Origin: Rhodoligotrophos sp. CJ14
GTDB lineage: Bacteria; Pseudomonadota; Alphaproteobacteria; Rhizobiales; Im1
Assembly: GCF_038811545.1 (NCBI RefSeq)
Contig: NZ_CP133319.1
Span: forward strand, 3,554,001 to 3,618,000
Length of the DNA: 64,000 nucleotides
Direction of reading: 5' to 3'
Under the pieces are notes generated by a model. The model did not search any database. It was not told the origin of the DNA and was given only the letters and a program-made list of their open reading frames with translations. Positions within the stretch are counted from its first letter, which is position 1, and each line of letters starts with the position of its first letter. Below are positions 1 to 64,000 of the stretch, piece by piece. Position numbers and translations under genes: made by a program.

Positions 1-57
1 CCGTGTATCAGGACAATTGTAATAACCTGAGTGATTCTGTTGCCTGGAGGGACATCG

Positions 58-744
58 ATGTCTGAAATGCCATTGCTGAGCGATCTCGATTTGGCATCTC
101 TACTGTGCAGCCGCGTCTGTCACGACATCATCTCTCCCGTCGGTGCGATCACCAATGGCCTCGAGGTTCTCGACGACGAGGATGACGAGGCCATGAAGGA
201 GATCGCGCTCGACCTTATCCGCCGCTCTGCGAAGACCGCGAGCGCCAAGCTCCAGTTCTGCCGCATGGCCTTCGGTGCATCGGGCTCGGCCGGTGCCTAC
301 CTCGATTTGACTGAGGCCGAACAGGTCGCGCGCGGCTTTATCGGCGATGAAAAGGTCAAGCTTCTCTGGGACACACCAAAGGAGACCCGTCCCAAATCAG
401 AGGTGAAGCTGCTCTTGAACCTGCTGCTTATCGCCGTATCCGGCATACCCCGCGGTGGCGAGGTGACCATAAGGATGGCGGATGACCAGTTTTCGGCCAC
501 GGCGACAGGCGAGGGTGCCAAGCTTCCGGAGAAGCCAGCTTCGCTGCTGCAGGGAGAAGTTGCGGAAGCCGATATCGATCCGCGCCTGGTGCAGGTCTAT
601 TACGCGGCGCGCGTCGCCAGAGAACTCGGCTATGCGATCGACCTTAAGCTGGAGAATTCCGCTCTAACTGTGGTCGCGCATCGTGCGGGCGGCGAAGCAT
701 CACAAGCCGACCCTGAGCACGAAGACACGGCCCGCGAGGTTTAG
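58..744 (+). CDS. chpT: Histidine phosphotransferase ChpT
   Basis: ChpT passes phosphate from the hybrid kinase CckA to CtrA and CpdR in the alphaproteobacterial cell-cycle phosphorelay. The N-terminal helix carries SRVCHDIISPVGAITNGLE with the phosphorylatable His near residue 22. The rest is a degenerate kinase-like fold without clear ATP-binding boxes, as is normal for ChpT. I start at the ATG at 58 because GGAGG lies 7 nt upstream; an in-frame GTG at 31 lacks such a site. The length of 228 aa fits the family. It converges on ctrA, its own phosphotransfer target. Confidence 0.9.
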   Translation: MSEMPLLSDLDLASLLCSRVCHDIISPVGAITNGLEVLDDEDDEAMKEIALDLIRRSAKTASAKLQFCRMAFGASGSAGAYLDLTEAEQVARGFIGDEKVKLLWDTPKETRPKSEVKLLLNLLLIAVSGIPRGGEVTIRMADDQFSATATGEGAKLPEKPASLLQGEVAEADIDPRLVQVYYAARVARELGYAIDLKLENSALTVVAHRAGGEASQADPEHEDTAREV

Positions 745-749
745 CACTA

Positions 750-773
750 CGGGAAGGCGGTAACCGCCTCCCG
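750..773. terminator. Stem-loop between convergent chpT and ctrA
   Basis: A GC-rich inverted repeat (GGGAAGGCGG, loop TAA, CCGCCTCCC) sits in the 69-bp gap between the converging stop codons. No T-run follows, so it is a weak candidate for a bidirectional terminator. Confidence 0.35.
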
Positions 774-813
774 TGGTTCGCGGAATCAGAAGGATGTCGG
801 CCTCAGCCCAAGA

Positions 814-1536
814 TTAGGCTGAAGCGCGCACGTCGTGGTTGTTGTTGCTGTTGTTGTCGTCAACGGGATCGCGCAGCACATAACCACGACCCCAGACCGT
901 TTCGATGTGGTGGCGTCCGCCGGTGGCTGCGGCAAGCTTCTTCCGCAGTTTGCAGACAAACACATCGATGATTTTCAGCTCAGGCTCGTCCATGCCGCCA
1001 TAGAGATGGTTCAGGAACATTTCCTTGGTCAGCGTGGTGCCTTTGCGCAGGCTGAGCAGCTCGAGCATCTGGTACTCTTTGCCGGTCAGGTGCACGCGCT
1101 GGGAATTCACCTCAACAGTCTTTGTGTCGAGGTTGACACGCAAGTCGCCGGTCTGAATGACGGATTGCGCGTGGCCTTTCGACCGCCGGACAACCGCATG
1201 GATGCGCGCGACCAGCTCGTCCTTGTGGAACGGCTTGGTCATATAGTCATCCGCTCCGACCCCAAGCCCGCGCACCTTGTCTTCAATGCCCGCGAGACCT
1301 GACAGAATAAGGATCGGAGTATTCACCCGGCTCACCCGCAGTGACTTGAGCACTTCATAGCCGCTCATGTCCGGCAGGTTAAGGTCCAGCAGAATAATGT
1401 CGTAATCGTACAATTTGCCGAGGTCGACACCTTCTTCGCCCAGATCGGTCGTGTACACATTGAAGCCTTCCGACTTCAACATGAGCTCGATGCTCTGCGC
1501 GGTCGCTGTATCGTCCTCGATCAGAAGGACTCTCAT
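814..1536 (-). CDS. ctrA: Cell-cycle response regulator CtrA
   Basis: CtrA is an OmpR-family master regulator that controls division, motility and, in Caulobacter, replication initiation. The receiver domain (residues 1-120) has the acidic pocket LIEDD, the phospho-acceptor Asp51 in [11 protein letters not shown], and the late Lys in [10 protein letters not shown]. The winged-helix DNA-binding domain (about 125-225) contains [14 protein letters not shown] and [10 protein letters not shown]. Its length of 240 aa is close to that of family members. GANTC methylation motifs lie at the start codon (1529-1533 and 1539-1543), and TTAA half-sites lie about 80-115 bp upstream, suggesting methylation-linked and autoregulatory control. 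Confidence 0.97.
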
Positions 1537-1978
1537 TCGATTCCCCTCTCAACCTTGCCCGAGACGGGTCGACGCTTCGGAATTCAGCATTACGAAGCGT
1601 TTCTAACCTACCGGTTAACGCCGATGGTTAAATTACGGGGTAAGTGGTTAACAAAATCTAATGAGCACGGGAAAGAGTGGGTGGGTCGAAAATAATTTGC
1701 AGAAGGCATCACAAACTCCGGCCTTGCGGGGTGTGTCTTGCATGACTTGGATTAAGCCGCATTGCCTCTGTTGATCCGATCATCTCGCCAACCGTGCAGT
1801 TTACCGAGCTTTAAGTGCTACTGATCAAGATCGAGACCGACCGAGACTCTCCTCCATACGCGATTCTCGTGGGGAGATGAAGCGTTTGGGTGAGGAGCTT
1901 CAAGAAGTTTTCACCATCGGCATCGACGGCGCCGAGAGGCGCCCCGGCGAGGCCGATGGATTTGTAACGGGGTGTGAA
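1537..1978. promoter_or_regulatory. ctrA/fliJ divergent intergenic region with CtrA half-sites
   Basis: This 442-bp gap contains no convincing gene. TTAA cores occur at 1615-1618, 1628-1631 and 1648-1651. The middle one is part of ATGGTTAA, the reverse complement of the CtrA half-site TTAACCAT. GANTC sites occur at 1539-1543, 1843-1847 and 1862-1866. The spacing does not match the canonical TTAA-N7-TTAA box exactly. The gap probably holds the ctrA promoters and possibly the fliJ promoter. This is an inference from motifs. Confidence 0.5.
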
Positions 1979-2368
1979 ATGCGTTCACGTGATGGGATTG
2001 TACGACTGCAGAGGTTTCGGGTGGAGGAGAAGCGGATGCAGGCGGCAGACCTCGAAATGATGATCGCTGAATTCGAAAGAAAGCAGCTTGATCTGGCTCA
2101 GCAGATCAAGGCCGAGGAAGAGCGGACCGGCGTCAGCGATCCCACGCATTTCAATTATCCCACAGCGGCGCGGGCGGCGATCGCCCGACGCGAGAATCTC
2201 AATAAATCGATTGAAGATCTCCGTGGCCAGCTGGAGGAGGCGAAGGCAAATCTCGATCATGAGCTCGCAGAGTTGCGTAAGCTCGAAATCCTCCTCGAGA
2301 AGGACGGCGACATGCGTCGCCAGCATGCCTCCCGTGAGGATGGCAGAAGGGTAGAGGCGCGGCGATAG
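1979..2368 (+). CDS. fliJ: Flagellar export protein FliJ
   Basis: FliJ is a small coiled-coil subunit of the flagellar type III export ATPase complex. The 129-aa product is almost entirely charged heptad-like helix (EEKRMQAADLEMMIAEFERK, then two further coils) with the central DPTHFNYPTAARAAIARRENL segment that I associate with the alphaproteobacterial FliJ found beside ctrA. I chose the ATG at 1979, since the upstream in-frame extension from 1877 is not FliJ-like. fliI is not in the window. Position divergent from ctrA fits the known control of flagellar genes by CtrA. Confidence 0.75.
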   Translation: MRSRDGIVRLQRFRVEEKRMQAADLEMMIAEFERKQLDLAQQIKAEEERTGVSDPTHFNYPTAARAAIARRENLNKSIEDLRGQLEEAKANLDHELAELRKLEILLEKDGDMRRQHASREDGRRVEARR

Positions 2369-2408
2369 CGCGGCGTCGGCTTCCCACCAAAGCCCCCGCG
2401 CCTTGTCG

Positions 2409-3164
2409 CTACTCGGGCTTCATTCGATAAATTGCCATACGATCGTAAAACGGACGCGCCTGATCGACGATCCGCTTTAGCGCGTCACTGAGAATGGGCT
2501 GACCCGCCGGTGGCGGTTCAAACCCGGTCGAAGCCTCGACCGCCCCATACCAATGCCGCGCCCAGATCCCATCGGATGCCCTCCGGCCAGCGGGCCATGC
2601 CAGCATCGCCTCGTCAAACGGGATCTGGCAGGCTTCACAGAGCAATTGCAGCATTCGGCGCGGTGTTGCGAGAATGTCGTCGGCATCGACGACCGGCGGC
2701 GCCTTTCCGAGAGCATCGGCCACTTGATCGAAGATCTCCACCTGCTCCTGGAAGCCAAGATCCTCAAGCGAGATCGTGTCGCGCTTCTTGGCATAGCTCG
2801 CCGCGACCCGCTCGGGCGAACGGATCAGGAAGACATTGGTGAGCCGGGGGATCCACGACCGATCCTGGCCGGGAAGCATGTGGTGAGTCATCTGCTTCTG
2901 ATAGAACACCCGCGACCCCGGCAGGGGCGCAAACAGGCTGTCCACCACCTTCCGCCAATCGACCTCTCCATCCGCGATGATCTCCTCGCGCATGGGATGG
3001 TTTCGGCCGGAAAGGCGAAGGAAGGCCGCGTAGAAGGGCTCATCCACGACCACGCAGTCCGGCCGGTTCTCGAACGCCCTCATCATGGCGGTGGAAATGT
3101 TCCGCGGGCCGGACCACATGGCGATGCGCACGGGATCCCCGTCATTCTCGCGCAGCGCGTTCAT
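2409..3164 (-). CDS. Sulfotransferase-like P-loop protein
   Basis: This 251-aa protein has RIAMWSGPRNISTAMMRAFE at the N terminus, matching the 5'-phosphosulfate-binding loop of sulfotransferase-like NTPase folds. VVDEPFYAAFL follows, and later VFLIRSPERVAASYAKKRDT resembles the 3'-phosphate-binding region. Proteins of this kind are often encoded next to class IV aminotransferases; the substrate is unknown. The start ATG overlaps the stop of the upstream aminotransferase by 4 nt (ATGA), implying translational coupling. A longer in-frame extension to 3440 lies wholly inside the aminotransferase gene and is not used. Confidence 0.7.
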   Translation of the reverse strand: MNALRENDGDPVRIAMWSGPRNISTAMMRAFENRPDCVVVDEPFYAAFLRLSGRNHPMREEIIADGEVDWRKVVDSLFAPLPGSRVFYQKQMTHHMLPGQDRSWIPRLTNVFLIRSPERVAASYAKKRDTISLEDLGFQEQVEIFDQVADALGKAPPVVDADDILATPRRMLQLLCEACQIPFDEAMLAWPAGRRASDGIWARHWYGAVEASTGFEPPPAGQPILSDALKRIVDQARPFYDRMAIYRMKPE

Positions 3165-4102
3165 GGCCGGACCGCTTCCCGCGCACAGAGCGCCTTGTAG
3201 AGCGACTGAAGCTTCTGAACCATCGGGCCCGGCCCCCTCCATTCCGTGGGTGGTGCGAGCGGATGGCCGAGCCGTCGTCCATCGATCTCTCGCACGGGAA
3301 CCACCCCGGCAAAGGTACCGGTCACGAACGCCTCTTCGGAACCATAGACATCGGTCAGGCTGAACCGGCGTTCGAAGACGGGTATCCCGTTCTCCTGGCA
3401 GAGGCGAATGATGTTGCCGCGCGTGATCCCGGGAATGCAATAATCCCCCGTCGAGGTCCAGACCTCGCCGCGCCTGACGATAAAGAAATGGGTCGAATTG
3501 CAGGTCGCGACGAAGCCGTGCGGATCAAGCATCAGAGCCTCGTCCGCTCCCGCTTTCGTTGCTTGAATGCAGGCGGTGATGCAATTCAGCTTCGAATGCG
3601 AATTCAGCTTCTGATCCTGCACGTCGGGAGCGCCACGATGAACATGCACCGTGAACAGGCGCATCCCCCGCTCCAGCACCTCCGGCTTCGGGGTCTTGTA
3701 TTCGGGAATGATGACGATCGTGGCTGGCCCGATTGTCACGCGGGGGTCTTGATACGGCGTTGCCTTGATGCCCCGGGTCACCATGAGGCGGATGTGAACT
3801 CCATCCTCCATGCCATTCGCATCAACACACTCGAATATCCGATCCGTGAGTTCTTTCGGGGTGAGACCGATATCGAGGTCAATGGCGCGGGCGCCCTCAT
3901 AGAGCCGCTCGAGATGGGCCGTGAGGAACGGGATCGCACCTGCATGAAGCCGCAGGCCTTCCCAGACGCCATCCCCAAGAATGAAGCCGGAATCGAACAC
4001 CGAGACCACGGCCTGATGTCGGGGCACCAGAGCGCCATTGACTGAGATCAGGATCTCGGCATTGCGGGGATCATCGATATATTCGTGGCTGCCCTTGCCC
4101 AT
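3161..4102 (-). CDS. Class IV aminotransferase (branched-chain/D-amino-acid type)
   Basis: This is a fold-type IV PLP enzyme, related to IlvE and D-alanine aminotransferase, that moves amino groups between amino acids and 2-oxo acids. Visible motifs are SVFDSGFILGDGVWEGLR near the N terminus, the PLP-lysine region KLNSHSKLNCITA, and EALMLDPHGFVATCNSTHFF with CIPGITRGNII toward the C terminus. I prefer the ATG at 4102, preceded by AGGGAG, to the GTG at 4123. It is coupled to the downstream sulfotransferase-like gene. The exact substrate cannot be read from sequence. Confidence 0.85.
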   Translation of the reverse strand: MGKGSHEYIDDPRNAEILISVNGALVPRHQAVVSVFDSGFILGDGVWEGLRLHAGAIPFLTAHLERLYEGARAIDLDIGLTPKELTDRIFECVDANGMEDGVHIRLMVTRGIKATPYQDPRVTIGPATIVIIPEYKTPKPEVLERGMRLFTVHVHRGAPDVQDQKLNSHSKLNCITACIQATKAGADEALMLDPHGFVATCNSTHFFIVRRGEVWTSTGDYCIPGITRGNIIRLCQENGIPVFERRFSLTDVYGSEEAFVTGTFAGVVPVREIDGRRLGHPLAPPTEWRGPGPMVQKLQSLYKALCAREAVRP

Positions 4103-4209
4103 TCCCTTGCGCTCCCTGTTCACACAATAGGGTTAGCCAAAGGCAAGGGTCATTGTCTATGGACTGTAGGTGAGCGGCCACGTGACTGCGCTTGAGCCCT
4201 GACCTCTTG

Positions 4210-4485
4210 TCAGCCTCGATATTGTTGAATGCGCGTCGCGCGTAGGCCTGGAAGACCGTGCCGGTCGATGGAGCGCTGCCAGCTCAGGAACTCTTCAACG
4301 GTGAGGCGATAGCGATTGCAGGCGTCCTCGATGCTGAGCAGTCCCCCACGCACTGCAGCCACGACCTCCGCCTTGCGCCGTATGACCCACCGCCGCGTGT
4401 TCGGCGGCGGCAGATCCGCGACTGTAAGGGGGCTGCCATCGGGTCCGATCACATAGCTGACCCGCGAACGCATAGGACTTACCAT
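4210..4485 (-). CDS. sciP: CtrA inhibitory protein SciP (DUF1153)
   Basis: SciP is a small helix-turn-helix protein that binds CtrA and blocks its activation of target promoters in Caulobacter. The 91-aa product has the family hallmarks YVIGPDGSPLTVADLPPPNT, RRWVIRRKAEVVAAVRGGLL and an HTH (SIEDACNRYRLTVEEFLSWQ). An internal Met at codon 5 could also be the start. It lies about 2.7 kb from ctrA, so three members of the CtrA circuit sit within 4.5 kb. Confidence 0.88.
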   Translation of the reverse strand: MVSPMRSRVSYVIGPDGSPLTVADLPPPNTRRWVIRRKAEVVAAVRGGLLSIEDACNRYRLTVEEFLSWQRSIDRHGLPGLRATRIQQYRG

Positions 4486-4817
4486 CTACCCGATACCTGT
4501 ACTCACACAACCAAGAGAGGGCTAACTGGACTAGCGGTCGCCATCCCTCTGTACAGGAACGGTAAATCCCTCCGTTTAAGAAACCGCTAAAGATCGGCAA
4601 ACAATTCGCAAACACATTTCGGAATCTGTCTCAATCCTGAACGTCTGCCGAATATCTTGCCGTCATTTTCGCGATTTCTGTTAAGATCTCGGAAACCATA
4701 CGGCCAATGAGGCACGGTGAGGCCTGTCGGATTCTCGATCGGATGGAGGTTGCGGCGCCGGCTTCGGACCGCCATATTCCGGCTATTTGCGTTCACCCTA
4801 GTTAACCGGACCGTAGA
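4486..4817. promoter_or_regulatory. sciP/mnmA divergent intergenic region
   Basis: This 332-bp gap has no convincing gene; short open frames here have atypical composition. GANTC motifs occur as GAATC at 4621 and GATTC at 4733, and a TTAACC half-site lies just upstream of mnmA (about 4801-4806). It probably holds the divergent promoters, with sciP likely under CtrA/CcrM-type control as in Caulobacter. Confidence 0.4.
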
Positions 4818-6050
4818 ATGGCGGATGCGTCACTGATCGAACGTGCTTGTGCCGTCGCGGCAGCGGGCCTGGATGTCCAAACTGCTGTGGCTGGCGCACG
4901 GATCGTGGTCGCCATGTCCGGCGGAGTGGACAGCTCGGTGGTCGCGGCCCTGGCGAAGCATCTCGGCTTTGAGGTGATCGGCATCACCCTCCAGCTATAT
5001 GATCATGGCGCCGCGGTGGAAAAGGCACGCAGCTGCTGTGCCGGTCGCGATATTCACGACGCCCGTTCAGTCGCCGAGCGGTTGGGCATTCCGCATTACG
5101 TTCTGGATTATGAAGCACGCTTCCGGGCCAGCGTCATGGATGAGTTCGCCGACAGCTACATGGCTGGGGAGACGCCGGTTCCCTGCATCCGCTGCAACCA
5201 GCAGGTAAAGTTTACGGACCTGTTGGGCTTTGCCCGCGACCTCGGCGCCGAGGCCCTGGCCACCGGCCACTATATTGCGAGTGCTGCCCGCGCCGACGGC
5301 TCCGGCCATCGCGATATGTATATGGCGGCTGATGGCGATCGCGATCAGAGCTATTTCCTGTTCACGACCACCCAGGCACAGCTTGATTTCTTACGTTTCC
5401 CCTTGGGCGGCTTGCGCAAGCCTGAGGTCAGAGCATTGGCGGAATATTTCGGTCTTTCCGTCGCTGACAAGCCCGACAGCCAGGATATTTGCTTCGTTCC
5501 CAATGGCAGTTACGTGTCGGTGATCGAGCGTCTGAGGCCCGATGCGCTGCAGCCTGGCGACATTGTGCATGTTGACGGACGTGTGCTCGGACGCCATCAG
5601 GGCATCGTAAATTATACGATTGGACAGCGTCGAGGATTGAACATCTCTAGCGGAGAGCCGCTCTATGTCGTAACTCTCGATCGGTCGGCGCACAAAGTCG
5701 TGGTCGGCCCCCGGGAGATGCTGGCCCGTAACCGGTTGATTCTACGGGATGTGAACTGGCTCGGAGACGAATCACTGATGGCGGCCTGTGCTGCGGAGCG
5801 TCCACTTCTCGTCCGGATTCGCTCGACACGGCCCCCGGTGCCGGCATGGTTGCAGGCGCGCGATGGGCAAATAGAGGTTGGTTTGGTGCAGGACGAATTT
5901 GGGGTATCACCCGGTCAGGCTTGTGTCTTTTACCAGCCGGGCACTTCGACCACCCGTGTTTTGGGTGGCGGATGGATCGAAGCAGCCCGTAAGGAAATTG
6001 TAGACAAGAGCGCCGAGTCGGGTCGATCTCGGCAAAGCGAGCCTGCGTGA
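4818..6050 (+). CDS. mnmA: tRNA 2-thiouridylase MnmA
   Basis: MnmA thiolates U34 of tRNA-Lys, -Glu and -Gln using ATP and relayed sulfur. The PP-loop [20 protein letters not shown] is present near residue 35. The first catalytic Cys lies in [14 protein letters not shown] and the second in [13 protein letters not shown], with ATGHYI and the conserved DQSYFLF between them. At 410 aa it is somewhat longer than many MnmA proteins because of an N-terminal leader. Its stop codon overlaps the next gene's possible GTG start. Confidence 0.95.
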
Positions 6051-6823
6051 AGGACGCCGTTATTCGGGTTCGGAGCGGTGAAAGGAAGGAGCAGCCTTTG
6101 GTCGCGAACAAGTTGGTCGACATGAAGGAGGACGCGGTCCGCCGTGCTTATGCGCGCTGGGCACCGGTCTACGATATGACCTTCGGTTTGATAGCGGATT
6201 ATGGCCGCGCCCGGACCGTTGATGCGATCAACCGACGAAGCGGCAGAGTGCTTGAGGTGGGCGTCGGCACGGGGATTTCACTGCCCCGCTATAAGCGCGA
6301 TCTGAAGATCACCGGTGTCGATCTCTCTCCGGAAATGCTCGCCCGAGCCCGCAGCCGGGTTGAGGAGAAAGGCCTCGACAATGTTGAGGCGCTCCGCGAG
6401 ATGGATGCAGCCGAGCTTGATTTCGAGGATGGGGCCTTCGACATCGTCGTCGCCATGTATGTGATGACGGTAGTGCCCGATCCGGAGAAGGTGATGCGCG
6501 AGCTCTCGCGGGTCTGCAAGCCGGGTGGCGAGGTGATCATTGTCAACCACTTCAGCCAGGATCACGGGTTGCGCGGCCATTTGGAGCGCGGAATGGCCCG
6601 CTTCGCCGAGGCGCTGGGTTGGCGGCCGGAATTTCCCCTGGATGCGATTTTGGTTTGTGACGATCTGCGGCTGGTGGCTGAGCGGCCGCTGCAGCCGCTT
6701 GGCCTGTTCACGATGCTGCGCTTCACCAAGACCGAGCCGGGCGCAGGCATGGTGATGCCCAAGCCCGGCATGAACAGCGTGACCGCCACCGGCAGGGTCC
6801 AGGTCCGTGACGTGCCGGCCTGA
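6047..6823 (+). CDS. pmtA: Class I SAM methyltransferase, probable phosphatidylethanolamine N-methyltransferase
   Basis: The product resembles the Rhodobacter-type PmtA that methylates phosphatidylethanolamine toward phosphatidylcholine at the membrane. It has [14 protein letters not shown], the SAM motif [41 protein letters not shown] and [15 protein letters not shown], then LGWRPEFP near the C terminus. The start is uncertain: GTG at 6047 overlaps the mnmA stop, while a TTG near 6098 or the ATG at 6121 would give an N terminus closer to the family, and AAGGAG lies just before the TTG. It is probably co-transcribed with mnmA. Confidence 0.75.
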
Positions 6824-6894
6824 ACAGGAGAGCAGGCGAGGGAACGGCAGAACGAACCACCTCTCTTTGCCCACATCTCACGCGTCAGCTTGTC

Positions 6895-6924
6895 TTGACT
6901 TGTAAGACACGACCCTCTTATATC
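6895..6924 (+). promoter_or_regulatory. Promoter of the tRNA-Met gene
   Basis: TTGACT (6895-6900), an 18-bp spacer and TATATC (6919-6924) form a near-consensus sigma-70 promoter 50 bp before the mature tRNA 5' end. Confidence 0.6.
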
Positions 6925-6973
6925 CACCGCGCGCAGTGACACTGATCGGCCCCTTGGGACCGGTCTATACGAA

Positions 6974-7050
6974 GGCGGAGTAGCTCAGCTGGTTAGAGCA
7001 GCGGAATCATAATCCGCGTGTCGGGGGTTCAAGTCCCTCCTCCGCTACCA
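6974..7050 (+). tRNA. tRNA-Met (CAT)
   Basis: This is a complete 77-nt cloverleaf. The acceptor stem GGCGGAG pairs with CTCCGCT, with a G-U first pair. It has TAGCTCAGCTGGTTAGAGC in the D arm, anticodon stem-loop GCGGAATCATAATCCGC with anticodon CAT, T-arm GGGGGTTCAAGTCCCT, and an encoded CCA. It reads as elongator tRNA-Met; tRNA-Ile2 also has a CAT gene anticodon and cannot be formally excluded. The last 14 nt are part of the 29-bp repeat and belong to the attachment site, so integration left the tRNA intact. Confidence 0.93.
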
Positions 7051-8639
7051 CCTGCCTCCCCGCAAACTCGCGCTGTGGGGAACACATCATGACCGAGCAG
7101 TTGGCTTAAGCGTCCTTTGACCAGGATGTGGACGGGTTCGCCCGCCTTCGCCGGATTGATAGTCACTGACTCCACAAGTCGCCGGAATGCTTCAACGGCG
7201 CGGGTATCACCATCATTGAATGCTGCCGTGAGCCCTGCAGCCACAGCTTGAATGTCGCGCTGGTATTGCTGAACCAGACCAGGATGGAGCGACACAACCC
7301 GGTCGTCATCGTCCGATGCCGCCAAGTCCGCCTGGAGACGTTCCTTCTCGGTCTCAAGATCGTTAAGTCGCGCGGCGATGGTAGAGACTTTGACAGCCCC
7401 TTCGGCGATCGCGTCAACGATCCGTTCGAGTTGGCGCGTAACCTCGCCTAACCGGCGCTCGGTTTTATCGCGCTGTTTGCGAGCTGACGCACTCAGCCTG
7501 CGCATCTCCTCATTGTAGACACGCACATACTCTGCGAGCCCTTCCGGATCCTGCATCTTGTCAGCGAGGCCGGCGATCACGGTCGCCTGGATGTTGTCGA
7601 GATAGTATCTGCGGGTATTCGAGCAAGACCGGCTCTCCGCATAGCGGGAGCAGATAATGCGGACGCGCCCGTGATTCTTGTCGTGGACACGCATGCCGGA
7701 CCCACATGCACCACATCTTAGGAGCCCGGAAAGCAAGTGACGTGGCTTCTGCCTCTTTGCTGGAGCCATGTGAGTCCGATCAAGTTTACGCGCCCGCGCC
7801 GCGTCGAACGTCTCCTGATCCACAATTCGCAGATGCGGGACATCGGTGACAAGCCATTCGCTTTCTGGGTTCGGCCGGGAGATCCGCTTCCCCGTATCGG
7901 GATCTTTGACCATCCGGACCCGATTCCACACAAGACGACCGGCATATATGTCGTTGAGCAGGATACCGTGCCCGCGCGCCATGTTGCCGTTTATTGTGCT
8001 GGCGTTCCATCGGGCACCGCGTGGTGGCGGGACGCCTTCACTGTTTAGGCGGCCGGCGATGACCCTTGGGGTCGATCCTGCTACATATTCAGCGAAGATC
8101 CGGCGCACAACTGCGGCTTCAGAGTCGTCGATTGCGAGTTCACCTGGTTTGCCGGGGACAGGTTTATACCCGTATGCCTTCCCGCCGGCGTGCCGACCTT
8201 CTCTGACAACGCCGGTCTGACCGCGGCGCACCTTATGGGCCAGATCGGACAGGAACAGAGCGCCGACCAGCCCTCTGACCCCGATCTGAATTGCGTCGGC
8301 TGTGCCCTCATGGACAGCGACAACTTCCACTCCCAAAAACCGGAGTCGCTTCCAAATTCCAGCGAGGTCTTCCTGATCACGTGACAGTCGATCCAGGGCC
8401 TCGACTAGAACGACAGTGAACAGACCGGATCTGGCGTCTTGCATTAAGCGCTCGAGGCCGTCGCGGCCGAGCACAGAGGCACCCGATCTGGCCCGGTCGA
8501 CATACTCTCCGGCGACAGGAATCCCGTTTTTTTCGCAGTAGGTCCTACACAGGGCGAGTTGATCATCGATCGAGCGGTCCTTTTGGAGATCGCTCGAGAA
8601 GCGGGCGTAGAGCGCGGCAGTTTTAATTTTCATCGCCAT
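7029..8639 (-). CDS. Large serine recombinase (element integrase)
   Basis: This is a 536-aa large serine integrase. The resolvase domain has the catalytic motif YARFSSD with Ser15, then DRARSGASVLGRDGLERLM and VEALDRLSRDQEDLAGIWK. A recombinase domain follows (PRVIAGRLNSEGVPPPRGARW), a zinc ribbon (LLRCGACGSGMRV ... CSRYAESRSC) and a long coiled coil (about 390-450). The start is ATG 8639 or 8633; both overlap the end of a 54-aa upstream gene. It is the last gene of the leftward operon. Its stop codon (7029-7031) lies inside the tRNA-Met T-loop, so the final codons come from the attachment site and would change on excision. Confidence 0.92.
   Translation of the reverse strand: MAMKIKTAALYARFSSDLQKDRSIDDQLALCRTYCEKNGIPVAGEYVDRARSGASVLGRDGLERLMQDARSGLFTVVLVEALDRLSRDQEDLAGIWKRLRFLGVEVVAVHEGTADAIQIGVRGLVGALFLSDLAHKVRRGQTGVVREGRHAGGKAYGYKPVPGKPGELAIDDSEAAVVRRIFAEYVAGSTPRVIAGRLNSEGVPPPRGARWNASTINGNMARGHGILLNDIYAGRLVWNRVRMVKDPDTGKRISRPNPESEWLVTDVPHLRIVDQETFDAARARKLDRTHMAPAKRQKPRHLLSGLLRCGACGSGMRVHDKNHGRVRIICSRYAESRSCSNTRRYYLDNIQATVIAGLADKMQDPEGLAEYVRVYNEEMRRLSASARKQRDKTERRLGEVTRQLERIVDAIAEGAVKVSTIAARLNDLETEKERLQADLAASDDDDRVVSLHPGLVQQYQRDIQAVAAGLTAAFNDGDTRAVEAFRRLVESVTINPAKAGEPVHILVKGRLSQLLGHDVFPTARVCGEAGGSGGGT
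7037..7065 (+). repeat. attL: left copy of the 29-bp direct repeat
   Basis: Identical to 57696-57724. It covers tRNA-Met positions 64-77 plus 15 bp beyond the CCA. Mismatches begin immediately on both sides (7036 versus 57695, and 7066 versus 57725). The recombinase coding sequence reads through this copy on the minus strand. Confidence 0.9.
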
Positions 8640-8787
8640 GTACAAGGACAGGTGCGCCCGTTGGCTTTCGGGCCTGTGCCGCGAGATAATCGCGTTTTGC
8701 TGCCTGTCGCGCAAGCGCCCGGATCAGCTCGAGGATGTCCGGATCCATCCCAGCCCCGGCGGGTGTTATGCCGGGCGCTTTCCTCAT
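8623..8787 (-). CDS. Small 54-aa phage protein between ssb and recombinase
   Basis: The short frame begins at ATG 8787, which overlaps the ssb stop codon by one base (TGATG), and ends 17 nt inside the recombinase start. The product begins [18 protein letters not shown] and contains ELIRALARQAAKRDYLAAQ, a single charged helix. Tight coupling on both sides and a clean frame argue that it is real. I do not recognise a function; a recombination accessory role is only a positional guess. Confidence 0.55.
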   Translation of the reverse strand: MRKAPGITPAGAGMDPDILELIRALARQAAKRDYLAAQARKPTGAPVLVHGDEN

Positions 8788-9266
8788 CAGAACGGAACCT
8801 CATCATTGAGCTCAAGGGACGAGCTTGAGCCGAACGGTGCCTGGGCTGCGAAGCCTGCTGCCTGATCGGGATCCATGCCCCGGGCCGCCGGGTCATAACG
8901 GCCCCCATCATCGCGCTTGCTATCAAGCATTGTGAGCACGGCATTGAAGCCCTGCAGCACCACCTCGGTGGTGTAGCGGTCGCTGCCATCCTGATGCTGC
9001 CATTTGCGGGTCTGCAGCTGGCCTTCGATGTACACATACGAGCCTTTGCGGAGGTATTGCTCGGCGACCTTGGCCAGGGCTTCCGAGAACACGACCACCT
9101 GATGCCATTCGGTGCATTCCTTCCGCTCGCCTGTGGCGCGGTCCCGCCAATGCTCAGATGTGGCCAGGCTGAAAGAGGCGACCGGGCGGCCATCCTTGGT
9201 GTGGCGGATCTCCGGATCCTTGCCGAGGCGGCCGATAAGGGTCGCTTTGTTGAGTGAGCCCGCCAT
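8787..9266 (-). CDS. ssb: Single-stranded DNA-binding protein
   Basis: The OB-fold SSB coats single-stranded DNA during replication and recombination. The N terminus [20 protein letters not shown] is the family signature, followed by [34 protein letters not shown] and [16 protein letters not shown] flexible Gly/Ser/Ala-rich tail ends in the protein-interaction tip LNDEVPF. At 159 aa it is a normal length. ATG 9266 overlaps the stop of the upstream DUF2303 gene. Phage copies usually support phage replication. Confidence 0.93.
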
Positions 9267-10108
9267 CACGCGAGCCCTTCGATCTTGCCGAGCAAACTGG
9301 CCAGCTTAGTGCCAGCGTCGATTTGGGTTCGGAAATCCGCGAAGGCCATTTCGACGGCATATCTCAGGCGGTGCAGATCAACGATGAAGTGCAGCTTGCC
9401 ATCGCTGATACGATACCGAAGAAAGGCCTTCATGCTGTAGACGGGGCCGCCAAAGAAGATCGGAATGGCGATGGTCAGCTCGGATGGCACCCGGAGTTCG
9501 CCTTTTTGACCCGCCTTGGTCTCGACAGTCTCGGCATAGGTGAGCTGCTGCGACCCGTCATTGAGGCGAGTGCCACTGACAAACTCGACCTTCTTTGAGG
9601 CCTCGAGCTTCAGAGCGACCTCGAGCAGGCTGGCGCCATCTGGCTCAGCGACATCAGGTAGGTTTTCCTCAAGAAAATGAGCGAATTCGAGCTGTGGAGT
9701 TGCCTTGCCGTTGATCGCGCTCCATCTGGCAAACTGTTCTGATTTGACAGGGGAAAAGGATGCGCGGTGCGCTCGGCGAGCTGGCGTGCCTTGAGACTGC
9801 TCGATCCTGGGCCGGCCGTGGTAATCGAAGATGGCCTGGAAACCGAGAGCCTGATTGTCCGCTATGATCCGCGTTTCGGCCGTTTTAAAGTCGTTCACGT
9901 ATGCAATGAACGATGCCGTATCGAGCAAGGTGATACGCTGCTTGATGTGGTCGCTGAGTGGCGGGTCGATAGGCGGTAAGTTCTCCGCGCGATAGCCCTC
10001 CGGGACCAGCAATGTCTTCCCGCCGCTCGGGTTATCGATCGGTGCAAAACTCGCGGCAATGCCGTTGCGCAGCATTTCGAGAGCATCGGCTGTCAGTGGT
10101 TCGCTCAT
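9266..10108 (-). CDS. DUF2303 family phage protein
   Basis: This 280-aa protein resembles the DUF2303 family of phage and prophage early proteins ([57 protein letters not shown]). The family has no established activity that I know of, but it is commonly encoded next to ssb or recombination genes, as here. An AGGGGAA ribosome site precedes the ATG. It is translationally coupled to ssb. Confidence 0.75.
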
Positions 10109-10144
10109 AGGCAGGTTCCCCTTTGGCTAGAAAACGGGTGGCGA

Positions 10145-10477
10145 TCAGTCGATGGCGCGAACCTCTTGCCGAGCGTGAGCCTCGACATCGCGCAGTGGCA
10201 TTTCCATTTGCCTGGGATCGCGGCGGCTGAGATTGCCGTGCTCATCGACGAAGAAGAGCGACTTGGCCTTGTCGCCCTCCGGCAGCTTGGCCTTGATGGA
10301 ATCGGTGATCTCTACTGAGCGCTCACCATTCGGCTTCACTGTCAGGGTCAGGGTGACCGTGCCGGCCTTGCGGGTGTCCCGCACCGCGTCGGCGAGATCG
10401 GCCAGTTTCTCAGTCAGTTCGTCATGAACGCGGCCGTGATCGAGCTCGGCCAGGATTGCGGAAAAGGAACGGCTCAT
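10145..10477 (-). CDS. Hypothetical phage early protein
   Basis: This 110-aa soluble acidic protein (AELDHGRVHDELTEKLADLA, VTLTLTVKPNGERSVEITDS) ends with a charged tail. GAGGAG precedes the ATG at good spacing. It lies directly upstream of the DUF2303 gene in the same operon. The pattern suggests a small alpha/beta protein; I do not recognise a function. Confidence 0.6.
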   Translation of the reverse strand: MSRSFSAILAELDHGRVHDELTEKLADLADAVRDTRKAGTVTLTLTVKPNGERSVEITDSIKAKLPEGDKAKSLFFVDEHGNLSRRDPRQMEMPLRDVEAHARQEVRAID

Positions 10478-10511
10478 GTGTGTTGCTCCTCAGGTGAGGG
10501 GGCGGCAAGGC

Positions 10512-10736
10512 TCAGTTGTTGCCGCGTCGACGTTCTGCGGCCTCAAACAGGGCAAGGTCGATAGCGCACGTGCATTTTTCAGGCTGGGTATCCAGCAGCT
10601 CGAGTGCGCCAGTGTCTTCGAGCAGCGCGAACGCTTCCTCGAAGTCCTCGGCGCTGAACTCGGTTGGCCCCACATAGAGCGTGCCGCTGTTGGTGAGGCC
10701 GGCTGCGGGATCTCGGCCGTGTTCATCGTCGTTCAT
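10512..10736 (-). CDS. Hypothetical acidic phage protein
   Basis: This 74-aa, very acidic protein (MNDDEHGRD, EFSAEDFEEAFALLEDTGA) has two Cys close together (KCTCAID). Its ATG overlaps the preceding gene's stop as ATGA, so it is part of the leftward operon. No family is recognised. The acidic character resembles DNA-mimic or anti-repressor proteins, but nothing specific supports that. Confidence 0.5.
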   Translation of the reverse strand: MNDDEHGRDPAAGLTNSGTLYVGPTEFSAEDFEEAFALLEDTGALELLDTQPEKCTCAIDLALFEAAERRRGNN

Positions 10737-11017
10737 GCCCCGCCTCGGGAGCGGGGGCGCGGCTGCAGAGCATCGAGGGGCTGCGAGCAGAGCGCGCCGC
10801 CATAGCCGCGCAGCGGGCAGACGATGGCACGGCCGGCATGAATGCCGCGGTCAATTCCGGTGATGACGGCGGGAGCATAGCCTTGCCCATCGAGCCGTGG
10901 CACGAGACATTCATCGCCAACGCGCCACTGGTGCTGGGCATCGCGCCACATCTGCACGGGTAGCCTCCCTCGATGGGAGCGCGCGTCGGCAAAGCTGATG
11001 ATCTCAGCGCTGGCCAT
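10733..11017 (-). CDS. Hypothetical phage protein
   Basis: The 94-aa product from ATG 11017 begins MASAEIISFADARSHRGRLP and has a beta-rich core (QWRVGDECLVPRLDGQGYAP). The ribosome site GAGGGG lies upstream; a longer in-frame start at 11062 would run through the preceding gene's end. The core resembles a small SH3-like barrel by eye. Function is unknown. Confidence 0.5.
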   Translation of the reverse strand: MASAEIISFADARSHRGRLPVQMWRDAQHQWRVGDECLVPRLDGQGYAPAVITGIDRGIHAGRAIVCPLRGYGGALCSQPLDALQPRPRSRGGA

Positions 11018-11021
11018 GCGG

Positions 11022-11369
11022 TTACCCCTCGAGCATGAAGGGGAGGCGCGGCTCCATGACAAGCGCGCGTTGGAAGGCTTCGTTTCGATGCTCGGTCACG
11101 ACTGCTTTGGGAATCGCAACCTGATCGAAGTCTGCCTGGCTGACGCGACCTCGCTTCACCGCAGCATCGAGGATGACGTCGGCCATAAAGTCGATCAGCA
11201 CCCCCTTTTTCCATTTGACCCGACCAATCCGGACGAAGGATCCCGGGTTCTCATACCGTGACTGGTGCGCTCGGTCATACGCTCGCGCAGCTTCCCACTG
11301 TTTCGCCGTCGTCCGCCCATCGGATTGAGCGAGTGTCGCGGTCGCGCTCAGTCCTGGAATGATGATCAT
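11022..11369 (-). CDS. Hypothetical phage protein, first gene of the leftward operon
   Basis: The 115-aa product has a hydrophobic start (MIIIPGLSATATLAQ) and then a helical, charged body (TTAKQWEAARAYDRAHQSRY, VKWKKGVLIDFMADVILDAA). It is the first gene after the operator-like repeats at 11.42 kb and so the most direct target of the repressor. No function is recognised. Confidence 0.5.
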   Translation of the reverse strand: MIIIPGLSATATLAQSDGRTTAKQWEAARAYDRAHQSRYENPGSFVRIGRVKWKKGVLIDFMADVILDAAVKRGRVSQADFDQVAIPKAVVTEHRNEAFQRALVMEPRLPFMLEG

Positions 11370-11410
11370 GGGTTCCTCTACTCATCCGTTAGCTGCTAAT
11401 GAGGAGGACT

Positions 11411-11452
11411 GTTACCGATAAATTGGTAGTTGATCAACTAACAAATTAGTAG
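11411..11452 (-). promoter_or_regulatory. OL-like operator and promoter for the leftward operon
   Basis: This holds the perfect 14-bp palindrome TAGTTGATCAACTA (11427-11440) inside a longer near-palindrome. ATAAATTGGTAG (11418-11429) is repeated exactly at 12577-12588 beside the repressor start, and a 10/12 copy lies at 11441-11452. On the minus strand TTGATC, 17 bp, TAACAG could be the -35 and -10 of the leftward promoter, overlapped by the operator. This is consistent with repressor control of the operon that ends in the integrase. Confidence 0.6.
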
Positions 11453-11549
11453 ACGAGGCACAAAAAGACGTCCCGACTTAGCGACTCGACTCTCGGTCCT
11501 TTTTCTGATTGAGAATCGGTCCAAACGGAGAACGGAGGCGCCAGGCATT

Positions 11550-11783
11550 ATGGACGCTATGACCGATGCCGCACTAAAGCGGCCGCTCGCCAGCGCAAAA
11601 TCGCTGAAAGTGGTCTGCGAGGATTGTGGGCGGGAGAAGACGTTGGATGCCAGGACGCTTGAGCAGCGGCGCGTAAGTCGGACAGCGCCGATAATCAATG
11701 TAATTTCGCGGCTAAGGTGCTCGTGGTGCCAAATTCAAGGTGGGGTTGGTGATAGCGTTTCAGTCAAGGTGTTTTGGAGGTAA
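11550..11783 (+). CDS. Small zinc-ribbon-like protein
   Basis: This 77-aa protein has two Cys pairs, VCEDCGREKTLD and LRCSWCQIQG, which would form a zinc ribbon. A GGAGGCG ribosome site precedes the ATG. It stands alone on the plus strand between the left operator and the convergent repressor gene. Similar small ribbons are common accessory phage genes; the role is unknown. There is a modest chance it is not expressed. Confidence 0.45.
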   Translation: MDAMTDAALKRPLASAKSLKVVCEDCGREKTLDARTLEQRRVSRTAPIINVISRLRCSWCQIQGGVGDSVSVKVFWR

Positions 11784-11787
11784 TTCG

Positions 11788-12561
11788 TCACTCGCGCCCT
11801 GTCTGGACGATTACATGTACGCTCACCACCCTCTCAGATGGAAATCGAAGGATATACTTCTCCGCCTCGGGTTCGTCTGACGTCCAGTTCTCGCGTGGCT
11901 CGTACTGCTCTAAGATAAGCTCTTTCGAATTCCAAGAAATGAAGCGCTTAACAAAGGCCGCTGGCGGCTCACCTTCCTCGTCCATGATTTGAGCGACAAC
12001 AAAATCGCCCCGGCGAACGGGAAGGTTAGGGTTCACGAAGTGAACCTCACCAGCAAAGTACCTGGGCTCCATCGAGGTGCCGTATTGATAGACGCAATAT
12101 GCGTTCCGAACTCCCTCCAAAGATGGGGGTGCTAGCACATCCTTGAGTTTGTGACCGTTTAACACGAACCGGCCATCCGATCCGCCAATGGCGCCGCCAT
12201 AAAGCGGAATTCGTTGCCTCGGCAATCTCACAGGGCCGCCAGTTTCGGCATTCGGCTCGTGTTTTGGGTACGCTGCAGGTGTAGCAGCCGCGTCGTCGCT
12301 GCCCTCACCCAAGAGCCAATCCTCCGTGCGACCTAGTGCCCTGGCCAGTTCGCGCAACTTCTTCGGGCGAATGGAACGCCCCGCTTCAATTGCGCCTATA
12401 CCTTGCTGGCTCATTCCAACGCGCTCGGCTAGCTCGGGCTGGGAAAGCCCAAGTGCTTCCCGCGCTTCCTTGAGGCGCTTCGCGATTGGCGGCAACTCGA
12501 CTGGCTTGGTCATCAACATTTTGGTAGCAACCAGAGCACTATTCGTCTCAACTAAAAACAT
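11788..12561 (-). CDS. LexA/CI-type phage repressor (HTH-XRE + S24 peptidase)
   Basis: The XRE helix-turn-helix is RLKEAREALGLSQPELAERV followed by GMSQQGIGAIEAGRS (about residues 28-65). A linker and a C-terminal S24 peptidase fold follow, with the nucleophile Ser in YQYGTSMEPRYFAGE and the general-base Lys in AAFVKRFISW. This is the architecture of lambda CI and LexA-like repressors that self-cleave with RecA. It lies divergent from a Cro-like gene, with operator-like repeats on both sides. The start is uncertain: 12561, 12519 or 12513. It is probably the lysogeny repressor. Confidence 0.9.
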   Translation of the reverse strand: MFLVETNSALVATKMLMTKPVELPPIAKRLKEAREALGLSQPELAERVGMSQQGIGAIEAGRSIRPKKLRELARALGRTEDWLLGEGSDDAAATPAAYPKHEPNAETGGPVRLPRQRIPLYGGAIGGSDGRFVLNGHKLKDVLAPPSLEGVRNAYCVYQYGTSMEPRYFAGEVHFVNPNLPVRRGDFVVAQIMDEEGEPPAAFVKRFISWNSKELILEQYEPRENWTSDEPEAEKYILRFPSERVVSVHVIVQTGRE

Positions 12562-12570
12562 GGTTGAAAC

Positions 12571-12598
12571 TTACTCATAAATTGGTAGAACTGTGTTC
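12571..12598. promoter_or_regulatory. OR-like operator between repressor and Cro-like gene
   Basis: ATAAATTGGTAG (12577-12588) is an exact copy of the motif at 11418-11429. A weaker relative with TTTTGGTAG lies near 12519-12527, inside or just before the repressor start. The arrangement resembles the right operator of lambdoid phages. Confidence 0.55.
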
Positions 12599-12877
12599 AT
12601 GACGAACGCAGCGCTCCATCGCGCCGTCGAGCTGGTCGGGGGGCAGAGTCGCCTGGCTGAGCTGATCGGCACAACGCAATCTCACGTTTGGTATTGGCTC
12701 ACCCGCGCAAAACGCGGTGTGCCCGGCGAGTTCGTTTTGCGCATTGAGGAAGTGACTGGCGGGAGAGTGAGTAGACATGATCTCCGTCCAGACATCTATC
12801 CCCACAGGTCCGCTGGGAAACACAATAGCCCATCGATTGAGCCTGTCTCTGGTAACGTGCCGGAGGTTTTACCGTGA
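12599..12877 (+). CDS. Cro-like/YdaS-type helix-turn-helix protein
   Basis: This 92-aa protein has the pattern LHRAVELVGGQSRLAELIGTTQSHVWYWLTRAKRGVPGEF typical of YdaS/Cro-like regulators, where the HTH recognises operators and opposes the repressor (motif split here across residues 5-45). It is divergent from the repressor. The ATG at 12599 is chosen over a GTG two codons upstream. Its stop overlaps the next gene's GTG start (GTGA), so the two are coupled. Confidence 0.75.
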   Translation: MTNAALHRAVELVGGQSRLAELIGTTQSHVWYWLTRAKRGVPGEFVLRIEEVTGGRVSRHDLRPDIYPHRSAGKHNSPSIEPVSGNVPEVLP

Positions 12878-13356
12878 ACCCGGTTCGTCCGCGCCAAGCT
12901 GGTTCGTCGTTCGCGGCAATCGCGCTGATGCTGAAGCAGGTGGGCGGTGTCGATACCGTCGCCAGCTACACGGGCCGGAGGGAGTCTACGGTCTATCGAT
13001 GGACCGACCCTGACCAGAGCGACGGGATACCTTTCAACATCGTATGCCAGATTTCCGAGCATTTCGGGATCACAACAGCGGCCGAACATCTGGCAATTCG
13101 CTCGGGCGGCTGGTTCTTGCCTAACCCGGCCATCGAACATGACGATGAGCTCGCCAGTGCTGCTGCCCAGGCCGCAGCAGAATATGCCGACCTCATCCAT
13201 CGATACGCAAAGGCACTTGACCCAAAGAGCGAAGCCGGCCGGCAGGTCTCGCCGCGTGAGGCGGGCGAAATGGTCACCGGCATCGACGAGCTATATCGGG
13301 CGCTCGCTGTCCTGCGCGCTCTGGCTTTGGCCATCAGTGAGCGGGGCAACAGATGA
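12874..13356 (+). CDS. Phage regulatory protein (CII/CP76-like)
   Basis: The 160-aa product has an N-terminal HTH-like segment (LKQVGGVDTVASYTGRRES, TVYRWTDPD) and an all-helical C terminus (IDELYRALAVLRALALAIS). This resembles phage regulatory proteins of the CII/CP76 kind found just after cro. It begins with GTG overlapping the Cro-like stop. Function is inferred from fold and place only. Confidence 0.5.
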   Translation: MNPVRPRQAGSSFAAIALMLKQVGGVDTVASYTGRRESTVYRWTDPDQSDGIPFNIVCQISEHFGITTAAEHLAIRSGGWFLPNPAIEHDDELASAAAQAAAEYADLIHRYAKALDPKSEAGRQVSPREAGEMVTGIDELYRALAVLRALALAISERGNR

Positions 13357-13381
13357 CGGCTCTTCTTTGGTCGGCAGCCGA

Positions 13382-13398
13382 GACTCGGGGTGTGACTC
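13382..13398 (+). promoter_or_regulatory. Paired GANTC sites before the GcrA-like gene
   Basis: Two GACTC motifs at 13382-13386 and 13394-13398 lie directly before the ATG at 13399. GANTC is the CcrM methylation site, and GcrA in Caulobacter acts at methylated GANTC promoters. The pair is seen in sequence; a regulatory role is inferred. Confidence 0.4.
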
Positions 13399-13986
13399 AT
13401 GCCAGCACGTAACCCAATCGATGATCATGTGCTGCGGCAACTGGTGGCAGAAAATGCCCCCTACAAGGTCATGGTGAAACGGTTGCGAACCAGCCAGGAT
13501 TTCATCAAGCGGCGCATCGTAGAGCTTGGGCTAGCAAAGCCTGCCGATACGGCGCGGGCTGTGCGCAACGCAAAAGTGCGCGAGCTCGCCGCCCGCGGCG
13601 TCAGCTGCTCTGTTGCCGCCGAGATCTTGGGATTGTCGTCCTCGAGCCTGCGTAAACTGGCCCGCGAGCTGAGTGTCACATTTTGGACAGGCGAGCGCGT
13701 TATCAGGCAAGCACGAAGGATTTTCCCCCAGGCTGTTGTACAGCCTCCACTCTGTGCAGCCGCCGCACTCCTCACCCCGCCCGTGTCCTCCCTCCCAATC
13801 GCGGGTGGGGTGAGCTTGTTGGAGCTGCGGGATTACGGCATGTGCCGGTGGCCCTTGGGGGAGGATGCCCGCGGATATGTCTTCTGCGGCGAGGCCTCTG
13901 AGCCGTCGCGGCCCTATTGTGCCCAGCACTGCGCCATCGCGTTCGAGCCTGGGCCCCCACCTCCGCTGTTGGGGAGGGCCGCCTAA
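13399..13986 (+). CDS. GcrA-like cell-cycle regulator encoded by the phage
   Basis: GcrA is an alphaproteobacterial sigma-70 co-regulator linked to GANTC methylation. The C-terminal part (about 139-184) carries the family signature SLLELRDYGMCRWPLGED, YVFCGEASE and RPYCAQHCAIAFEP. The N-terminal 100 residues have two HTH-like segments (TSQDFIKRRIVELGLAKPAD; CSVAAEILGLSSSSLRKLA) rather than the usual short GcrA N terminus. It lies between regulators and a DNA methyltransferase, and overlaps the latter's start. It is likely a phage-borne regulator that redirects host or phage transcription. Confidence 0.65.
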   Translation: MPARNPIDDHVLRQLVAENAPYKVMVKRLRTSQDFIKRRIVELGLAKPADTARAVRNAKVRELAARGVSCSVAAEILGLSSSSLRKLARELSVTFWTGERVIRQARRIFPQAVVQPPLCAAAALLTPPVSSLPIAGGVSLLELRDYGMCRWPLGEDARGYVFCGEASEPSRPYCAQHCAIAFEPGPPPPLLGRAA

Positions 13987-14675
13987 TGGGCACGAGGCAA
14001 AACACCTCTTCGGCTGTGATGCAGCAGCGAAGCGAGCCGCATGACTCGCTGGATGATTTCCCAACGCCGCCTTGGGCCACACGAGCCCTGATCGAGCATG
14101 TCCTGTTGCCCAATCTGCGCGTGCCCGATCCGCGTAAGCATATGCGCGAGAAGCTCACCTGTTGGGAGCCCGCCTGCAATCGCGGCCACATGGCGAGGCC
14201 GCTGGCGGAGTATTTCAGCAGGGTTCATGCCAGCGACATTCATGATTATCGGCAGGAATGGCCTGGCCAAGAGCGGCTGGTCGATTTCCTCTTCAACTTT
14301 GCCGAGACGTTATGCCTTGAGCCTTGCGGGGTTGATTGGGTCATTACCAATCCGCCCTTTCGCCTGGCCGAGCAATTCATTCACAGAGCCTGGCGCGTCA
14401 CTGGCGTGAGTGGCGTGGCCATGCTCGTGCGCACGTCATTTCTCGAGGGGGTAGGGCGGTATGAAAACCTGTTCAAGGTTCGGCCCCCGTCCATCGTGGC
14501 GCAGTTTGTCGAGCGGGTTCCGATGGTGAAGGGGCGGCTCACCGCCACCGGCTCCACCGCCACTTCTTATTGCTGGCTCGTCTGGATGACGGGCGAGCTC
14601 GGCACCCGGCTCGAGTGGATCCCGCCTTGCCGGAAGCAGCTAGAACGGTCGGATGATTACGAGGTGGCGGCATGA
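13986..14675 (+). CDS. Phage DNA methyltransferase (NPPF type)
   Basis: The 229-aa product has CWEPACNRGHMARPLAEYF as SAM-binding motif I, HASDIHDY after it, and the catalytic motif DWVITNPPFRLAEQFI, indicating an N6-adenine or N4-cytosine DNA methyltransferase. The N-terminal DSLDDFPTPPWATRALIEH is common in phage enzymes of this group. It lacks the DPPY of CcrM, so GANTC specificity should not be assumed. The ATG shares its first base with the TAA of the GcrA-like gene. No partner endonuclease is seen, so it is an orphan methylase. Confidence 0.75.
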   Translation: MGTRQNTSSAVMQQRSEPHDSLDDFPTPPWATRALIEHVLLPNLRVPDPRKHMREKLTCWEPACNRGHMARPLAEYFSRVHASDIHDYRQEWPGQERLVDFLFNFAETLCLEPCGVDWVITNPPFRLAEQFIHRAWRVTGVSGVAMLVRTSFLEGVGRYENLFKVRPPSIVAQFVERVPMVKGRLTATGSTATSYCWLVWMTGELGTRLEWIPPCRKQLERSDDYEVAA

Positions 14676-14893
14676 GCGCTTCACCGCCCTTCATCTGTGA
14701 CGCGCCAGGGTGCGGGCAATACGCCTCGATTGGCGAGGGTTGGTCGGGCAAGGCCGGCAGGCGCGGCCGGTGGTTCTGCGGCCCGCATTATCGCGAGCTG
14801 CAGGCCAGGCGCGCGGCCGATGAGGCCGCCCGGGCAACTGGGCAAACGAGATCAGCTCCGGCTGAAGTTCAAAGACGGCTCGAGGGGCTATGA
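14672..14893 (+). CDS. Small zinc-finger-like protein
   Basis: This 73-aa protein has Cys/His spacing FICDAPGCGQYASIGEGW ... WFCGPHYREL, a probable single zinc site, followed by a charged helix. It overlaps both the methyltransferase stop and the primase start as ATGA junctions. It may be a DNA-binding accessory protein; no specific function is recognised. Confidence 0.6.
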   Translation: MSASPPFICDAPGCGQYASIGEGWSGKAGRRGRWFCGPHYRELQARRAADEAARATGQTRSAPAEVQRRLEGL

Positions 14894-17643
14894 CAGAGCA
14901 ACATGGGGATGATCGCCGCGACGGCTTGCTTGCCGCCGCGCTGGACTATGCGCGCCGGGGATGGCCGGTGTTCCCGTGCTCGCCCTCGCAGACCAAGGGC
15001 GAGAGCAAGCAGCCGCTGACGCCCAAATCCACATCTGGCCAGAAGGATGGCGGGCTTTATCTCGCCACCACCGATGAGGCGCAGATTAGAGCCTGGTGGA
15101 ACCGCTTCCCCAAGGCACTGATCGGCATGCCCACGGGCGAACGCGCCGGGGTGTTCGTGGTCGATCTCGACCCGCGCAAGTTCCCGGCTGACGACATGCT
15201 GGCGAGCCTGGCCTCGTTCTGCGGTGGAGTGCTGCCGCCATGCCCGGTGGTGCGCACGCAATCGGGCGGGCTGCATCTGTGGTTTGCCTATCCCGAGATG
15301 CCGGCAGGCGAGCGCCTGGGCAACCGGGCGAGCCTGTTTTCCAAACTGGAGAACGTGGACGCTGCCATTGCCGGCCATGTCGATATCCGCGGTGAAGGCG
15401 GTTATGTGATCGTGCCGCCCTCGGTGATGGTGGATGGCGCGGCCTATCTCTGGGAGCAATCGCCCGATGATGGGCCAATCCCCGCAGCCCCGCCGCGGCT
15501 GTTGGATCTGGTGTTGCGCCGCGGTGAGTTTGCCCGAGGCGCGCCACATCATGCAACGCCGATCGCCAGTGGCACCGAGCCACAGGCCAAGGTGGATGAG
15601 GCGGTGCGGCGCTATGCGCTGGCAGCGCTCGACGGTGAGCTTGAGGAACTGGCATCCTGCCCCAAGGGGCGGCGCGGCTTTACCCTCAACAAATGTGGCT
15701 ATGTGCTTGGCCAGCTGGTTGCGGCGGGGGCGCTTTCCCATGCCATCGTCGTTGCGGGCCTGAGAGATGCCTGCGCGCGCAACGGTCTGCCGGCGGCAGA
15801 CGGCTGGAAGGTGGTCGATGCCAATATTGAACGCTCTGTGCGCGATGGCATGGCCTCGCCCCGTGACCTTTCCGACATAGAGCGCAAGGCGCGAGCTCGG
15901 GCCGAAGGTTTTGGGCGGCCTCGTCGTGATGAACCGCCACCGCCTGACCCCGATGACTATCCCGACCCCGCAGCCCCGTATGATGATGGCTGGGCTGATG
16001 ATGGTGGCGCGGGCGCCCCGCCTGGCGGTGGCAGTGATGACATCGACCCGGAAAAGCTCGGCCGTTGCGCGGAGGAGCCGCAGAACGACACCGGCAACGG
16101 CCGGCGGCTGCTGATCTGGTTCGGGGATGACCTGCTGCAGGTGCGCGATGTTGGCTGGCATGCCTGGGCCGGCAGCCATTGGGAGGTCAAAGGCGGTGAC
16201 GAATATGTCACCCGGCGAGCGCAGGAGGTCGCCGAGCGCATCGCCTATGAGGCCGACCTGATCAGCGCGACACCCTCCGAGCGATCCTTGCTCGAGGCGG
16301 CCAAGTCGATCCGCAAAAAGCCGGAGAAAGACCGCACCGAGGAAGAGAGTAACCTGCTGAAATCGGCCGCTGAGGTGCAGGACGCGGTTGAGAAGCGGCA
16401 GGCTGCCCGACGGCGGTTCGCTATCTCCTCGGGCAATAACTCGCGCATCGTCGGCATGATCACCCAGGCGCTGCCGCATAAGACCGTGGCGCCCGATGAT
16501 CTCGACCCGGACCCGCTCAAGTTCAATGTGCTGAACGGCACGCTGGTGTTCAGGAAGGTCGAGGACCCGGAAGGGCCGGATCTGGATGAACCGCGCTGGG
16601 ACATGACGGTTGAGCTGCAGCCGCATGACCGGGCCGACCTCATCACCAAGATGGCGCCGGTGCGCTATGACAGGGGCGCGACCTGCCCGAAATGGACAGC
16701 CTTCCTTGATCGCTTTTTGCCCGATGCGGCGGTGCGCGAGTTCGTGCAGGTCTATTCCGGCTATGGGCTCACCGGCCTGACCGGTGAGCAGGTGCTGGTG
16801 TTCATGTATGGCACCGGCGCCAATGGTAAGAGCACCTTCATCGAAGCCATCTGCCGGATGCTGGGGGCCTATGCGCAATCGCTCAATCCGGAGGCGGTGA
16901 CTGGCATCGGCCAGCGGCGGGGCGATCAGGCAACGCCGGAGCTTGCCCGGCTTACGGGCGCGCGACTGGTGCGCGTTTCCGAGCTGCCGCGCGGTGAACC
17001 CTTGCGCGAAGGCCTGATCAAGGCCCTGACCGGTGGAGAGCCAACGCAGGTGCGCCACCTGCATAAGGGCTTCTTCGACATGTATCCGACCTTCAAGGCG
17101 GTGATGTCGGGCAATGACCTGCCGCAGGTGGGCGGTGTCGACCATGGCATATGGCGACGATTGCGGCTGATCCCCTGGAACGTGACCATTCCCGATGCCG
17201 AGCGCCGGCCTATGGAACAGGTGCTGGCGGAATTCGAGGCGGAACGGTCCGGCATCCTGAACTGGCTCATCGAGGGCCTGCGCAAATACATGACGCACGG
17301 GCTCCATGCGCCGCCAGAGGTCATGGCGGCAACGCTCGCCTATCGCGAGGAAATGGACCCTGTCGGCGGCTTCATCAATGACTGCGTCGAGCGAGCACCG
17401 CCTGGCGTGAGCGTGTCGGTGACGGCGCGGGAGATGTATGAGGCCTTCGTTGCCTGGTGCCATGCCAATGCGGTGCGGCCATGGAAGGAAGCGACCTTCG
17501 GACGGGTGATGCCGCAGAAGGGCTTCACCAAGACCAATGAGCGAATTAGGCGCTATCTCGACGTGCGGCTGCACGATGTCCCGGCGCGCGATGATGGCCA
17601 ATCTGCGCCGCAGCCGCCGCATCCGGCGGATGATGACCCATGA
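14890..17643 (+). CDS. Primase-polymerase/SF3 helicase replication protein
   Basis: This 917-aa protein initiates phage replication. The N-terminal prim-pol domain (about 1-215) shows VFVVDLDPRKFP with the DxD metal site, VVRTQSGGLHLWFAYPE and RGEGGYVIVPPS. A linker rich in Asp and Pro follows (about 335-385). The C-terminal D5/P4-family SF3 helicase has Walker A FMYGTGANGKSTFIEAI (about 640-650) and the sensor-like VMSGNDLPQVGGVDHGIWRR. Direct adjacency to the GCGAGGGTT repeats suggests that they form its origin. It starts in an overlap with the zinc-finger gene. Confidence 0.9.
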   Translation: MTEQHGDDRRDGLLAAALDYARRGWPVFPCSPSQTKGESKQPLTPKSTSGQKDGGLYLATTDEAQIRAWWNRFPKALIGMPTGERAGVFVVDLDPRKFPADDMLASLASFCGGVLPPCPVVRTQSGGLHLWFAYPEMPAGERLGNRASLFSKLENVDAAIAGHVDIRGEGGYVIVPPSVMVDGAAYLWEQSPDDGPIPAAPPRLLDLVLRRGEFARGAPHHATPIASGTEPQAKVDEAVRRYALAALDGELEELASCPKGRRGFTLNKCGYVLGQLVAAGALSHAIVVAGLRDACARNGLPAADGWKVVDANIERSVRDGMASPRDLSDIERKARARAEGFGRPRRDEPPPPDPDDYPDPAAPYDDGWADDGGAGAPPGGGSDDIDPEKLGRCAEEPQNDTGNGRRLLIWFGDDLLQVRDVGWHAWAGSHWEVKGGDEYVTRRAQEVAERIAYEADLISATPSERSLLEAAKSIRKKPEKDRTEEESNLLKSAAEVQDAVEKRQAARRRFAISSGNNSRIVGMITQALPHKTVAPDDLDPDPLKFNVLNGTLVFRKVEDPEGPDLDEPRWDMTVELQPHDRADLITKMAPVRYDRGATCPKWTAFLDRFLPDAAVREFVQVYSGYGLTGLTGEQVLVFMYGTGANGKSTFIEAICRMLGAYAQSLNPEAVTGIGQRRGDQATPELARLTGARLVRVSELPRGEPLREGLIKALTGGEPTQVRHLHKGFFDMYPTFKAVMSGNDLPQVGGVDHGIWRRLRLIPWNVTIPDAERRPMEQVLAEFEAERSGILNWLIEGLRKYMTHGLHAPPEVMAATLAYREEMDPVGGFINDCVERAPPGVSVSVTAREMYEAFVAWCHANAVRPWKEATFGRVMPQKGFTKTNERIRRYLDVRLHDVPARDDGQSAPQPPHPADDDP

Positions 17644-17658
17644 CATCGCCCGAATCTC

Positions 17659-17935
17659 GCGAGGGTTGCGAGGGTTTGCGAGGGTTTTGGAAAACCCTCG
17701 CCTTGCTGAAAGTCATTCAGGTTCAGTGACTTACGAAGTATCTGCGAGGGTTGCGAGGGTTTACGCGCGCCGCACGTATGAGAGAGAGGGGTAAGGGGTC
17801 AGAGCGATGTTTTCATACGACTATAGGGAAAAACCCTCGCAACTCTCGCAAGAGGAGATTAGAGGGCTGATAAATAAAGATAAAAGGGCTGCGAGGGTTG
17901 CTAACCAAGTCTCGTATAACCCTCGCAACCCTCGC
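17659..17935. repeat. Iteron-like cluster of GCGAGGGTT, candidate origin
   Basis: Ten exact copies of a 9-mer lie within 277 bp. Forward copies start at 17659, 17668, 17678, 17744, 17753 and 17891; inverted copies (AACCCTCGC) start at 17693, 17832, 17918 and 17927. A degenerate inverted copy starts at 17841. Several are adjacent at 9-bp spacing. The cluster starts right after the primase-helicase stop and runs into the 5' end of the next gene. Ordered direct and inverted short repeats beside an initiator gene fit a replication origin; a repressor array is the alternative. Confidence 0.7.
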
Positions 17936-18526
17936 AAAGCGACCATAAAGGCCGATTTGCGCCAGGACACGGACGCCTGGTCGCTGCTCGTCTGGGCTTA
18001 CAAGACCGAATGCGTGCGGGCTTGTGCCGGCGGAACTGCCGATTGGGTGCAGACCCCTGATCGGTCATCCCTGTGCATGGCCGAGCGCCGCGGTGGCCTC
18101 ATCAATGGCTGGCTGCCGGTGCACGAGGACTCGCTTTGGGTCGATGCCTGGGTGCGGCAGCTGAAGCGTGATGATTATTGGCTGATGGTGAAGCATGCCG
18201 AGCGTGGGGAAGTACCTAGCCGGGATGTGAAGCTGCCGCCACTGAAGTGCCGGCCGGTCATGAGGCAAACGGCGCATGGTCCCGTGCCGAAGATGCTAAG
18301 GCATCCGCGGACCCATCGTCCCTATGCGTGCTTGGTGGAATTCGTTGGCTATTCGCCAGCGGAGATCGCGAGGGCACAAGCCGAGGCTGACGCGCGCGCT
18401 GCTCGTTTCGAGGCAATGCTGGTGGCTCTGTTCCTGGATCTCGACCACATCGGCCAACCCTTAGGGAAATGGCGGGTTTTGGAGCCCTGGAAGGGATATT
18501 ACGGCAGAACCAAATCTGCCGCTTGA
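17807..18526 (+). CDS. Hypothetical protein downstream of the replication gene
   Basis: The 239-aa product has no family I recognise. Its first 45 residues are encoded by the repeat cluster (KPSQLSQEE; NPRNPRKA), so the N terminus may be shaped by DNA constraints. The middle is rich in Trp and Arg (SLLVWAYKTECVRACAGG; WVDAWVRQLKRDDYWLMVK) and the C terminus is helical. An AAGGGG site precedes the ATG. The position suggests a replication or late-switch role; that is a guess. Confidence 0.6.
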   Translation: MFSYDYREKPSQLSQEEIRGLINKDKRAARVANQVSYNPRNPRKATIKADLRQDTDAWSLLVWAYKTECVRACAGGTADWVQTPDRSSLCMAERRGGLINGWLPVHEDSLWVDAWVRQLKRDDYWLMVKHAERGEVPSRDVKLPPLKCRPVMRQTAHGPVPKMLRHPRTHRPYACLVEFVGYSPAEIARAQAEADARAARFEAMLVALFLDLDHIGQPLGKWRVLEPWKGYYGRTKSAA

Positions 18527-18583
18527 CATTTTGCGCAAAAAACTTGACAGTCCGCACATGCTGAGCGCATTGCGCGTTCGGGC

Positions 18584-18617
18584 GAACCCCTCCGGAGAGT
18601 TCCGCGAGGGGTTTTTT
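18584..18617 (+). terminator. Rho-independent terminator
   Basis: Stem AACCCCTC (18585-18592) pairs with GAGGGGTT (18606-18613), followed by a T-run to 18617. It separates the regulation/replication module from the packaging module. Two TTGACA elements lie just upstream (18523 and 18544), but no convincing -10 follows. Confidence 0.75.
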
Positions 18618-18633
18618 GTTGGGCATCTCCCAT

Positions 18634-19365
18634 ATGGCGACCGTCGACCCTTCCCGCACCTTGGCCGACATGACCAAGGCTGAGAAGAACATTCGGTTTG
18701 GCATTGCTCGTGGGCTTACCCAGACAGCACAGGCGGCCCATCGCGATCTGGTCAAGGGTGCTCGCGCGGCGTTCGACAGGCCGACAAAGGCTACGCTGGA
18801 TGCGTTCTACATCCGCCCGGCAACGCGCGAGCTGCTCGAGGCAGAGGTTGGTGTGAAAGATGAGCTCGCTGGTTTTGCCAAGGGGACGCCTGCCTCGAAG
18901 TTCTTGGCGCCCCACATCTTTGGGGGAGGTCGACGCCAGAAGCGATCGGAACGTGCTCTGTCCATAGCCGGTCTGATGGGCAACAAGGGCTTCCTGGTGC
19001 CGGGCTCAGGCATGAAGCTCAATCAGTATGGCAACATACCGGGCAGCACCATGGTACGCATCCTGGCCGACCTTCGAGCAGCTGAGACCACCGCCGGCTA
19101 TCAGATGAACCGCACGGCCGCATCGCAGAAGCGGAACAGGAACTATCGCCGCGAGCGCTACTTCGTGCCGCCGCCCGGCAGCAAGCTTACGCCGGGGGTC
19201 TATCGCCGCCGTGGTGGCAAGATCGCACCCGTCCTGATCTTCGTGCCCGATGTCCAGTACCACAAGCGGTTCGACTTCTTTGGCATCGTCAGCCGCAGCG
19301 TCGAGCGAAATGCATCAAGGCTCATCCAGCGGTCGATACGGCAGGCGCTGGCAACGATGCGGTGA
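18634..19365 (+). CDS. Hypothetical phage structural-type protein
   Basis: This 243-aa basic protein begins MATVDPSRTLADMTKAEKN. The helical start (IRFGIARGLTQTAQAAHRDL), Arg-rich middle (AASQKRNRNYRRERYFVPPP) and C-terminal helix (VERNASRLIQRSIRQALATM) loosely resemble minor tail proteins of the lambda gpZ type. The position just ahead of the small terminase is unusual for that. The ATG at 18634 is chosen over the upstream in-frame start at 18616, which lies in the terminator T-run. The function is uncertain. Confidence 0.5.
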   Translation: MATVDPSRTLADMTKAEKNIRFGIARGLTQTAQAAHRDLVKGARAAFDRPTKATLDAFYIRPATRELLEAEVGVKDELAGFAKGTPASKFLAPHIFGGGRRQKRSERALSIAGLMGNKGFLVPGSGMKLNQYGNIPGSTMVRILADLRAAETTAGYQMNRTAASQKRNRNYRRERYFVPPPGSKLTPGVYRRRGGKIAPVLIFVPDVQYHKRFDFFGIVSRSVERNASRLIQRSIRQALATMR

Positions 19366-19487
19366 GCGACGGGGCCCCTGGGGTGCAGGGATTTTGCGGG
19401 TAATTCGGACCGCGGGCCCCCGCCAGTCTCACGGCTTTTTCGAAGCCTAAACAGCAGCTAAAGACACGCTAAAGAGGAACATCATCG
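19366..19487. other. Gap before the small terminase, candidate cos region
   Basis: This 122-bp non-coding stretch has the palindrome GGGGCCCC (19371-19378) and the hairpin GCGGG-CC-CCCGC (19412-19423). Lambda-type terminases cut at cos directly upstream of the small subunit gene, so this is the expected place. No known cos sequence is recognised. Confidence 0.3.
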
Positions 19488-20207
19488 GTGAGTTTAGCAG
19501 AGGCAACGCACGCGCATATCGTGAGCAAGGGCGAGTTCGCGCGCCTGAGCAACGTGACGCCCGGGCGGGTCTCACAGTGGATAGCCGAGGGCAAGATCCA
19601 CGGGCCCGCCCTGGTTGGCGATGGTCGGATGGCGCGGATCAATGTGGCGATCGCGCAAGCCCAGCTGCGCGGCAATCTCGACATCGGGCAGCGGCTTGGC
19701 AATGGCATCGAGACGCGTCTCGATACTTGTCTCGACGCCCATCCCGGCGCCACTGATGGCGGTGCTGCCCGCAGTCCTGGCGCCAGTTCCGCGAGCAGCC
19801 CGACCGCTCCTGCGGCGTCACCGGTCTGGACGCCGCCTGCCCCGGCAGTCGATGCCTTCGAGGATCGGCTGCGGCGCGAGAAGATCCGGGAGCTCGAGTT
19901 TCGCAATCGTGCGGCCGCCGAGCAGGAGCTCGCGCGCCGGGGGATCTATGTGCGCAGCGACCAGGCGGGCATGGCGATGCGCAATGCCTTGCGCGAAATG
20001 CTGACCGTCTGCGAGGGGGCGCTGAGCGATCTCGCCTCCGCGATCGCCGCCAAATTCGAGGTGCCGCAGCGGGATGTGCTGCACCTCATGAAGACGGAGT
20101 TTCGCGCTGTGCGCCAGCGCGCATCGGAGGCCGCTGCGGCACGCGCCAAAGCCATGCCTTCGATCATCCCGGACATACAAGACGACACCGAGGATCTGCC
20201 CGCGTGA
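19488..20207 (+). CDS. Terminase small subunit (Nu1-like)
   Basis: The small terminase binds the packaging site and recruits the large subunit. The N-terminal winged HTH (VSKGEFARLSNVTPGRVSQW, then IAEGKIHGPALV) is Nu1-like. An Ala/Pro/Ser linker (about 88-125) precedes the helical oligomerisation region DRLRREKIRELEFRNRAAAE. It starts with GTG after a GAGGAA site. It overlaps the start of the large subunit by 4 nt. The length of 239 aa is longer than lambda Nu1. Confidence 0.82.
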   Translation: MSLAEATHAHIVSKGEFARLSNVTPGRVSQWIAEGKIHGPALVGDGRMARINVAIAQAQLRGNLDIGQRLGNGIETRLDTCLDAHPGATDGGAARSPGASSASSPTAPAASPVWTPPAPAVDAFEDRLRREKIRELEFRNRAAAEQELARRGIYVRSDQAGMAMRNALREMLTVCEGALSDLASAIAAKFEVPQRDVLHLMKTEFRAVRQRASEAAAARAKAMPSIIPDIQDDTEDLPA

Positions 20208-22195
20208 CCATCCACATCACCAATGCGGAGCGCCTCGCCATGGAAGCCCTGGCGGAGGTGTTCACGCCGCCGCCGCCCGTCGACTTTCTCGGTTGGGCCG
20301 AGGACAATATCATCTTCTCCGAACGGGAGAGCCAATTCCCGGGTCCCTATAACCGCACGCTGTTTCCGTATTTCGACGAGATCCTCAGGGCACTCGGGCC
20401 GGATGACCCCTGCCGCTTCGTCACCCTAATCAAATCCGCCCAGATCGGCGGCACCGTGCTCGGCAATATCTTCGTTTGCGGCTCGATCGCGATGGACCCG
20501 GGCGACTTGCTCTATGTGCACCCGACCGAGGAAAATGCTCGGCGCTGGTCGAAGATGAAGCTGGCGCCCATGCTGCGGTCCAACACCGCGATTAGCGAGA
20601 TGTTCCCGCAGCGCTCGCGCGATGGCTCCGACTCGGTGATGTACAAGGAGCGTCGCGACGGCCGCGGCGCCATTCAGATCTCAGGCGCAAATTCGCCGGC
20701 AAGCCTCAGCCAGGTGACCATGCGCCGCCAAGTGCATGACGATCTTGCCAAATGGGAGATGAATGCGGCGGGCGACCCGGAGGTGCAAGCCGACAGCCGC
20801 TCGCGGAGTCACGAGTTTGCCAAGATCCTGAAGGTCTCGACCCCGCTCATCCTGCCGGGGTGCCGGATCACGAGAAGCTTCGAGGCGGGCAGCCAGGAAT
20901 ATCCTTATGTGCCGTGCCCGCATTGCGATCATATGCATGTGCTCGAATGGGAGAACATGCTCGCCAATCTGGACGAGGCGCATCCGGAGAATGCCTGTTT
21001 CACCTGTCCGGCTTGCGGCGCCGAGATCCTCGAGCATCATCGCCGCTCCATGCTGGCCGGGCTCCAATGGCGGGCACATAATCCGCAGGCGATGCGCGAG
21101 CATCGCTCGTTCTACATCTGGTCTGCCTATTCCTATCTTCAGTCTTGGGAACGGATTGCCCGCGAGTGGCTGAAGGCCAAGGGCGATCCGGCGTCCGAGC
21201 AGACCTTCCTCAATGACACCGTGGGCTTGGCGTACAAGGCGCAGGGCGAGTCCGTGTCATGGGAGACCATCCGCGATCGCGCCTCTGAAGCGGCATACGG
21301 GCGCGGGCAGATCCCGCGCGGTGCGCTGCTGATCACCATCGGCGTTGATTGCCAGCAGGATCGTGTCGAGTGGCAGGTGGTGGGCTGGGGGGCCGAGTTC
21401 CGCCGCTATGTCATTGAGTATGGCGTCTTTCCCGGTCACATCTCGGATGTGGAATGCCAGGACAAGCTCGACGGGCTGCTGGTGCAGACCTGGCCCAATG
21501 CCGCAGGTCAGCAGCTTGCCGCGGACCTCCTGGCCATCGACGGCAATGCCTGGACCGAGGATGTGTGGGGATGGGCGCGCAAGCACCCGGTCTCCAAGGT
21601 AATCATGGTCCGCGGCGTTGCCAGCGAGACCGCGCCGCGCATTCAGCGGGTCAAGAAGGAGCGCACCCGAAGCGGCAAGCTGCTGCGCTACTCCAAGCGG
21701 TTCTACAACTTCGGGACGAGCGTCATGAAGATGTCGCTCTACCGGGATCTCGGCAAAGAGGATCCGGGCGAGCGCGGCTATGTGGGTTTTCCGCGCGGGC
21801 TGGATGACGAGTATTTCCGGCAGCTCACAGCCGAGCGCCGCAAAGGTGTCCGGAACAAGGCCGGCTTCACCGTCTATCAGTGGGTGAAGGATCCGAACCA
21901 AGCCAATGAGGGGCTCGACACCATGCTGCAAGCGGAAGCTGCCGCCACCAAGCTTGGCGTGCGCAGCCTGCCCGATGCGGCCTGGGCAAAGCTCGAGGCT
22001 GAGCGGGAGACCCCGCCTGCCGACGCTCAGTTGGATTTCGAGGATCTGCCGATTGCCAAGGCCCCACTGTCCGCTCCCGCCAAACCGACAGAACGTGCCC
22101 CGGCCGCCGCCGCCGAGCCTGAGCTTCGGCCAACGGGAGTGCCTCTGCCCAGGCCGCAGCGCCGCGTGGTGCGGTCGGGATTCTTGGGGCGATAG
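20204..22195 (+). CDS. Terminase large subunit (lambda gpA family)
   Basis: This is the packaging motor ATPase and cos nuclease. It has the GpA-type Walker A region VTLIKSAQIGGTVLGN, a zinc pair (YVPCPHCDHMHVLEWEN ... CFTCPACGAEIL), and the nuclease-domain start LLITIGVDCQQDRVEWQVVG. The 663-aa length is typical of gpA. The C-terminal tail is Pro/Ala-rich and probably contacts the portal. The GTG start overlaps the small-subunit stop. A gpA-type enzyme implies cos-type packaging. Confidence 0.93.
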   Translation: MTIHITNAERLAMEALAEVFTPPPPVDFLGWAEDNIIFSERESQFPGPYNRTLFPYFDEILRALGPDDPCRFVTLIKSAQIGGTVLGNIFVCGSIAMDPGDLLYVHPTEENARRWSKMKLAPMLRSNTAISEMFPQRSRDGSDSVMYKERRDGRGAIQISGANSPASLSQVTMRRQVHDDLAKWEMNAAGDPEVQADSRSRSHEFAKILKVSTPLILPGCRITRSFEAGSQEYPYVPCPHCDHMHVLEWENMLANLDEAHPENACFTCPACGAEILEHHRRSMLAGLQWRAHNPQAMREHRSFYIWSAYSYLQSWERIAREWLKAKGDPASEQTFLNDTVGLAYKAQGESVSWETIRDRASEAAYGRGQIPRGALLITIGVDCQQDRVEWQVVGWGAEFRRYVIEYGVFPGHISDVECQDKLDGLLVQTWPNAAGQQLAADLLAIDGNAWTEDVWGWARKHPVSKVIMVRGVASETAPRIQRVKKERTRSGKLLRYSKRFYNFGTSVMKMSLYRDLGKEDPGERGYVGFPRGLDDEYFRQLTAERRKGVRNKAGFTVYQWVKDPNQANEGLDTMLQAEAAATKLGVRSLPDAAWAKLEAERETPPADAQLDFEDLPIAKAPLSAPAKPTERAPAAAAEPELRPTGVPLPRPQRRVVRSGFLGR

Positions 22196-22204
22196 GAGCT
22201 GAGC

Positions 22205-22408
22205 ATGGCCTGGACCCAACGTGATCTCGATAATCTTAAGAGCGCGATCGCGCAAGGCGTGACCTCGGCACGGATCGGTGACCGTCAGGTGCAGTATCGC
22301 AGCCTGCAGGAGATGCGCGAGACCCTGGCCCTCATCGAGGCCGAGGTGTCGGGCACCTCGGCTCGGCGATCGCGCCAGTTCCGGTTCAGAACGTCGAAGG
22401 GGCTTTGA
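22205..22408 (+). CDS. Head-tail joining protein (gpW-like)
   Basis: This 67-aa protein (TQRDLDNLKSAIAQGVTSAR, YRSLQEMRETLALIEAE) matches lambda gpW in size and position between the large terminase and portal. gpW plugs the portal vertex so that the tail can attach. The basic C-terminal tail is normal. Confidence 0.8.
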   Translation: MAWTQRDLDNLKSAIAQGVTSARIGDRQVQYRSLQEMRETLALIEAEVSGTSARRSRQFRFRTSKGL

Positions 22409-22411
22409 TCC

Positions 22412-24055
22412 ATGGGATTGTTCTCGCGCGTCGGTCGAGCCCCGGTCCAGACCGCGGTCCAGACCCCGGCCCGGACCGCGGTCCGAGCTGCGGCCCAGAC
22501 CGTGGCAAGGGTCGTGCCCAAAACCTTGGCCCGGGCGATCATGGCGCGCGCCTATCCGGGCTTTTCTGGTTATGAGGGGGCGAGCCAGTCACCGCGCATG
22601 GCGCGGTGGCTGGCGCCGAAGGCCGGCCCCAATGCACTTGCCCAGACGGGACTTGCCACGTTGCGCGACCGCTCGCGCGACATGGTGCGCAACAACGGTA
22701 TCGCCGACAGCGCCGTCGATACGATCGTCACGAACACCATCGGCACTGGCATCGTGCCGCAGTTCCAGACGCCTGATCCGGAGTTCAACCGCAAGCTGGC
22801 CGAGCTCTGGCTCGAATGGACGGACGAGGCGGACGCCGATGGTCGGCTCGACTTCTATGGCCTGCAGGCGCTCGCGGTCCGCTCCATGGTCGAGGCGGGA
22901 GAAGTTTTTGCCAGGCTGCGGACCCGCCGCATCGAGGATGGTCTGTCGGTGCCGTTCCAGGTGCAGCTCATCGAGAGCGAGTTCTGCCCGCTGAACAAGA
23001 ATGAGGACAGCGGCGCGAACAAGATCCGGGCCGGGATTGAGTTCGATCCGATTGGCCGCCGGCTGATGTACCATCTGTACCGCAGCCACCCGGATGATCT
23101 GACCTACGGCTATCTCGGCAACGTGCTCGAGATCGTGCCGGTCCCCGCTGCGGAGGTGGCGCATCTTGCGAGCATCCGCAGGCCCGGCATGGTCCGCGGT
23201 GAGCCGTGGCTCACGCGGGCGTTGGTCAAGCTGCATGACCTCGACAAATACGACGACGCCCAGCTCATGCGCCAGCAGCTGGCGGCGCTGTTCGCGGGCT
23301 TCGTCATTGAGGATATCCCGGAGGACTATGACGAGAACGAAGGGCCGCTTGGCAGCCCGGTTGATCCGGATGGCTATGCGGTCGAGCCGCTCGAGCCCGG
23401 CACGATGCAGCTACTGCCGCGCGGCAAGGATGTGAAGTTCAGCGAGCCGCCGGATCCGGGCAACTCCTATGTGGAGTTCATGCGCCAGCAGCTGCGCGCG
23501 ATCGCAGTGTCGGCCGGCGTGCTCTATGAGCAGCTCACCGGGGATTACAGCCAGGTCAATGACCGGACGTTCCGCGCCTCTGTCAATGAGTTCCGGCGGC
23601 GCTGCGCGATGTGGCAGCACGATCTTGTTGTCTTCCAGTTTTGCAGGCCGGTGGTTCGCCAATGGGCAACCCTCGGCATCCTTGCCGGCAAGATCGTCCC
23701 GCCCCGTGGCATCAACCTCGGCATGATTGCGCGGCCAAAATGGGTGCCGCAGGGCTGGGATTATATCAACCCGGTTCAGGACGTGCAGGCCCGCACCGCT
23801 GAGGTTCGCGCCGGTTTCCGCTCGCGGAGCGATGTGGTCTCCGAGCGCGGATACAATGTGGAGCAGGTCGACGAGGAGATCGCGGCAGACAATGCCCGGG
23901 CCGATCGCTTCGGCATCGTGCTCGACAGCGATCCGCGCAAGGGCAAGGCCGGCGGGCAGGCAGCGCCAGCATCACAAGCGGATCCCGGCGGATCTCAAGA
24001 GCCGGATGACCCGGCGGATTCCGACGATCCGCAGGATCCGGAAGACACCGAGTAA
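22412..24055 (+). CDS. Portal protein (lambda gpB family)
   Basis: This 547-aa protein forms the dodecameric DNA gate at one capsid vertex. It shows RDMVRNNGIADSAVDTIVTN, GTGIVPQFQ, VQLIESEFCPLN and GVLYEQLTGDYSQVNDRTFR, characteristic of lambda-family portals. Residues about 11-34 form a tetrapeptide repeat of VQTA/VQTP/ARTA type encoded by a 12-bp tandem repeat (22444-22503), which is not part of the usual family N terminus. The acidic C-terminal tail is Asp/Pro-rich. Confidence 0.92.
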   Translation: MGLFSRVGRAPVQTAVQTPARTAVRAAAQTVARVVPKTLARAIMARAYPGFSGYEGASQSPRMARWLAPKAGPNALAQTGLATLRDRSRDMVRNNGIADSAVDTIVTNTIGTGIVPQFQTPDPEFNRKLAELWLEWTDEADADGRLDFYGLQALAVRSMVEAGEVFARLRTRRIEDGLSVPFQVQLIESEFCPLNKNEDSGANKIRAGIEFDPIGRRLMYHLYRSHPDDLTYGYLGNVLEIVPVPAAEVAHLASIRRPGMVRGEPWLTRALVKLHDLDKYDDAQLMRQQLAALFAGFVIEDIPEDYDENEGPLGSPVDPDGYAVEPLEPGTMQLLPRGKDVKFSEPPDPGNSYVEFMRQQLRAIAVSAGVLYEQLTGDYSQVNDRTFRASVNEFRRRCAMWQHDLVVFQFCRPVVRQWATLGILAGKIVPPRGINLGMIARPKWVPQGWDYINPVQDVQARTAEVRAGFRSRSDVVSERGYNVEQVDEEIAADNARADRFGIVLDSDPRKGKAGGQAAPASQADPGGSQEPDDPADSDDPQDPEDTE

Positions 24056-24066
24056 GGACGCACAAC

Positions 24067-25182
24067 ATGGATATCCTGGTTGACGGTGAGCTGTATCTCT
24101 ACGGCACCGTGGGGGACAGCTTTTGGGACGAGGGCTTCACGTCCATGGATGTGGTGCGTGCCCTGGCCGAGCTTGGCCGCACGACAGACGTGACGGTACA
24201 CATCAACAGCGGCGGCGGCATCGCCTTCGAGGGCAGCGCGATCTACAACGCGCTCGCCGCCCATGCCGGCAAGGTCACCGTGATCGTTGAGTCCATTGCC
24301 GCCTCGGCCGCCTCGCTCATCGCCATGGCGGGTGAGGAGATCATCATGCGCAAGGGCGCGATCATGATGATCCATGACCCCTCGATGATCACCATCGGCA
24401 ATTCCGAGGATCATCAGAAGAGCGTCGCCATCCTCGACAAGCTCGCTGACAGCATGGCCGATATCTATGCGGAAAAGACCGGGCGCAGCGCGGATGAGAT
24501 CCGCCAGGAGATGCGCTCGGAGATCTGGCTTGAGGCCGAAGACGCCGTCGCCCAAGGCTATGCGGATCGCCTGGACGAGGCTGACGCACCCGAACCGACA
24601 GCCTTCGATTATCGCCTCTACCAGAATACGCCAGAGCGGATCGTCGCCCTGGCGGATGCCCGCGCTTGGAGCAAGCGCGGGAAACTCAAGGCGGCCCCCG
24701 CCGCGCCAACCCGTCAGCAGAAGGATCGTGCCATCATGACGGCTCAAATCCCGGCGGAGCTCAACCCCGCCGCTACCAATCCCACCACGCCTCTTGTCGA
24801 AACGAAAGGCCCGACTGCAGCGGAAGTTGCCCTTGCGGCGGCCGAGATCGCTGAGATCTGCACTGCGGCCGGCGTGCCGCAAATGACTGCCACCCTGATC
24901 AAGGAGGGCGTGACCCCTGCCGAGGCGCGGATTCGCGCGGATACCGCAAAGCAGATCCGCGCCACGGTGGATCTGGCACGCACGGCTCCCGGCATCGAAG
25001 CCGATCTTGCCGACCAGTTCATCGCACAGGGTGCCTCGATCGAGCAGGTGCGCGCGCAACTGTTCGAGAAGATCGCGACGGCTCAGCAGCCGACCACAAT
25101 CAACACTGTGCTGCCGCCCAAGAGCGACGCGCCGCGCTTCGATCTTGTCGCGGACATGAAGCGCCGTATCGGCATGGCCTGA
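24067..25182 (+). CDS. ClpP-like head maturation protease/scaffold
   Basis: The N-terminal 200 residues are a ClpP/S49-type serine protease: HINSGGGIAFEGSAIYNAL, the nucleophile region ESIAASAASLIAMAGEE and the His in GAIMMIHDPS. The C-terminal 150 residues are Ala/Thr-rich helix, likely the scaffold part, as in lambda gpC/Nu3. It lies between the portal and decoration genes, as expected. Confidence 0.88.
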   Translation: MDILVDGELYLYGTVGDSFWDEGFTSMDVVRALAELGRTTDVTVHINSGGGIAFEGSAIYNALAAHAGKVTVIVESIAASAASLIAMAGEEIIMRKGAIMMIHDPSMITIGNSEDHQKSVAILDKLADSMADIYAEKTGRSADEIRQEMRSEIWLEAEDAVAQGYADRLDEADAPEPTAFDYRLYQNTPERIVALADARAWSKRGKLKAAPAAPTRQQKDRAIMTAQIPAELNPAATNPTTPLVETKGPTAAEVALAAAEIAEICTAAGVPQMTATLIKEGVTPAEARIRADTAKQIRATVDLARTAPGIEADLADQFIAQGASIEQVRAQLFEKIATAQQPTTINTVLPPKSDAPRFDLVADMKRRIGMA

Positions 25183-25242
25183 GAACGGGCTGAAGCTGCA
25201 GGCCGAAGAACAGGCTCTGCTTTTTGACTGGGAGATTTCCTC

Positions 25243-25623
25243 ATGGCCTATCAAACACTGTCCTACAAGGTCGACTCCGATGTCGTGAAGACGGAGGGGA
25301 AAAACCGCTACTCCCGTGACGAGGTGATCCTCGCCTCAGGATCGCCGGCGCTGGAAGTCGGCACCGTGCTCGGCATGGTCACCACCACCGGCAAATATGA
25401 GCAGCTGGACCCAGCGGCATCGGACGGCACCCAGACCGCTCGTGCCATTCTTCTGGAGAAAACACCGGCGCTGTCGGCAGACCGGAGGGTGGTCGTGCTG
25501 GCTCGTGCCGCCGAGGTCGTATCGCAGGCCCTGATCTGGCCGGCAGGTATCAACGCCACCCAGAAGGCCACCGCGCTCGCATCACTCGATGGCCGCGGCA
25601 TCGTTGCTCGCAACGGAGTGTGA
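25243..25623 (+). CDS. Capsid decoration protein (gpD-like)
   Basis: This 126-aa protein matches lambda gpD in size and position: DEVILASGSPALEVGTVLGM, then a beta-rich domain ending LDGRGIVARNGV. gpD trimers stabilise the expanded head, which helps hold a full-length genome. GGAGA precedes the ATG. Confidence 0.83.
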   Translation: MAYQTLSYKVDSDVVKTEGKNRYSRDEVILASGSPALEVGTVLGMVTTTGKYEQLDPAASDGTQTARAILLEKTPALSADRRVVVLARAAEVVSQALIWPAGINATQKATALASLDGRGIVARNGV

Positions 25624-25688
25624 GCTCTCCTCGCTCGCAATCGAAGACTGATGAGCGACCTGTCGCTCGCAAGGGAGTGTAATGCACC

Positions 25689-26720
25689 ATGACGCCACTT
25701 GATCTCTTGAACGCACCGGAGTTCGCGGATCCCCGCTTGACCGAGGTGATCAACCTGCCGCCCTATCAGACGGGCCGCCCCGCGCAGCTCGGCATCTTCG
25801 CCGACACGCCGATCCCCACCACTTACGTCAAGCTCGGCATCGTCGATGGCGAGATCACCGTCATTCCCGCCAGGGAGCGTGGTGGTCCGGGCAACAAGAA
25901 CATGCGGAACAACCTCGCTGAGACGATGCTCACCATTCCGCATTTTCCGCTGGATGATGCCATCACCCCGTCCGATCTGCAGAACCTTACTGCCTATGGC
26001 ATGAACTACATCCTGCAGACGCTCGGCGGCGTCGTGAACCAGAAGATGCTCAGCCTCCGTCAGAAGCATGATGCCACCCATAATCAGCTGGATTGGGGCG
26101 CCCTGAAGGGCCAGGTGCAGGACGGCGAAGGCAAGGTTCTCGCTGATCTGTTCGATGCCTTCGATATCACTCAAACCACCGTGGCGTTTGCGCTCGCCAC
26201 CACCACAACCGATGTCGCGGCTAAGAACCGTGCAGTGAAGGCGGCCATTCGCAAAGAACTGCGCGGTGCGCCGTCAACTGGTGTCAGAGTGCTCGCCGGA
26301 GCGCAGTGGTTCGATGCCTATGTCAACCACCCCTCCGTCAAAGCCGCACTGAAGGATTACCGGGGGAACACGCCGGACCCGGGCCGTGACGACATCCAAG
26401 ACACATTCAGTTACGCGGGTGTGACCCTCGAGCGGATTGACGAGGAGTTCCAGTTCCGCAAACCCGATGGCACCTTCGAGGTGCAGCCCGCCGTTGATGC
26501 AGATGAGGCCATCGCGATCCCGCTCGGCACGCCCTACTTCAAGCGCTATATCGCGCCGCCGGACACCATCATGGATGCCAATATTGCGCCCAACCCGGCG
26601 AACAAGATCTTCGTCTCCACCGATGATCTGCCGCATGGCAAGGGGCGCGATATCCACACCGAGTCCAACGTCCTGCCGGTCTGCACCCGTCCCTCGCTGC
26701 TGATCCGCTTGACCATGTAA
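25689..26720 (+). CDS. Major capsid protein (gpE-like)
   Basis: This 343-aa protein has the family pattern: FADTPIPTTYVKLGIVDGEI, ERGGPGNKNMRNN, FPLDDAITPSDLQNL, VLAGAQWFDAYVNHPSVK and a C terminus with ESNVLPVCTRPSLLIRLTM. It follows gpD, as in lambda. A hairpin lies right after the stop codon. Confidence 0.93.
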   Translation: MTPLDLLNAPEFADPRLTEVINLPPYQTGRPAQLGIFADTPIPTTYVKLGIVDGEITVIPARERGGPGNKNMRNNLAETMLTIPHFPLDDAITPSDLQNLTAYGMNYILQTLGGVVNQKMLSLRQKHDATHNQLDWGALKGQVQDGEGKVLADLFDAFDITQTTVAFALATTTTDVAAKNRAVKAAIRKELRGAPSTGVRVLAGAQWFDAYVNHPSVKAALKDYRGNTPDPGRDDIQDTFSYAGVTLERIDEEFQFRKPDGTFEVQPAVDADEAIAIPLGTPYFKRYIAPPDTIMDANIAPNPANKIFVSTDDLPHGKGRDIHTESNVLPVCTRPSLLIRLTM

Positions 26721-26721
26721 C

Positions 26722-26752
26722 TGCCTGGCCTGCTGCGCAGGCCTGGCGTTTT
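26722..26752 (+). terminator. Hairpin after the major capsid gene
   Basis: GGCCTG (26727-26732), loop CTGCG, CAGGCC (26738-26743), extended by CCTG/TGGC-like flanks and followed by GTTTTCC. It may partly terminate transcription or set mRNA ends for high capsid expression. Confidence 0.5.
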
Positions 26753-26797
26753 CCGTCCACCCGCGCCGAGCATGGGCGCTGCCTTATGAGGTCCATC

Positions 26798-27106
26798 ATG
26801 CAAGTTCGCACGACGAAGCGCTTTGAGTTCGTAGACGAGACCACCAATCGCCTCACTCGGGTACCCGCCGGCTGGACGGGTGAATTGTCCGGCAATGCAC
26901 TCGATGAGGCTCGTAAGGCCGGCGCCTTGGATGAGGCTTACAGCCGGACCGCAGCGCCAAAGGGCGACGCCGAAGGTGCGCCCGAGGGCGCGGCCAAGCT
27001 CGAGGACATGACAAAGGCCGAGCTCGAGGCCGAAGCCAAGCGCCGCAACGTCGATCTCACCGGTGCCAACACCAAGGCTGAGATCATCGAGAAGCTCAAA
27101 GCCTGA
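26798..27106 (+). CDS. gpFI-like protein with C-terminal HeH/SAP-like motif
   Basis: This is a 102-aa protein: a beta-like N terminus (VRTTKRFEFVDETTNRLTRV), an Ala/Gly/Glu linker, and a helix-extended-helix motif (LEDMTKAELEAEAKRRNVDL, NTKAEIIEKLK). Such motifs bind nucleic acid and are common in small head genes. The position matches lambda FI, which assists packaging. GAGGTCC precedes the ATG at 26798. Confidence 0.6.
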   Translation: MQVRTTKRFEFVDETTNRLTRVPAGWTGELSGNALDEARKAGALDEAYSRTAAPKGDAEGAPEGAAKLEDMTKAELEAEAKRRNVDLTGANTKAEIIEKLKA

Positions 27107-27186
27107 AGAGGCCTTGATCATTGATCTGCGAAAGGGCGCCCGCGTAGGCGCGCGCGCCCGCCCTTCACATGTTTGGAGCAGACGGC

Positions 27187-27519
27187 ATGTTTGATTTCGG
27201 GCCCATGGATAGCGCCCTCCTCGGCATCTTTGGTGAGACCATCACGGTCCGCAGCCAGGGGCTCCATGGCGATCGTGAGATCACGGCCGTCTATGACTCG
27301 CGCAATTACGAGGTGCTCGAGGGCGAGGCCGGCAGCACCGATGTGATCACCACCATCCGGATCCGTACCGAGGATGCCCCGTTCATTCGGGCTGACGATG
27401 TGATCATCGCCCGCCAGACCCACTATTCCGTTCTCGATATCCGCACCGATCCCGAGGGCATGACCACCCTTCTGCTCGGCAAATACAAGGGCTGCCTTGC
27501 AGCCGAGGTGCTCCCATGA
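27187..27519 (+). CDS. Head-tail joining protein (gpFII-like)
   Basis: The 110-aa product aligns by pattern with lambda FII: AVYDSRNYEVLEGEAGS, then RIRTEDAPFIRADDVIIARQ, then SVLDIRTDPEGMTTLLLG. FII completes the head so that tails can bind. GGAGC precedes the ATG at 27187; an upstream in-frame start at 27169 is less likely. It overlaps the next gene by 4 nt. Confidence 0.7.
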   Translation: MFDFGPMDSALLGIFGETITVRSQGLHGDREITAVYDSRNYEVLEGEAGSTDVITTIRIRTEDAPFIRADDVIIARQTHYSVLDIRTDPEGMTTLLLGKYKGCLAAEVLP

Positions 27520-27929
27520 CCCATCGCAGACAAGCCATTCGAACGGCCGTCGCTGATCTCCTGCGCGCAGCAATGCCGCTCGGCTGCATCGTGGCGCGCA
27601 CCCGCACCCGGTCGACCCAGGCGAACGAACTTCCCGCCGTGCTGGTCTATACGCTTCGCGAGACCTCCGAGCCGGCGACCATCGGCCCGAAGCTCGACCG
27701 CAGCGCATCGCTGCTGATCGAGATCAGGGTCGCGGACTCCAACGATCTCGATGACCGGATCGACGATCTGTGTGAGAAGGTCGAGGTGGCCATGGCCGTG
27801 GATCCAACATTCGGCCGCTTGGCGATCAACTCCTATCTGGCGGCGACCAACATCGGTCTGGATGGCGAGAGCGAGAGTCGCCAGGGCATCGCTGTCCTCG
27901 ATTACAGCGTGAACTATCGCACCCCTTGA
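27516..27929 (+). CDS. Tail terminator protein (gpU-like)
   Basis: The 137-aa product has the order expected of lambda gpU: basic N-terminal helix (RRQAIRTAVADLLRAAM), LPAVLVYTLRET, a strand SLLIEIRVADS, a helix LDDRIDDLCEKVEVAM, and a last strand GIAVLDYSVNYRTP. gpU caps the tail tube and stops its growth. Its start overlaps the FII-like stop. Confidence 0.75.
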   Translation: MTHRRQAIRTAVADLLRAAMPLGCIVARTRTRSTQANELPAVLVYTLRETSEPATIGPKLDRSASLLIEIRVADSNDLDDRIDDLCEKVEVAMAVDPTFGRLAINSYLAATNIGLDGESESRQGIAVLDYSVNYRTP

Positions 27930-27981
27930 TCCCCAACCCTGCCGCCTCGTGCGGCCCGTCTAGCTCCTCGAGGAGGCTCCT

Positions 27982-28443
27982 ATGCCAGAAAGCACATCGG
28001 CTGGAACAAAGATCTCGATCGGCACCACTGCGGTGGCACATGCCACGGACACGTATACCGAGATCGGCGAGGTCACCAATCTTGGTGAGTTCGGCCGAAC
28101 CTATCAGGAAATCACGCACGAGCCGCTGGCCAGCCGCGACGTGCGCAAACACAAGGGCACGCGCAATGATGGCAGTCTGGTCATACAGCTGGCGCGTGAC
28201 ATCAACGATGCTGGCCAGGAAGCAGTCGAGGCGGCCCTCGACAGCGACTTCGACTACAACTTCAAGATCGAGCTGAATGACAAGCCGGAGGAAGATGGGA
28301 CCAATACGCTCATCTACATCAAGGCCAAGGTCATGGCCTTCACCGACAATATCGGCGGGCCCAACCAGGTGGTTGGCGGCACAATCACGCTGGGCATCAA
28401 AACGGGGTCAAAGGTGATCGTGCCGGCTGCGCCTGGGGCATGA
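27982..28443 (+). CDS. Major tail tube protein (gpV-like)
   Basis: The 153-aa product shows TSAGTKISIGTTAVAHATDT, IGEVTNLGEFGRTYQEITHE and GTRNDGSLVIQLARD, a pattern seen in siphophage tail tube subunits. It follows the terminator gene and precedes the chaperones. Its ribosome site GGAGG is part of the self-complementary CTCCTCGAGGAG just before the ATG, which could fold and limit initiation. Confidence 0.8.
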   Translation: MPESTSAGTKISIGTTAVAHATDTYTEIGEVTNLGEFGRTYQEITHEPLASRDVRKHKGTRNDGSLVIQLARDINDAGQEAVEAALDSDFDYNFKIELNDKPEEDGTNTLIYIKAKVMAFTDNIGGPNQVVGGTITLGIKTGSKVIVPAAPGA

Positions 28444-28447
28444 CCGC

Positions 28448-28831
28448 TTACAAGGTCAAACCACGTCGCTCGCACATGATCTTGACGTGCCTAGCCTCAT
28501 CGTCGGTTTGCCCGTAGCTGATCACAACCATAGTCTTAGGGGTCATGACGCCGATGAAGGGGCGGCGCCCCGTATAGCCGCCATAGCCGTTCTTAGCATT
28601 GGCCAATCCGCAAACTGTAACGAGGCCGTTCTCGGCCCTTCCAGCCACCACCCTGTTGAGGCGTAAGGATTCGGGATCTTTTAATCCATTTTCCAGACCC
28701 GCCCTCACCTTGGTGAGATCCGCATCTGAAAGGACGATCGGCTCTAAGGGCCGGCTATCCTCTGCAAGTGCGGCACTGGTCAAGGCAGCGGCCACTCCAA
28801 CTGCGGCTGCAAATTTGCTTCTGCGGCTCAT
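28448..28831 (-). CDS. Secreted small protein, probable moron
   Basis: This 127-aa protein has a signal peptide (MSRRSKFAAAVGVAAALTSA, cleavage near ALAED) and a short domain containing LKDPESLRLNRVVAGR, VCGLANAKNGYGGYTGRRPF and two Cys. It lies on the opposite strand, wedged between tail tube and tail chaperone genes, with its own strong GAGGGGGG ribosome site. That is the classic place and orientation of a moron expressed in the lysogen. Function is unknown; a periplasmic or envelope role is likely. Confidence 0.72.
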   Translation of the reverse strand: MSRRSKFAAAVGVAAALTSAALAEDSRPLEPIVLSDADLTKVRAGLENGLKDPESLRLNRVVAGRAENGLVTVCGLANAKNGYGGYTGRRPFIGVMTPKTMVVISYGQTDDEARHVKIMCERRGLTL

Positions 28832-28854
28832 CAGTTCCCCCCTCTGGAGTAGTT

Positions 28855-29196
28855 ATGTCGTCATCAAAATCACATGTCGAAGATACCGTCGAGATAGAAC
28901 TAGACGGCGAGCGGATCACCCTGCGGCCGACACTTGAGGCTGCGATGCTGGTTGATACTCAGTTCGGCGGCTATACCGCGGCTTTTCAGGCGTTGCTCAA
29001 TCATAGCCTGAGTGCAGCCATCACGATCATCTCTGCGGGGTCCGGAAGATCGGTCAATAACGATTTGCGTGCCAAGGTTTACCAGCACGGGGTGCGCAAT
29101 CTGGTCGGGCCACTCAGCCGGTTCGTGACAATCCTCGCCAATGGTGGCCGTGAGCCTTCCGGCGACGATGATGAGGGCGCGTCCTCGGGAAAGTGA
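28855..29196 (+). CDS. Tail assembly chaperone G
   Basis: This 113-aa protein sits between the tail tube and tape measure, the place of lambda gpG. The N terminus (VEIELDGERITLRPTLEAAM) resembles tail chaperones, and the end is acidic (GGREPSGDDDEGASSGK). TGGAG precedes the ATG. The last two codons, GGA AAG, form a slippery heptamer with the preceding G, so a fraction of ribosomes should shift -1 and add the downstream frame to make a GT fusion of about 190 aa. Confidence 0.8.
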   Translation: MSSSKSHVEDTVEIELDGERITLRPTLEAAMLVDTQFGGYTAAFQALLNHSLSAAITIISAGSGRSVNNDLRAKVYQHGVRNLVGPLSRFVTILANGGREPSGDDDEGASSGK

Positions 29197-29242
29197 TCAC
29201 CCATGCCGAGCATCATAGATGGCTGCTCGGAATCGGCATGGG
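29187..29242 (+). promoter_or_regulatory. Programmed -1 frameshift signal (G/GT)
   Basis: The heptamer GGGAAAG (29187-29193) is phased G-GGA-AAG relative to the upstream gene and is followed directly by its TGA. After a 6-nt spacer, CCCATGCC (29200-29207) pairs with GGCATGGG (29235-29242), and GAGCA (29208-29212) pairs with TGCTC (29224-29228), leaving a 6-nt bulge. The heptamer is the same as in lambda G-T. The -1 frame enters the downstream chaperone exactly. Confidence 0.85.
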
Positions 29243-29426
29243 ATGGCTAGGCTGGACCGAGCAGCAGACGTTGCAAACGACCATGGCGTCGATCATCGCG
29301 GCATATAAGGGCCGCGTCGACATGTTCCGGGCGCTGTTCGGCCCATCAAACCGCGATGCCCAGCAACCACGCTGGAAGCCCGCCACCGCGGCCAATGTGA
29401 AAGCCATCCTTGGGAGGTTCGGTTGA
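29193..29426 (+). CDS. Tail assembly chaperone T, -1 frame extension
   Basis: This 77-aa frame (HHRWLLGIGMGWLGWTEQQT, VDMFRALFGPSNRD) follows the G-like gene in the -1 frame. It could begin at GTG 29193 but is better read as the T part of a GT fusion made by frameshifting at GGGAAAG. In lambda, gpT recruits the major tail protein to the tape measure. The end overlaps the tape-measure start by 4 nt. Confidence 0.75.
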   Translation: MITHAEHHRWLLGIGMGWLGWTEQQTLQTTMASIIAAYKGRVDMFRALFGPSNRDAQQPRWKPATAANVKAILGRFG

Positions 29427-31441
29427 ACATTCAGCCTCTTCGTGTCCCTATCACTGCGGACATTAGTCAGCTCGGGCCGGGCTTCGAGAAGGCTCGCGGC
29501 CAGATCCGGCTATTCAGCCGTGATGCGACGGCCGAGGCAGGCAAGTTCGCCGGCATGATGAAGCAGAGCACCAATGAGGTGCTTGGCATCGTCGGCCGAC
29601 TGGGGCCTGGCATGACAGCTGGCCTTGCCGGTTTTGCCGGCGGCTTCCTTGCCGGCGGCGTGATGACCGGTGTGACTGAGGGGATCACGCTGCTTCGGGA
29701 TAGTCTCGTCGAGCTCAGCCAGACAGCGGCCGATGCCAAGATGGCTGGCGTCGGCGTGGAGGCATTCCAGGCGCTTCAATATGCAGCTAGGCTCTCGAAG
29801 GTCGGTGTTGATGCGCTTACCGATGGTCTGAAGGAGCTTCAGCTCCGCGCCGATGAGTTCATCGTGACGGGCAAAGGGCCTGCGGCTGAAGCATTCGCCC
29901 GCATCGGCATGTCCCCGCAGGAGATCAAGGAGCGGCTGAAGGATCCGGCTGAGTTCCTCACCGAGATCATGAGGCGGATCTATGACCTCGATAAGGCCGC
30001 TCAGATCCGCATCCTTGATGAGCTGTTGGGCGGTACGGCCGGTGAGCAGTTCATCCGGTTCCTTGAACGCGGACGCGACGGTCTGGCCGATCTTCAGCGC
30101 GAGGCGCGCACGACAGGCAATGTGCTGGAGAAGGAGATCTTCGACGAGGCCGAGAAGATCAATGCGGAGTTCGCGGCCTGGGCGACCACCATCGAAATGC
30201 ATGCCAAGCGCGCGGCTGTCGGGTTTCTCGGCACCCTCCGCAGCATCTATCGCGACGTGGCCAATGTCACCGATGACGAAGAAGGCAGAGCAGATCGGCG
30301 GGCAGAGCTCCTCGAACAAGAGAAGTTTTGGACTGAGGAATTAGCCAGAGCACGCGAGCAGGCCGCCAACACCGGACTCGACGTAGATCTCAAAAAGGCC
30401 GAGAACACTCAAGTTTACCTTGAAGGGATCCGCGCGGCCATACAGGAGCTGGATAAGCTCTCTGAGGCCGAGAAGAAAAGGAACGAACCCGGACCTCGCC
30501 AATCCCAGGGCGGGCGTATTCGCTACCGCTTCACCGGGATCGACCCCGATGCCCAACGCCAGTTCGATCGGGAGCGCGAGGCGGCCGAGCGCGAAGCGCA
30601 GCGGCAGGCCGACAAGGTTGAGCAAAACCGCCAGCGCGAAAAGGATGCGATCGACGGCGTCATCGAGTCCTTGCAGTTTGAGCAAGAGCAGCTTGGCCGG
30701 ACGGCAAAGGAGCAAGAACTTTACAACCGGCTGAAGCAAGCCGGTGTCACGCTGTCGAGTGAGGCGGGCCAGCAGATCGAGCATGAGGTCGATCAGCTCT
30801 ATGCCAAACAGGCAGCAGTCGATGCATCGAAGGCCGCGCTCGAAAAGGCCAAGGAATCACAGATCGCTTTCAACGAGTCGATCAAGGATCTGTCGGCTTA
30901 CGGCATCGATGCCTTCACCGATCTGGCGACCGGCGCGAGCAGCCTAACCGATGTGCTCGACGACCTCGCCAACATGCTGCTGAGGGCTTCCATCCAGGCG
31001 GCGCTTCTTGGCGAGGGTCCGCTGGCGGGCTTGTTCGGCACCTCCCAAGGCGGCGGCATTCTTGGCGCTCTGCTGCCCACCGTCCCCAGCTCCATGGGCA
31101 ACATCATCGCGGGCGGGCGGATCATTCCGCATGCCAAGGGCGGCATCATCAATTCGCCGATCGCCTTCCCGATGCGGAACGGCAATATCGGCACCGCTGC
31201 GGAGACGGCACCGGAGGGGATCTTCCCGGTCAAGCGCATGAGCAATGGCGAGCTTGGCATTCGCGGCACCGTCGGTGCCCCCTCGATCAGTGTCACCTAT
31301 GCGCCGGTTATCGATGCCCGTGGGGCCGATGCCGGTGTCGAGGCGCGGCTGATGAGGCAGCTGCAGCAGCAGCGGGCGGACTTCGAGCGCCAGTTGCCCG
31401 AGATGGTCAAGAATGCTCAACGGCGGTCGAGTCTCTTCTGA
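29423..31441 (+). CDS. Tape measure protein (gpH-like)
   Basis: The 672-aa product sets tail length and occupies the tail lumen. It starts at TTG overlapping the previous stop. A hydrophobic Gly/Ala segment (LGPGMTAGLAGFAGGFLAGG) lies near residue 65, followed by long helices and a strongly charged coiled coil (about 280-475, REREAAEREAQRQADKVEQN). The C terminus is Gly-rich with HAKGGIINSPIAFPM, typical of tape measures. It is shorter than lambda gpH, predicting a shorter tail. Confidence 0.85.
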   Translation: MNIQPLRVPITADISQLGPGFEKARGQIRLFSRDATAEAGKFAGMMKQSTNEVLGIVGRLGPGMTAGLAGFAGGFLAGGVMTGVTEGITLLRDSLVELSQTAADAKMAGVGVEAFQALQYAARLSKVGVDALTDGLKELQLRADEFIVTGKGPAAEAFARIGMSPQEIKERLKDPAEFLTEIMRRIYDLDKAAQIRILDELLGGTAGEQFIRFLERGRDGLADLQREARTTGNVLEKEIFDEAEKINAEFAAWATTIEMHAKRAAVGFLGTLRSIYRDVANVTDDEEGRADRRAELLEQEKFWTEELARAREQAANTGLDVDLKKAENTQVYLEGIRAAIQELDKLSEAEKKRNEPGPRQSQGGRIRYRFTGIDPDAQRQFDREREAAEREAQRQADKVEQNRQREKDAIDGVIESLQFEQEQLGRTAKEQELYNRLKQAGVTLSSEAGQQIEHEVDQLYAKQAAVDASKAALEKAKESQIAFNESIKDLSAYGIDAFTDLATGASSLTDVLDDLANMLLRASIQAALLGEGPLAGLFGTSQGGGILGALLPTVPSSMGNIIAGGRIIPHAKGGIINSPIAFPMRNGNIGTAAETAPEGIFPVKRMSNGELGIRGTVGAPSISVTYAPVIDARGADAGVEARLMRQLQQQRADFERQLPEMVKNAQRRSSLF

Positions 31442-32081
31442 TGACAATTACCCCTTTGCCAGATGTGGACTATGTTCCGCCGCGGACCTTCGAGCCGCGC
31501 CGCACCACGCTTGCCACGCCATTCCGCGGCGGTGGTGGCCAGGTCGCGGAGGTCGGCCCGGCGCGGTGGGTCGCGACCTACACCACCCAAACCTTGGACC
31601 TGATCCAGCTTGGCGCATTCCAAGCCTGGCTGGATGATCGCCGCGGCGGCCTCGAGCCCTTCCTCGGCCATGATCCGCTGCGGCCGCTGCCGGTGCAGTA
31701 CTTGGCCAGCGGGCTGCCGGCAACCACCTCAGCTGGCAATCCCTTTGCCGGGACTGGCGCCGTCACGGCCTTGACCGCCACGACGATCCGCATGGCCGGC
31801 CTGCCCGCGAACTTCCAGTTCCGAGCGGGCGATTATGTCAGCATCGTCGAGGGCGCCAAGCGTGGGCTGTTCCGGGTGGCCGCCGATCTGCTCGGTGCCA
31901 GCAACGGAATTGCCACTGTCACCGTGCAGCCGGACGTGCCGCTCAACATCTTCACCACGGCCGCGACCTACAGCCTGATCAAGGCGGCCTGCCTAATGGT
32001 TATCGATCCGCATCGATCCGCGAGGAAGCGGCGGGCAGCCGGGTCTCGATCAGCTTCAGCGCCGTGCAGAGGGTGCTCTGA
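31441..32081 (+). pseudogene. Distal minor tail protein with a frameshift
   Basis: The frame opens at ATG 31441 (MTITPLPDVDYVPPRTFEPR) and stays tail-like to VIDP near codon 190. Reading then becomes Arg/Cys-rich and runs into the next gene. From about 32012 a second frame continues sensibly (SIREEAAGSRVSISFSAVQR, ending VL) to TGA 32079-32081, whose last base starts the next ATG. The break lies at a tandem 10-bp repeat ATCGATCCGC (32002-32021). One missing or two extra bases explain it: a real mutation, a sequencing error or, less likely, recoding. The intact product would be about 213 aa. Confidence 0.7.
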
Positions 32082-32677
32082 TGCGCACGATCGATGCCGC
32101 AACCCTGGCCGTCCTCGATGCGGGTGCCTATGCCGAGCGGGATATGATCCTGTTCGACTTCCCGTCCGGCTATTACGGGTTCTGGACCGGTGAGGGCGTG
32201 TTCAACTGGAACAGCTTTACGTTCGTGGGGAGCGGCTCGGTGCTGACCGTGGTCCAGATCGAGGAGCGGGATGATCTGGGCTCGGTGCCGCTTGAGATCC
32301 GGCTGCGCGCCTTGCCTGAGGCCGGCTTGACCGACGATGTGCTCGCGACGATCGAGGTCGAGCAGTATCACCAACGGCCGGTCTCGATCTACAAAGCCTA
32401 TTTTCACCCGCTCACCGCGGCGCTGCTTTCGGTCAATCCACGCTATCGCGGCTATGTCGACCAAATCGAGCATGAGGAAGGGGCAGATGGCTCATATGTC
32501 CTGGTCGGCCGCATCGAAAGCCGCTCGCTCGATCATAGCCGCACCGGCTACCGCCTGCGGTCGGATGCCGATCAGCAGCTGATCGCGCCCGGCGATACCG
32601 GGCTGCGCTATGCCGGGCTCGCCGGCAAGCAGCAAATCTGGTGGGGCACGCACCCGCCGAAGAAGATCAATTCCTGA
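32081..32677 (+). CDS. DUF2163-like distal tail protein
   Basis: The 198-aa product (ERDMILFDFPSGYYGFWTGE, LGSVPLEIRLRALPEAGLTD, GYRLRSDADQQLI) resembles the distal tail/hub proteins found between tape measure and tip in alphaproteobacterial siphophages and gene transfer agents (DUF2163-like). Its ATG shares one base with the upstream stop. It probably forms the baseplate hub. Assignment is by pattern and order. Confidence 0.6.
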   Translation: MRTIDAATLAVLDAGAYAERDMILFDFPSGYYGFWTGEGVFNWNSFTFVGSGSVLTVVQIEERDDLGSVPLEIRLRALPEAGLTDDVLATIEVEQYHQRPVSIYKAYFHPLTAALLSVNPRYRGYVDQIEHEEGADGSYVLVGRIESRSLDHSRTGYRLRSDADQQLIAPGDTGLRYAGLAGKQQIWWGTHPPKKINS

Positions 32678-32684
32678 GGTGAGC

Positions 32685-33083
32685 ATGCGTCTTCCGGATT
32701 GGCCGGAACGGATGATCGAAGTCATCCGGGCCCATGAGCGTGCGCCTTTCGAATGGGGCAAGTCCGATTGCTGGTGCTTGGCCATGGATGTCGTCAAGGC
32801 AATCACCGGCAGCGATCCCTATGCCCATGTCCGCCGCTACCAGACGGCAGCGGGCTCACGGCGCGTCATGCGCACCGAGGGTTTCGCCTCGATCGGCGAT
32901 GCCCTGGCGGCTGCCTTTGTCGAGATACCGCCAGTGATGGCGCAACGGGGCGATCTCGGTGTCGTCGTGGTCGAGGGCGCAGAGGCCGTCTGCATTTGTG
33001 AAGGTGTCCTCTGGGTCGGCAAGTCGCCGACCGGCGTGGTTCGTTTCCCGCGCGCGCATGTGGCGCGCGCCTTCAAGGTCTGA
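32685..33083 (+). CDS. DUF6950/NlpC-P60-like tail-tip protein
   Basis: The 132-aa product from ATG 32685 begins MRLPDWPERMIEVIRAHERA. It has FEWGKSDCWCLAMD, a Cys-centred motif like the nucleophile region of NlpC/P60 peptidases, and VMAQRGDLGVVVV later. It corresponds in position to the cell-wall peptidase gene of gene transfer agents and lambda K. Without a clear catalytic His it may be structural only. GAGGTGAGC precedes the ATG. Confidence 0.65.
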   Translation: MRLPDWPERMIEVIRAHERAPFEWGKSDCWCLAMDVVKAITGSDPYAHVRRYQTAAGSRRVMRTEGFASIGDALAAAFVEIPPVMAQRGDLGVVVVEGAEAVCICEGVLWVGKSPTGVVRFPRAHVARAFKV

Positions 33084-33086
33084 TCA

Positions 33087-35711
33087 ATGCCCGCCATCGC
33101 AGGAGCAGCCATAGCCGCGGCGATCGTCGGGGCCAGCAGTGGTGCTGCCTTCACCATTGCCTCGGCTGCGATCACGGCCGCGATCGGCATCGGCATGAGC
33201 GTCGGCTTGAGCGCCCTGTCCAATGCGCTGCTCGGACCGAAGAAGCAAACGCCGGGCGGCGGGCAATATGACCTGCAGGTCGGATCCGATGTGCCGCGCA
33301 CTATCCCGATCGGACTTGTCTCGAGCAAGGGCCATATCGTCTATTGGAACGTCTGGAACGACAATAACGACCGCGCCCAGCTGGTGTTCGCCCTCGCCGA
33401 TTGGGAATGCGAGGGGCTCGAATATGTCTATGTGAACGGCGAGAAATTCGAGCTGAATCTGAACTCGGAAGGCGACGGCAAGGCGGAGTATGTCGTCGAC
33501 GGTTACGATGGCCGGATTGTGCTGCGCTGGTACTCAGGCCGGATGGATCAGGCGGCCAATGGCGAGCTTGTCGCCCGCGCCAATCCGCCCGGCCGCTGGA
33601 CCGCGAACGATCGCCTCGCCGGCATCTGCTATGTGCATGCCGAGCTCAGGCACGCACCGGAGGTATTCCCGGGCGGTATCCCTGAGCTGGTCTTTGTCTT
33701 CAAGGGCGCCAAGCTCTATGACATCCGCAAGGATTCGACCGCTGGTGGTACAGGCTCGCATCGTTGGAACGATGTCTCGACCTGGGAGTGGTCGGACAAT
33801 CCTGCCGTTGCGGAATACTGCTACCGCCGCGGCTTCTGGCGCGGGAGCGAGCTGGTGCTCGGCATGGGGGTCGGGCCCTATGACCTGCTGACCGATTATT
33901 ACATTGCCGCCGCCAATGTCTGCGACGAGACGGTGAGCGAAGGTAACGGCACGGCAAAGCGCTATGCCTGCTCGGCGATCCTCACCGCCGATGTCGAGCA
34001 CCGCACTGCCATAACCGCCTTCACCCAGGCCATGGCCGGCTACAGTTACGAGAAGGCCGGCACCTTCGGTCCGATTGCCGGGGCGGCACAGGTGCCGGTT
34101 GCCGACATCGTGGAGGATGACCTGGCGCTCGGCTATGTCACGAAGTGGCGTGCAAAACGCTCGCGGTCCGAGCTTCTCAATGCGGTGTTCGGCACTTATA
34201 CGGACCCTGAGAACCAATGGGGTTCGACCGCTTACGAGCCGATCAGGGACGAGACCTGGCAGGCGCAGGATGGCGGCGAGCGGCTCGCCAGCGAGTTCGA
34301 TATCGACTCGGTGATCTCGCCCTATCAGGCACGGCGGATCGCCGAGATCCGCCTGCGCGAAACCCGCATGCAGGCGACGGGTGAGATCACGGTCGGCCAG
34401 CGGTTCATGTTTTTGGAGCCGGGCGACTGGATCCGCTTCACCAACCGGCAGGGCGGCGAGCGGACCTATCGCATCGCCCGGCGGCGCGAGAATGAAGATC
34501 GCACGATCACGTTGCAGATCGGCGAGACCAGCCCTTGGGTTTATGGCATCGGCGCTCAGCCCAACCCGACGCCCGGAACCGTGCTGCCGAACGGGCCCAA
34601 CCCGCTCACCACCGTCCAGAATGTGCAGCTGCAGGCTGACACAGTAATCGGCGCCGAGGGCCAGACCAGGCCTGCCCTGCATGTGACCTGGACGCCGCCC
34701 GATGATCCCGGCGTCGATTCGGTGATCATCGAGTATCGGATCCAGGGCCAGCCGGCGACCATGACCCACCGGGACGATACCCCGGAAGATGGCGAGGCCT
34801 GGATTACCCAGGATGTGCTCGCCGGCACGGATTATGAGGTCCGGGTCACCATCACCACCACGCCGCCGCGGGTGACCACGTGGACACCATGGATCGCGAT
34901 CCAGACCACGAACCAATATGTGGTGCTCGAGGCGGTGCAGGCGCAGCAGGCGATTGGGGATTTGCGAGACTTCCTCGACGAACTCCAGAGCCAGATTGGC
35001 CAGGATCAGACGGGCGATTATTCGACGGGCCTCAGGCGCGAGCTGCTCGAGGACATGGAGGCAACGGTCCTGGCGATCGTCGGCGATTACCAGTCTGACC
35101 TCACCGTTTCGAAGGAGCGTCGCAAGGCTGAACTCGGCCTGCTGCAAGAGGTCTCGCTGGTCTATGTCCGCGTCGGCAAGACCGAGGCCAGTATTCTGCA
35201 GGAAGCGCTTGCCAGGGCGGATGGCGACAGCGCCCTTGCGACCTTGCTGTCGGTGGTCGAGGCCAAGGCCGATCAGGCGACCGCCTCGGGCCGGATGTAT
35301 TGGGAGGCCTCCGCCGCGCCATCGGGCGTTACCGCTCGCTATTCCGCAATCGTCGAGGTCGACGACAACGAGACCAAGGAAGCGGCAGGCCTGTTCATGG
35401 AGGTCGTGCCGGATGGCCAGGGTGGCTATACCAGCCGGGTTGCCGTCCAGTCCGATACCTTCTTCGTCTACGACACTGCGGACGGGGTGCCGAAGGTGGT
35501 GTTCGTGGTGGGCACGGTCAACGGGGTGCAGAGCGTCGGAATCAATGGCAACCTGATCGTCGACGGCACCATCAACACCGCGAAGCTCAATGCGACCACC
35601 CTCTCAGCCATCACGGCGAACCTTGGCACGGTGACCGCGGGCAAGATGCAAAGCCCAGACGGCAAGTTCCTGATCGACCTGACCAACAAACTCATTCGAA
35701 TCGAGGTGTGA
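33087..35711 (+). CDS. Tail tip/host specificity protein (gpJ-like)
   Basis: This 874-aa protein starts with a hydrophobic Ala/Gly segment (residues 1-50). The central tip domain includes SDVPRTIPIGLVSSKGHIVY, and FILDs resembling lambda J follow (ISPYQARRIAEIRLRETRMQ). A fibronectin type III-like module (about 520-610; LHVTWTPPDDPGVDSVIIEY) and a helical stalk (about 620-690) come next. The C terminus holds the DUF1983-like region ending DGKFLIDLTNKLIRIEV. It is the probable central fibre base that determines adsorption. Confidence 0.82.
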   Translation: MPAIAGAAIAAAIVGASSGAAFTIASAAITAAIGIGMSVGLSALSNALLGPKKQTPGGGQYDLQVGSDVPRTIPIGLVSSKGHIVYWNVWNDNNDRAQLVFALADWECEGLEYVYVNGEKFELNLNSEGDGKAEYVVDGYDGRIVLRWYSGRMDQAANGELVARANPPGRWTANDRLAGICYVHAELRHAPEVFPGGIPELVFVFKGAKLYDIRKDSTAGGTGSHRWNDVSTWEWSDNPAVAEYCYRRGFWRGSELVLGMGVGPYDLLTDYYIAAANVCDETVSEGNGTAKRYACSAILTADVEHRTAITAFTQAMAGYSYEKAGTFGPIAGAAQVPVADIVEDDLALGYVTKWRAKRSRSELLNAVFGTYTDPENQWGSTAYEPIRDETWQAQDGGERLASEFDIDSVISPYQARRIAEIRLRETRMQATGEITVGQRFMFLEPGDWIRFTNRQGGERTYRIARRRENEDRTITLQIGETSPWVYGIGAQPNPTPGTVLPNGPNPLTTVQNVQLQADTVIGAEGQTRPALHVTWTPPDDPGVDSVIIEYRIQGQPATMTHRDDTPEDGEAWITQDVLAGTDYEVRVTITTTPPRVTTWTPWIAIQTTNQYVVLEAVQAQQAIGDLRDFLDELQSQIGQDQTGDYSTGLRRELLEDMEATVLAIVGDYQSDLTVSKERRKAELGLLQEVSLVYVRVGKTEASILQEALARADGDSALATLLSVVEAKADQATASGRMYWEASAAPSGVTARYSAIVEVDDNETKEAAGLFMEVVPDGQGGYTSRVAVQSDTFFVYDTADGVPKVVFVVGTVNGVQSVGINGNLIVDGTINTAKLNATTLSAITANLGTVTAGKMQSPDGKFLIDLTNKLIRIEV

Positions 35712-35712
35712 G

Positions 35713-35844
35713 ATGAAGCGCATCCGCTCATATGTCCGCCGCCTCTATTGGCGGCTTGCCACCCCTCGGCGGGGCCGCATGGTCTCAAGGGACCGCAAGT
35801 TCGTGATCGACTTCGCCGATCGTGTGATTCGGATCGAGGTGTAA
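35713..35844 (+). CDS. 43-aa protein repeating the tip C-terminal motif
   Basis: A short frame begins at ATG 35713, two bases after the tip stop codon. It is basic at the N terminus (MKRIRSYVRRLYWRLATPRR) and ends DRKFVIDFADRVIRIEV, nearly the same as the tip protein end DGKFLIDLTNKLIRIEV. The DNA of the two 3' ends is also alike. It may be a real small tail protein or a leftover from recombination at the tip 3' end. Confidence 0.5.
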   Translation: MKRIRSYVRRLYWRLATPRRGRMVSRDRKFVIDFADRVIRIEV

Positions 35845-35847
35845 CCC

Positions 35848-36063
35848 ATGCTCGCATGGATGCGACTGATGCGCGATGGCGAGGAGCTCAAGGTGGGCTC
35901 GATCGTCGGCGACAAGGGCGGCGTGCCGATCAGGCTGACGAGCGTCTTTCCCGATCGCAACCGGGTGCTGCTCGACTATGAGGCGCCCTGGGGCATCGCC
36001 ACAAGGGAATGTCTGCCTCATGTGATTGGGGCCGCGTTCGTTTCTGATGAGGGCAGCGAATGA
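35848..36063 (+). CDS. Small hypothetical tail-region protein
   Basis: This 71-aa beta-rich protein (LMRDGEELKVGSIVGDKGGV, NRVLLDYEAPWGIATRECLP) overlaps the next gene by 4 nt. It is tightly packed in the tail fibre operon. No family is recognised. Confidence 0.55.
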   Translation: MLAWMRLMRDGEELKVGSIVGDKGGVPIRLTSVFPDRNRVLLDYEAPWGIATRECLPHVIGAAFVSDEGSE

Positions 36064-36593
36064 CGAAGGTCCTGAACATCAATGGCGTGACCGGCAAGGT
36101 CGCGATCTATGACGGCGCCAATGGTGATGCGCCCTTCACCAATCCGCTCGGCAACCTGGGCCTGCTCTATTTCCACTCAGATCTGGACTATGTGGGCACT
36201 CTTCAGAAGCAAACCGGCACCTTGACGCTGCCGGCGCGTGGCATTGGCACGGTCCCCTACACCAGCGGCCGGTGGTTCGAACACATCCTCTTCGCCCATG
36301 GCCGGGGTGCGCCGCCTCTGTGCGTCGGGCGCGTCGTCAACTTCCAGGAGGGCGGCGGGATCTCGCTGCCGCTCGTCGGCTCAGTTCCGATCCAGAAATC
36401 GCATCTCGAGACAGACCCGGGCCATCTCGGCGGGCAGGCAGGCGCCTGGAGGATGATCCACCTGGTGGTCGATGCGACCAACGTGATGATCATGGAATAT
36501 GCCTACAACATTGCGATCTCGGCCGCTGGCGAAGCATGGCACGCGCTCGATGTGCAATGGGAAGTCGTCGTAACCGATAAGTTGCTGACCTGA
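36060..36593 (+). CDS. Hypothetical tail protein
   Basis: This 177-aa beta-rich protein (VLNINGVTGKVAIYDGANGD, GSVPIQKSHLETDPGHLG, AISAAGEAWHALDVQWEVVV) is translationally coupled on both sides. Its placement between tip and fibres suggests a virion component. No family is recognised. Confidence 0.6.
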   Translation: MTKVLNINGVTGKVAIYDGANGDAPFTNPLGNLGLLYFHSDLDYVGTLQKQTGTLTLPARGIGTVPYTSGRWFEHILFAHGRGAPPLCVGRVVNFQEGGGISLPLVGSVPIQKSHLETDPGHLGGQAGAWRMIHLVVDATNVMIMEYAYNIAISAAGEAWHALDVQWEVVVTDKLLT

Positions 36594-37315
36594 TGGCGGA
36601 AACCCTTTACCTGTCGCCGTCCGCCATGCGTGCTGGCGGTGGGAAGTTCGACACAGCAAAGGACTATCTGACGAAGCGGCCGACCGGCTATGGCATGGCC
36701 GGCGGCAAGACGTGGTACTTTTTCTACGACGACAATCACCCCGGCGCGCGATATTCGGTCAATGGCTTCGTCCGGACAAAATACGCGGACACGCAACCCT
36801 CGGGCGATGCAGAGGTGACGCTGGTTGAGCCGGCGAGCAGCAGAGTCGTGAGCACCAGTCAGCGCGGCCTCACCGCGCAGAACAATCAGATCCTGATCAC
36901 CGCGCCTGACGGCCGTGTCGTTCTCGATACAAATGAAAAGCTGTTCCTGGTCACCGACCACATTACCGGGTCGATCACGCCGCCGGCCCGGGCACGAGGC
37001 TATAAGGACACGGAAGACTTCTTCCTTGCGGACGTGACGCCAGGGAGCAGCTTCGTGGTCGGCACGCTGACATTCATCAACAACAACGCCACGCGCTGGA
37101 TGAATGCGGGCGGCACCTTCGTGTCATTCTGGGCCAAGAACAGCAGCAACTATGGCCCTTCGGTGAATGCCATCCGCGGGTTGAGCTTCATCGTCGAAAA
37201 CAATGAGCTCCTGCTGCGCGACCAGTGCTGCAACGGCGAGGTCAACAACCCAGAGTTCAACAACATCGTCGGCAACCTGATCAACTACAACCTGCTGATC
37301 GGCACCTTCGTTTAA
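36593..37315 (+). CDS. Hypothetical tail protein
   Basis: The 240-aa product has Asn- and Gly-rich beta strands (TWYFFYDDNHPGARYSVNGF, LTFINNNATRWMNAGGTFVS) and two adjacent Cys (RDQCCNGEVNN). Its start overlaps the previous stop by one base. A virion surface or fibre-associated role is likely from position. No family is recognised. Confidence 0.6.
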   Translation: MAETLYLSPSAMRAGGGKFDTAKDYLTKRPTGYGMAGGKTWYFFYDDNHPGARYSVNGFVRTKYADTQPSGDAEVTLVEPASSRVVSTSQRGLTAQNNQILITAPDGRVVLDTNEKLFLVTDHITGSITPPARARGYKDTEDFFLADVTPGSSFVVGTLTFINNNATRWMNAGGTFVSFWAKNSSNYGPSVNAIRGLSFIVENNELLLRDQCCNGEVNNPEFNNIVGNLINYNLLIGTFV

Positions 37316-37326
37316 GGAAATCTCGA

Positions 37327-38178
37327 ATGGCTTGGGCTTGGTATCGGGCCGGGACCGTATCGGTCACCGCCAATAGCGACGCTGTGACCGGCGCCGGGGG
37401 CACGCAATGGGCGGCCGGCAATGTGAAGGCGGGCGATGCCTTCATCGGACCGGACGGCAAGATCTATGAGATCGAGGCGGTCGCGAGCGACACGTCAATT
37501 AAGCTGCGGACGGATTATCAGGGCACCACCGCTAGCGGCCAGCAATACGCCATGGCGCCGTTCGCGCCGATGACGCAGGCGGTCTATTCGAAGCTTGTCG
37601 AGCTTTTGAACCAGCTGGCCGGCGAACTCAATGTCGGCTCGGTCAAGATCGGCGGCGCCGCCACGGAAGTCGCCCTCGCGGTGCTCGGTGATGTCTCGCT
37701 CGAGGCAGACGACAGCGGCAATCAGATCACCACCCTCTCACGCAACTCGGTCTCGCGTGCCGCCCTGCTGATGCTGGCAACGGCAATGGCGCCGCGCGCC
37801 CGGGTCGGGCTCGTCAATGACGATACCGACAACCTCCATATCGAGGTCTCGACCGATGGCTCAACCTGGACCCCCGCTCTGAGCCTGCGCAATGCGGACG
37901 GGGTTATCGTGGTGCACCAGGGTATCGAGGATGAGCTCGGCAACCCGATCGGCGGCGGAGGCGATCAGCCGATCGCGCCCGGTGACATCGAGGGTGCGGC
38001 CACCAACACCACCAGCATCCTCGGCAAGCTCGCGGCTGATGGCACCAAAGCAATGCGCGAGCTGGACCTGGCGGCCCTGCAGCAGGCGCTCGGCACCATT
38101 GTCGGCCGCAACCTCACCATCAGCACGTCCGATCCAAGTGGCGGGGCTGATGGCGATCTCTGGTTCAAGGTGACCTGA
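37327..38178 (+). CDS. Tail fibre-like protein
   Basis: The 283-aa product from ATG 37327 begins MAWAWYRAGTVSVTANSDAV and contains GAGGTQWAAGNVKAGDAFIG and DGKIYEIEAVASDTSIKLRT, a pattern I associate with phage fibre N termini. It ends with SDPSGGADGDLWFKVT. It may link fibres to the tip. The start is set by the ATG after the previous stop; an in-frame extension to 37225 lies inside the upstream gene. Confidence 0.65.
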   Translation: MAWAWYRAGTVSVTANSDAVTGAGGTQWAAGNVKAGDAFIGPDGKIYEIEAVASDTSIKLRTDYQGTTASGQQYAMAPFAPMTQAVYSKLVELLNQLAGELNVGSVKIGGAATEVALAVLGDVSLEADDSGNQITTLSRNSVSRAALLMLATAMAPRARVGLVNDDTDNLHIEVSTDGSTWTPALSLRNADGVIVVHQGIEDELGNPIGGGGDQPIAPGDIEGAATNTTSILGKLAADGTKAMRELDLAALQQALGTIVGRNLTISTSDPSGGADGDLWFKVT

Positions 38179-38816
38179 TGCCCGATACAGGATGGCTGCT
38201 GGGTGGCGCTGCGGCAAGCAGCGGCAGCGGCGTGGCTTGGTCCACGCCAGAGGCGGTGCTCGTCGCCAATGACGCCAGCTATGCGCAGGCTTCGCTCAGC
38301 CTCTTCAGCCAGACCTCGGCTGCCCTGCAGGTCACCGGCTTTGACTTCTCGGCGATCCCCGATGGTGTGGAGATCACCGGTATTGAGGCGCGCATCCGCC
38401 GGTATCTCGGTTCCTCGGGGGCGGTTGCAGACGGCAATATCCGACTTGTGGTCGGTGGCACCGCAACCGGACAGAACAAGGCGGCAGCTGGCGGCTGGCC
38501 GGCTTCGGCTGCCGACGCCACCTATGGCGGGGCTGCGGATCTCTGGACGCTGACCCCGACCGTGGCGCAGGTTAAGGCGGCGAATTTCGGCATCGCCATT
38601 GTTGCCTCGCGGGACAGCGGATCACCGGCCGCCCGCGTCACCACCGTCTGGATGAGGGTGCATTACGCAACTGCCGGCTTCAATCGGCTGAGCACCCGAC
38701 ATGCGGGGACATGGAACACGCCGCAGCCCTTCGCTCGCCATGCCGGCGTCTGGAAGCCGGTCAATGGCGTCTGGGTTCGCCAGGCCGGATCCTGGGTCAA
38801 GCTGCTCGAAAGCTAA
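38178..38816 (+). CDS. Hypothetical tail fibre-region protein with Trp repeats
   Basis: The 212-aa product ends with three related motifs (RHAGTWNTPQPF, RHAGVWKPVNGV, RQAGSWVKLL), a short repeat common in phage surface proteins. The centre has ITGIEARIRRYLGSSGAVAD and VTTVWMRVHYATAG, beta-sandwich-like. The ATG overlaps the previous stop. It is probably part of the fibre. Confidence 0.6.
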   Translation: MPDTGWLLGGAAASSGSGVAWSTPEAVLVANDASYAQASLSLFSQTSAALQVTGFDFSAIPDGVEITGIEARIRRYLGSSGAVADGNIRLVVGGTATGQNKAAAGGWPASAADATYGGAADLWTLTPTVAQVKAANFGIAIVASRDSGSPAARVTTVWMRVHYATAGFNRLSTRHAGTWNTPQPFARHAGVWKPVNGVWVRQAGSWVKLLES

Positions 38817-38826
38817 GAGGTTCGAC

Positions 38827-39174
38827 ATGGATAACGGGGGCTGGGGCCGGCTCGACTGGCACCTGGTGCGCGGCAATACCATTCCGCCACTGGACATCAT
38901 CTGGAAGCCGGACGGCGAAAGCCCGATGGACCTGACCGGCTATGGCGTGGAGCTCATCATCAGCTGGGAGGGTGGCGAGCTTCTGTTCACGCCAGGGCAT
39001 GGGATGGATGTGGTCCGCCTCGAGGGCCGCATCACGGTTCAGCTCACCGAAGCGCAGGCGGAAAGCCTGCCGCCCGGCAAGGTCGCTCAATACGAGCTCC
39101 GCCTGACCGGCCCGGTCGGCGGGACCTTCACCAAACTCAAGGGCTTCATGGTCGTCACCGACACGCTGTTTTGA
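38827..39174 (+). CDS. Hypothetical fibre-region protein
   Basis: This 115-aa beta-rich protein from ATG 38827 (LDWHLVRGNTIPPLDIIWKP, VAQYELRLTGPVGGTFTKLK) resembles small proteins that precede large fibres in other prophages. AGAGG precedes the ATG. The function is not known. Confidence 0.55.
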   Translation: MDNGGWGRLDWHLVRGNTIPPLDIIWKPDGESPMDLTGYGVELIISWEGGELLFTPGHGMDVVRLEGRITVQLTEAQAESLPPGKVAQYELRLTGPVGGTFTKLKGFMVVTDTLF

Positions 39175-39182
39175 GGGCTGAC

Positions 39183-42100
39183 ATGCAGACGAACACCACA
39201 ACCACGCTGGTCGAGATCATCGAGCGCTTGATCCCGGGCCCGCCCGGACCGATGCCCTTCCAGTTCGACCCAGAGAATGTCGACTGGCAGCCCGATGTCG
39301 AATACCGCGCGAAGACGCTCATTCGTCACGACTTCAAGTATTGGTATTCGCTGCAGCGCACGACCGGCGTCGAGCCCGGCACCGATGATGAGGTTTGGTT
39401 CCTGTTCCTCGACGGCGCCTCGGCCGCCGAGCTCTCGGCCGCTGTAGAGGCGTCAGAAGCGGCTCGCGACAAGGCTGAGGCTTGGGCCGATGCCGATGAG
39501 GATGTCGAGGTCGAGCCCGGCCAGTACTCGGCCAAGCATGGCGCAGCCAAGGCCGAGGAAGCGCGCGCGGCAACAGCCCAGATCGCGGCGGAGTTCGTTG
39601 GCACGGCCAGCGCCGCGGTTGATGCGGTCAATGATGCGCGCGACGATGGCCTGAGCCAGATCTCGACGGCGCGCATGAGCGCGCTCGATGCGATCGGCAC
39701 TGACCAGGCGGCAGCACAGCAGGCCATTGCGGGAGACCGCGCGGAAGCGCTTGAGGCGATCGACAGTGCGGAAGCCGCCACGCTCGGCGTGATCGAGACG
39801 GCAGAAAGCGGCGCGGTTATCGCGGTCGACACAACACGCGATATTGCCATCGACGAGATGAGCGACCTGGCTGCTATTGCCGGGGCTTGGGCAGAGAGCC
39901 CGGAAGACGTGCCTGTCCAGCCGGTGAATGTGTCAAGCATTCTGACGGCGATTGGTTGGGATCAGGAGCGCTACCCGCTTCAGATTTTCAAACGGAATGG
40001 CCGCTGGCATTCCGATTTCAGCCGGCACCGCTACATCCCCGATTCGATGTTCCAGACCACATTCTGGGTCGACATCAATCGGCCCGATGACAATGGGGAC
40101 GGCCTAACGCCGGCCACTGCAAAGCGCTCGATTGTCGGGGCGATCCTGGCAGGCAATGCGACCGGTGCGCCGTATCGCATCAATGTCTTGGAAGGTTCGT
40201 ATTTCCGCCAGAGGGGTTTCAGTAATACACTTCCGACGCAAGCCATCGGCATCTATGGCTACGGCAAGGTTGTCGTTCATATGTCCGATATCCTGACGTA
40301 TGTGCAGGATGCGACGCATGCGAACCTTTACCGGGCAACTCGAAGCAATGTCGGCCGTGTATTCGATCTCACTCAGACCGACGCACGTGGCGATTATATC
40401 GAGCTGCAGCAGTATGCCGACGCGGCAACGCTCAATGCGGCCGGCGGCGTCTCGGGATGGTGCCTCGTCAACACCGACCAGCTCTATGTTCGCCGGGCAG
40501 ATGGTGCCGCCGTCACGAACGAAAATACCCGCGCAATGCTGACGGTGCCGCGCAACTTCGCGATCGGGCCGAACACCGGCCATGTCTATATGCGCGGCAT
40601 TGATATCGAGGGCGGTGGCGTCTGCATGGAAACCGCGACTGATAATTTCCCCGCGCGGGTAATTATGGCGGACGACTGCACTTTCAAATATTCAACCGTG
40701 GCGCGCAACGTTCGCATATTGACGCCTGGATTGACGGTGTTCCGCCGTTGCGTTGCAGCCAAGGCGTTTGCTGATGGTTTCAGCAGCGATTGGTATAAGA
40801 CCGACGAGCGCGAGCAGTTCATTCTGTACGAGGATTGCGAAGGGTGGGACAACGGCAATCCCAAAGTCACCGGGACGCTAACCAACTCCAACCAATCTCA
40901 CACCGGTCACGATCTATCGGTTGCGGTCGATCTGAACGGCAATTATCCGGGCGGCGATCGCGGTCAGAACATTCATTACACCCATGAATCACGCGTCGCA
41001 CTGTTTGGCGTATCAGCGGCCGATCCGACCCCGGATGGCGTGAACCAATGCGTCAATCTCATGATCAGCAACACGGCGCGCGGTTACGCCGTGGATTGCA
41101 ACCTGACCGAAGGTGCACAGGCCATTGGATCGATCGGCGTCGCTCAGTCGGCGCAGCTCCATTACAAAGATCTGACCTATGACGGTGCGGTGCTAGTCGA
41201 TACGGTCGGCGGCGCTATTTTCCAAGAGCTGCCCGACAGTGATGAGGAATTCTCGGCGTTCCATTGGGCGAAGAAGGCCGAAGGCTTTGCCGACAACGCC
41301 CAGGTGAGCGCGGGACATGCGGCCGCAGATATGGCCGCCGCACAAGACGCGGTGAACGACGCGCTCACCATCTATGGCAGCATGGATGCGATTGACACGG
41401 CTGTCGGCAACTCGCAGGCCGCGAATGCCAGTGCTCAGACCGCAGCCAGCAACGCGGCCGGCTATGCCTCAATCGCTCAAAGTGCATCACAATCCGCCGT
41501 TGCGGTCACTGGTCTATCGCAGCTCGGCGAGCGCGTCTCGCAAATCTCGACGGCAAGCAATGTCAGCGCGGTCTACATCTATGACACGACCAAAGATAGC
41601 GACGGCGGCGAATGGCGTAGAAAGTGCAAAAACCGTAGTTGGCGCAACGAGCCGCTGAATACGGCGACACGCGGTCCGCGAGCGGACTTTCCACAAAAGG
41701 CACTGCTGGTTGCAACCAGTGCGTCAACTGGCGAAGTATTGACCATTTATGATCTAGATGACCCGGCTTGCCCAATGTGGATGCGGTTCGATTACACCCC
41801 ATCCGCATGGACCGGCGCAAACATGACATTTGTCGGAAGCGGTAGCTTAAAATCTCTCTCGGCTATGAACGGGGTTGTCTATCTCGGCGCATCGACAACC
41901 ACGGCCGTAGGGGTGACCGCGATTGACTTTATCCTCGATCAATGCCGCGGAATTTCTAACTCGCCCTATTTTGGTGGGCTCTATCGAGGAAAGATTACTC
42001 ATCGCAATGATGGTCGCGGGTTCATTGGTAATAGTTCAAGCACCGGCATACCCGGAACCAATCCCTCTGTTCTTCCGTCCGCGCAAGTTTGGTGTGTTGC

Positions 42101-44882
42101 GGCAACTGTGCTGCCCGGAACGCCCCGAAACTCTCGTCGCTTCGGCCTGCCGGATCCGACTGTTGCGGTTGCTACAAATGCCGGCGGGACGGTGATACAT
42201 TGGGATGGCCGAGTTTGTGTGTCCAACGTCGCGGTGCAAGCAACTTTTGTAGCATGGGCCGATAATGCGCTTTGGTTGGATCGGACGGGTGAACAATTCA
42301 CCTATCAGGTTCCAATCGCCGGACTCCAGGTTAACCCGTTCGTGCCGGAGCGGTTTTGGAACACTGGATTGCACTCAACGATTAATGCCGGTCCGCATTA
42401 TCTCGGGATCACCAAAACCGATATGAAGGCGGAGGGCCGTCGCTTCTTTTATGGCGCGGCGGTCGGGCTCAGCGTTATGCGTGCGGAGGATAACCCGCGC
42501 AATTATGACAAAGGGCTCGCGGCCAATATCACAGACAAATACAACACCGGCTATATGCCTGATGCGTTGCGGTTTGCGCTTGCGGAAAGTTCGGCCGACC
42601 TAACATCGCTGGTCGAGGCCAATATTTTGAACGACGACTTTTCGGCCTACACGGATACCGCAGCAATGGAAGCGGCGGGCTGGGCAGGTCAATTCAGCGC
42701 CGTGATTGCACTGAATGCACAACGGCTTGAGTTAATTTCTGGCGGCACAAACATCGCGCGCGTCTCCCGTCAGGTGAGCGGACTGATTCCAGGGCAAGCG
42801 TATGAGCTGGCCGCGCTTGTCGATAAGGGCACGGTGACGAGCGGTGGCCTGCTATTATTCGCGTCTATCAATGCCAATCTTGGCGGAGCCTTTGCGGCGT
42901 CCTCTTCGACGCAGTCTCCTGCAACAGTCGGAACGATAACGCTCTCGTTTATCGCTCCGGCAGCCTCCTTCTATATCGGGCTCGGCAACACCAACACGAC
43001 CGCCACCGGAAGCCAGTTCCTCGATAAGATCCAGTTGCGTCGGGTTACTCAAGATCGAACTGTTGCCGGCTACAATTTTCGGGCGGTTGGCACGATCAAC
43101 CGTGAGGTTGTCGCAGAAGGTGCGGACGTGGCAGCGTATTCCGGTTTCGGTCCCACCAATTATCTAATGGCCGATTACAATCCGGCCCTCGACTTTGGTA
43201 CGGGCGACGTGTTCATGGCCGGCTGGGCCAACTTGATCCCATCGTCTGGCGTATCAAAGGTGCTCCTTGACAGGTCAGCAAATGCGGGTGGCAACTTATA
43301 CCCACGCATCTTGCTGTATCGGTCCGGGGCTTCCAACACGCTCGCATTACAGTTGCGCAATCCCGCAGGCAACCAGACCATTCAGTCATCACCTTTCCCC
43401 ATCGATGATAATCGCTGGCATTTTGTTGCGGCTTGCCGGCGCGCGAACGGTCGAATTGAACTTTATTGTGACGGAGAAGTTTGGATCGGTGGTGTTGCCA
43501 ACACCTATGATTTCAGCGACCCATTCGGCACGGCCGCGGTTCGGCTTGGCGTACTCACTGACGAGAGCCTGCCGCTCACAAACGGCAAGCTCGCATTGTG
43601 GCGGATGGGCGCTTATTGCCCGAGCCCGACGCAAATTCGACAGATGTATGAGGCTGAGAAGCGGTTGTTTGAACCGAATGCCAAGACGCTTTTGCCGGCC
43701 GGCGGGGTGCTTAGCCTTTCATATGATCCTGACACAAACGAGTTGGGGACGGGAACGCCGCTGGGCACTGCGGTTTACAAGGATCTGCAACGCATTGCGC
43801 TCGTGCAATCGACCTTCGGTAAGAATAAGTCGTTTAACAGCGAATTTTCCGACGCGACGCCCGGCAATCCTGGTTCCTTGCCGTTCGGCGTCAGTCTCAG
43901 TGCGCGCGGTTTGTCATACCAGGTCGTTGGACGGGGTTATGAAAACGGCTTGCCTTACATCGATTTCCGTTGGTTCGGAACCACGACATCGGCGGGCGGG
44001 ATTCAACTTGCCCTTAACACCGCCACGTCATCAGCTGCCGCAGCGGTGCAAGGGCAGACGTGGACCGGAGGCGTCACGGTCAAACGAATCGCTGGTGATC
44101 TCACGCCGCTTACAACGCCGGTTTATATCCTCGCGGAGCAAAGCGGCGGTGGCTCGCAGTTGACGTTTAGTTCCACAACGCTGCTAACCGAGAGTGCGCG
44201 CACCACACTTACTCGCACGCTATCGCAAGCCAATGTTGCATCGGTGCGCCATCTGCTCCAATGGAACGTGGCCAACGCCGTCAACGTGGACGTGACTTTG
44301 CGTATATATGCGCCGCAACTTGAGATCGCCGCCACGCCGAGCGCATATGAGCCGTCTCTCTCCTCTAACGATAACCATAAGGCTGTCGCGATCGCGGCTG
44401 GCATTCGCGTCGCAGCAAGCAACAATGGCGTGGATGCTTGGCAGCCGGCTGTCGCAATGCGGGAAAATCTCAGAAAAGATGTTCCGAGCCCGGTTTACGA
44501 TGCGAGCCGGCCGAATGGGCAGACTGTAACGTTTGATGCTGCTGCAACCGACATATTCAAGCTGCCAATTCTCGAAGGGCAATCGATCGGCTTCACAGCG
44601 GATGTGAGCGCGCGAGAATTCGGCAACACTGCGGGTGAGGCGGCTCGATATGTGATCCAGGGCGTTGCACGTCGCGGAATTGGTCTGTCGACTGCCGCGC
44701 CCGCCAGTATTGCGGTTAACGCTACGACCACAACGATTTACGAGACCACAGCGACGATGGATTGCATCGCGGCTGCTGATACGGCAGCGCAAGCGCTCGA
44801 TATCACTGCGACCGGCGTTGCGGGCAAGCGCCTCGTCTGGGATGTGCGGTTGGTTATCCAAGACATGGCGGAGGTTGCCTGA
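39183..44882 (+). CDS. Giant tail fibre/tailspike protein with LamG-like domain
   Basis: This is a 1,899-aa probable receptor-binding protein. The N terminus has a short collagen-like PGPPGP and an attachment domain (DWQPDVEYRAKTLIRHDFKY). An Ala-rich coiled-coil stalk follows (about 90-235). Residues about 290-650 look like a beta-helix spike (TFWVDINRPDDNGDGLTPAT start). A LamG/concanavalin-like sugar-binding domain lies near 1325-1490 (WHFVAACRRANGRIELYCDG, KLALWRMGAYCPSP). The second half uses more A/T-rich codons than neighbours, a sign of exchange. It likely sets host range. Confidence 0.75.
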   Translation: MQTNTTTTLVEIIERLIPGPPGPMPFQFDPENVDWQPDVEYRAKTLIRHDFKYWYSLQRTTGVEPGTDDEVWFLFLDGASAAELSAAVEASEAARDKAEAWADADEDVEVEPGQYSAKHGAAKAEEARAATAQIAAEFVGTASAAVDAVNDARDDGLSQISTARMSALDAIGTDQAAAQQAIAGDRAEALEAIDSAEAATLGVIETAESGAVIAVDTTRDIAIDEMSDLAAIAGAWAESPEDVPVQPVNVSSILTAIGWDQERYPLQIFKRNGRWHSDFSRHRYIPDSMFQTTFWVDINRPDDNGDGLTPATAKRSIVGAILAGNATGAPYRINVLEGSYFRQRGFSNTLPTQAIGIYGYGKVVVHMSDILTYVQDATHANLYRATRSNVGRVFDLTQTDARGDYIELQQYADAATLNAAGGVSGWCLVNTDQLYVRRADGAAVTNENTRAMLTVPRNFAIGPNTGHVYMRGIDIEGGGVCMETATDNFPARVIMADDCTFKYSTVARNVRILTPGLTVFRRCVAAKAFADGFSSDWYKTDEREQFILYEDCEGWDNGNPKVTGTLTNSNQSHTGHDLSVAVDLNGNYPGGDRGQNIHYTHESRVALFGVSAADPTPDGVNQCVNLMISNTARGYAVDCNLTEGAQAIGSIGVAQSAQLHYKDLTYDGAVLVDTVGGAIFQELPDSDEEFSAFHWAKKAEGFADNAQVSAGHAAADMAAAQDAVNDALTIYGSMDAIDTAVGNSQAANASAQTAASNAAGYASIAQSASQSAVAVTGLSQLGERVSQISTASNVSAVYIYDTTKDSDGGEWRRKCKNRSWRNEPLNTATRGPRADFPQKALLVATSASTGEVLTIYDLDDPACPMWMRFDYTPSAWTGANMTFVGSGSLKSLSAMNGVVYLGASTTTAVGVTAIDFILDQCRGISNSPYFGGLYRGKITHRNDGRGFIGNSSSTGIPGTNPSVLPSAQVWCVAATVLPGTPRNSRRFGLPDPTVAVATNAGGTVIHWDGRVCVSNVAVQATFVAWADNALWLDRTGEQFTYQVPIAGLQVNPFVPERFWNTGLHSTINAGPHYLGITKTDMKAEGRRFFYGAAVGLSVMRAEDNPRNYDKGLAANITDKYNTGYMPDALRFALAESSADLTSLVEANILNDDFSAYTDTAAMEAAGWAGQFSAVIALNAQRLELISGGTNIARVSRQVSGLIPGQAYELAALVDKGTVTSGGLLLFASINANLGGAFAASSSTQSPATVGTITLSFIAPAASFYIGLGNTNTTATGSQFLDKIQLRRVTQDRTVAGYNFRAVGTINREVVAEGADVAAYSGFGPTNYLMADYNPALDFGTGDVFMAGWANLIPSSGVSKVLLDRSANAGGNLYPRILLYRSGASNTLALQLRNPAGNQTIQSSPFPIDDNRWHFVAACRRANGRIELYCDGEVWIGGVANTYDFSDPFGTAAVRLGVLTDESLPLTNGKLALWRMGAYCPSPTQIRQMYEAEKRLFEPNAKTLLPAGGVLSLSYDPDTNELGTGTPLGTAVYKDLQRIALVQSTFGKNKSFNSEFSDATPGNPGSLPFGVSLSARGLSYQVVGRGYENGLPYIDFRWFGTTTSAGGIQLALNTATSSAAAAVQGQTWTGGVTVKRIAGDLTPLTTPVYILAEQSGGGSQLTFSSTTLLTESARTTLTRTLSQANVASVRHLLQWNVANAVNVDVTLRIYAPQLEIAATPSAYEPSLSSNDNHKAVAIAAGIRVAASNNGVDAWQPAVAMRENLRKDVPSPVYDASRPNGQTVTFDAAATDIFKLPILEGQSIGFTADVSAREFGNTAGEAARYVIQGVARRGIGLSTAAPASIAVNATTTTIYETTATMDCIAAADTAAQALDITATGVAGKRLVWDVRLVIQDMAEVA

Positions 44883-45685
44883 TGCGACTTGAACTGACCT
44901 ATGGCGATCCGTGCCTCGCGCGGGTCTGGTCGCTTCGTGACGGCTTTCCGGTTTGCGAGGTGGATGCGATCCCCTGTTCAGACCCGACAGTCCGCCATGT
45001 GGTGGCCAAGAGCGCGGCCATCTCCGAGGCGGTCGAGGTAGTCGAGGCATACGAGGCCGCCCAGCGCGTCCGTGAGCCAGGCTCGGAGATCCCGCAAGAG
45101 ATCCCCGAACTCGACCCGGAAACCGGCGAGCCCACCGGGGAGATGGTCCCCAACCCTGACTGGCAGGAGATCCCCAAGACGGTCCCGGTCTATGACCCCG
45201 ACACCGGGGAGCCGGTCGGACAAGAACCTCATCCAGCTTGGGCGGCCTATGAAGCCGCCCAAAGCATTTTAGGGGCGGCGGATGACCTCACCGTCGCCCT
45301 GGCGCTGATCCGCGCAGGCGAGCCTGTGAAGATCGACCCTGAGACGGGCGACGTCACCGAGCAGTGGCAAGCATGGCGGGCAGCGGCCGGAGCGGTCGGG
45401 GCCGGCATTGCCGATCGGGCTGCCCAGATCGAGCCAGTGGTCGATGTGCCGTTGCCCACAACCATCATCACCAATCGGCAGGCAAAGCTTGCGCTCGTCC
45501 ATGCCGGTCTGCTCGATCAGGTCAACCAGCTGATGGAAAACCGGCCGGCGGCCGAGCGCATCGAATGGGAATACACATCCACGGTTCGGCGCGACCATCC
45601 CCTCATCCTGCAGCTCGCGCCTGCTCTGGGTCTGACTGAAGCGGAGATCGATGACTTGTTCCGTCTGGCGGCAACGCTGGATTAG
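44882..45685 (+). CDS. Fibre-associated protein, possible assembly chaperone
   Basis: The 267-aa product begins directly at the fibre stop (shared base). It has an acidic Pro-rich middle with two repeated units (LDPETGEPTGEMVPNPDW, YDPDTGEPVGQEPHPAW) and a helical C terminus (LALVHAGLLDQVNQLMENRP). Genes after large fibres often encode assembly chaperones, which fits, but no family is recognised with certainty. Confidence 0.5.
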   Translation: MRLELTYGDPCLARVWSLRDGFPVCEVDAIPCSDPTVRHVVAKSAAISEAVEVVEAYEAAQRVREPGSEIPQEIPELDPETGEPTGEMVPNPDWQEIPKTVPVYDPDTGEPVGQEPHPAWAAYEAAQSILGAADDLTVALALIRAGEPVKIDPETGDVTEQWQAWRAAAGAVGAGIADRAAQIEPVVDVPLPTTIITNRQAKLALVHAGLLDQVNQLMENRPAAERIEWEYTSTVRRDHPLILQLAPALGLTEAEIDDLFRLAATLD

Positions 45686-45711
45686 CGGCCTCAATATAGG
45701 AAGGAACTGAC

Positions 45712-46053
45712 GTGACGGGGGCAATCACATGGGAGTTTGTCACGGCAATCGGTGGCGTTCTCGGGGTGCTGCTGGGGCTTTGGCGCTATTTGGAAGCTCG
45801 CATCATTCGGGCCGAGCTCGCGGCCCAAGAAATCCGCAAAGATCTCGAGCAACGCCTAGCGCTGCTCAATTCCACCATCTCAGCCGTTCAGCTGATGTCG
45901 GCGGAAAAGTACGCCTCACGTGATGTGGTCAAGGAGACCGAGGAGCGCATCGTCTCGGAGCTCGAGCGGATGCGCGATTCCCTCGACCGGCTTAGTGCCC
46001 GGGTCGACAACGTAATGCACTCCCGCGGGCCTGTGAAACAGCTGGGGGCCTAG
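45712..46053 (+). CDS. Membrane-anchored coiled-coil protein, lysis region
   Basis: This 113-aa protein has one N-terminal membrane segment (WEFVTAIGGVLGVLLGLW), then a long coiled coil (about 25-105; EIRKDLEQRLALLNSTISAV). The shape matches inner-membrane spanins or holin-associated proteins. GGAAGG precedes the GTG. Its position before the endolysin supports a lysis role. Confidence 0.55.
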   Translation: MTGAITWEFVTAIGGVLGVLLGLWRYLEARIIRAELAAQEIRKDLEQRLALLNSTISAVQLMSAEKYASRDVVKETEERIVSELERMRDSLDRLSARVDNVMHSRGPVKQLGA

Positions 46054-46078
46054 CCGGCCTGATCAAGCAAGTAGGTTC

Positions 46079-46107
46079 GGGCCGCCGCGAGCGGCCCATT
46101 TCATTTT
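46079..46107 (+). terminator. Hairpin upstream of the endolysin genes
   Basis: GGGCCGC (46079-46085), loop CGCGA, GCGGCCC (46091-46097), followed by ATTTCATTTT. It is a strong stem with a broken T-run, a probable partial terminator. Confidence 0.5.
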
Positions 46108-46119
46108 GGAGCAACCCAC

Positions 46120-46305
46120 ATGAACATGCGCATCTGCGCTGCCGTGGCACTCGCGGCGGCGATCGCCCTTCTTTGCCTGCCTCTGCTGGTGGCCACAGCA
46201 CCGGCTGCTCAGACCGGGCCTTTTGCAAGCCCGCCTTATCCACTTCCGCCGGAGTGGATTCAGCCGCGCCCTGTGATGGTGTTCGCGGCCTGCACCAATG
46301 CATGA
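46120..46305 (+). CDS. Small exported Pro-rich protein, possible outer spanin
   Basis: The 61-aa product has a signal-like start (MRICAAVALAAAIALLCLPL) and a short Pro-rich mature part (FASPPYPLPPEWIQPRP). A small Pro-rich exported peptide next to a coiled-coil membrane protein recalls the Rz/Rz1 spanin pair. A clear lipobox Cys is not visible, so this is tentative. TTGGAG precedes the ATG. Confidence 0.45.
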   Translation: MNMRICAAVALAAAIALLCLPLLVATAPAAQTGPFASPPYPLPPEWIQPRPVMVFAACTNA

Positions 46306-46312
46306 GGGGTCA

Positions 46313-47131
46313 ATGATGATCAATCGCGAAACCTTCTTCACCTATGTGCGCCGAGCGCCATTCGGCGGCAGGCTGACACAGCAGCAGGTCGATGGCCTCA
46401 ATGCCATGCTGGCGTTCTGGGAAGCCTGGCCCAAGGCTGTCGATCGCCGGCACCTCGCCTATATCCTTGCAACCGTGCATCACGAGACCGGCGGCCGATT
46501 TGCGCCCGTGCGCGAGGGCTTTGCCACGACCGATGCGGGAGCCCGCAAGGTGGTTGCCAAACGGGCCTATGGCAAGCCGCAGGCCAATGGCCATGTCTAT
46601 TACGGCCGCGGCTTCGTGCAGCTCACCTGGTTCCAAAACTACAAGAAGATGGGCGATCTGCTCGGGCTCGACCTTGCCGACAATCCAGACCTTGCCCTGG
46701 ATCTGCATGTCTCAACCGAGATCCTGTTCGAGGGCATGGCGCAGGGCCTGTTCACTGGCAAGAAGCTGTCGGACTATTTTAATGAGACTGCCGATGATCC
46801 GGTGAATGCCCGCCGGATTGTGAACGGCACCGATAAAGCCAGGCTGATCGCCGGCTATCACAGGAACTTCCTTGATGCGATCAAGGCGGCAGAGGCCATC
46901 GTGGCACCGCCCGATGTGAGCCCGCAAGCTGCTAAAGCTGATGGTCCGCCACTGGCGAAGGATAAGACCGTGTGGAGCGTGATCGGTGGTGCGGCGGCCT
47001 CGTTCTGCGCCGGCATCTTCGGGGCGATCAACAATCCCTATGCCTTTGGCGCCTTCGCGGTCGGCGCGGTCATGGCCGTTGGCCTCGCCATCTACTTCCG
47101 CAAGGAAATTCGTGAGCAGTTCGGAGGGTGA
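46313..47131 (+). CDS. GH19-type endolysin with C-terminal membrane segment
   Basis: Glycoside hydrolase family 19 lysozyme-like domain (residues about 1-195): AYILATVHHETGGRFAPVRE with the catalytic Glu in HHETGG, and YYGRGFVQLTWFQNYKKMG. The C terminus adds a hydrophobic segment (FGAFAVGAVMAVGLAIYF), then a basic tail, so the enzyme may be membrane-tethered. It cleaves peptidoglycan glycan strands at lysis. GAGGGG precedes the ATG at 46313. The 3-TM holin gene follows after 3 bp. Confidence 0.85.
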   Translation: MMINRETFFTYVRRAPFGGRLTQQQVDGLNAMLAFWEAWPKAVDRRHLAYILATVHHETGGRFAPVREGFATTDAGARKVVAKRAYGKPQANGHVYYGRGFVQLTWFQNYKKMGDLLGLDLADNPDLALDLHVSTEILFEGMAQGLFTGKKLSDYFNETADDPVNARRIVNGTDKARLIAGYHRNFLDAIKAAEAIVAPPDVSPQAAKADGPPLAKDKTVWSVIGGAAASFCAGIFGAINNPYAFGAFAVGAVMAVGLAIYFRKEIREQFGG

Positions 47132-47134
47132 TCC

Positions 47135-47518
47135 ATGTTCGCGATTGTCACCTGGCTCTTTGGCTGGCTGGCCAGTGGGCCGCTCGACCGCATTCTCAGC
47201 TCGATTGACCACAAGGTCGACAATGAAACCGAGCGCGAGAGGATAAAGACGGAGGTCGTCGCGGAATATCTGAAGGCTCAGGCTGCCATCAGTACCGGCC
47301 GAGGCTGGTGGTTTCCTCTGCTGTTCCTGGTGCCGGCAGGCCTGTGGTTTGCCTCGGTGTGCGTCTATTCGATCCTTTGGTGTCGAGGATGCATATATCC
47401 GCAGAGCTGGTCTATCGCCGCGCTTCCGCCGCCCCTGGATGAATGGATGGGAGCGATAGTGGCCTCGCTGTTCATTGGGAAGATTGGGGGTGAGCTCGTT
47501 GCTAGGCTGAAGCGATGA
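47135..47518 (+). CDS. Holin of the 3-TM family
   Basis: This 127-aa protein has an N-terminal helix (FAIVTWLFGWLASGPLDRIL), a cytoplasmic-like charged section, two central hydrophobic stretches (WFPLLFLVPAGLWFASVCVY), the WCRGCIYPQSW motif and PPPLDEWMGAIVASLFIGKI. It matches the alphaproteobacterial 3-TM holin family. It forms the inner-membrane pores that release the endolysin. Confidence 0.8.
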   Translation: MFAIVTWLFGWLASGPLDRILSSIDHKVDNETERERIKTEVVAEYLKAQAAISTGRGWWFPLLFLVPAGLWFASVCVYSILWCRGCIYPQSWSIAALPPPLDEWMGAIVASLFIGKIGGELVARLKR

Positions 47519-47547
47519 GAGGGGACGCCTCTGTCCGCCATTTACAT

Positions 47548-47997
47548 TCATGGATAGCTTTCAAATACCTCCGTAGAGCCATCCTTCCGCAGAAGTAGAA
47601 CGTCATAGGCCTCGGCACCCTCGGCAGCACTCATTCCGGGTGAACCAAAAGGCATATCAGGAACCACAAGACCGATCGCATCTGGGCGCTCGGCGAGCAA
47701 ACGCGATACCTCGCGTGCCGGGACATGACCTTCGATCACATAACCCTCTACTAATCCGGTATGGCAGGAAGTTAAGCCGGTTCGCAGTCCGAGCCGCATC
47801 TTTCGCTCCCAGAGATCGCCGAATGCCAAATTCTTCACATCGGTCACATACTGGTTCTCCTCGAGATGATGCGCCCAACCAAGGCAGCACCCACATCCGG
47901 AGGTCGATAGGATCTCCACCCTTGGCCCCCCGAGGGCAATTCCTGAAGACATAAGCAGGGCAGCTCCCGCTATCGCGCTTCTGCCAGTTGGTCTCAT
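47548..47997 (-). CDS. DUF411 metal-binding periplasmic protein
   Basis: DUF411 proteins are periplasmic and usually sit in copper or silver resistance loci. After a signal peptide (SAIAGAALLMSSGIALG), the mature part has STSGCGCCLGWAHHLEENQY with the Cys cluster, LTSCHTGLVEGYVIEGHVPA, and VVPDMPFGSPGM. ATG 47997 is preferred to an upstream in-frame Met. It is the last gene of the leftward metal cluster and converges on the holin. Confidence 0.82.
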   Translation of the reverse strand: MRPTGRSAIAGAALLMSSGIALGGPRVEILSTSGCGCCLGWAHHLEENQYVTDVKNLAFGDLWERKMRLGLRTGLTSCHTGLVEGYVIEGHVPAREVSRLLAERPDAIGLVVPDMPFGSPGMSAAEGAEAYDVLLLRKDGSTEVFESYP

Positions 47998-48104
47998 CCG
48001 CTTCCCTTTGAGTGTGCTCCGCAGCCCAGACACGGCATAGCTCTAGCTCGCCCGCAGCTCGTGGATCGCCTTCCTGCGGCGTCTGCTTCTTTTTGGTTCC
48101 TCAG

Positions 48105-48632
48105 TCACTGCGGCGTTTTGTTGGGTTTCTCATTTTGAATTTCGCGATCGCCGTGCTGTTCCACCCAGGCAACGAGCTTGGCGATTTCGCGCTCTTGAGT
48201 GGCTATTGTTTCTTCCGCCATCCTTCGGGATTCTTCGTTATCGGCTCCGAGCAAGCCGGCGCGTGCCATATCGATAGCCCCTTGGTGGTGAGGGATCATT
48301 GCGCAAATCCATGCCACGTCCGCATCTTTGGCCATCATGCCCGACATCATCGGCTTGTTCATTCGCATCATAGCTTCGTGAAGACCTTTCTGAGTGTCGT
48401 TCAATTGGCTCATCATGTCTTGGTGCATATCGCTTTCCATTATTTGGGACATGCGGGTATGCATATCTTGCATCTTCTGCATCATGTCAGGTTGATTGCT
48501 CGCCCGACTAGCGGACTTGCAGGCCGCCGGAAGCTCCACGGCGGTTGCCTTGGCGGTATCATTCTCCTGCGCCCCTGCCGGAGCTGAGGAAAGTACCGCT
48601 GTCATCATCACGAGCGTTGCGACCATCTTCAT
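48105..48632 (-). CDS. DUF305 (CopM-like) periplasmic copper protein
   Basis: The 175-aa product has a signal peptide (MVATLVMMTAVLSSAPAGA region) and a Met-rich DUF305 domain: MMQKMQDMHTRMSQIMES, MNKPMMSGMMAKDADVAW and the signature MIPHHQGAIDMARAGLLG. CopM in cyanobacteria binds Cu(I) in the periplasm. The large number of Met and the His pair support copper binding. About 130 bp of non-coding DNA separates it from the CusF-like gene. Confidence 0.82.
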   Translation of the reverse strand: MKMVATLVMMTAVLSSAPAGAQENDTAKATAVELPAACKSASRASNQPDMMQKMQDMHTRMSQIMESDMHQDMMSQLNDTQKGLHEAMMRMNKPMMSGMMAKDADVAWICAMIPHHQGAIDMARAGLLGADNEESRRMAEETIATQEREIAKLVAWVEQHGDREIQNEKPNKTPQ

Positions 48633-48765
48633 GATTTGCCTCCCAATCGAGAGTGGATGCTCCGATCATTCAGCCTCAATGCGTCAAGGTCTGCTTTGGT
48701 GCTGATTGTGAGCCATCACGGATAGGAGATCAGGCGGCATTAGCCGCACTGATCTCACAGGTCTG

Positions 48766-49050
48766 CTATTTCGAACCCTGGATGGAAACGACTGTCAATG
48801 CGCCGTTCACGCGAGCTGCTTCAAACTTCACCTTCTGACCGACCTTCACCGATTTCAGCATTTGCGGGTCTTTGACCCGAAAAACCATTGTCATCGAGTC
48901 CATCTCAAGATTTGGGATGGGATCGTGCCGCAACGTAATTTTTCCAGCACTGGTGTCGATCTTCTTTACCTCGCCATTCACCTGAGCGCCCTGGGCAAGT
49001 GCGATCGAGGACATCAAGGTTAGCATGAGTGCGCTTAGGATTGTCTTCAT
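48766..49050 (-). CDS. CusF-like periplasmic copper-binding protein
   Basis: This 94-aa protein has a signal peptide (ILSALMLTLMSSIALAQ) and one OB-fold CusF domain (VNGEVKKIDTSAGKITLRHD, LEMDSMTMVFRVKDP). Those His and Met residues are the Cu(I)/Ag(I) ligands in CusF. It probably hands copper to the efflux pathway. It is in the same orientation as the cupredoxin, 21 bp from its stop. Confidence 0.87.
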   Translation of the reverse strand: MKTILSALMLTLMSSIALAQGAQVNGEVKKIDTSAGKITLRHDPIPNLEMDSMTMVFRVKDPQMLKSVKVGQKVKFEAARVNGALTVVSIQGSK

Positions 49051-49071
49051 CTGGATCTCCTATCGATGGGT

Positions 49072-49548
49072 CTATTTCACTACAATGGTCCCGTACATGC
49101 CGGACTCGCGGTGACCAGGAATCAGGCAGGAGAAGTCGAAGGTACCTGCCTGGGTGAACTTCCAAACGATCTCCCCGTTTTCCCCCGGCTTCAGCCGCTT
49201 TGCGTTTGGATCGTCATGTTCCATGTCCGGGTTCTTCTGCATTTCGATGGCGTGCTTGAGGTTGTCCTCGACGGTGGCGACCACAAATTCGTGCTCGAGC
49301 TCACCGATGTTTTTGAGAACAAACCTGACTTGCTCGCCTCGTTTGATCGAAATTTTGCTCGGCTCAAATGTCATCCGACCGTCGTCGGCCTCTTTCATCC
49401 GCACCGTTAGGGTCTTGGCGGGCTTGGACGGATCGCCGGGCTCACCGTAGACCCGCGCCTCCTCATGACTATGGCCGGCGTCCGCCAGTGCTGGTACGGC
49501 CAGTCCCGACATAAGCGCGCCGATGATGAATGCCGTGTTCGTTCTCAT
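49072..49548 (-). CDS. Plastocyanin-like cupredoxin
   Basis: The 158-aa exported blue-copper-fold protein has signal peptide AFIIGALMSGLAVPALADA. The fold shows FVLKNIGELEHEFVVAT with the first His, and the C-terminal copper loop SCLIPGHRESGMYGTIVV containing Cys, His and Met. A central insert DPNAKRLKPGENG is present. It may shuttle copper or electrons to the multicopper oxidase encoded next to it. GAGCC precedes the ATG. Confidence 0.86.
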   Translation of the reverse strand: MRTNTAFIIGALMSGLAVPALADAGHSHEEARVYGEPGDPSKPAKTLTVRMKEADDGRMTFEPSKISIKRGEQVRFVLKNIGELEHEFVVATVEDNLKHAIEMQKNPDMEHDDPNAKRLKPGENGEIVWKFTQAGTFDFSCLIPGHRESGMYGTIVVK

Positions 49549-49563
49549 CTTGAGGCTCCCATC

Positions 49564-50955
49564 TTAATGGTTTGAATGATCGTTCTTAGGCTTGACGACC
49601 CTAAACTGCGCAGGCTGCTTACCCGCCTCATGCTGTTGCGGCGCCGACGCAGCCGTTTCCGGTTGGCCGGTCCATTCGAAAGCAACAGTTCCCTTCGGGT
49701 GTTCGTACCAGCCCGGATCCTTGTAGTCGTTTGACGCCAATCCCTTTCGCACCTTCACGACAGAAAACATACCGCCCATTTCGATGGCGCCGAACTGGCC
49801 AAAGCCAGTCATCATGGGCAGCGTGTTATCCGGAAGCGGCATCTCCATTTCACCCATATCGGCCATGCCCGCAGTGCCCATAGGCATGTACTCCGGCGTT
49901 ATGCTCTTGATTTTTTTTGCAACCGACTTCTTGTTCACGCCGATCCAGGTGTTCAGCTCATGGCCCATTGCGTTCATGGTGTGATGGGACTTATGGCAAT
50001 GGATCGCCCAATCGCCAGGCTCACTTGCAACGAAGTCGAAGGCGCGCATCTGGCCAACCGCGCAGTCGATCGTCACCTCAGGCCAAGCCGCACCCTCAGG
50101 AACCCAGCCGCCGTCGGTGCACGATACCTTGAAGTCGTAGCCATGCATGTGAATGGGGTGGTTCGTCATCGTAAGATTGCCAAACCGGATTCTGACCTTG
50201 TCGCCTTGTGCACAGACCAGGTGATCGATCCCAGGAAACACTCGGCTGTTCCACGTCCAAAGATTGAAGTCGGTCATTTCGGCGACCCGCGGCACGTAAG
50301 AGCCTGGTTCAATATCGTAGGCGGCCATGAGAAACACGAAATCCCGGTCAACTCGCCTGAATGCCGGGTCACGTGGGTGGACTACAAAAAAGCCCATCAT
50401 TCCCATTGCCATCTGCACCATTTCGTCAGCGTGAGGGTGGTACATAAACGTCCCACTCTTGCGGAGCACAAACTCATAGACGAAGGTTTGGCCTGGCTTG
50501 ATATGTGGTTGCGTCAGACCTCCCACGCCGTCCATCCCGCTTGGCAGTAGCTGGCCATGCCAGTGAATCGTAGTGTGTTCAGGGAGCTTGTTAGTGACGA
50601 AGATGCGTACCTTATCTCCTTCGACCGCTTCGATGGTCGGGCCGGGAGATTGGCCGTTGTAGCCCCACAAATGTGCCACCATGCCCGGCGCGAGCTCGCG
50701 GACGACTGGCTCTGCAACCAGGTGAAACTCCTTCCAATCCCCGTTCATACGCCAGGGCAGCGTCCAGCCGTTGAGGGTGACCACCGGCTGGTAGTCCGGG
50801 CCGGTCTTTGGATGAAGAGGTGGCTGCATAACGGACTCTCTCATGATCGGAGCCTCAGGTATGCTTGCCGCCTGAAGGCGAGTTGAGATAGCAGATGCGC
50901 CTATGAGGGTTGCTGCGCCCGAAGCGCTCAGAAAGTTTCGTCGTGAGAAGTTCAT
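49564..50955 (-). CDS. Multicopper oxidase (CopA/CueO type)
   Basis: The 463-aa enzyme is exported by Tat (SRRNFLSASGAATLIG). It oxidises Cu(I) to the less toxic Cu(II) in the periplasm. All four copper motifs are visible: IHWHGQLLPSGMDG, MYHPHADEMVQMAMG, NHPIHMHGYDFK and IHCHKSHHTMNAMGHELN. It is shorter than classical CopA (about 600 aa) and lacks its long Met-rich repeats, though the Met content near the C terminus is high. It is the core of the metal operon. Confidence 0.93.
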   Translation of the reverse strand: MNFSRRNFLSASGAATLIGASAISTRLQAASIPEAPIMRESVMQPPLHPKTGPDYQPVVTLNGWTLPWRMNGDWKEFHLVAEPVVRELAPGMVAHLWGYNGQSPGPTIEAVEGDKVRIFVTNKLPEHTTIHWHGQLLPSGMDGVGGLTQPHIKPGQTFVYEFVLRKSGTFMYHPHADEMVQMAMGMMGFFVVHPRDPAFRRVDRDFVFLMAAYDIEPGSYVPRVAEMTDFNLWTWNSRVFPGIDHLVCAQGDKVRIRFGNLTMTNHPIHMHGYDFKVSCTDGGWVPEGAAWPEVTIDCAVGQMRAFDFVASEPGDWAIHCHKSHHTMNAMGHELNTWIGVNKKSVAKKIKSITPEYMPMGTAGMADMGEMEMPLPDNTLPMMTGFGQFGAIEMGGMFSVVKVRKGLASNDYKDPGWYEHPKGTVAFEWTGQPETAASAPQQHEAGKQPAQFRVVKPKNDHSNH

Positions 50956-50969
50956 GGGGATATTCTTCC

Positions 50970-52424
50970 CTATTCGGAGCTTTCGGCCGAAACGGCGATC
51001 GTGGGAGCCTCCTCGGCGCCGCCGGACTCACTGCCGCCAATCAAGACGGCTTCGAATTGACTTTGCGCGACAAAGAAATCGCGCGCTGCTTCAACAGCAG
51101 CCACATTGCTTTCAATGCTTTCACGCAGCGTTGTTAGAAGTTCTATGACGTCTATCAACATGCCGTTGTATTCAAGGATAGATTGGTCATCTATTGTCTT
51201 TCGCAATGGAAGGATCTTATTGCGATACTGCCGGGCTATTTCGAAGCTGGCGCGGTAGGTGGCATAGGCGGAGCGGACCTCGGACCTGGCATTCACGGCC
51301 CTTTCCGCCAGTCTGTTTACGGCCTGCATGTAAGTCTCGGCCGCTCGCCGGGTCTTTGTTTCGCCGAGATCAAAGATTGGAATTTCCAGCGCCAGTTCGA
51401 AACCTTTAGGCGACGCCTTCTCCTTGTCGCCTTCTTCCGTTGTTTCGTGCTCGTGCGCAAAGATGCCCGCTAGTTCGGCCATCGATACGAACCGAGTTGC
51501 CTGGGTCAGCCCAAGAGACTTTGCGAGAGCGGCAAGCCTGATCCGCCCTTCTACAAGATCCACTCTGTTCCGTATGGCGTCGGCTTCGACTTGCAGTGGT
51601 GTGCGCAGCCGAGCTGGGAGCTTCGGCAAACTGGATGGCAGCTTAAAATTCGAATCGCCGCCCCACAGACCCAGAAGCCGGATGAGCTCTTCACGCTTGA
51701 CAGTGGCTTGCAGGCGGGCTTGGGCAAGTTGGGTCGAGAGCTCGGCGTAAAACGCGCTGGCCCGGGCCTGGGCAAGGGTCGTCGCCGCACCCGTTTCACC
51801 CAGCTTGATGGTGAGCTCGGCGGCCGCGTCGGCCGACGTTCTCGCCCGTTCTAAAAGGCTTACGAGCTGGCGAGCCGCTACAGCTTCATAGAATGCCTTA
51901 CGGGTTTCGGTTGCCAGCCGGAAGGTCGCTCCGATCGCGCGATACTTAGCCGCCTCGAACTCCCTGCGCGCAATCTCCTTACGGCTTGGCAAAGTGAGTA
52001 GCGCCAACAGGTTTCCGATGATCCGTCGCTCTATATCGAGCGCGTTGGCGGAAGCAATACGTTCTAAGGAGAACACAGGATTAGGAGGCAAGCTGGCTTC
52101 TACATAGGCAACTTCCGATAGGCCGAGCTCATTGTATTCAGCCTGAAGACCACGGTTGTTCAGAAGCGCGATTTGCACTGCGGAACTTGCTGAAAGAGGT
52201 CTCGTGAGAAGCTGGTCCACGCGCGCCTGAGCGGATCGAGCTGTCTGTTCCGAGCTGATCTTTCTGGCCTCACCACCGATCGTTGCGGAAATACGAGTGG
52301 CCACCGGCCCCATGCCGGCATCCGGCGAAAAGCTAGCACAACCCGTCAACATAAGGGCGATGCCCGGGCCGACGAAAGTTGCGAATGTATAGTGGCGATA
52401 TCTGCCTGAGCCGGGGAGGTTCAT
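50970..52424 (-). CDS. Outer-membrane efflux lipoprotein (TolC/CusC type)
   Basis: The 484-aa product has a lipoprotein signal with lipobox LTGCASF. The two TolC-like repeats show LLNNRGLQAEYNELGLSEVA, LPPNPVFSLERIAS and LALEIPIFDLGETKTRRAAE, long coiled helices around short strands. It forms the outer-membrane channel of an efflux system, but no RND or membrane-fusion partner is in the window. The start overlaps the upstream lipoprotein stop as ATGA. Confidence 0.85.
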   Translation of the reverse strand: MNLPGSGRYRHYTFATFVGPGIALMLTGCASFSPDAGMGPVATRISATIGGEARKISSEQTARSAQARVDQLLTRPLSASSAVQIALLNNRGLQAEYNELGLSEVAYVEASLPPNPVFSLERIASANALDIERRIIGNLLALLTLPSRKEIARREFEAAKYRAIGATFRLATETRKAFYEAVAARQLVSLLERARTSADAAAELTIKLGETGAATTLAQARASAFYAELSTQLAQARLQATVKREELIRLLGLWGGDSNFKLPSSLPKLPARLRTPLQVEADAIRNRVDLVEGRIRLAALAKSLGLTQATRFVSMAELAGIFAHEHETTEEGDKEKASPKGFELALEIPIFDLGETKTRRAAETYMQAVNRLAERAVNARSEVRSAYATYRASFEIARQYRNKILPLRKTIDDQSILEYNGMLIDVIELLTTLRESIESNVAAVEAARDFFVAQSQFEAVLIGGSESGGAEEAPTIAVSAESSE

Positions 52425-52642
52425 TGGCTCGCTCCCGATCTCGGAGCCACTTGTTCATTCTGTTCTTGCCACGGCCGAGGCGTGACGGGCTTGTAGTCCT
52501 CTGTCCCCGCAAACACTGCTGGCGCGGTTACTGGAGGGACCGGTACGGCTGGATCGCTAGGGTCTGCTCCCGGAATTATCCTTGGGGGTTCGGCACATGC
52601 GGATAGTAAAGCGGCAATAACCGCCAGAATCGACACTCTCAT
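52421..52642 (-). CDS. Small lipoprotein, metal cluster
   Basis: The 73-aa product has signal VSILAVIAALLSACAEPP with the lipobox Cys, then a Pro-rich mature tail (DPAVPVPPVTAPAVF). It is coupled to the efflux lipoprotein gene. Its small size and lack of domain leave the role unknown, perhaps envelope anchoring for the pump. Confidence 0.65.
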   Translation of the reverse strand: MRVSILAVIAALLSACAEPPRIIPGADPSDPAVPVPPVTAPAVFAGTEDYKPVTPRPWQEQNEQVAPRSGASQ

Positions 52643-52771
52643 CGGTCAAGCTCGATCGCCTTCGAGAAGCCTTCCGGCTCTCGTTATGGGAAAGGGTGGA
52701 CAGCAACGATCACCCGCGCAAATTCTGGGCGACAATGCGAATCTTACGGGCTGACCGAGTGTGCGAAACGC

Positions 52772-53218
52772 TTACACTCGTCGGGAATCAGCCCGATTAA
52801 CCCTGCCGCTTTCAGGCGGTCTCTCAACGCGATTTCCAAACTGGGTGGGAAGAAAGTTGCTGGTATCGAGAATGTGGCGCTGGATACTCACCATGCCCAG
52901 CTGCAATTCCGCAGGCGCGCCCGCGACCAGCGTCATTTGACATGTAAATGAGCAGCAGGAGCTGTCTTGCGTCAAATGATTGTCGTGATGAGTTTCATCA
53001 CATGAGGCAGGATCCATGAAAAATTCAGCCTCAGACCACGCATGGCCAGCCCTTGCCACCTGGCCGCAACTTTCACGGTTGTGACTGACGATATGACCGG
53101 CGCCGTGATGACTTGCACCATTGACGGGCGCGTGCGCGGACGCCGGCAGTGCCACGCTCGAAAGCATGCACAGCATAGTCAGCATCGTGAGTAACGCGCG
53201 CCGCAGGTTACAAATCAT
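52772..53218 (-). CDS. Exported Cys/His-rich protein, probably metal-related
   Basis: The 148-aa product starts at ATG 53218 with a signal (LLTMLTMLCMLSSVALPASA). The mature part is rich in His and Cys (NGASHHGAGHIVSHNRESCG, DETHHDNHLTQDSSCCSFTC). It resembles small copper-locus exported proteins in style; no family is named. About 130 bp of DNA with no gene separates it from the lipoprotein gene, possibly the promoter of that operon. Confidence 0.6.
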   Translation of the reverse strand: MICNLRRALLTMLTMLCMLSSVALPASAHAPVNGASHHGAGHIVSHNRESCGQVARAGHAWSEAEFFMDPASCDETHHDNHLTQDSSCCSFTCQMTLVAGAPAELQLGMVSIQRHILDTSNFLPTQFGNRVERPPESGRVNRADSRRV

Positions 53219-53314
53219 GAATCTGAGGATACACAAACTTATTTGGTAAGCCAATCACTTCGACGAAATGAGCAGAGATCCGAGGGCCGCGCTCTACGGC
53301 CCATGCCTCGGGAT

Positions 53315-53800
53315 TCAGTCGAGCCGAGCCCGGATCGCCTCCATTTTATCAATCTCCCCTCGTTGGCCATGTGAAATATCTCGGCAGAGGTCGATGAGCT
53401 CCCGATCTGTGAGAGTGGCTTCCCGACACATCAGAATTGCGCCGGAGTGGTGCGGAATCATGGACTCGATGAAGCGTCGATCGTTGATTAGTGCCTGCGT
53501 ACGGGTTCCAGCAAAAGCCGCAATGAAGAGCACCGCGAGCCCTAGGCAAAGAGCTAGATTTAGGCCCTTGTTCTTGTACATCCCGCTCATAGTCGCGAGC
53601 ATGATGATCCCCATGGGGGCCACCATGGTGAGGGCCATATAGAACATGTTCAGGTTGTTCCGAAAGTCGACCCAGCTATCGATCATTGAGAACATGACAA
53701 AATACATGACTACGAGGCTGAGCAACATGTTGAGGAAGAACATCCAATAGTGATGACCAAGTGCATTCCTGTGCATGATGGAATCTTCATGATCTTTCAT
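53315..53800 (-). CDS. Membrane DUF305 protein
   Basis: The 161-aa product has three hydrophobic segments (YWMFFLNMLLSLVVMYFVMF; LTMVAPMGIIMLATMSGM; LALCLGLAVLFIAAFAG) and a C-terminal DUF305-like motif (FIESMIPHHSGAILMCREAT). Such proteins accompany copper and heavy-metal islands. It is the second DUF305 protein of the cluster. The N terminus is His-rich (MHRNALGHHYW). Confidence 0.78.
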   Translation of the reverse strand: MKDHEDSIMHRNALGHHYWMFFLNMLLSLVVMYFVMFSMIDSWVDFRNNLNMFYMALTMVAPMGIIMLATMSGMYKNKGLNLALCLGLAVLFIAAFAGTRTQALINDRRFIESMIPHHSGAILMCREATLTDRELIDLCRDISHGQRGEIDKMEAIRARLD

Positions 53801-54063
53801 AAACCATATCCCTTTGATGACCCGTCCTGCAGCCGGCGCCAGAGCTTGTTAAACTCTAGACAGTGCTTTCTTGTTGCTGAACAGCTGATTGTCGAGCGCC
53901 AGAGCGTTTCGCGGGGCCCGGTCGGATCTCCATTCAAGCAGGGGTGGCGCCCGAGAGGCGGTTTTCGAGGTCGTGTTAGCCGCTATCTGGCCATGGAGCC
54001 CCGGTTGTCTCGTGCTTCACGATGTCACCCTCTCCGATCTCAAAGAGGAGGGCCGTCCTTAAG

Positions 54064-54331
54064 TCAAATCACGAGCTCGGTCATCAGCAGTTCGCCGATG
54101 CAGCCGCCGAACAGCAGCAGTCCACCAAGGCGACAATGTAGACGTTGGCGATCCGGTCGCTGCGGAGGCTGTGTTCTACCGCTGGATGACCGGGTGAGCA
54201 ATGGTTGCGATCGCGTCGTCCGGGATGAACCTCAACTGCCCCGCTGCGACGACGAGCACGGAAAGGGCCAGGCCACGGTCGGCCGGGGATGTCCCCGGCC
54301 GACCCATCGCTGCTGGTGAGCAATTGGGCAT
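54064..54331 (-). pseudogene. Frameshifted small membrane protein gene
   Basis: A frame begins at ATG 54331 (MPNCSPAAMGRPGTSPADRG) and has LALSVLVVAAGQLRFIPDDA, ending early at 54176. Continuation appears in a second frame (AVEHSLRSDRIANVYIVAL) and then a third (GGLLLFGGCIGELLMTELVI) to a stop at 54064. Reading all three pieces gives a plausible two-helix membrane protein of about 88 aa broken by two indels. It starts 24 bp after the glutaredoxin-MauE gene, in the same direction. The 263 bp between it and the DUF305 gene contain nothing I can support. Confidence 0.5.
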
Positions 54332-54354
54332 GTGAACTCCGTGGAATGTGCGGC

Positions 54355-55149
54355 CTACATCGGGTGAGCCGCGCTGGGTGCAAGGCCGAAAGCCGCGAGC
54401 GCCATCCAGGCCGCCATGGCTATCATCATCAGGTTCTCGGTTAGGGAGACGAAGCCGAGCGGCACGTTGCTCGATCCGCCGACGCAGGCGCACTTGAGTT
54501 CGCGCTTGTCGATGTAGACGGCCTTGAAGACCGACACGGCACCCACCGTGCCGATAAACAGCGCTACGGGGACTGACAGCCATGTCAGCACACCGGCCAC
54601 CATCAGCACGCCCGCGAAGCCCTCTGCAAAGGGGTAGACGTAGCTGTAAGGCACCCACCGTTTCGCCAGCAGGTCGTAGTTCAGGAACATTGTCGCGAAG
54701 CTCTCGACGTTCTGGAGCTTCAACAGCGCCAGTACGACCATCGAAAAGCCGATGAACCACTCCGCCGCGCGAATTGTGAACACGCTACCGGTGACGGAGT
54801 AACTCGCCGCCAGAGCCATCAGCGCGGTCATCGCAAACAGCACGGCTACCGGACGATAGCTGGTCGCCTTCGGGTCCACGACGGGCTTGCCCAGGAACCT
54901 GCGAAGGTCGTCGTAGCCGCCAACGCGCTCGCCGCCGATGAAGGTTTGGGGCGTGGTCGCAACGCCGTGCTGCGCCTTGAAGGCGTCCGTCTCCTCGCGG
55001 GTGGTGAGGTGGTGGTCCTCGACCTCATAGCCGGACCGCCGCAAGAGGTCCTTGGCCTTAAGGCCGTATGGGCAGGTGTGATCGGGCATCACCATCCGGT
55101 GGAGGACCGCCTTCCTGTCGTCTGATTTGTGACTCGCCGTAACCGACAT
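54355..55149 (-). CDS. Glutaredoxin-MauE/DoxX-like membrane fusion protein
   Basis: The 264-aa product from ATG 55149 has an N-terminal glutaredoxin (about 10-85): MVMPDHTCPYGLKAKDLLRR, with CPYG in place of CPYC (a monothiol site), TTPQTFIGGERVGGYDDLRR. A four-helix MauE/DoxX-type domain follows (about 95-255) with a CAC motif (KRELKCACVGGSSNVPLGFV). Such fusions are seen beside MerR-type regulators in metal islands and may handle thiol-bound metal. It is divergently transcribed from the MerR-like gene. Confidence 0.78.
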   Translation of the reverse strand: MSVTASHKSDDRKAVLHRMVMPDHTCPYGLKAKDLLRRSGYEVEDHHLTTREETDAFKAQHGVATTPQTFIGGERVGGYDDLRRFLGKPVVDPKATSYRPVAVLFAMTALMALAASYSVTGSVFTIRAAEWFIGFSMVVLALLKLQNVESFATMFLNYDLLAKRWVPYSYVYPFAEGFAGVLMVAGVLTWLSVPVALFIGTVGAVSVFKAVYIDKRELKCACVGGSSNVPLGFVSLTENLMMIAMAAWMALAAFGLAPSAAHPM

Positions 55150-55189
55150 TATCACGTCTCCATCTTGTCGTTGTGATCTCGTCGGCAGT

Positions 55190-55221
55190 GATATAGGGTC
55201 TGTACCATGGTACAGAGTCAA
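55190..55221 (-). promoter_or_regulatory. MerR-type promoter/operator for the glutaredoxin-MauE gene
   Basis: On the minus strand, TTGACT (55221-55216), a 20-bp spacer and TATATC (55195-55190). The spacer contains the perfect palindrome CTGTACCATGGTACAG (55200-55215). The over-long spacer centred on a dyad is the hallmark of MerR-activated promoters. The ATG of the MerR-like gene lies inside the palindrome. Confidence 0.75.
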
Positions 55222-55611
55222 GAGGTTGAATCGCTCACGATCGGCGGGCTTGCTGCTGCCGGAGGCGTAGGCGTCGAAACGATCCGGTTCTACCAGCGCA
55301 ATGGCCTGATTCAGACACCAACGCGCGAAAAGGGTGTCCGTCGCTACGGCCGGGAGGACGTGCGCCGGCTCCGGTTCATCAGGCAAGCACAAACAGCAGG
55401 TTTCACGCTAGCGGAGATCAGAGAGCTTCTGGCGCTGGATGCGAGCGAAGACCGCAGCCGCGCAAGGGAACTTGCCAAGGGGCGCATCGAAGCTCTGGAT
55501 GCCAAGATCCTTGAGCTCCAGCGCGCCCGCGACTCGTTGAGGCGGCTGGCGGATGAGTGTGCGGAAGGAAGCACCGGGCGATGCCCAATCCTGACTTCTT
55601 TTGATTTATGA
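55207..55611 (+). CDS. MerR-family metal-responsive regulator
   Basis: The 134-aa product aligns well with mercury MerR: LTIGGLAAAGGVGVETIRFY, QRNGLI, RRYGREDVRRLRFIRQAQTA and GFTLAEIRELLALD. The coiled dimer helix is followed by the metal loop ECAEGSTGRCPILTSF, which keeps equivalents of Cys117 and Cys126. The position of Cys82 is Ser/Ala (DASEDRS), so one canonical mercury ligand is missing. No mer genes are nearby. It probably senses a thiophilic metal and controls the divergent operon. Confidence 0.85.
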   Translation: MVQSQEVESLTIGGLAAAGGVGVETIRFYQRNGLIQTPTREKGVRRYGREDVRRLRFIRQAQTAGFTLAEIRELLALDASEDRSRARELAKGRIEALDAKILELQRARDSLRRLADECAEGSTGRCPILTSFDL

Positions 55612-55823
55612 TCCATCGTATCCCGTTTGGCGACATGAAGCCGGGCCGGCTCCGATGAGGGTGTGTAAGCAAATTAGGTGTCGTGAACGAACCTGGAACA
55701 TATTTCGGGACTTATTGCGCGGAAATCCCCGAAGTCGCCGCGAGTTTACCGGTTTGTTCCGATAGGCTGACCCGACAGCCCTGGGCGATTGGCTGGAGAA
55801 GGCTTGGTTTTCTGGCGATTTTT

Positions 55824-55880
55824 TGGAGCGGGCGATCGGGATAGAACCGACGACATTCAGCTTGGGAAGCTGACGTTCTA
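55824..55880 (-). pseudogene. tRNA-Gly(CCC) 3' fragment
   Basis: On the minus strand a tRNA-like tail of about 57 nt runs from the D-loop end (TAGAAC) through the anticodon arm CAGCTTCCCAAGCTG (CCC) and T-arm to CGCCCGCTCCA. The 5' acceptor and most of the D arm are absent, and the T-loop is TTCTATC instead of TTCGATC. It looks like an old attachment-site remnant. It lies in a 357-bp gap (55612-55968) that otherwise shows nothing I can support. Confidence 0.75.
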
Positions 55881-55971
55881 TCGAGCCGCGAGGCGTCGAG
55901 CGCGCGGCGCTGCGATTGACTTGCTATGGTGTCGACCGTAGTCCTTTGGATCCTTAGAGAGGGAGCGCGTG

Positions 55972-57567
55972 ATGAGCGACGTCACCAATGAGTTATCAAG
56001 AATTTTGCAGTCCAACGGCGGCGCTCCCTTTTTATTCGTGGGCTCGGGATTCTCGAGAAGATATCTTGGGTCAGATGATTGGAAGGGTCTGCTTCGTCGG
56101 TTCTGCGCAGAAATTCGCGAGTTTGATTACTACTTTGCATCGACCGATGGCGATCTGCCAATGACAGCATCATTAATTGCCAGGGACTTTCATGACCTTT
56201 GGTGGAACTCAGCTAAATACGAAGAATCCAGAGAGAAATTCAGAGAAACGTCGACGAGCGTCCAGTCTGCGCTAAAGAATGAGATCGCTCAGTTTTTATC
56301 TCAACTTCCCTTAGAGGGTTTGCCCGATGAGCAAATTCAAAGAGAGATATCTGCATTAAAGAATTTGAACGTGGACGGAATAATAACGACCAATTGGGAT
56401 CTGCTTCTCGAAGAATTATTTCCAGGTTACCGAGTTTTCATAGGGCAGGAAGAGTTATTATTTTCAAACCCGCAAGCGATAGCAGAAATCTATAAAATCC
56501 ATGGTTGCGCAAGCAGGCCGAAATCTTTGATTTTAACCAGTGAAGATTACCATGACTTCCATGAGAAAAACCCATATTTAGCAGCAAAGCTAATAACGTT
56601 ATTTATTGAACATCCAATTATTTTTATAGGATACGCTGTGCAGGATCCGCATATTCAGAGGATAATATTTTCAATTGCCTCGTGTTTGGCTAACGATAAG
56701 TTGGAAAAATTTTGCGAGAACCTGGTGTTCGTTAGGAGGTCGCACGGGCGATCAAGTTCGATTCAGAAGATTACCTTTAGCCACGCCGGACGAAGCGTGA
56801 CTGCTACCGTGCTGGAAGTGGACGATTTCTGTGAGGTGTATGCGGCAATTGACGCTGGCAAGCGGAAAATACCGGCGCGAATCCTGAGATACTGTAAGGA
56901 ACAGATGTATGAACTAGTTAAATCCGCTGAGCCAGAGAAAAAGATCGCCGTTGTAGATATCGACGAGTTGGATGCAAGCGAGCAGGTCGAATTTGTTGTG
57001 GGAATTGGGCTGGCGAAAAATCATCGCCAGCAACAGAGTGAGATCGCGTCAGAAGGTCAAAGCAACTTGGCTCGAAGCGGTTACAGAGGGGTTTCAATTG
57101 CCGATTTGTTTGATGATTTGCCCCGGGAAAGATCCACGTTTGACGCTGACGAGTTGCTAAGGGTTGCGTTCCCCTCATTTGCCCGTTCGAATGCCACATA
57201 CATCCCAGTGTTCAGATATCTTCGTGCAGCCGGAGTCGATGATAGCGAGAAGCTGGTCTGCTCTGAGTATAAGGATGCAGCCAGGGTCATAGAAAAGATC
57301 AAGAAGAGGGGATATCGCGTAAGAGGCTACAGATCGCAATATAACTCAAATTGGAGCGATAAAACCACCACGGATATCCTGTCAGGGCTTGATCCAGAAA
57401 GGGTAACGCTCATTCTACCTTTCCAGTCACCTATGAAAGTAGAGAGAGAGCCTCTCAGAAAATTTTTGTTGGAAAATTCTGGGTCATCATTTCGAGATCC
57501 GTATAGATCCTATTATAAAAAGCTAGCGTGCTATTATGATTATTTAGCGTTTGGCTTTGAATTATGA
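55972..57567 (+). CDS. SIR2-domain protein, candidate anti-phage effector
   Basis: This is a 531-aa protein (from ATG 55972; GTG 55969 possible). Residues about 15-235 form a SIR2-like NAD-binding fold: FLFVGSGFSRRYLGSDDW, the catalytic Asn in IITTNWDLLLEEL, the catalytic His in IYKIHGCASRPKSLIL, and IIFIGYAVQDPHIQRI. The C-terminal 290 residues match no family I know. Related SIR2 effectors (Thoeris ThsA, DSR, others) degrade NAD+ to abort infection. It stands alone at the element's right end and is clearly more A/T-rich than neighbours. GAGGGAG precedes the start. Confidence 0.8.
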   Translation: MSDVTNELSRILQSNGGAPFLFVGSGFSRRYLGSDDWKGLLRRFCAEIREFDYYFASTDGDLPMTASLIARDFHDLWWNSAKYEESREKFRETSTSVQSALKNEIAQFLSQLPLEGLPDEQIQREISALKNLNVDGIITTNWDLLLEELFPGYRVFIGQEELLFSNPQAIAEIYKIHGCASRPKSLILTSEDYHDFHEKNPYLAAKLITLFIEHPIIFIGYAVQDPHIQRIIFSIASCLANDKLEKFCENLVFVRRSHGRSSSIQKITFSHAGRSVTATVLEVDDFCEVYAAIDAGKRKIPARILRYCKEQMYELVKSAEPEKKIAVVDIDELDASEQVEFVVGIGLAKNHRQQQSEIASEGQSNLARSGYRGVSIADLFDDLPRERSTFDADELLRVAFPSFARSNATYIPVFRYLRAAGVDDSEKLVCSEYKDAARVIEKIKKRGYRVRGYRSQYNSNWSDKTTTDILSGLDPERVTLILPFQSPMKVEREPLRKFLLENSGSSFRDPYRSYYKKLACYYDYLAFGFEL

Positions 57568-57695
57568 TCCTCGAGCCTAGGGGGCGTCTGTCCAAGTGGT
57601 ACCCAGCATATTCTGTGTCGTGCCCGCTCGAGTAACTCACGCTACCAGGTGCAAGAAAAAGGCCGGTTCCACTTGCGGGGAGGATGTACGAAACG

Positions 57696-57724
57696 CTCCT
57701 CCGCTACCACCTGCCTCCCCGCAA
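57696..57724 (+). repeat. attR: right copy of the 29-bp direct repeat
   Basis: Exact copy of 7037-7065, including the tRNA-Met 3' end and CCA. It is flanked by the inverted arms CTTGCGGGGAGG (57672-57683) and CCTCCCCGCAAG (57714-57725), symmetrical about position 57698.5. The 128 bp between the SIR2 stop and this repeat hold no gene. Confidence 0.9.
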
Positions 57725-57761
57725 GTATATCTTGCCTGCGGGAACATTTGTGAACCCGTGA

Positions 57762-57971
57762 GGCGCGCAAGCTGGCCGTCGACTTCCACGAATCAATAAC
57801 AATTGCTCAGCCTGCCACTCTGCCGGCATGTTGCTCAAGCAGCCGCGGTTGTCGAAAAATGCTTGGCAGGTCGTAGTCCACAAGATGATCGATGCTTGCA
57901 AAGCGCCGGTTGCCAATCAAGATATTGGCCCTGTCGTTGATTACCTGAGCAGTCTCCAACCCGCGAAATAG
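57762..57971 (+). pseudogene. Cytochrome c fragment
   Basis: A plus-strand frame encodes NNCSACHSAGMLLKQPRLSK, a CXXCH haem site, then AWQVVVHKMIDACKAPVANQ and DIGPVVDYLSSLQPAK to TAG 57969-57971. This is the C-terminal half of a small class I cytochrome c, like sulfite dehydrogenase SorB. The frame is closed by TGA at 57759 and no signal peptide or start is present, so the 5' part is lost or frameshifted. A 117-aa frame on the other strand here is rejected in favour of this. DNA from 57972 to 58241 shows nothing supportable. Confidence 0.6.
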
Positions 57972-58241
57972 TCTAGTCTTCGAGCATATTGAGTCAGATT
58001 GGACCTTTGTAATCATTCCGGCCATCCTCGAGCCAAGCTCGGACCCGCGAGTCCGGAATGTCGCGATCCGCAAGTAATCAGGAATGGCGCTCGTACAGTC
58101 GTGCGTCGCGCGAGCAAACTCTATATCGAGCTTATAATACTCGGTGTTTATTTTTACCAAATCTGATTATTTACTGTGGATTAAGGGTTTATATGGGATG
58201 GTTGTCTTCTATGCAGCTGTCCTATTTTATGGATATGTATT

Positions 58242-58490
58242 ATGAGTTGGCTTCCTCCTAAACTTGACGGGTTAGGGGCACATGGGCCGGAACTCTTATC
58301 CAACTCACCCGGTAGCCTTTTTGATAACCTCCACGCTGTCCCTATCCCTGACGTTATACACGTGGCGCCAGAAGGCCTTTCCGAGCTGATAAACGCGTTC
58401 AAGTTAGCCTCCCCTGGCGATGAGACTATCCACCCGGGGCCAGAACACAATCCCCCACAGCTAGACCATCCTTCGGATTGGGCACATTGA
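58242..58490 (+). CDS. Hypothetical short protein
   Basis: An 82-aa frame (MSWLPPKLDGLGAHGPELLS, VIHVAPEGLSELINAFKLAS) has plausible amino-acid make-up but no clear ribosome site and no recognised family. It could be a small gene or chance. From 58491 to 58899 there is a terminator and a possible 43-aa minus-strand frame (58722-58853, containing TSATAARRLYRELLDAL), too weak to call. Confidence 0.3.
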   Translation: MSWLPPKLDGLGAHGPELLSNSPGSLFDNLHAVPIPDVIHVAPEGLSELINAFKLASPGDETIHPGPEHNPPQLDHPSDWAH

Positions 58491-58593
58491 GGCGGCGATG
58501 AAGCGCCTTCGGGCATCGTATCGCGTTTGCCCGAGCAGATAGACCGCACGGGTCAGGGTTGAGTGCTCTAGAAGGGCAGCCATTAAGGTCGTG

Positions 58594-58625
58594 ACCCCTC
58601 CCGCCAAGCCGTGAGGGGTATTTTT
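58594..58625 (+). terminator. Rho-independent terminator
   Basis: ACCCCTC (58594-58600) pairs with GAGGGGT (58613-58619), then ATTTTT. The stem resembles the terminator at 18584-18617. It would end any transcript from the 58.2 kb frame. Confidence 0.65.
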
Positions 58626-58899
58626 GCGAGAGTGACGTGCCAGCTTCGCTACCGCGGGGCCGGGCCTATCCGAGCGCATCTCGCAGGACCTGCGACTGCG
58701 CCTCGACAAGATGGCTGTGGGTCACGGGAGACGAGGAGCAGGGCTGAGCGCATCCAGAAGTTCCCGATATAGCCGTCGGGCCGCGGTAGCCGATGTCACG
58801 CCGTGCTTCCCCAATTGGGCTCTCGCAATTGTTCTGAATTGGCTGTTTTCCACAAGCTAGATCGCCGATATCTCTCCTTGGGACGCAAGGAGATCCAGC

Positions 58900-59523
58900 A
58901 TGTACATACCGCCCGCCTTTCGCGACGATGACAAGGAGAGCTTGCACGCCACAATCCGTGCGGCGCGGTTGGCGAATTTCGTCACTGCCACGGCAGACGG
59001 GCCGTTTGCTACGCCGCTGCCTCTCTATCTCGACGACAGTGAAGGCACGCACGGCGTGATCTATGGCCACCTCGCCAAGGCCAATCCTCAGTGGCGTCTT
59101 CCGATCCTGGGTCATGGGTTGGCGATCTTCATGGGGCCGGATGCCTATGTCACGCCGGCGTGGTATCCGACTAAGCGGGAGACCGGGAAGGTAGTGCCGA
59201 CCTGGAACTACATGGCGGTTCACGCCTATGGTCCGGTTGAGTTCTTCGAGGATCCGGACAGGCTGCTGGACGTTGTGCGTCGTCTCACCGATCTCCATGA
59301 GGGCGGCCGCGCCTCGCCCTGGTCGGTTTCGGATGCACCGCCGGAGTTCATTCAAGCGCAACTCCGCGGCATCGTCGGCCTGCGCATGCCGATCGCCAGG
59401 TTCGAGGGCAAACGCAAGATGAGCCAGAATCGGAACGCGGCCGACCGCGCCGGCGTGGTGGCGGGGCTCGCATCGAGCGAGCGGGAATCCGATCACGCGG
59501 TTGCCGGCCTCATCCCCTTGTAG
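58900..59523 (+). CDS. PaiB-family FMN-binding protein
   Basis: The 207-aa product matches the PaiB (FMN-binding transcriptional regulator) family: MYIPPAFRDDDKESLHATIR, FATPLPLYLDDSEGTHGVIY, HLAKANPQW, YVTPAWYPTKRETGKVVPTW and NYMAVHAYGPVEFF. PaiB was first linked to repression of sporulation and protease genes in Bacillus; in proteobacteria the role is unclear. AAGGAG precedes the ATG. Confidence 0.85.
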   Translation: MYIPPAFRDDDKESLHATIRAARLANFVTATADGPFATPLPLYLDDSEGTHGVIYGHLAKANPQWRLPILGHGLAIFMGPDAYVTPAWYPTKRETGKVVPTWNYMAVHAYGPVEFFEDPDRLLDVVRRLTDLHEGGRASPWSVSDAPPEFIQAQLRGIVGLRMPIARFEGKRKMSQNRNAADRAGVVAGLASSERESDHAVAGLIPL

Positions 59524-59549
59524 AGGGGGGCTTCCTGCTCCGGCACCGG

Positions 59550-59568
59550 ACAGGGCGGCCCGCCCTGT
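59550..59568 (+). terminator. Stem-loop after the PaiB-like gene
   Basis: ACAGGGCG, loop GCC, CGCCCTGT, with further CCGG/CCGG pairing outside. No T-run follows, so termination is only possible. The rest of the gap to 59815 shows no gene. Confidence 0.35.
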
Positions 59569-59815
59569 GCCCGGCGAGTCTATCCGACGACCATCGTCGG
59601 CGCTGTTAGTCCGCGCCGTATAGACTCATCACTGGCTTTCATCACATCCGAAGATACGAGCGATCAGAAATTCCTCTATTCAGTTGAGGCTATCCTTATG
59701 GCAGCCTTCCAACATCTGTGGCGTGCACATCGCGGCCCGCGATTGCCTGCGATCAGCCCGGTCCGGCGGGATCGCCTCGCTGCAGTTTACATTCTGGGAT
59801 GCTGGGGAAACGCTC

Positions 59816-60532
59816 GTGAAATCAGTAATCTACACGCGCATCGAACGCTGCCCGCAGTCGCTGCTCGACGCAATCGCCGCCTATTCGGTGGCCGATCTTC
59901 ATGAAGCGCTTGGTGCAATCGAGGGAAGGCTCCGCCTCATGAGCCCGCGCATGCGCCCTATCGCGCCGGGGCAACGTGCCGTGGGTCAGGCGATCACGTC
60001 CTATAACTATCCCGGCGACAATTTGATGATCCATGCCGCTCTGAACATCGCTCAGCGCGGGGACATCCTCGTTCTCGTCAATGGCGGGGTCCCGCAAGGC
60101 GCCCTTTGGGGGGATGTTGCCGGCACATTCGCCGCCGAGAAAGGCATTGCCGGCATCGTGGCCGATGGCCCGACGCGCGACACGGGAGCCCTTCGCGACA
60201 TGGGCTGTAAAGTATGGTCAACCATCGTCTCCCCCGCCCATCCGGAAAAGCGCGGCCCGGGCGCGGTCAATATCCCAATCGTCTGCGACGGCGTGAGGGT
60301 TGAGCCCGGTGATATCATCGTGGCCGATGATGACGGCGTGCTTGCGATTCCAGTCCGCCTCGCGGCTGAGACGGTCGAGACTGCACGCAAGCGCGCCGAA
60401 AGCGAAGTGGGAATCCGCAAGCAACTCAAGTCGGGCGCATCTCTCTTCGAGATCCTGCAGATGCAGAAGAACCTGGACGCAGCCGGCGTCGAGGTCATAG
60501 ATGCGACCTGGCAAGAGAAGGCAGGGGCCTGA
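59816..60532 (+). CDS. RraA-fold aldolase (4-carboxy-4-hydroxy-2-oxoadipate type)
   Basis: The 238-aa product has the RraA-like fold of LigK/GalC/HMG aldolases, which split 4-carboxy-4-hydroxy-2-oxoadipate to pyruvate and oxaloacetate in the protocatechuate 4,5-cleavage pathway. It shows SVADLHEALGAIEGRLRLMS, GDNLMIHAALNIAQRGDILV, GALWGDVAGTFAAEKGIAGI, VADGPTRDTG and VEPGDIIVADDDGVLAIP. The GTG start at 59816, after GGGGAAA, gives a family-like N terminus; the upstream in-frame start at 59684 is unlikely. The LigI-like gene at the window end supports the pathway. Confidence 0.8.
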   Translation: MKSVIYTRIERCPQSLLDAIAAYSVADLHEALGAIEGRLRLMSPRMRPIAPGQRAVGQAITSYNYPGDNLMIHAALNIAQRGDILVLVNGGVPQGALWGDVAGTFAAEKGIAGIVADGPTRDTGALRDMGCKVWSTIVSPAHPEKRGPGAVNIPIVCDGVRVEPGDIIVADDDGVLAIPVRLAAETVETARKRAESEVGIRKQLKSGASLFEILQMQKNLDAAGVEVIDATWQEKAGA

Positions 60533-60586
60533 TCGTAATGCATCTCGCCGTATTGCGCCTGCCAGCAGAGTAAAGGAGCATCCGAA

Positions 60587-61078
60587 ATGGAATGGACTGG
60601 CGAGCAGATCACGTCGGGGCGCTTTTGGCAGGCCGTGGGCGCTCGCCCGGTGGGTGCCACGATTGTCACGACGCAAGCGGCTGACGGTCCCGCCGGTTTT
60701 CTCGGCCTATCCTTTGCGCATGTTTCGGCGGAACCGCCCACGGTTCTGGTCTCGGCCGGACACCGGACGGGCGCGCTGCCGGCCATCCTGACGAGCAAGG
60801 CATTCGCGATAAGCCTGTTGCCACCCGACATGGAGGAGCTTGCCCGCGCCTTCGGCGGCAGCGTTGGCGGCGAGAACAGGTTCGGCGGCCAGTCTTGGGA
60901 TCACTTGGTCACCGGCGCGCCGGTCCTATCATCCGCTGCGGCGGCCTTCGATTGCCGGCTGCAGGCCACCCTGGAAGATGAAGGCGCCGTCGTCATTTTG
61001 GGGAGAGTGGTCGGCCTGCGTGTCCCGGATGCTGCCGGTGTTACGATCGCCTATCGCGGCGGCTATCGCAATCTCTGA
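60587..61078 (+). CDS. Flavin reductase-like protein
   Basis: This 163-aa protein has the flavin reductase-like (split-barrel) pattern: FWQAVGARPVGATIVTTQAA, FLGLSFAHVSAEPPTVLVSA, FAISLLPPDMEELARAFGG and AAAAFDCRLQATLEDEGAVV. It may supply reduced FMN or FAD to a monooxygenase, or bind flavin for another role. AAAGGAG precedes the ATG. It follows the aldolase gene by 54 bp in the same direction. Confidence 0.8.
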   Translation: MEWTGEQITSGRFWQAVGARPVGATIVTTQAADGPAGFLGLSFAHVSAEPPTVLVSAGHRTGALPAILTSKAFAISLLPPDMEELARAFGGSVGGENRFGGQSWDHLVTGAPVLSSAAAAFDCRLQATLEDEGAVVILGRVVGLRVPDAAGVTIAYRGGYRNL

Positions 61079-61101
61079 CCGCGCATCCAGGAACCGGCCG
61101 A

Positions 61102-62094
61102 TCATTGGCCGGTATCGCTTTTGCGCACATGAGTGCGATGATCGCGACGCGCGACGATACGGCTGAGTACGGAGGTGACGGTTGCCAGCTCCTCCTCGGT
61201 GATGCCCTCGAGCAGCATTGCCTCATTCGCCCGCGCATGATGCACGATTCTCTGGACGCACGTTTCCCCTGCCGCCGTGAGGCTGACCCTCTTCTCATCG
61301 TCCACCGTAATCAGCCCAAGCGCCACCAGGGAGCCCAGGACGTTGGCACTGGCATTGAAGTCGAGGAAGAGCTCCGGCAGGAGCGCTTCGAGCGTGCTGT
61401 CGCGACTGGTGGAGACCGCGCGCAAGAGACGGGCCTGCATCAAGCTCAACCCAAGTCCGGATTCCATCCGTCGTTTCTCCAGCTCTGCCGCGATCTCGCT
61501 ATAGGCACGGATCAGGAGGTTCGACAGGACCTCACCTTCGGCATTCACGCGGCGCGACACGCCGCCCGTGGCCAGGGCCGTAATCTCCGGATGCTCGGCC
61601 GTAACCGCATACCGGCCCTTGGCGAAAATCAGCGGCGGACGTTCATAGCGGCGGAAGGTCTCGACCTCACCAAGCAATATGAGATGGTCTCCACCCTCAT
61701 AGGTCTGCACCCGTCTGCATTCGAACGAGGCCACCACATCATTCAGCAAGGGGGCGCCGCCCGCACCCGCCGAAACGGCCAGATCCGCGAATTTGTCCGG
61801 CCCTGACCGGGCGAAATGTTGCGAAACCGCGATCTGGTCATGTGCCAAAACATTTACAGCGAAGTGGCTGCACGATTCGAAGGCGGCAAAGCTCTGGCTT
61901 TCGCGCCTGATCGACCAGAGAACGAGCGGCGGATTGAGAGAGACCGAAGCGAACGAATTCGATGTCAGACCGTAGGAAACACCATCGACGGTCGTTGTGA
62001 TGACCGTGACGCCCGTGGCGAATTCTCCCAAGCTGCGACGGAACCCTGCACCCTCATCGCGGGGATTGCCGCATTCGACCGGAGCTTTCGTCAT
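61102..62094 (-). CDS. Flavin reductase-MarR fusion protein
   Basis: The 330-aa product from ATG 62094 joins a flavin reductase domain (about 15-165: FRRSLGEFATGVTVITTTVD, YGLTSNSFASVSLNPPLVLW, HFAVNVLAHDQIAVSQHFAR) to a MarR-like winged helix (about 185-315: RAYSEIAAELEKRRMESGLG, LDFNASANVLGSLVALGLIT, DDEKRVSLTAAGETCVQRIV). Such a fusion could sense flavin or an aromatic substrate. It converges on the other flavin reductase gene with only 23 bp between stop codons. Confidence 0.8.
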   Translation of the reverse strand: MTKAPVECGNPRDEGAGFRRSLGEFATGVTVITTTVDGVSYGLTSNSFASVSLNPPLVLWSIRRESQSFAAFESCSHFAVNVLAHDQIAVSQHFARSGPDKFADLAVSAGAGGAPLLNDVVASFECRRVQTYEGGDHLILLGEVETFRRYERPPLIFAKGRYAVTAEHPEITALATGGVSRRVNAEGEVLSNLLIRAYSEIAAELEKRRMESGLGLSLMQARLLRAVSTSRDSTLEALLPELFLDFNASANVLGSLVALGLITVDDEKRVSLTAAGETCVQRIVHHARANEAMLLEGITEEELATVTSVLSRIVARRDHRTHVRKSDTGQ

Positions 62095-62185
62095 AGTGCG
62101 TCTCCAAAACAAGCGACCCCAGCGAACCCCTCATGAGTTGAGGCTAGGAAAGGCCGCTCCTGTTCAAACTGGCCGTGACATCGCT

Positions 62186-63151
62186 TCAATGGCTCGCGGG
62201 TGCATTCTTGGTGACCCTGATCTGGATCGACGGAGCATGGCTGCGCGGATCGGTACCAAGCCACTTGGTGAAGCGCTCCTGGAGGTCCTGGAGGAGCCAT
62301 CGCGCCGCCAGTCCAGGAGGTTGATCCACCTTATAGGCTGCATAGAGCGGGAACATCAGCGGCCGGCCTTGATGAATCGCGAGCCGCAGCTCCGCGACCC
62401 TGCCCGCCTCGATATGCGGCCAGGCAAGATGAGTGGGCATGGTGCACCAGCCGAACCCCCGGAGCACGAAATCGAGCCGGTTGATCTGGTCAACGAAGCT
62501 CCAGGTGCGCGACCCCATGACAACGCCCCGGTAACGCTTCGTCCGATCCGTCAAGGTCAGCTGGACATGTTCGTCCAGATCGGCCTGGCTGATAAACCCC
62601 TGGATGCGCGCCAACGGATGGTCCACTGATGCAACGGCCGAGATCGGAACATCGCCCATGAATTGCATCTGGATGCCTGGCATGCCGTCGAGCGCGGGCG
62701 AATAGATGGCAAGCCGCGCATTGCCATCGAGCAGCGACTGCTCGGGCGCGCCCAAACCTTCCGCAAAGAGAGTGACCGAGACGAGCGGATAGCGGATGCG
62801 AAACTCGTTGAGGGATTCGATCAGCACCTCATTCGGAAAGACCTGTTCGATCGCCAGACTGATCTCCGGTTCCGCGACGGTGGCAATGCTGGTCGCCCGC
62901 GCACGCAAGGCATCAGCACTGCTGATGATGCGCTTGGCGTCAGCCAGGATGGCACGCCCCGCATCGGTCAGCTGTGGCAGTTTGTGCGAGCGGTCGAACA
63001 GCTGCAGCTGGAGTGCGTCCTCCAGCGACTGGATGGACTGGCTCACTGCAGATTGCACCCGGTTGAGCTTGCGTGCCGCCGCCGAGAAGCTGCCGAGCTC
63101 GGCCACGACAAGCAGGATTTGGAGCTGGTCGAGTGTCATGCGATTGAGCAT
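62186..63151 (-). CDS. LysR-family transcriptional regulator
   Basis: The 321-aa product has the N-terminal winged HTH of LysR (LDQLQILLVVAELGSFSAAA, RKLNRVQSAVSQSIQSLEDA) and a C-terminal effector-binding domain (about 90-300; ISLAIEQVFPNEVLIESLNE). An internal Met at codon 5 (63139) may be the true start. It probably controls the adjacent aromatic-acid genes in response to a pathway compound. Confidence 0.9.
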   Translation of the reverse strand: MLNRMTLDQLQILLVVAELGSFSAAARKLNRVQSAVSQSIQSLEDALQLQLFDRSHKLPQLTDAGRAILADAKRIISSADALRARATSIATVAEPEISLAIEQVFPNEVLIESLNEFRIRYPLVSVTLFAEGLGAPEQSLLDGNARLAIYSPALDGMPGIQMQFMGDVPISAVASVDHPLARIQGFISQADLDEHVQLTLTDRTKRYRGVVMGSRTWSFVDQINRLDFVLRGFGWCTMPTHLAWPHIEAGRVAELRLAIHQGRPLMFPLYAAYKVDQPPGLAARWLLQDLQERFTKWLGTDPRSHAPSIQIRVTKNAPASH

Positions 63152-63256
63152 CCTGGGCCTCCGTGAACACCGGTCAGCCCTGTGATACGGTCATATGGGA
63201 AAAAATCCAGTAGGAAGCTCGGCCCTTCCATCAGTTTGCGTGATGCCTTGCTCGGC

Positions 63257-64000
63257 TCAGAACCCGTAAAGCCGCGCGGGATTGTCCACGAGAATGGCTG
63301 TCCTCGCGGCCTCGTCCGGCACCCAGGCGAGAAGCAGGTCGAGAAGATCGGCATCATCCGGCATGGTTTCTGCGGTCTCGGTGGGGTGTGGCCAATCCGA
63401 GGCCCAGAGAAGCCGGTCATGTCCGACCTCGAGCAGCGCTTTGCCCAAGGGCGCGACGTCTCGATAATCAGGGCCGCCGGCTTTGGAGATGTGATAGACG
63501 CCGGAGATTTTGACGTAGACATTCTCCTGCCGGGCCAAGCGCAGCAGTGACTGAAACGCCTCATGCTCGGGCGGGATCACTCGTGAATAGCGCCCCATAT
63601 GGTCAAGGACCACGGTGATCGGGAGCTGCGCTATCAGCGCCTCATATCGCGGGAGCTCAAGACCATCGAGCTGAACCTGGACATGCCATCCCGTATCCTT
63701 CAGCCGTTCCGCCATAACCGGCAGCTCCGACCACTCCATCATTCCGCCGCGCATCTGGTGGAAACGGAGCCCCCTGGCGCCGCGGTGCCAGAGGTCTTCG
63801 AGCTCTTTGTCGGAGATCGAAACCGGCACCGTGACGACTGCCCTTGCGTCATCGCCGATCTGTTCGACAGCATCGAGGATACAGCTGTTATCGAAGCCAT
63901 AGGTGACGGGCTGCACCACCACCATGCGCTGCAGGCCCAGACGCTGTTGAACCTTCCGATAATCCTCAATCGTGAAGTTCGGCGGAAACAACCAGGCCTT
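63257..64000 (-). CDS. Amidohydrolase family protein, LigI-like (5' end outside window)
   Basis: At least 244 aa of a TIM-barrel amidohydrolase: LGLQRMVVVQPVTYGFDNSC, GARGLRFHQMRGGMMEWSEL, QVQLDGLELPRYEALIAQLP, ITVVLDHMGRYS and DRLLWASDWPHPTET, with the late Asp motif. The pattern fits 2-pyrone-4,6-dicarboxylate lactonase, the hydrolytic step before LigJ/LigK in protocatechuate 4,5-cleavage. The N-terminal metal/His motif would lie beyond 64000, so the gene is cut by the window. Confidence 0.78.
   Translation of the reverse strand, partial: KAWLFPPNFTIEDYRKVQQRLGLQRMVVVQPVTYGFDNSCILDAVEQIGDDARAVVTVPVSISDKELEDLWHRGARGLRFHQMRGGMMEWSELPVMAERLKDTGWHVQVQLDGLELPRYEALIAQLPITVVLDHMGRYSRVIPPEHEAFQSLLRLARQENVYVKISGVYHISKAGGPDYRDVAPLGKALLEVGHDRLLWASDWPHPTETAETMPDDADLLDLLLAWVPDEAARTAILVDNPARLYGF

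Follow-up and report, generated by a model that had tools for sequence, protein, structure and literature searches.

A prophage GcrA-like protein with tandem helix-turn-helix domains is encoded next to a probable GANTC methylase

Gene organization of the early region

The window analysed here is a 64,000-nucleotide stretch of the 4.8-Mb chromosome of Rhodoligotrophos sp. CJ14, and a temperate prophage spans roughly 7-48 kb of it. The left part of the prophage contains a serine integrase gene (7029-8714, minus strand), ssb and then a CI-type repressor gene. Rightward, the Cro/YdaS-like, CII-like, GcrA-like, methylase, 73-aa protein and primase genes follow one another (Table 1), with the terminase, portal and capsid genes coming after the primase. 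The genes between 12593 and 17643 overlap or nearly abut, the largest gap being the one of about 42 bp just before the GcrA-like ATG, so the GcrA-like and methylase genes appear to belong to one early operon.

All three genomes of the genus that we examined, the present one and two others, have a GcrA-like homologue in the same prophage context. The gene order of the two sister prophages, referred to as L062 and L063, is ssb, CII-like, GcrA-like, 73-aa protein and primase. The small protein encoded between the methylase and the primase is common to all three prophages and belongs to no known family.

Table 1 Features of the early region (positions in the window)
Feature	Position	Strand	Description
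CI-type prophage repressor	11788..12561	-	phrog_4 transcriptional repressor, E 7.5e-29; divergent from the module
Cro/YdaS-like regulator	12593..12877	+	PF15943 E 2.1e-22, phrog_35 E 2.7e-24; opens the rightward early operon
CII-like transcriptional activator	12874..13356	+	phrog_101 CII-like activator, E 7.4e-13; kept in both sister prophages
Two GACTC (GANTC) sites	13382-13386 and 13394-13398	+	12 bp apart, in the gap of about 42 bp
GcrA-like regulator	13399..13986	+	195 aa; tandem HTH plus SID
HTH1	13423..13527 (residues 9-43)	+	Extra N-terminal helix-turn-helix that canonical GcrA lacks; three AlphaFold helices, aligned extra block
HTH2	13567..13677 (residues 57-93)	+	GcrA DBD position; recognition helix diverged
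GcrA sigma-interacting domain (SID)	13786..13950 (residues 130-184)	+	PF07750; C149, C163, C174, H177
DNA adenine methyltransferase	13986..14675	+	NPPF motif; phrog_799 E 4e-56; predicted specificity GANTC
73-aa Cys-containing protein	14672..14893	+	51% and 61% identity in the two sister prophages
Prim-Pol / D5 primase-helicase	14890..17643	+	PF09250, PF08706, phrog_1156 E 3.4e-173; replication module begins here

The GcrA-like protein combines a conserved SID with a divergent N-terminus

The Pfam GcrA model PF07750 matches the GcrA-like protein with 43.1 bits (cut-off 26.9), and the match is confined to the SID segment. A SID profile built in this analysis gives 57.9 bits on the same domain, and the sequence relatives of the protein in the PDB are the GcrA SID and GcrA-RNAP entries 5yix and 7ye1. 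Three cysteines, one tyrosine and one histidine are invariant across 12 aligned SIDs, and the invariant Cys/His residues possibly form a metal site. The protein resembles alphaproteobacterial GcrA (Caulobacter) in this C-terminal SID with a Cys/Trp/Pro...FCG...YCxxH frame, in the variable linker and in having an HTH at the position of the GcrA DNA-binding domain (DBD). These features support its membership of the GcrA family through the sigma-70-binding domain, and the GcrA C-terminal signature reported in the first-pass annotation is thereby confirmed. The different N-terminus described there is confirmed as well, since the protein scores 37 bits on the NCBIfam GcrA equivalog NF050816, whose cut-off is 280.

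In the AlphaFold model, residues 9-43 and about 48-90 form two three-helix HTHs with pLDDT mostly over 90. The model is of low confidence beyond the HTHs, with pLDDT of about 40-50 in the SID region, and the SID assignment thus rests on the sequence. A PDB fold search with the model gave no match at E <= 0.001, and the best match in a viral library was a phage GcrA (E 1.4e-4).

Within HTH2, the recognition helix reads SSSSLRKLARELSV in the window protein versus TRNAVIGKVHRLGL, with 1 of 14 positions conserved, and the TRNAVIGKxHRLGL helix that marks the N-terminal DBD of GcrA family members is missing. On a GcrA-DBD profile, for which 2000 shuffles gave a maximum of 9.8 bits, HTH2 scores 9.3 bits in the window protein, 1.8 in L062 and 28.4 in L063. 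The recognition helix is thus gone in the window protein and in L062 by this profile, while the second HTH of L063 is plainly a GcrA DBD (TRNQVIGRAFRMGV) that retains TRNQVIG, a partly kept recognition helix. The full-length homologues in these sister prophages are 48-51% (L062) and 32-38% (L063) identical. Given the L063 score, HTH2 is best read as a descendant of the GcrA DBD, and the whole protein as a GcrA with an HTH added in front and a changed GANTC-reading helix. Such a change of the recognition helix would favour a different DNA target. Reading of m6A by the protein, which the first-pass annotation had implied, is therefore possible but disfavoured.

HTH1 was also considered as a second copy of the GcrA DBD, for which the profile gives no support (-1.4 bits). 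Two HTHs ahead of a SID are also found in Brevundimonas phage Bajun (L011) and in viral contig L098. Several HTH-like segments also precede the SID of a protein encoded near a GANTC-type methylase in another locus (L401:2189-2986).

The neighbouring methylase is homologous to a characterized GANTC methylase

Homologues of the methylase begin at ATG 13986, and TTG 13917 was therefore rejected as its start; the overlap with the GcrA-like gene noted earlier accordingly amounts to one base shared between stop and start (TAATG). The methylase aligns end to end with PhiLM21_p027, the one DNA methylase in the phiLM21 annotation, with 68.3% identity over 98%. PhiLM21_p027 was experimentally found to methylate GANTC and is unlike the host CcrM in sequence, and expression of this enzyme and of relatives confers protection from HinfI (PMC5537653, PMC7139368). 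Like these phage-borne mimics of CcrM, the window methylase has an NPPF motif and is encoded upstream of replication genes, with the primase downstream. A Pfam search with the window methylase gave no match; the protein therefore lacks the beta-class PF01555 domain, which together with the CcrM C-terminal domain characterizes CcrM orthologues. Given its 68% identity to an enzyme of known specificity, it very probably methylates GANTC as well and mimics CcrM, in agreement with the proposed link between this gene and GANTC.

In L063, a frameshift near residue 197 interrupts the GANTC-type methylase (10868-11541), with the homology continuing in another frame; it may be either natural or a sequencing error. 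The same slot in L062 (reverse complement, 8074-8874) is occupied by a 266-aa beta-class methylase (PF01555) that is unrelated to the window methylase and has CcrM as its best PDB match.

The gene pair recurs across phages

Using three methylase queries, we fetched 222 viral loci, which were reduced to 129 non-redundant ones. A SID (GcrA-like) protein is encoded within about 4 kb of the methylase in 15 of the 129, and the other 114 have none within this distance. The GcrA-like gene lies directly upstream of the methylase gene in three other viral contigs, with stop and start overlapping as TGATG in two (L147 and L331) and separated by 10 bp in the third (L148); one additional ORF separates the two genes in L063. 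Control loci were anchored on the phiLM21 helicase, because the window primase gave one viral locus only, and SIDs were found nearby in 3 of 81, all from one lineage. A degenerate-DNA SID search of the viral contigs returned 10 stretches, two of which were GcrA-like by motif check and both already included in the analysis. The pairing therefore recurs across phages but is optional.

This optional character would be expected if the pair were two independent early genes that are neighbours by chance, the methylase serving replication or protection and the regulator something else. Most methylase-bearing phages have no GcrA-like neighbour, and most of the phage GcrA-like loci that we examined, including L007-L011, have no methylase of the window type nearby. 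Moreover, phiLM21 and two Rhizobium phages carry this methylase type beside replication genes without a GcrA; in phiLM21 no GcrA-like gene occurs within the 10 kb read, whereas in the window it lies directly upstream of the methylase gene. However, in several divergent phages the two genes lie side by side on the same strand with overlapping stop and start codons, which argues against mere coincidence, and we regard the absence of any functional link as unlikely.

The GANTC sites upstream of the GcrA-like gene are not conserved

The two GACTC sites lie at -17 and -5 relative to ATG 13399, the second one abutting the ATG, and thus fall within 17 bp of the start codon as initially described. In the prophage core, GANTC is found about once every 838 bp. 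The window has 111 sites, about 2.8-fold fewer than the 316 expected from dinucleotide shuffles, and the host is similarly poor in GANTC (1 per 759 bp in 20 stretches of 20 kb). Owing to this scarcity, two sites in one gap are uncommon: the probability that one named 42-43-bp gap contains at least two is about 0.001, and among all 43-bp segments of the host and the window about 0.12-0.35% contain that many. The window holds four GANTC pairs within 12 bp. The arrangement is thus unusual for a single named gap, but the gap was picked after the fact.

No GANTC is present within 580 bp before the GcrA-like start in L063 or within 180 bp before it in L062. In a first set of methylase-linked loci, 5 of 8 had GANTC near the GcrA-like start (0.89 expected). 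In a second set, for which the interval was fixed beforehand, the count was zero in 7 new loci (1.04 expected). With the window left out, the two sets together give 4 of 14 loci against 1.83 expected (p about 0.1). Since the enrichment failed in the second set, the idea of GANTC as a conserved element at this position was dropped. Intergenic enrichment of GANTC was not seen in the prophage core either, where 5 of 43 sites fall in the 10% of the sequence that is intergenic by our own rough gene calls. No sigma-70-like promoter match was found at 12400-15000, and a GcrA-type promoter at the sites would need a leaderless message, because they abut the start codon. Taken together, the absence from the sisters, the lack of a promoter match and the failed replication mean that no case can be made for the two sites as a control element, and the regulatory role first ascribed to them is not supported.

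These results also bear on the epigenetic switch implied by the first-pass annotation, in which the GcrA-like protein reads m6A-GANTC made by the neighbouring methylase or the host CcrM, including at its own two sites. In favour of such a switch are the probable specificity of the methylase, the position of the sites and the fit of the 13382 site to the extended GcrA motif YGAKTCK (PMC7987155) on the minus strand (CGAGTCT). The GcrA target mipZ likewise has two juxtaposed GANTC sites (PMC3667746), and the L063 homologue partly keeps the reading helix. The changed recognition helix of the window protein and of L062, together with the unconserved sites, nevertheless makes this reading quite improbable; the missing promoter match and the leaderless message that it would require also weigh against it.

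Discussion

We favour, with slightly better than even confidence, a model in which the phage encodes a sigma-70 co-activator that has its own DNA specificity and whose gene is transcribed together with that of a methylase mimicking CcrM. The domains, the gene order, the homology of the methylase to a characterized enzyme and the recurrence of the pair can be read from the sequence; the docking on sigma, the activation and the part played by methylation are deduced from the known mechanisms of GcrA and CcrM (reviewed in PMC7403470). In the model, the SID would dock on region 2 of the host primary sigma factor, as in host GcrA, and the tandem HTHs would direct the holoenzyme to promoters of the phage or to selected promoters of the host. 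The methylase, which may also be co-translated with the regulator, would copy CcrM and methylate GANTC on replicating phage DNA, so that the phage methylation state would become independent of the cell-cycle-limited host CcrM. The tie to replication or methylation state that had been proposed for the module is thus plausible for the methylase; it is unproven for the regulator, whose recognition helix is lost and whose upstream sites are unconserved.

An equally doubtful relative of the epigenetic switch is a GcrA/CcrM circuit in portable form, carried by the phage, in which the overlapping methylase gene supplies the enzyme that writes GANTC methylation and the GcrA-like protein, equipped with a DNA-binding head of its own, works on sigma-70 at mark-dependent promoters. 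If true, phage transcription would be timed by the phage's own replication and methylation. More doubtful still is a competitor of host GcrA, whose SID would occupy sigma region 2, displace GcrA and uncouple the host cell cycle in lytic growth with the HTHs playing a minor part: the conserved SID, the loss of the GcrA DNA-reading helix, the presence of a host GcrA and the proposal that phiCbK gp222 alters the host replicative state (PMC3556154) are in its favour, but the retention of both HTHs in the three prophages speaks for specific DNA binding.

As a co-activator encoded with a CcrM mimic, the pair would have the same two functions as the epigenetic cell-cycle pair of the host. GcrA is widespread among the alphaproteobacteria, the class to which the host belongs, and the host has a canonical GcrA (180 bits), separate from the phage protein, and a CcrM (L066, E 1.6e-158 to PDB 6pbd). 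The host genes are far apart, whereas the phage genes are adjacent and the phage methylase lacks PF01555. The window protein differs from alphaproteobacterial GcrA by its extra HTH, its unconserved recognition helix, its sub-cut-off NCBIfam score and its location in a phage operon.

Both halves of the pair are of known kinds, phage GcrA homologues having been reported in 2012 (PMC3556154; see also PMC6630229) and phage GANTC methylases in 2014. A phage-borne SID is likewise present in phiCbK gp222, Agrobacterium phage Atu_ph08 gp5, Brevundimonas phage Bajun and Rhizobium phage RHph_X2_24; of these, phiCbK gp222, unlike the window protein, is simply a full-length homologue of GcrA. One table of phiLM21-like prophage genes counts the GcrA annotation five times (PMC12429752). 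In the parts of the GcrA, prophage and methyltransferase literature that we covered, we found no discussion of the gene pair or of the tandem-HTH form, and both the two-headed activator and its association with the methylase look new. Together with L063, which keeps the reading helix, and L062, which has a different methylase, the overlapping pair makes a small test system for asking whether phages borrow the methylation clock of the host or merely its sigma-docking surface.

Other genes of the window also deserve mention. A 532-aa protein (55969-57567) strongly matches PDC-S25, a candidate defence family of PADLOC, with a ThsA/SIR2-like part. Immediately beyond the integrase gene of the prophage, a QueC-like gene is followed by a methyltransferase gene with a partial PADLOC mad2 match (4818-6823), and in the product of 814-1536 (minus strand) the N-terminal part weakly matches SduA/DUF4263 defence models.

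Follow-up and report, generated by a model that had tools for sequence, protein, structure and literature searches.

A copper operon carried as putative cargo between the attachment sites of a serine-integrase prophage in Rhodoligotrophos sp. CJ14

The window analysed here (64,000 bp, bases 3,554,001-3,618,000 of a single-contig genome of 4.81 Mb) very probably (about 80%, by our own estimate) holds a temperate tailed phage (50,659 bp) that used a large serine integrase to insert at the 3' end of a tRNA-Met gene and that bears ~10 kb of lysogenic-conversion cargo, i.e., a copper operon, a unit of MerR and glutaredoxin-MauE, and a SIR2 candidate defence gene, the whole of which would be excised and packaged and would raise copper tolerance. 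In this scheme, the serine integrase would excise the entire 50.7-kb element and the cargo would be packaged together with the phage genome. In the lysogen, the multicopper oxidase would oxidise periplasmic Cu(I), the CusF, cupredoxin, DUF305 and DUF411 proteins would buffer copper, and the outer-membrane channel would aid its export, the expected outcome being a higher copper tolerance. If packaged, the phage could carry this tolerance from host to host. The nearest phage and plasmid relatives of the window come from Rhizobiales-type bacteria, and all features are collected in Table 1.

Table 1. Features of the prophage and its cargo (positions in the window)
Feature	Position	Strand	Evidence or remark
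tRNA-Met(CAT), intact, attachment target	6974-7050	+	ARAGORN, Rfam
Large serine integrase	7029-8714	-	PF00239/PF07508/PF13408; phrog_95
attL core, 29 bp, the 3' end of tRNA-Met	7037-7065	+	exact repeat
Repressor-like HTH protein	11788-12561	-	74% identity in G001 sister prophage
Phage late genes, whole block	19488-47518	+	Pfam/PHROG; colinear with G001 prophage over 11.8-46 kb
Terminase small	19488-20207	+	
Terminase large	20204-22195	+	
Portal	22412-24055	+	
Capsid E	25689-26720	+	
Endolysin GH19	46298-47131	+	
Putative holin	47135-47518	+	PHROG only
DUF411 metal-binding protein	47548-48033	-	PF04214
DUF305/CopM-like metallochaperone	48105-48632	-	PF03713; NF049983 below cutoff
CusF-type periplasmic copper chaperone	48766-49050	-	PF11604
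Cupredoxin similar to CopI	49072-49548	-	PF00127; NF051440/NF047895 below cutoff
CopA-like multicopper oxidase	49564-50955	-	PF07732/PF07731; conserved His/Cys copper ligands
Outer-membrane efflux protein	50970-52424	-	PF02321
Small lipoprotein, first gene of operon	52421-52642	-	beside 12/12 homologous operons
His/Cys-rich hypothetical protein	52772-53254	-	without Pfam match
Membrane DUF305 protein (second DUF305)	53315-53800	-	PF03713
Glutaredoxin-MauE membrane protein	54355-55392	-	PF07291/PF00462
Perfect palindrome TCTGTACCATGGTACAGA, probable MerR operator	55199-55216	.	core kept in G001
MerR-family regulator, divergent from MauE gene	55207-55611	+	PF13411/PF09278
3' fragment of tRNA-Gly(CCC)	55819-55880	-	remnant att sequence from a different element
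SIR2-domain protein, candidate defence family PDC-S25	55969-57567	+	inside the att sites
Cargo-side (phage) half of attP, RR1-A-like	57673-57695	.	comparison with RR1-A attP
attR core, 29 bp	57696-57724	+	exact repeat

The element is delimited by attL and attR, whose 29-bp repeat is exact and far above chance, and it has a palindromic attP, as is typical of serine-integrase prophages. When the 44-bp attP of the free Rhizobium phage RR1-A was compared with the whole window on both strands, attR was the best match (32/44), followed by attL (28), while no other position exceeded 24; with the RR1-A half-site alone, the cargo-side flank of attR still ranked first, but only just (16/22 against 15 for the next). 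Indeed, the inverted arms at attR lie 30 nt apart with the left arm on the cargo side, and those of the RR1-A attP, which overlap the end of its integrase gene, show the same spacing. Apart from attR itself, no attL-like sequence (at least 16/20) was detected at 46.5-58.2 kb, no internal attR was found near 47.5 kb, and a search for transposon ends around the cargo gave nothing beyond inverted repeats at chance level, the attP arms excepted. Given the lack of an internal att site, the tRNA-Met target of this integrase family and the RR1-A attP match, the right end of the phage itself seems to lie at 57,695, which places the copper genes inside, as the first-pass annotation had proposed from the repeats. 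With an RR1-A-like attP half-site on its cargo side, the element is likely to excise in its entirety. Note that no empty attB was found in relatives, whose tRNA-Met genes lie in rearranged or occupied surroundings.

The integrase contains the resolvase, recombinase and zinc-ribbon domains of its family, and its reading frame runs through the att core and stops, in antisense, inside tRNA-Met. This arrangement is shared by its homologues: tRNA-Met adjoins the integrase in 20 of the 29 loci scanned (L213-L241), and in all 20 the integrase frame ends within the tRNA, at the identical tRNA position in 18, with C-terminal tails such as VAEEGLEPPTRGL. Since the frame crosses the att core, integration would swap the C-terminal tail of the enzyme, with predicted lengths of 561 aa in the integrated form and 578 aa in the circular form.

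Terminase, portal, capsid, tail and lysis genes are all present, as expected of a temperate tailed prophage, the tail genes also falling within the late block, and none of the core genes examined is truncated, their lengths matching those of their counterparts in the prophage of a sister species of the same genus (G001, contig C3). The view of an intact-looking phage whose head, tail and lysis genes adjoin the cargo is thus borne out. There is indeed an open reading frame just before the cargo where a holin had been named, but the name is a guess, since this frame matches only a PHROG of unknown function. Within the prophage, a 925-aa frame on the minus strand (14869-17646) lies opposite a 917-aa frame on the plus strand (14890-17643), and colinearity with plus-strand frames in G001 suggests that the plus strand carries the real gene.

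The sister prophage is colinear with ours at ~70-77% nucleotide identity, but it has a tyrosine integrase instead of the large serine integrase, different lysis genes followed by genes unrelated to the window, and no copper operon. Its att sites were looked for and not found. In the same contig (locus L028), a 24-nt piece of tRNA-Met lies ~60 kb from the tRNA-Met gene and may mark where an old element ended. A length of 50.7 kb is plausible for packaging, since the genomes of phages with related capsids measure 50-53 kb, although the sister prophage spans only ~37 kb from integrase to lysis genes and the range of this capsid is accordingly uncertain. The capsid used as a single-protein query gave no match against the genome and viral contigs; an alignment query recovered capsid relatives and, weak tail-tip matches excepted, no further phage of the same tail type.

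Pfam and NCBIfam searches confirmed the DUF411, both DUF305, CusF, cupredoxin, multicopper oxidase, efflux and MerR proteins at the places first assigned to them. The small lipoprotein, absent from the earlier list, precedes the efflux gene in all 12 homologous operons examined. The multicopper oxidase passes the Pfam cutoffs and keeps the HWH, HPH, HPIHMHG and HCHKSHH ligand motifs. However, it scores 157 bits where the CopA-type family TIGR01480 requires 479, and the cupredoxin scores 106 bits against a CopI cutoff of 280, so that both should be regarded as relatives rather than members of these families. With 126 bits, the oxidase is the only strong match of this type in the genome, the other matches to this domain, near 2.73 Mb, scoring much lower (56 and 30 bits). 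The lipoprotein-OEP-MCO-CopI-CusF order was identical in the 12 genome loci examined, in which DUF305, DUF411 and MauE are optional, and the oxidase occurs in 92 of 397 genomes of the host's order; on these two counts, the most plausible reading of the copper operon is that the phage picked up an ordinary operon of its hosts. The claim of a complete metal-resistance locus was overstated: the cargo contains no copper P-type ATPase, RND pump or CopRS-type two-component regulator, the usual pump partners are missing, and the operon would therefore depend on host systems.

The rest of the cargo seems to have come from several sources. The MerR regulator and the glutaredoxin-MauE protein (whose true start is probably near 55150) are present and divergent as first described; they nevertheless form a separate transferable pair, apart from the copper operon. 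Indeed, the pair recurs in G001 (81% nucleotide identity), where it sits outside the prophage, and in G297 and G335, at 80-85% overall and with other families included; the palindrome TCTGTACCATGGTACAGA that precedes MerR has a near-identical copy in G001. The regulator departs from Hg-type MerR in that Arg occupies the Cys82 position, while the C-terminal Cys pair is kept; Ser77 of CueR appears to be replaced too. Between MerR and SIR2, inside the att sites, lies a sequence missed at first reading, a 62-bp fragment comprising 57 nt of the 3' part of tRNA-Gly(CCC), with one mismatch, and a few A's. It may be a scar left by another element, or else an attP that this phage lineage used until its integrase was exchanged. 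The SIR2 gene, also missed, has a low GC content and adjoins attR, and its scan of viral contigs gave no match. A composite origin also agrees with the GC content, which is ~60-65% for much of the phage, drops to 54-58% across most of the copper genes and reaches 44-50% near SIR2. Taken together, the cargo is a composite, and the tRNA-Gly fragment points both to a further integrative element as a contributor and to past rearrangement.

Two other readings assign the copper genes to a different element. The prophage could end near 47.5 kb, the copper genes then forming an older island at the same tRNA-Met with 57696 as the island's attR. Tandem accretion at tRNA sites is common, a further integrase of this family is found at the tRNA-Met of one relative (G002), and the GC drop sets in past 47.5 kb, all of which speak for such an island. 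However, an attL-like sequence near 47.5 kb is lacking, the cargo ORFs tested include no second integrase, and the cargo-side flank of the right repeat resembles the attP half-site of this very integrase family; the island reading was tested and fails on the att search and the attP match, and we hold it to be highly improbable. Alternatively, a nested tRNA-Gly-type element with its own ends, which may move separately, brought the copper genes into the prophage, an option suggested by the tRNA-Gly fragment. This fragment is nevertheless single-copy in the window, its orientation would place the corresponding element to the right, towards SIR2 and off the copper genes, and the cargo ORFs tested yielded neither a second recombinase nor a transposase, so that a nested origin is very unlikely and a relic attP or recombination scar fits the fragment better. 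The fragment indicates a contribution by another element, but no second end of a nested element was found. The statement that no transposase lies beside the copper genes holds for all cargo ORFs tested with Pfam, among which neither transposase, second recombinase or integrase nor relaxase or conjugation genes occur, unlike what would be expected of a composite transposon or an ICE copper island.

It is also conceivable, though on balance unlikely, that the prophage is defective and no longer packaged, its cargo being a fixed chromosomal copper operon, which would be compatible with the boundaries mapped here. The single close relative, that of G001, would agree with such decay; the full-length core genes and the intact integrase, att sites and tRNA argue against it.

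Compared with known systems, the window is one more case of metal genes on a phage. In soil prophages, metal-resistance genes were reported by homology in 8.9%, with copper among the commonest (PMC13343844). The Streptococcus suis phage phi-SsuSSJ28_rum (MN270276) carries cadmium-resistance genes, a copper-operon repressor, a multicopper oxidase and a copper P-type ATPase after its holin and endolysin. It is, however, an unrelated Gram-positive phage whose metal genes come after a second integrase/recombinase pair, whereas the window has a different gene set, of the alphaproteobacterial OEP-MCO-CopI-CusF type and without an adjoining recombinase. The rarity of such loci on phages, as first asserted, is thus only relative, since many genomes of the order carry the operon and copper genes have been recorded on phages before. 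In the 12 operons of the host's order, the oxidase shares 78-83% amino acid identity with ours, and the oxidase region on plasmids of Rhizobium and Mesorhizobium shares ~75-77% nucleotide identity; in contrast to these chromosomal and plasmid operons, which were compared for order and identity only, the operon of the window lies between lysis genes and attP. Among ~50,700 phage records searched with the oxidase, every match was below 60% identity and none was close. MCO, CopI and CusF relatives also occur together on each of two phage contigs from IMG/VR whose structural genes are unrelated (IMGVR_UViG_3300046000_011764 and IMGVR_UViG_3300017645_000158), one of which has OEP as well, but the phage ends of both contigs are unmapped and the relatives could belong to host flanks; the efflux-protein scan of viral contigs gave no match. 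As a separate observation, a 633-aa frame fusing DUF4396 and a multicopper oxidase (L096:2692-4593) adjoins MCO, CopI and CusF relatives on a phage contig. A broader and doubtful hypothesis is that OEP-MCO-CopI-CusF may recur as cargo in alphaproteobacterial siphophages unrelated to one another, which would have gained it 3' of their tail and lysis genes and retained it through att-site swaps (as the tRNA-Gly relic might record), copper stress selecting lysogens and virions spreading tolerance.

Another close system is the free phage RR1-A (53.1 kb, GenBank record), whose capsid is 63% identical to that of the window and which shares the attP geometry and a serine integrase of 50% identity; its record annotates contractile-tail genes and, among the features of the first 50 kb, no copper genes. 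Altogether, phage-borne copper genes are already known and the operon content is ordinary, the notable part being the well-supported boundaries. Here, the limits of a metal-carrying prophage are backed by an attP half-site match, beyond the repeat alone, and phage transfer of copper tolerance thereby becomes directly testable in one strain.
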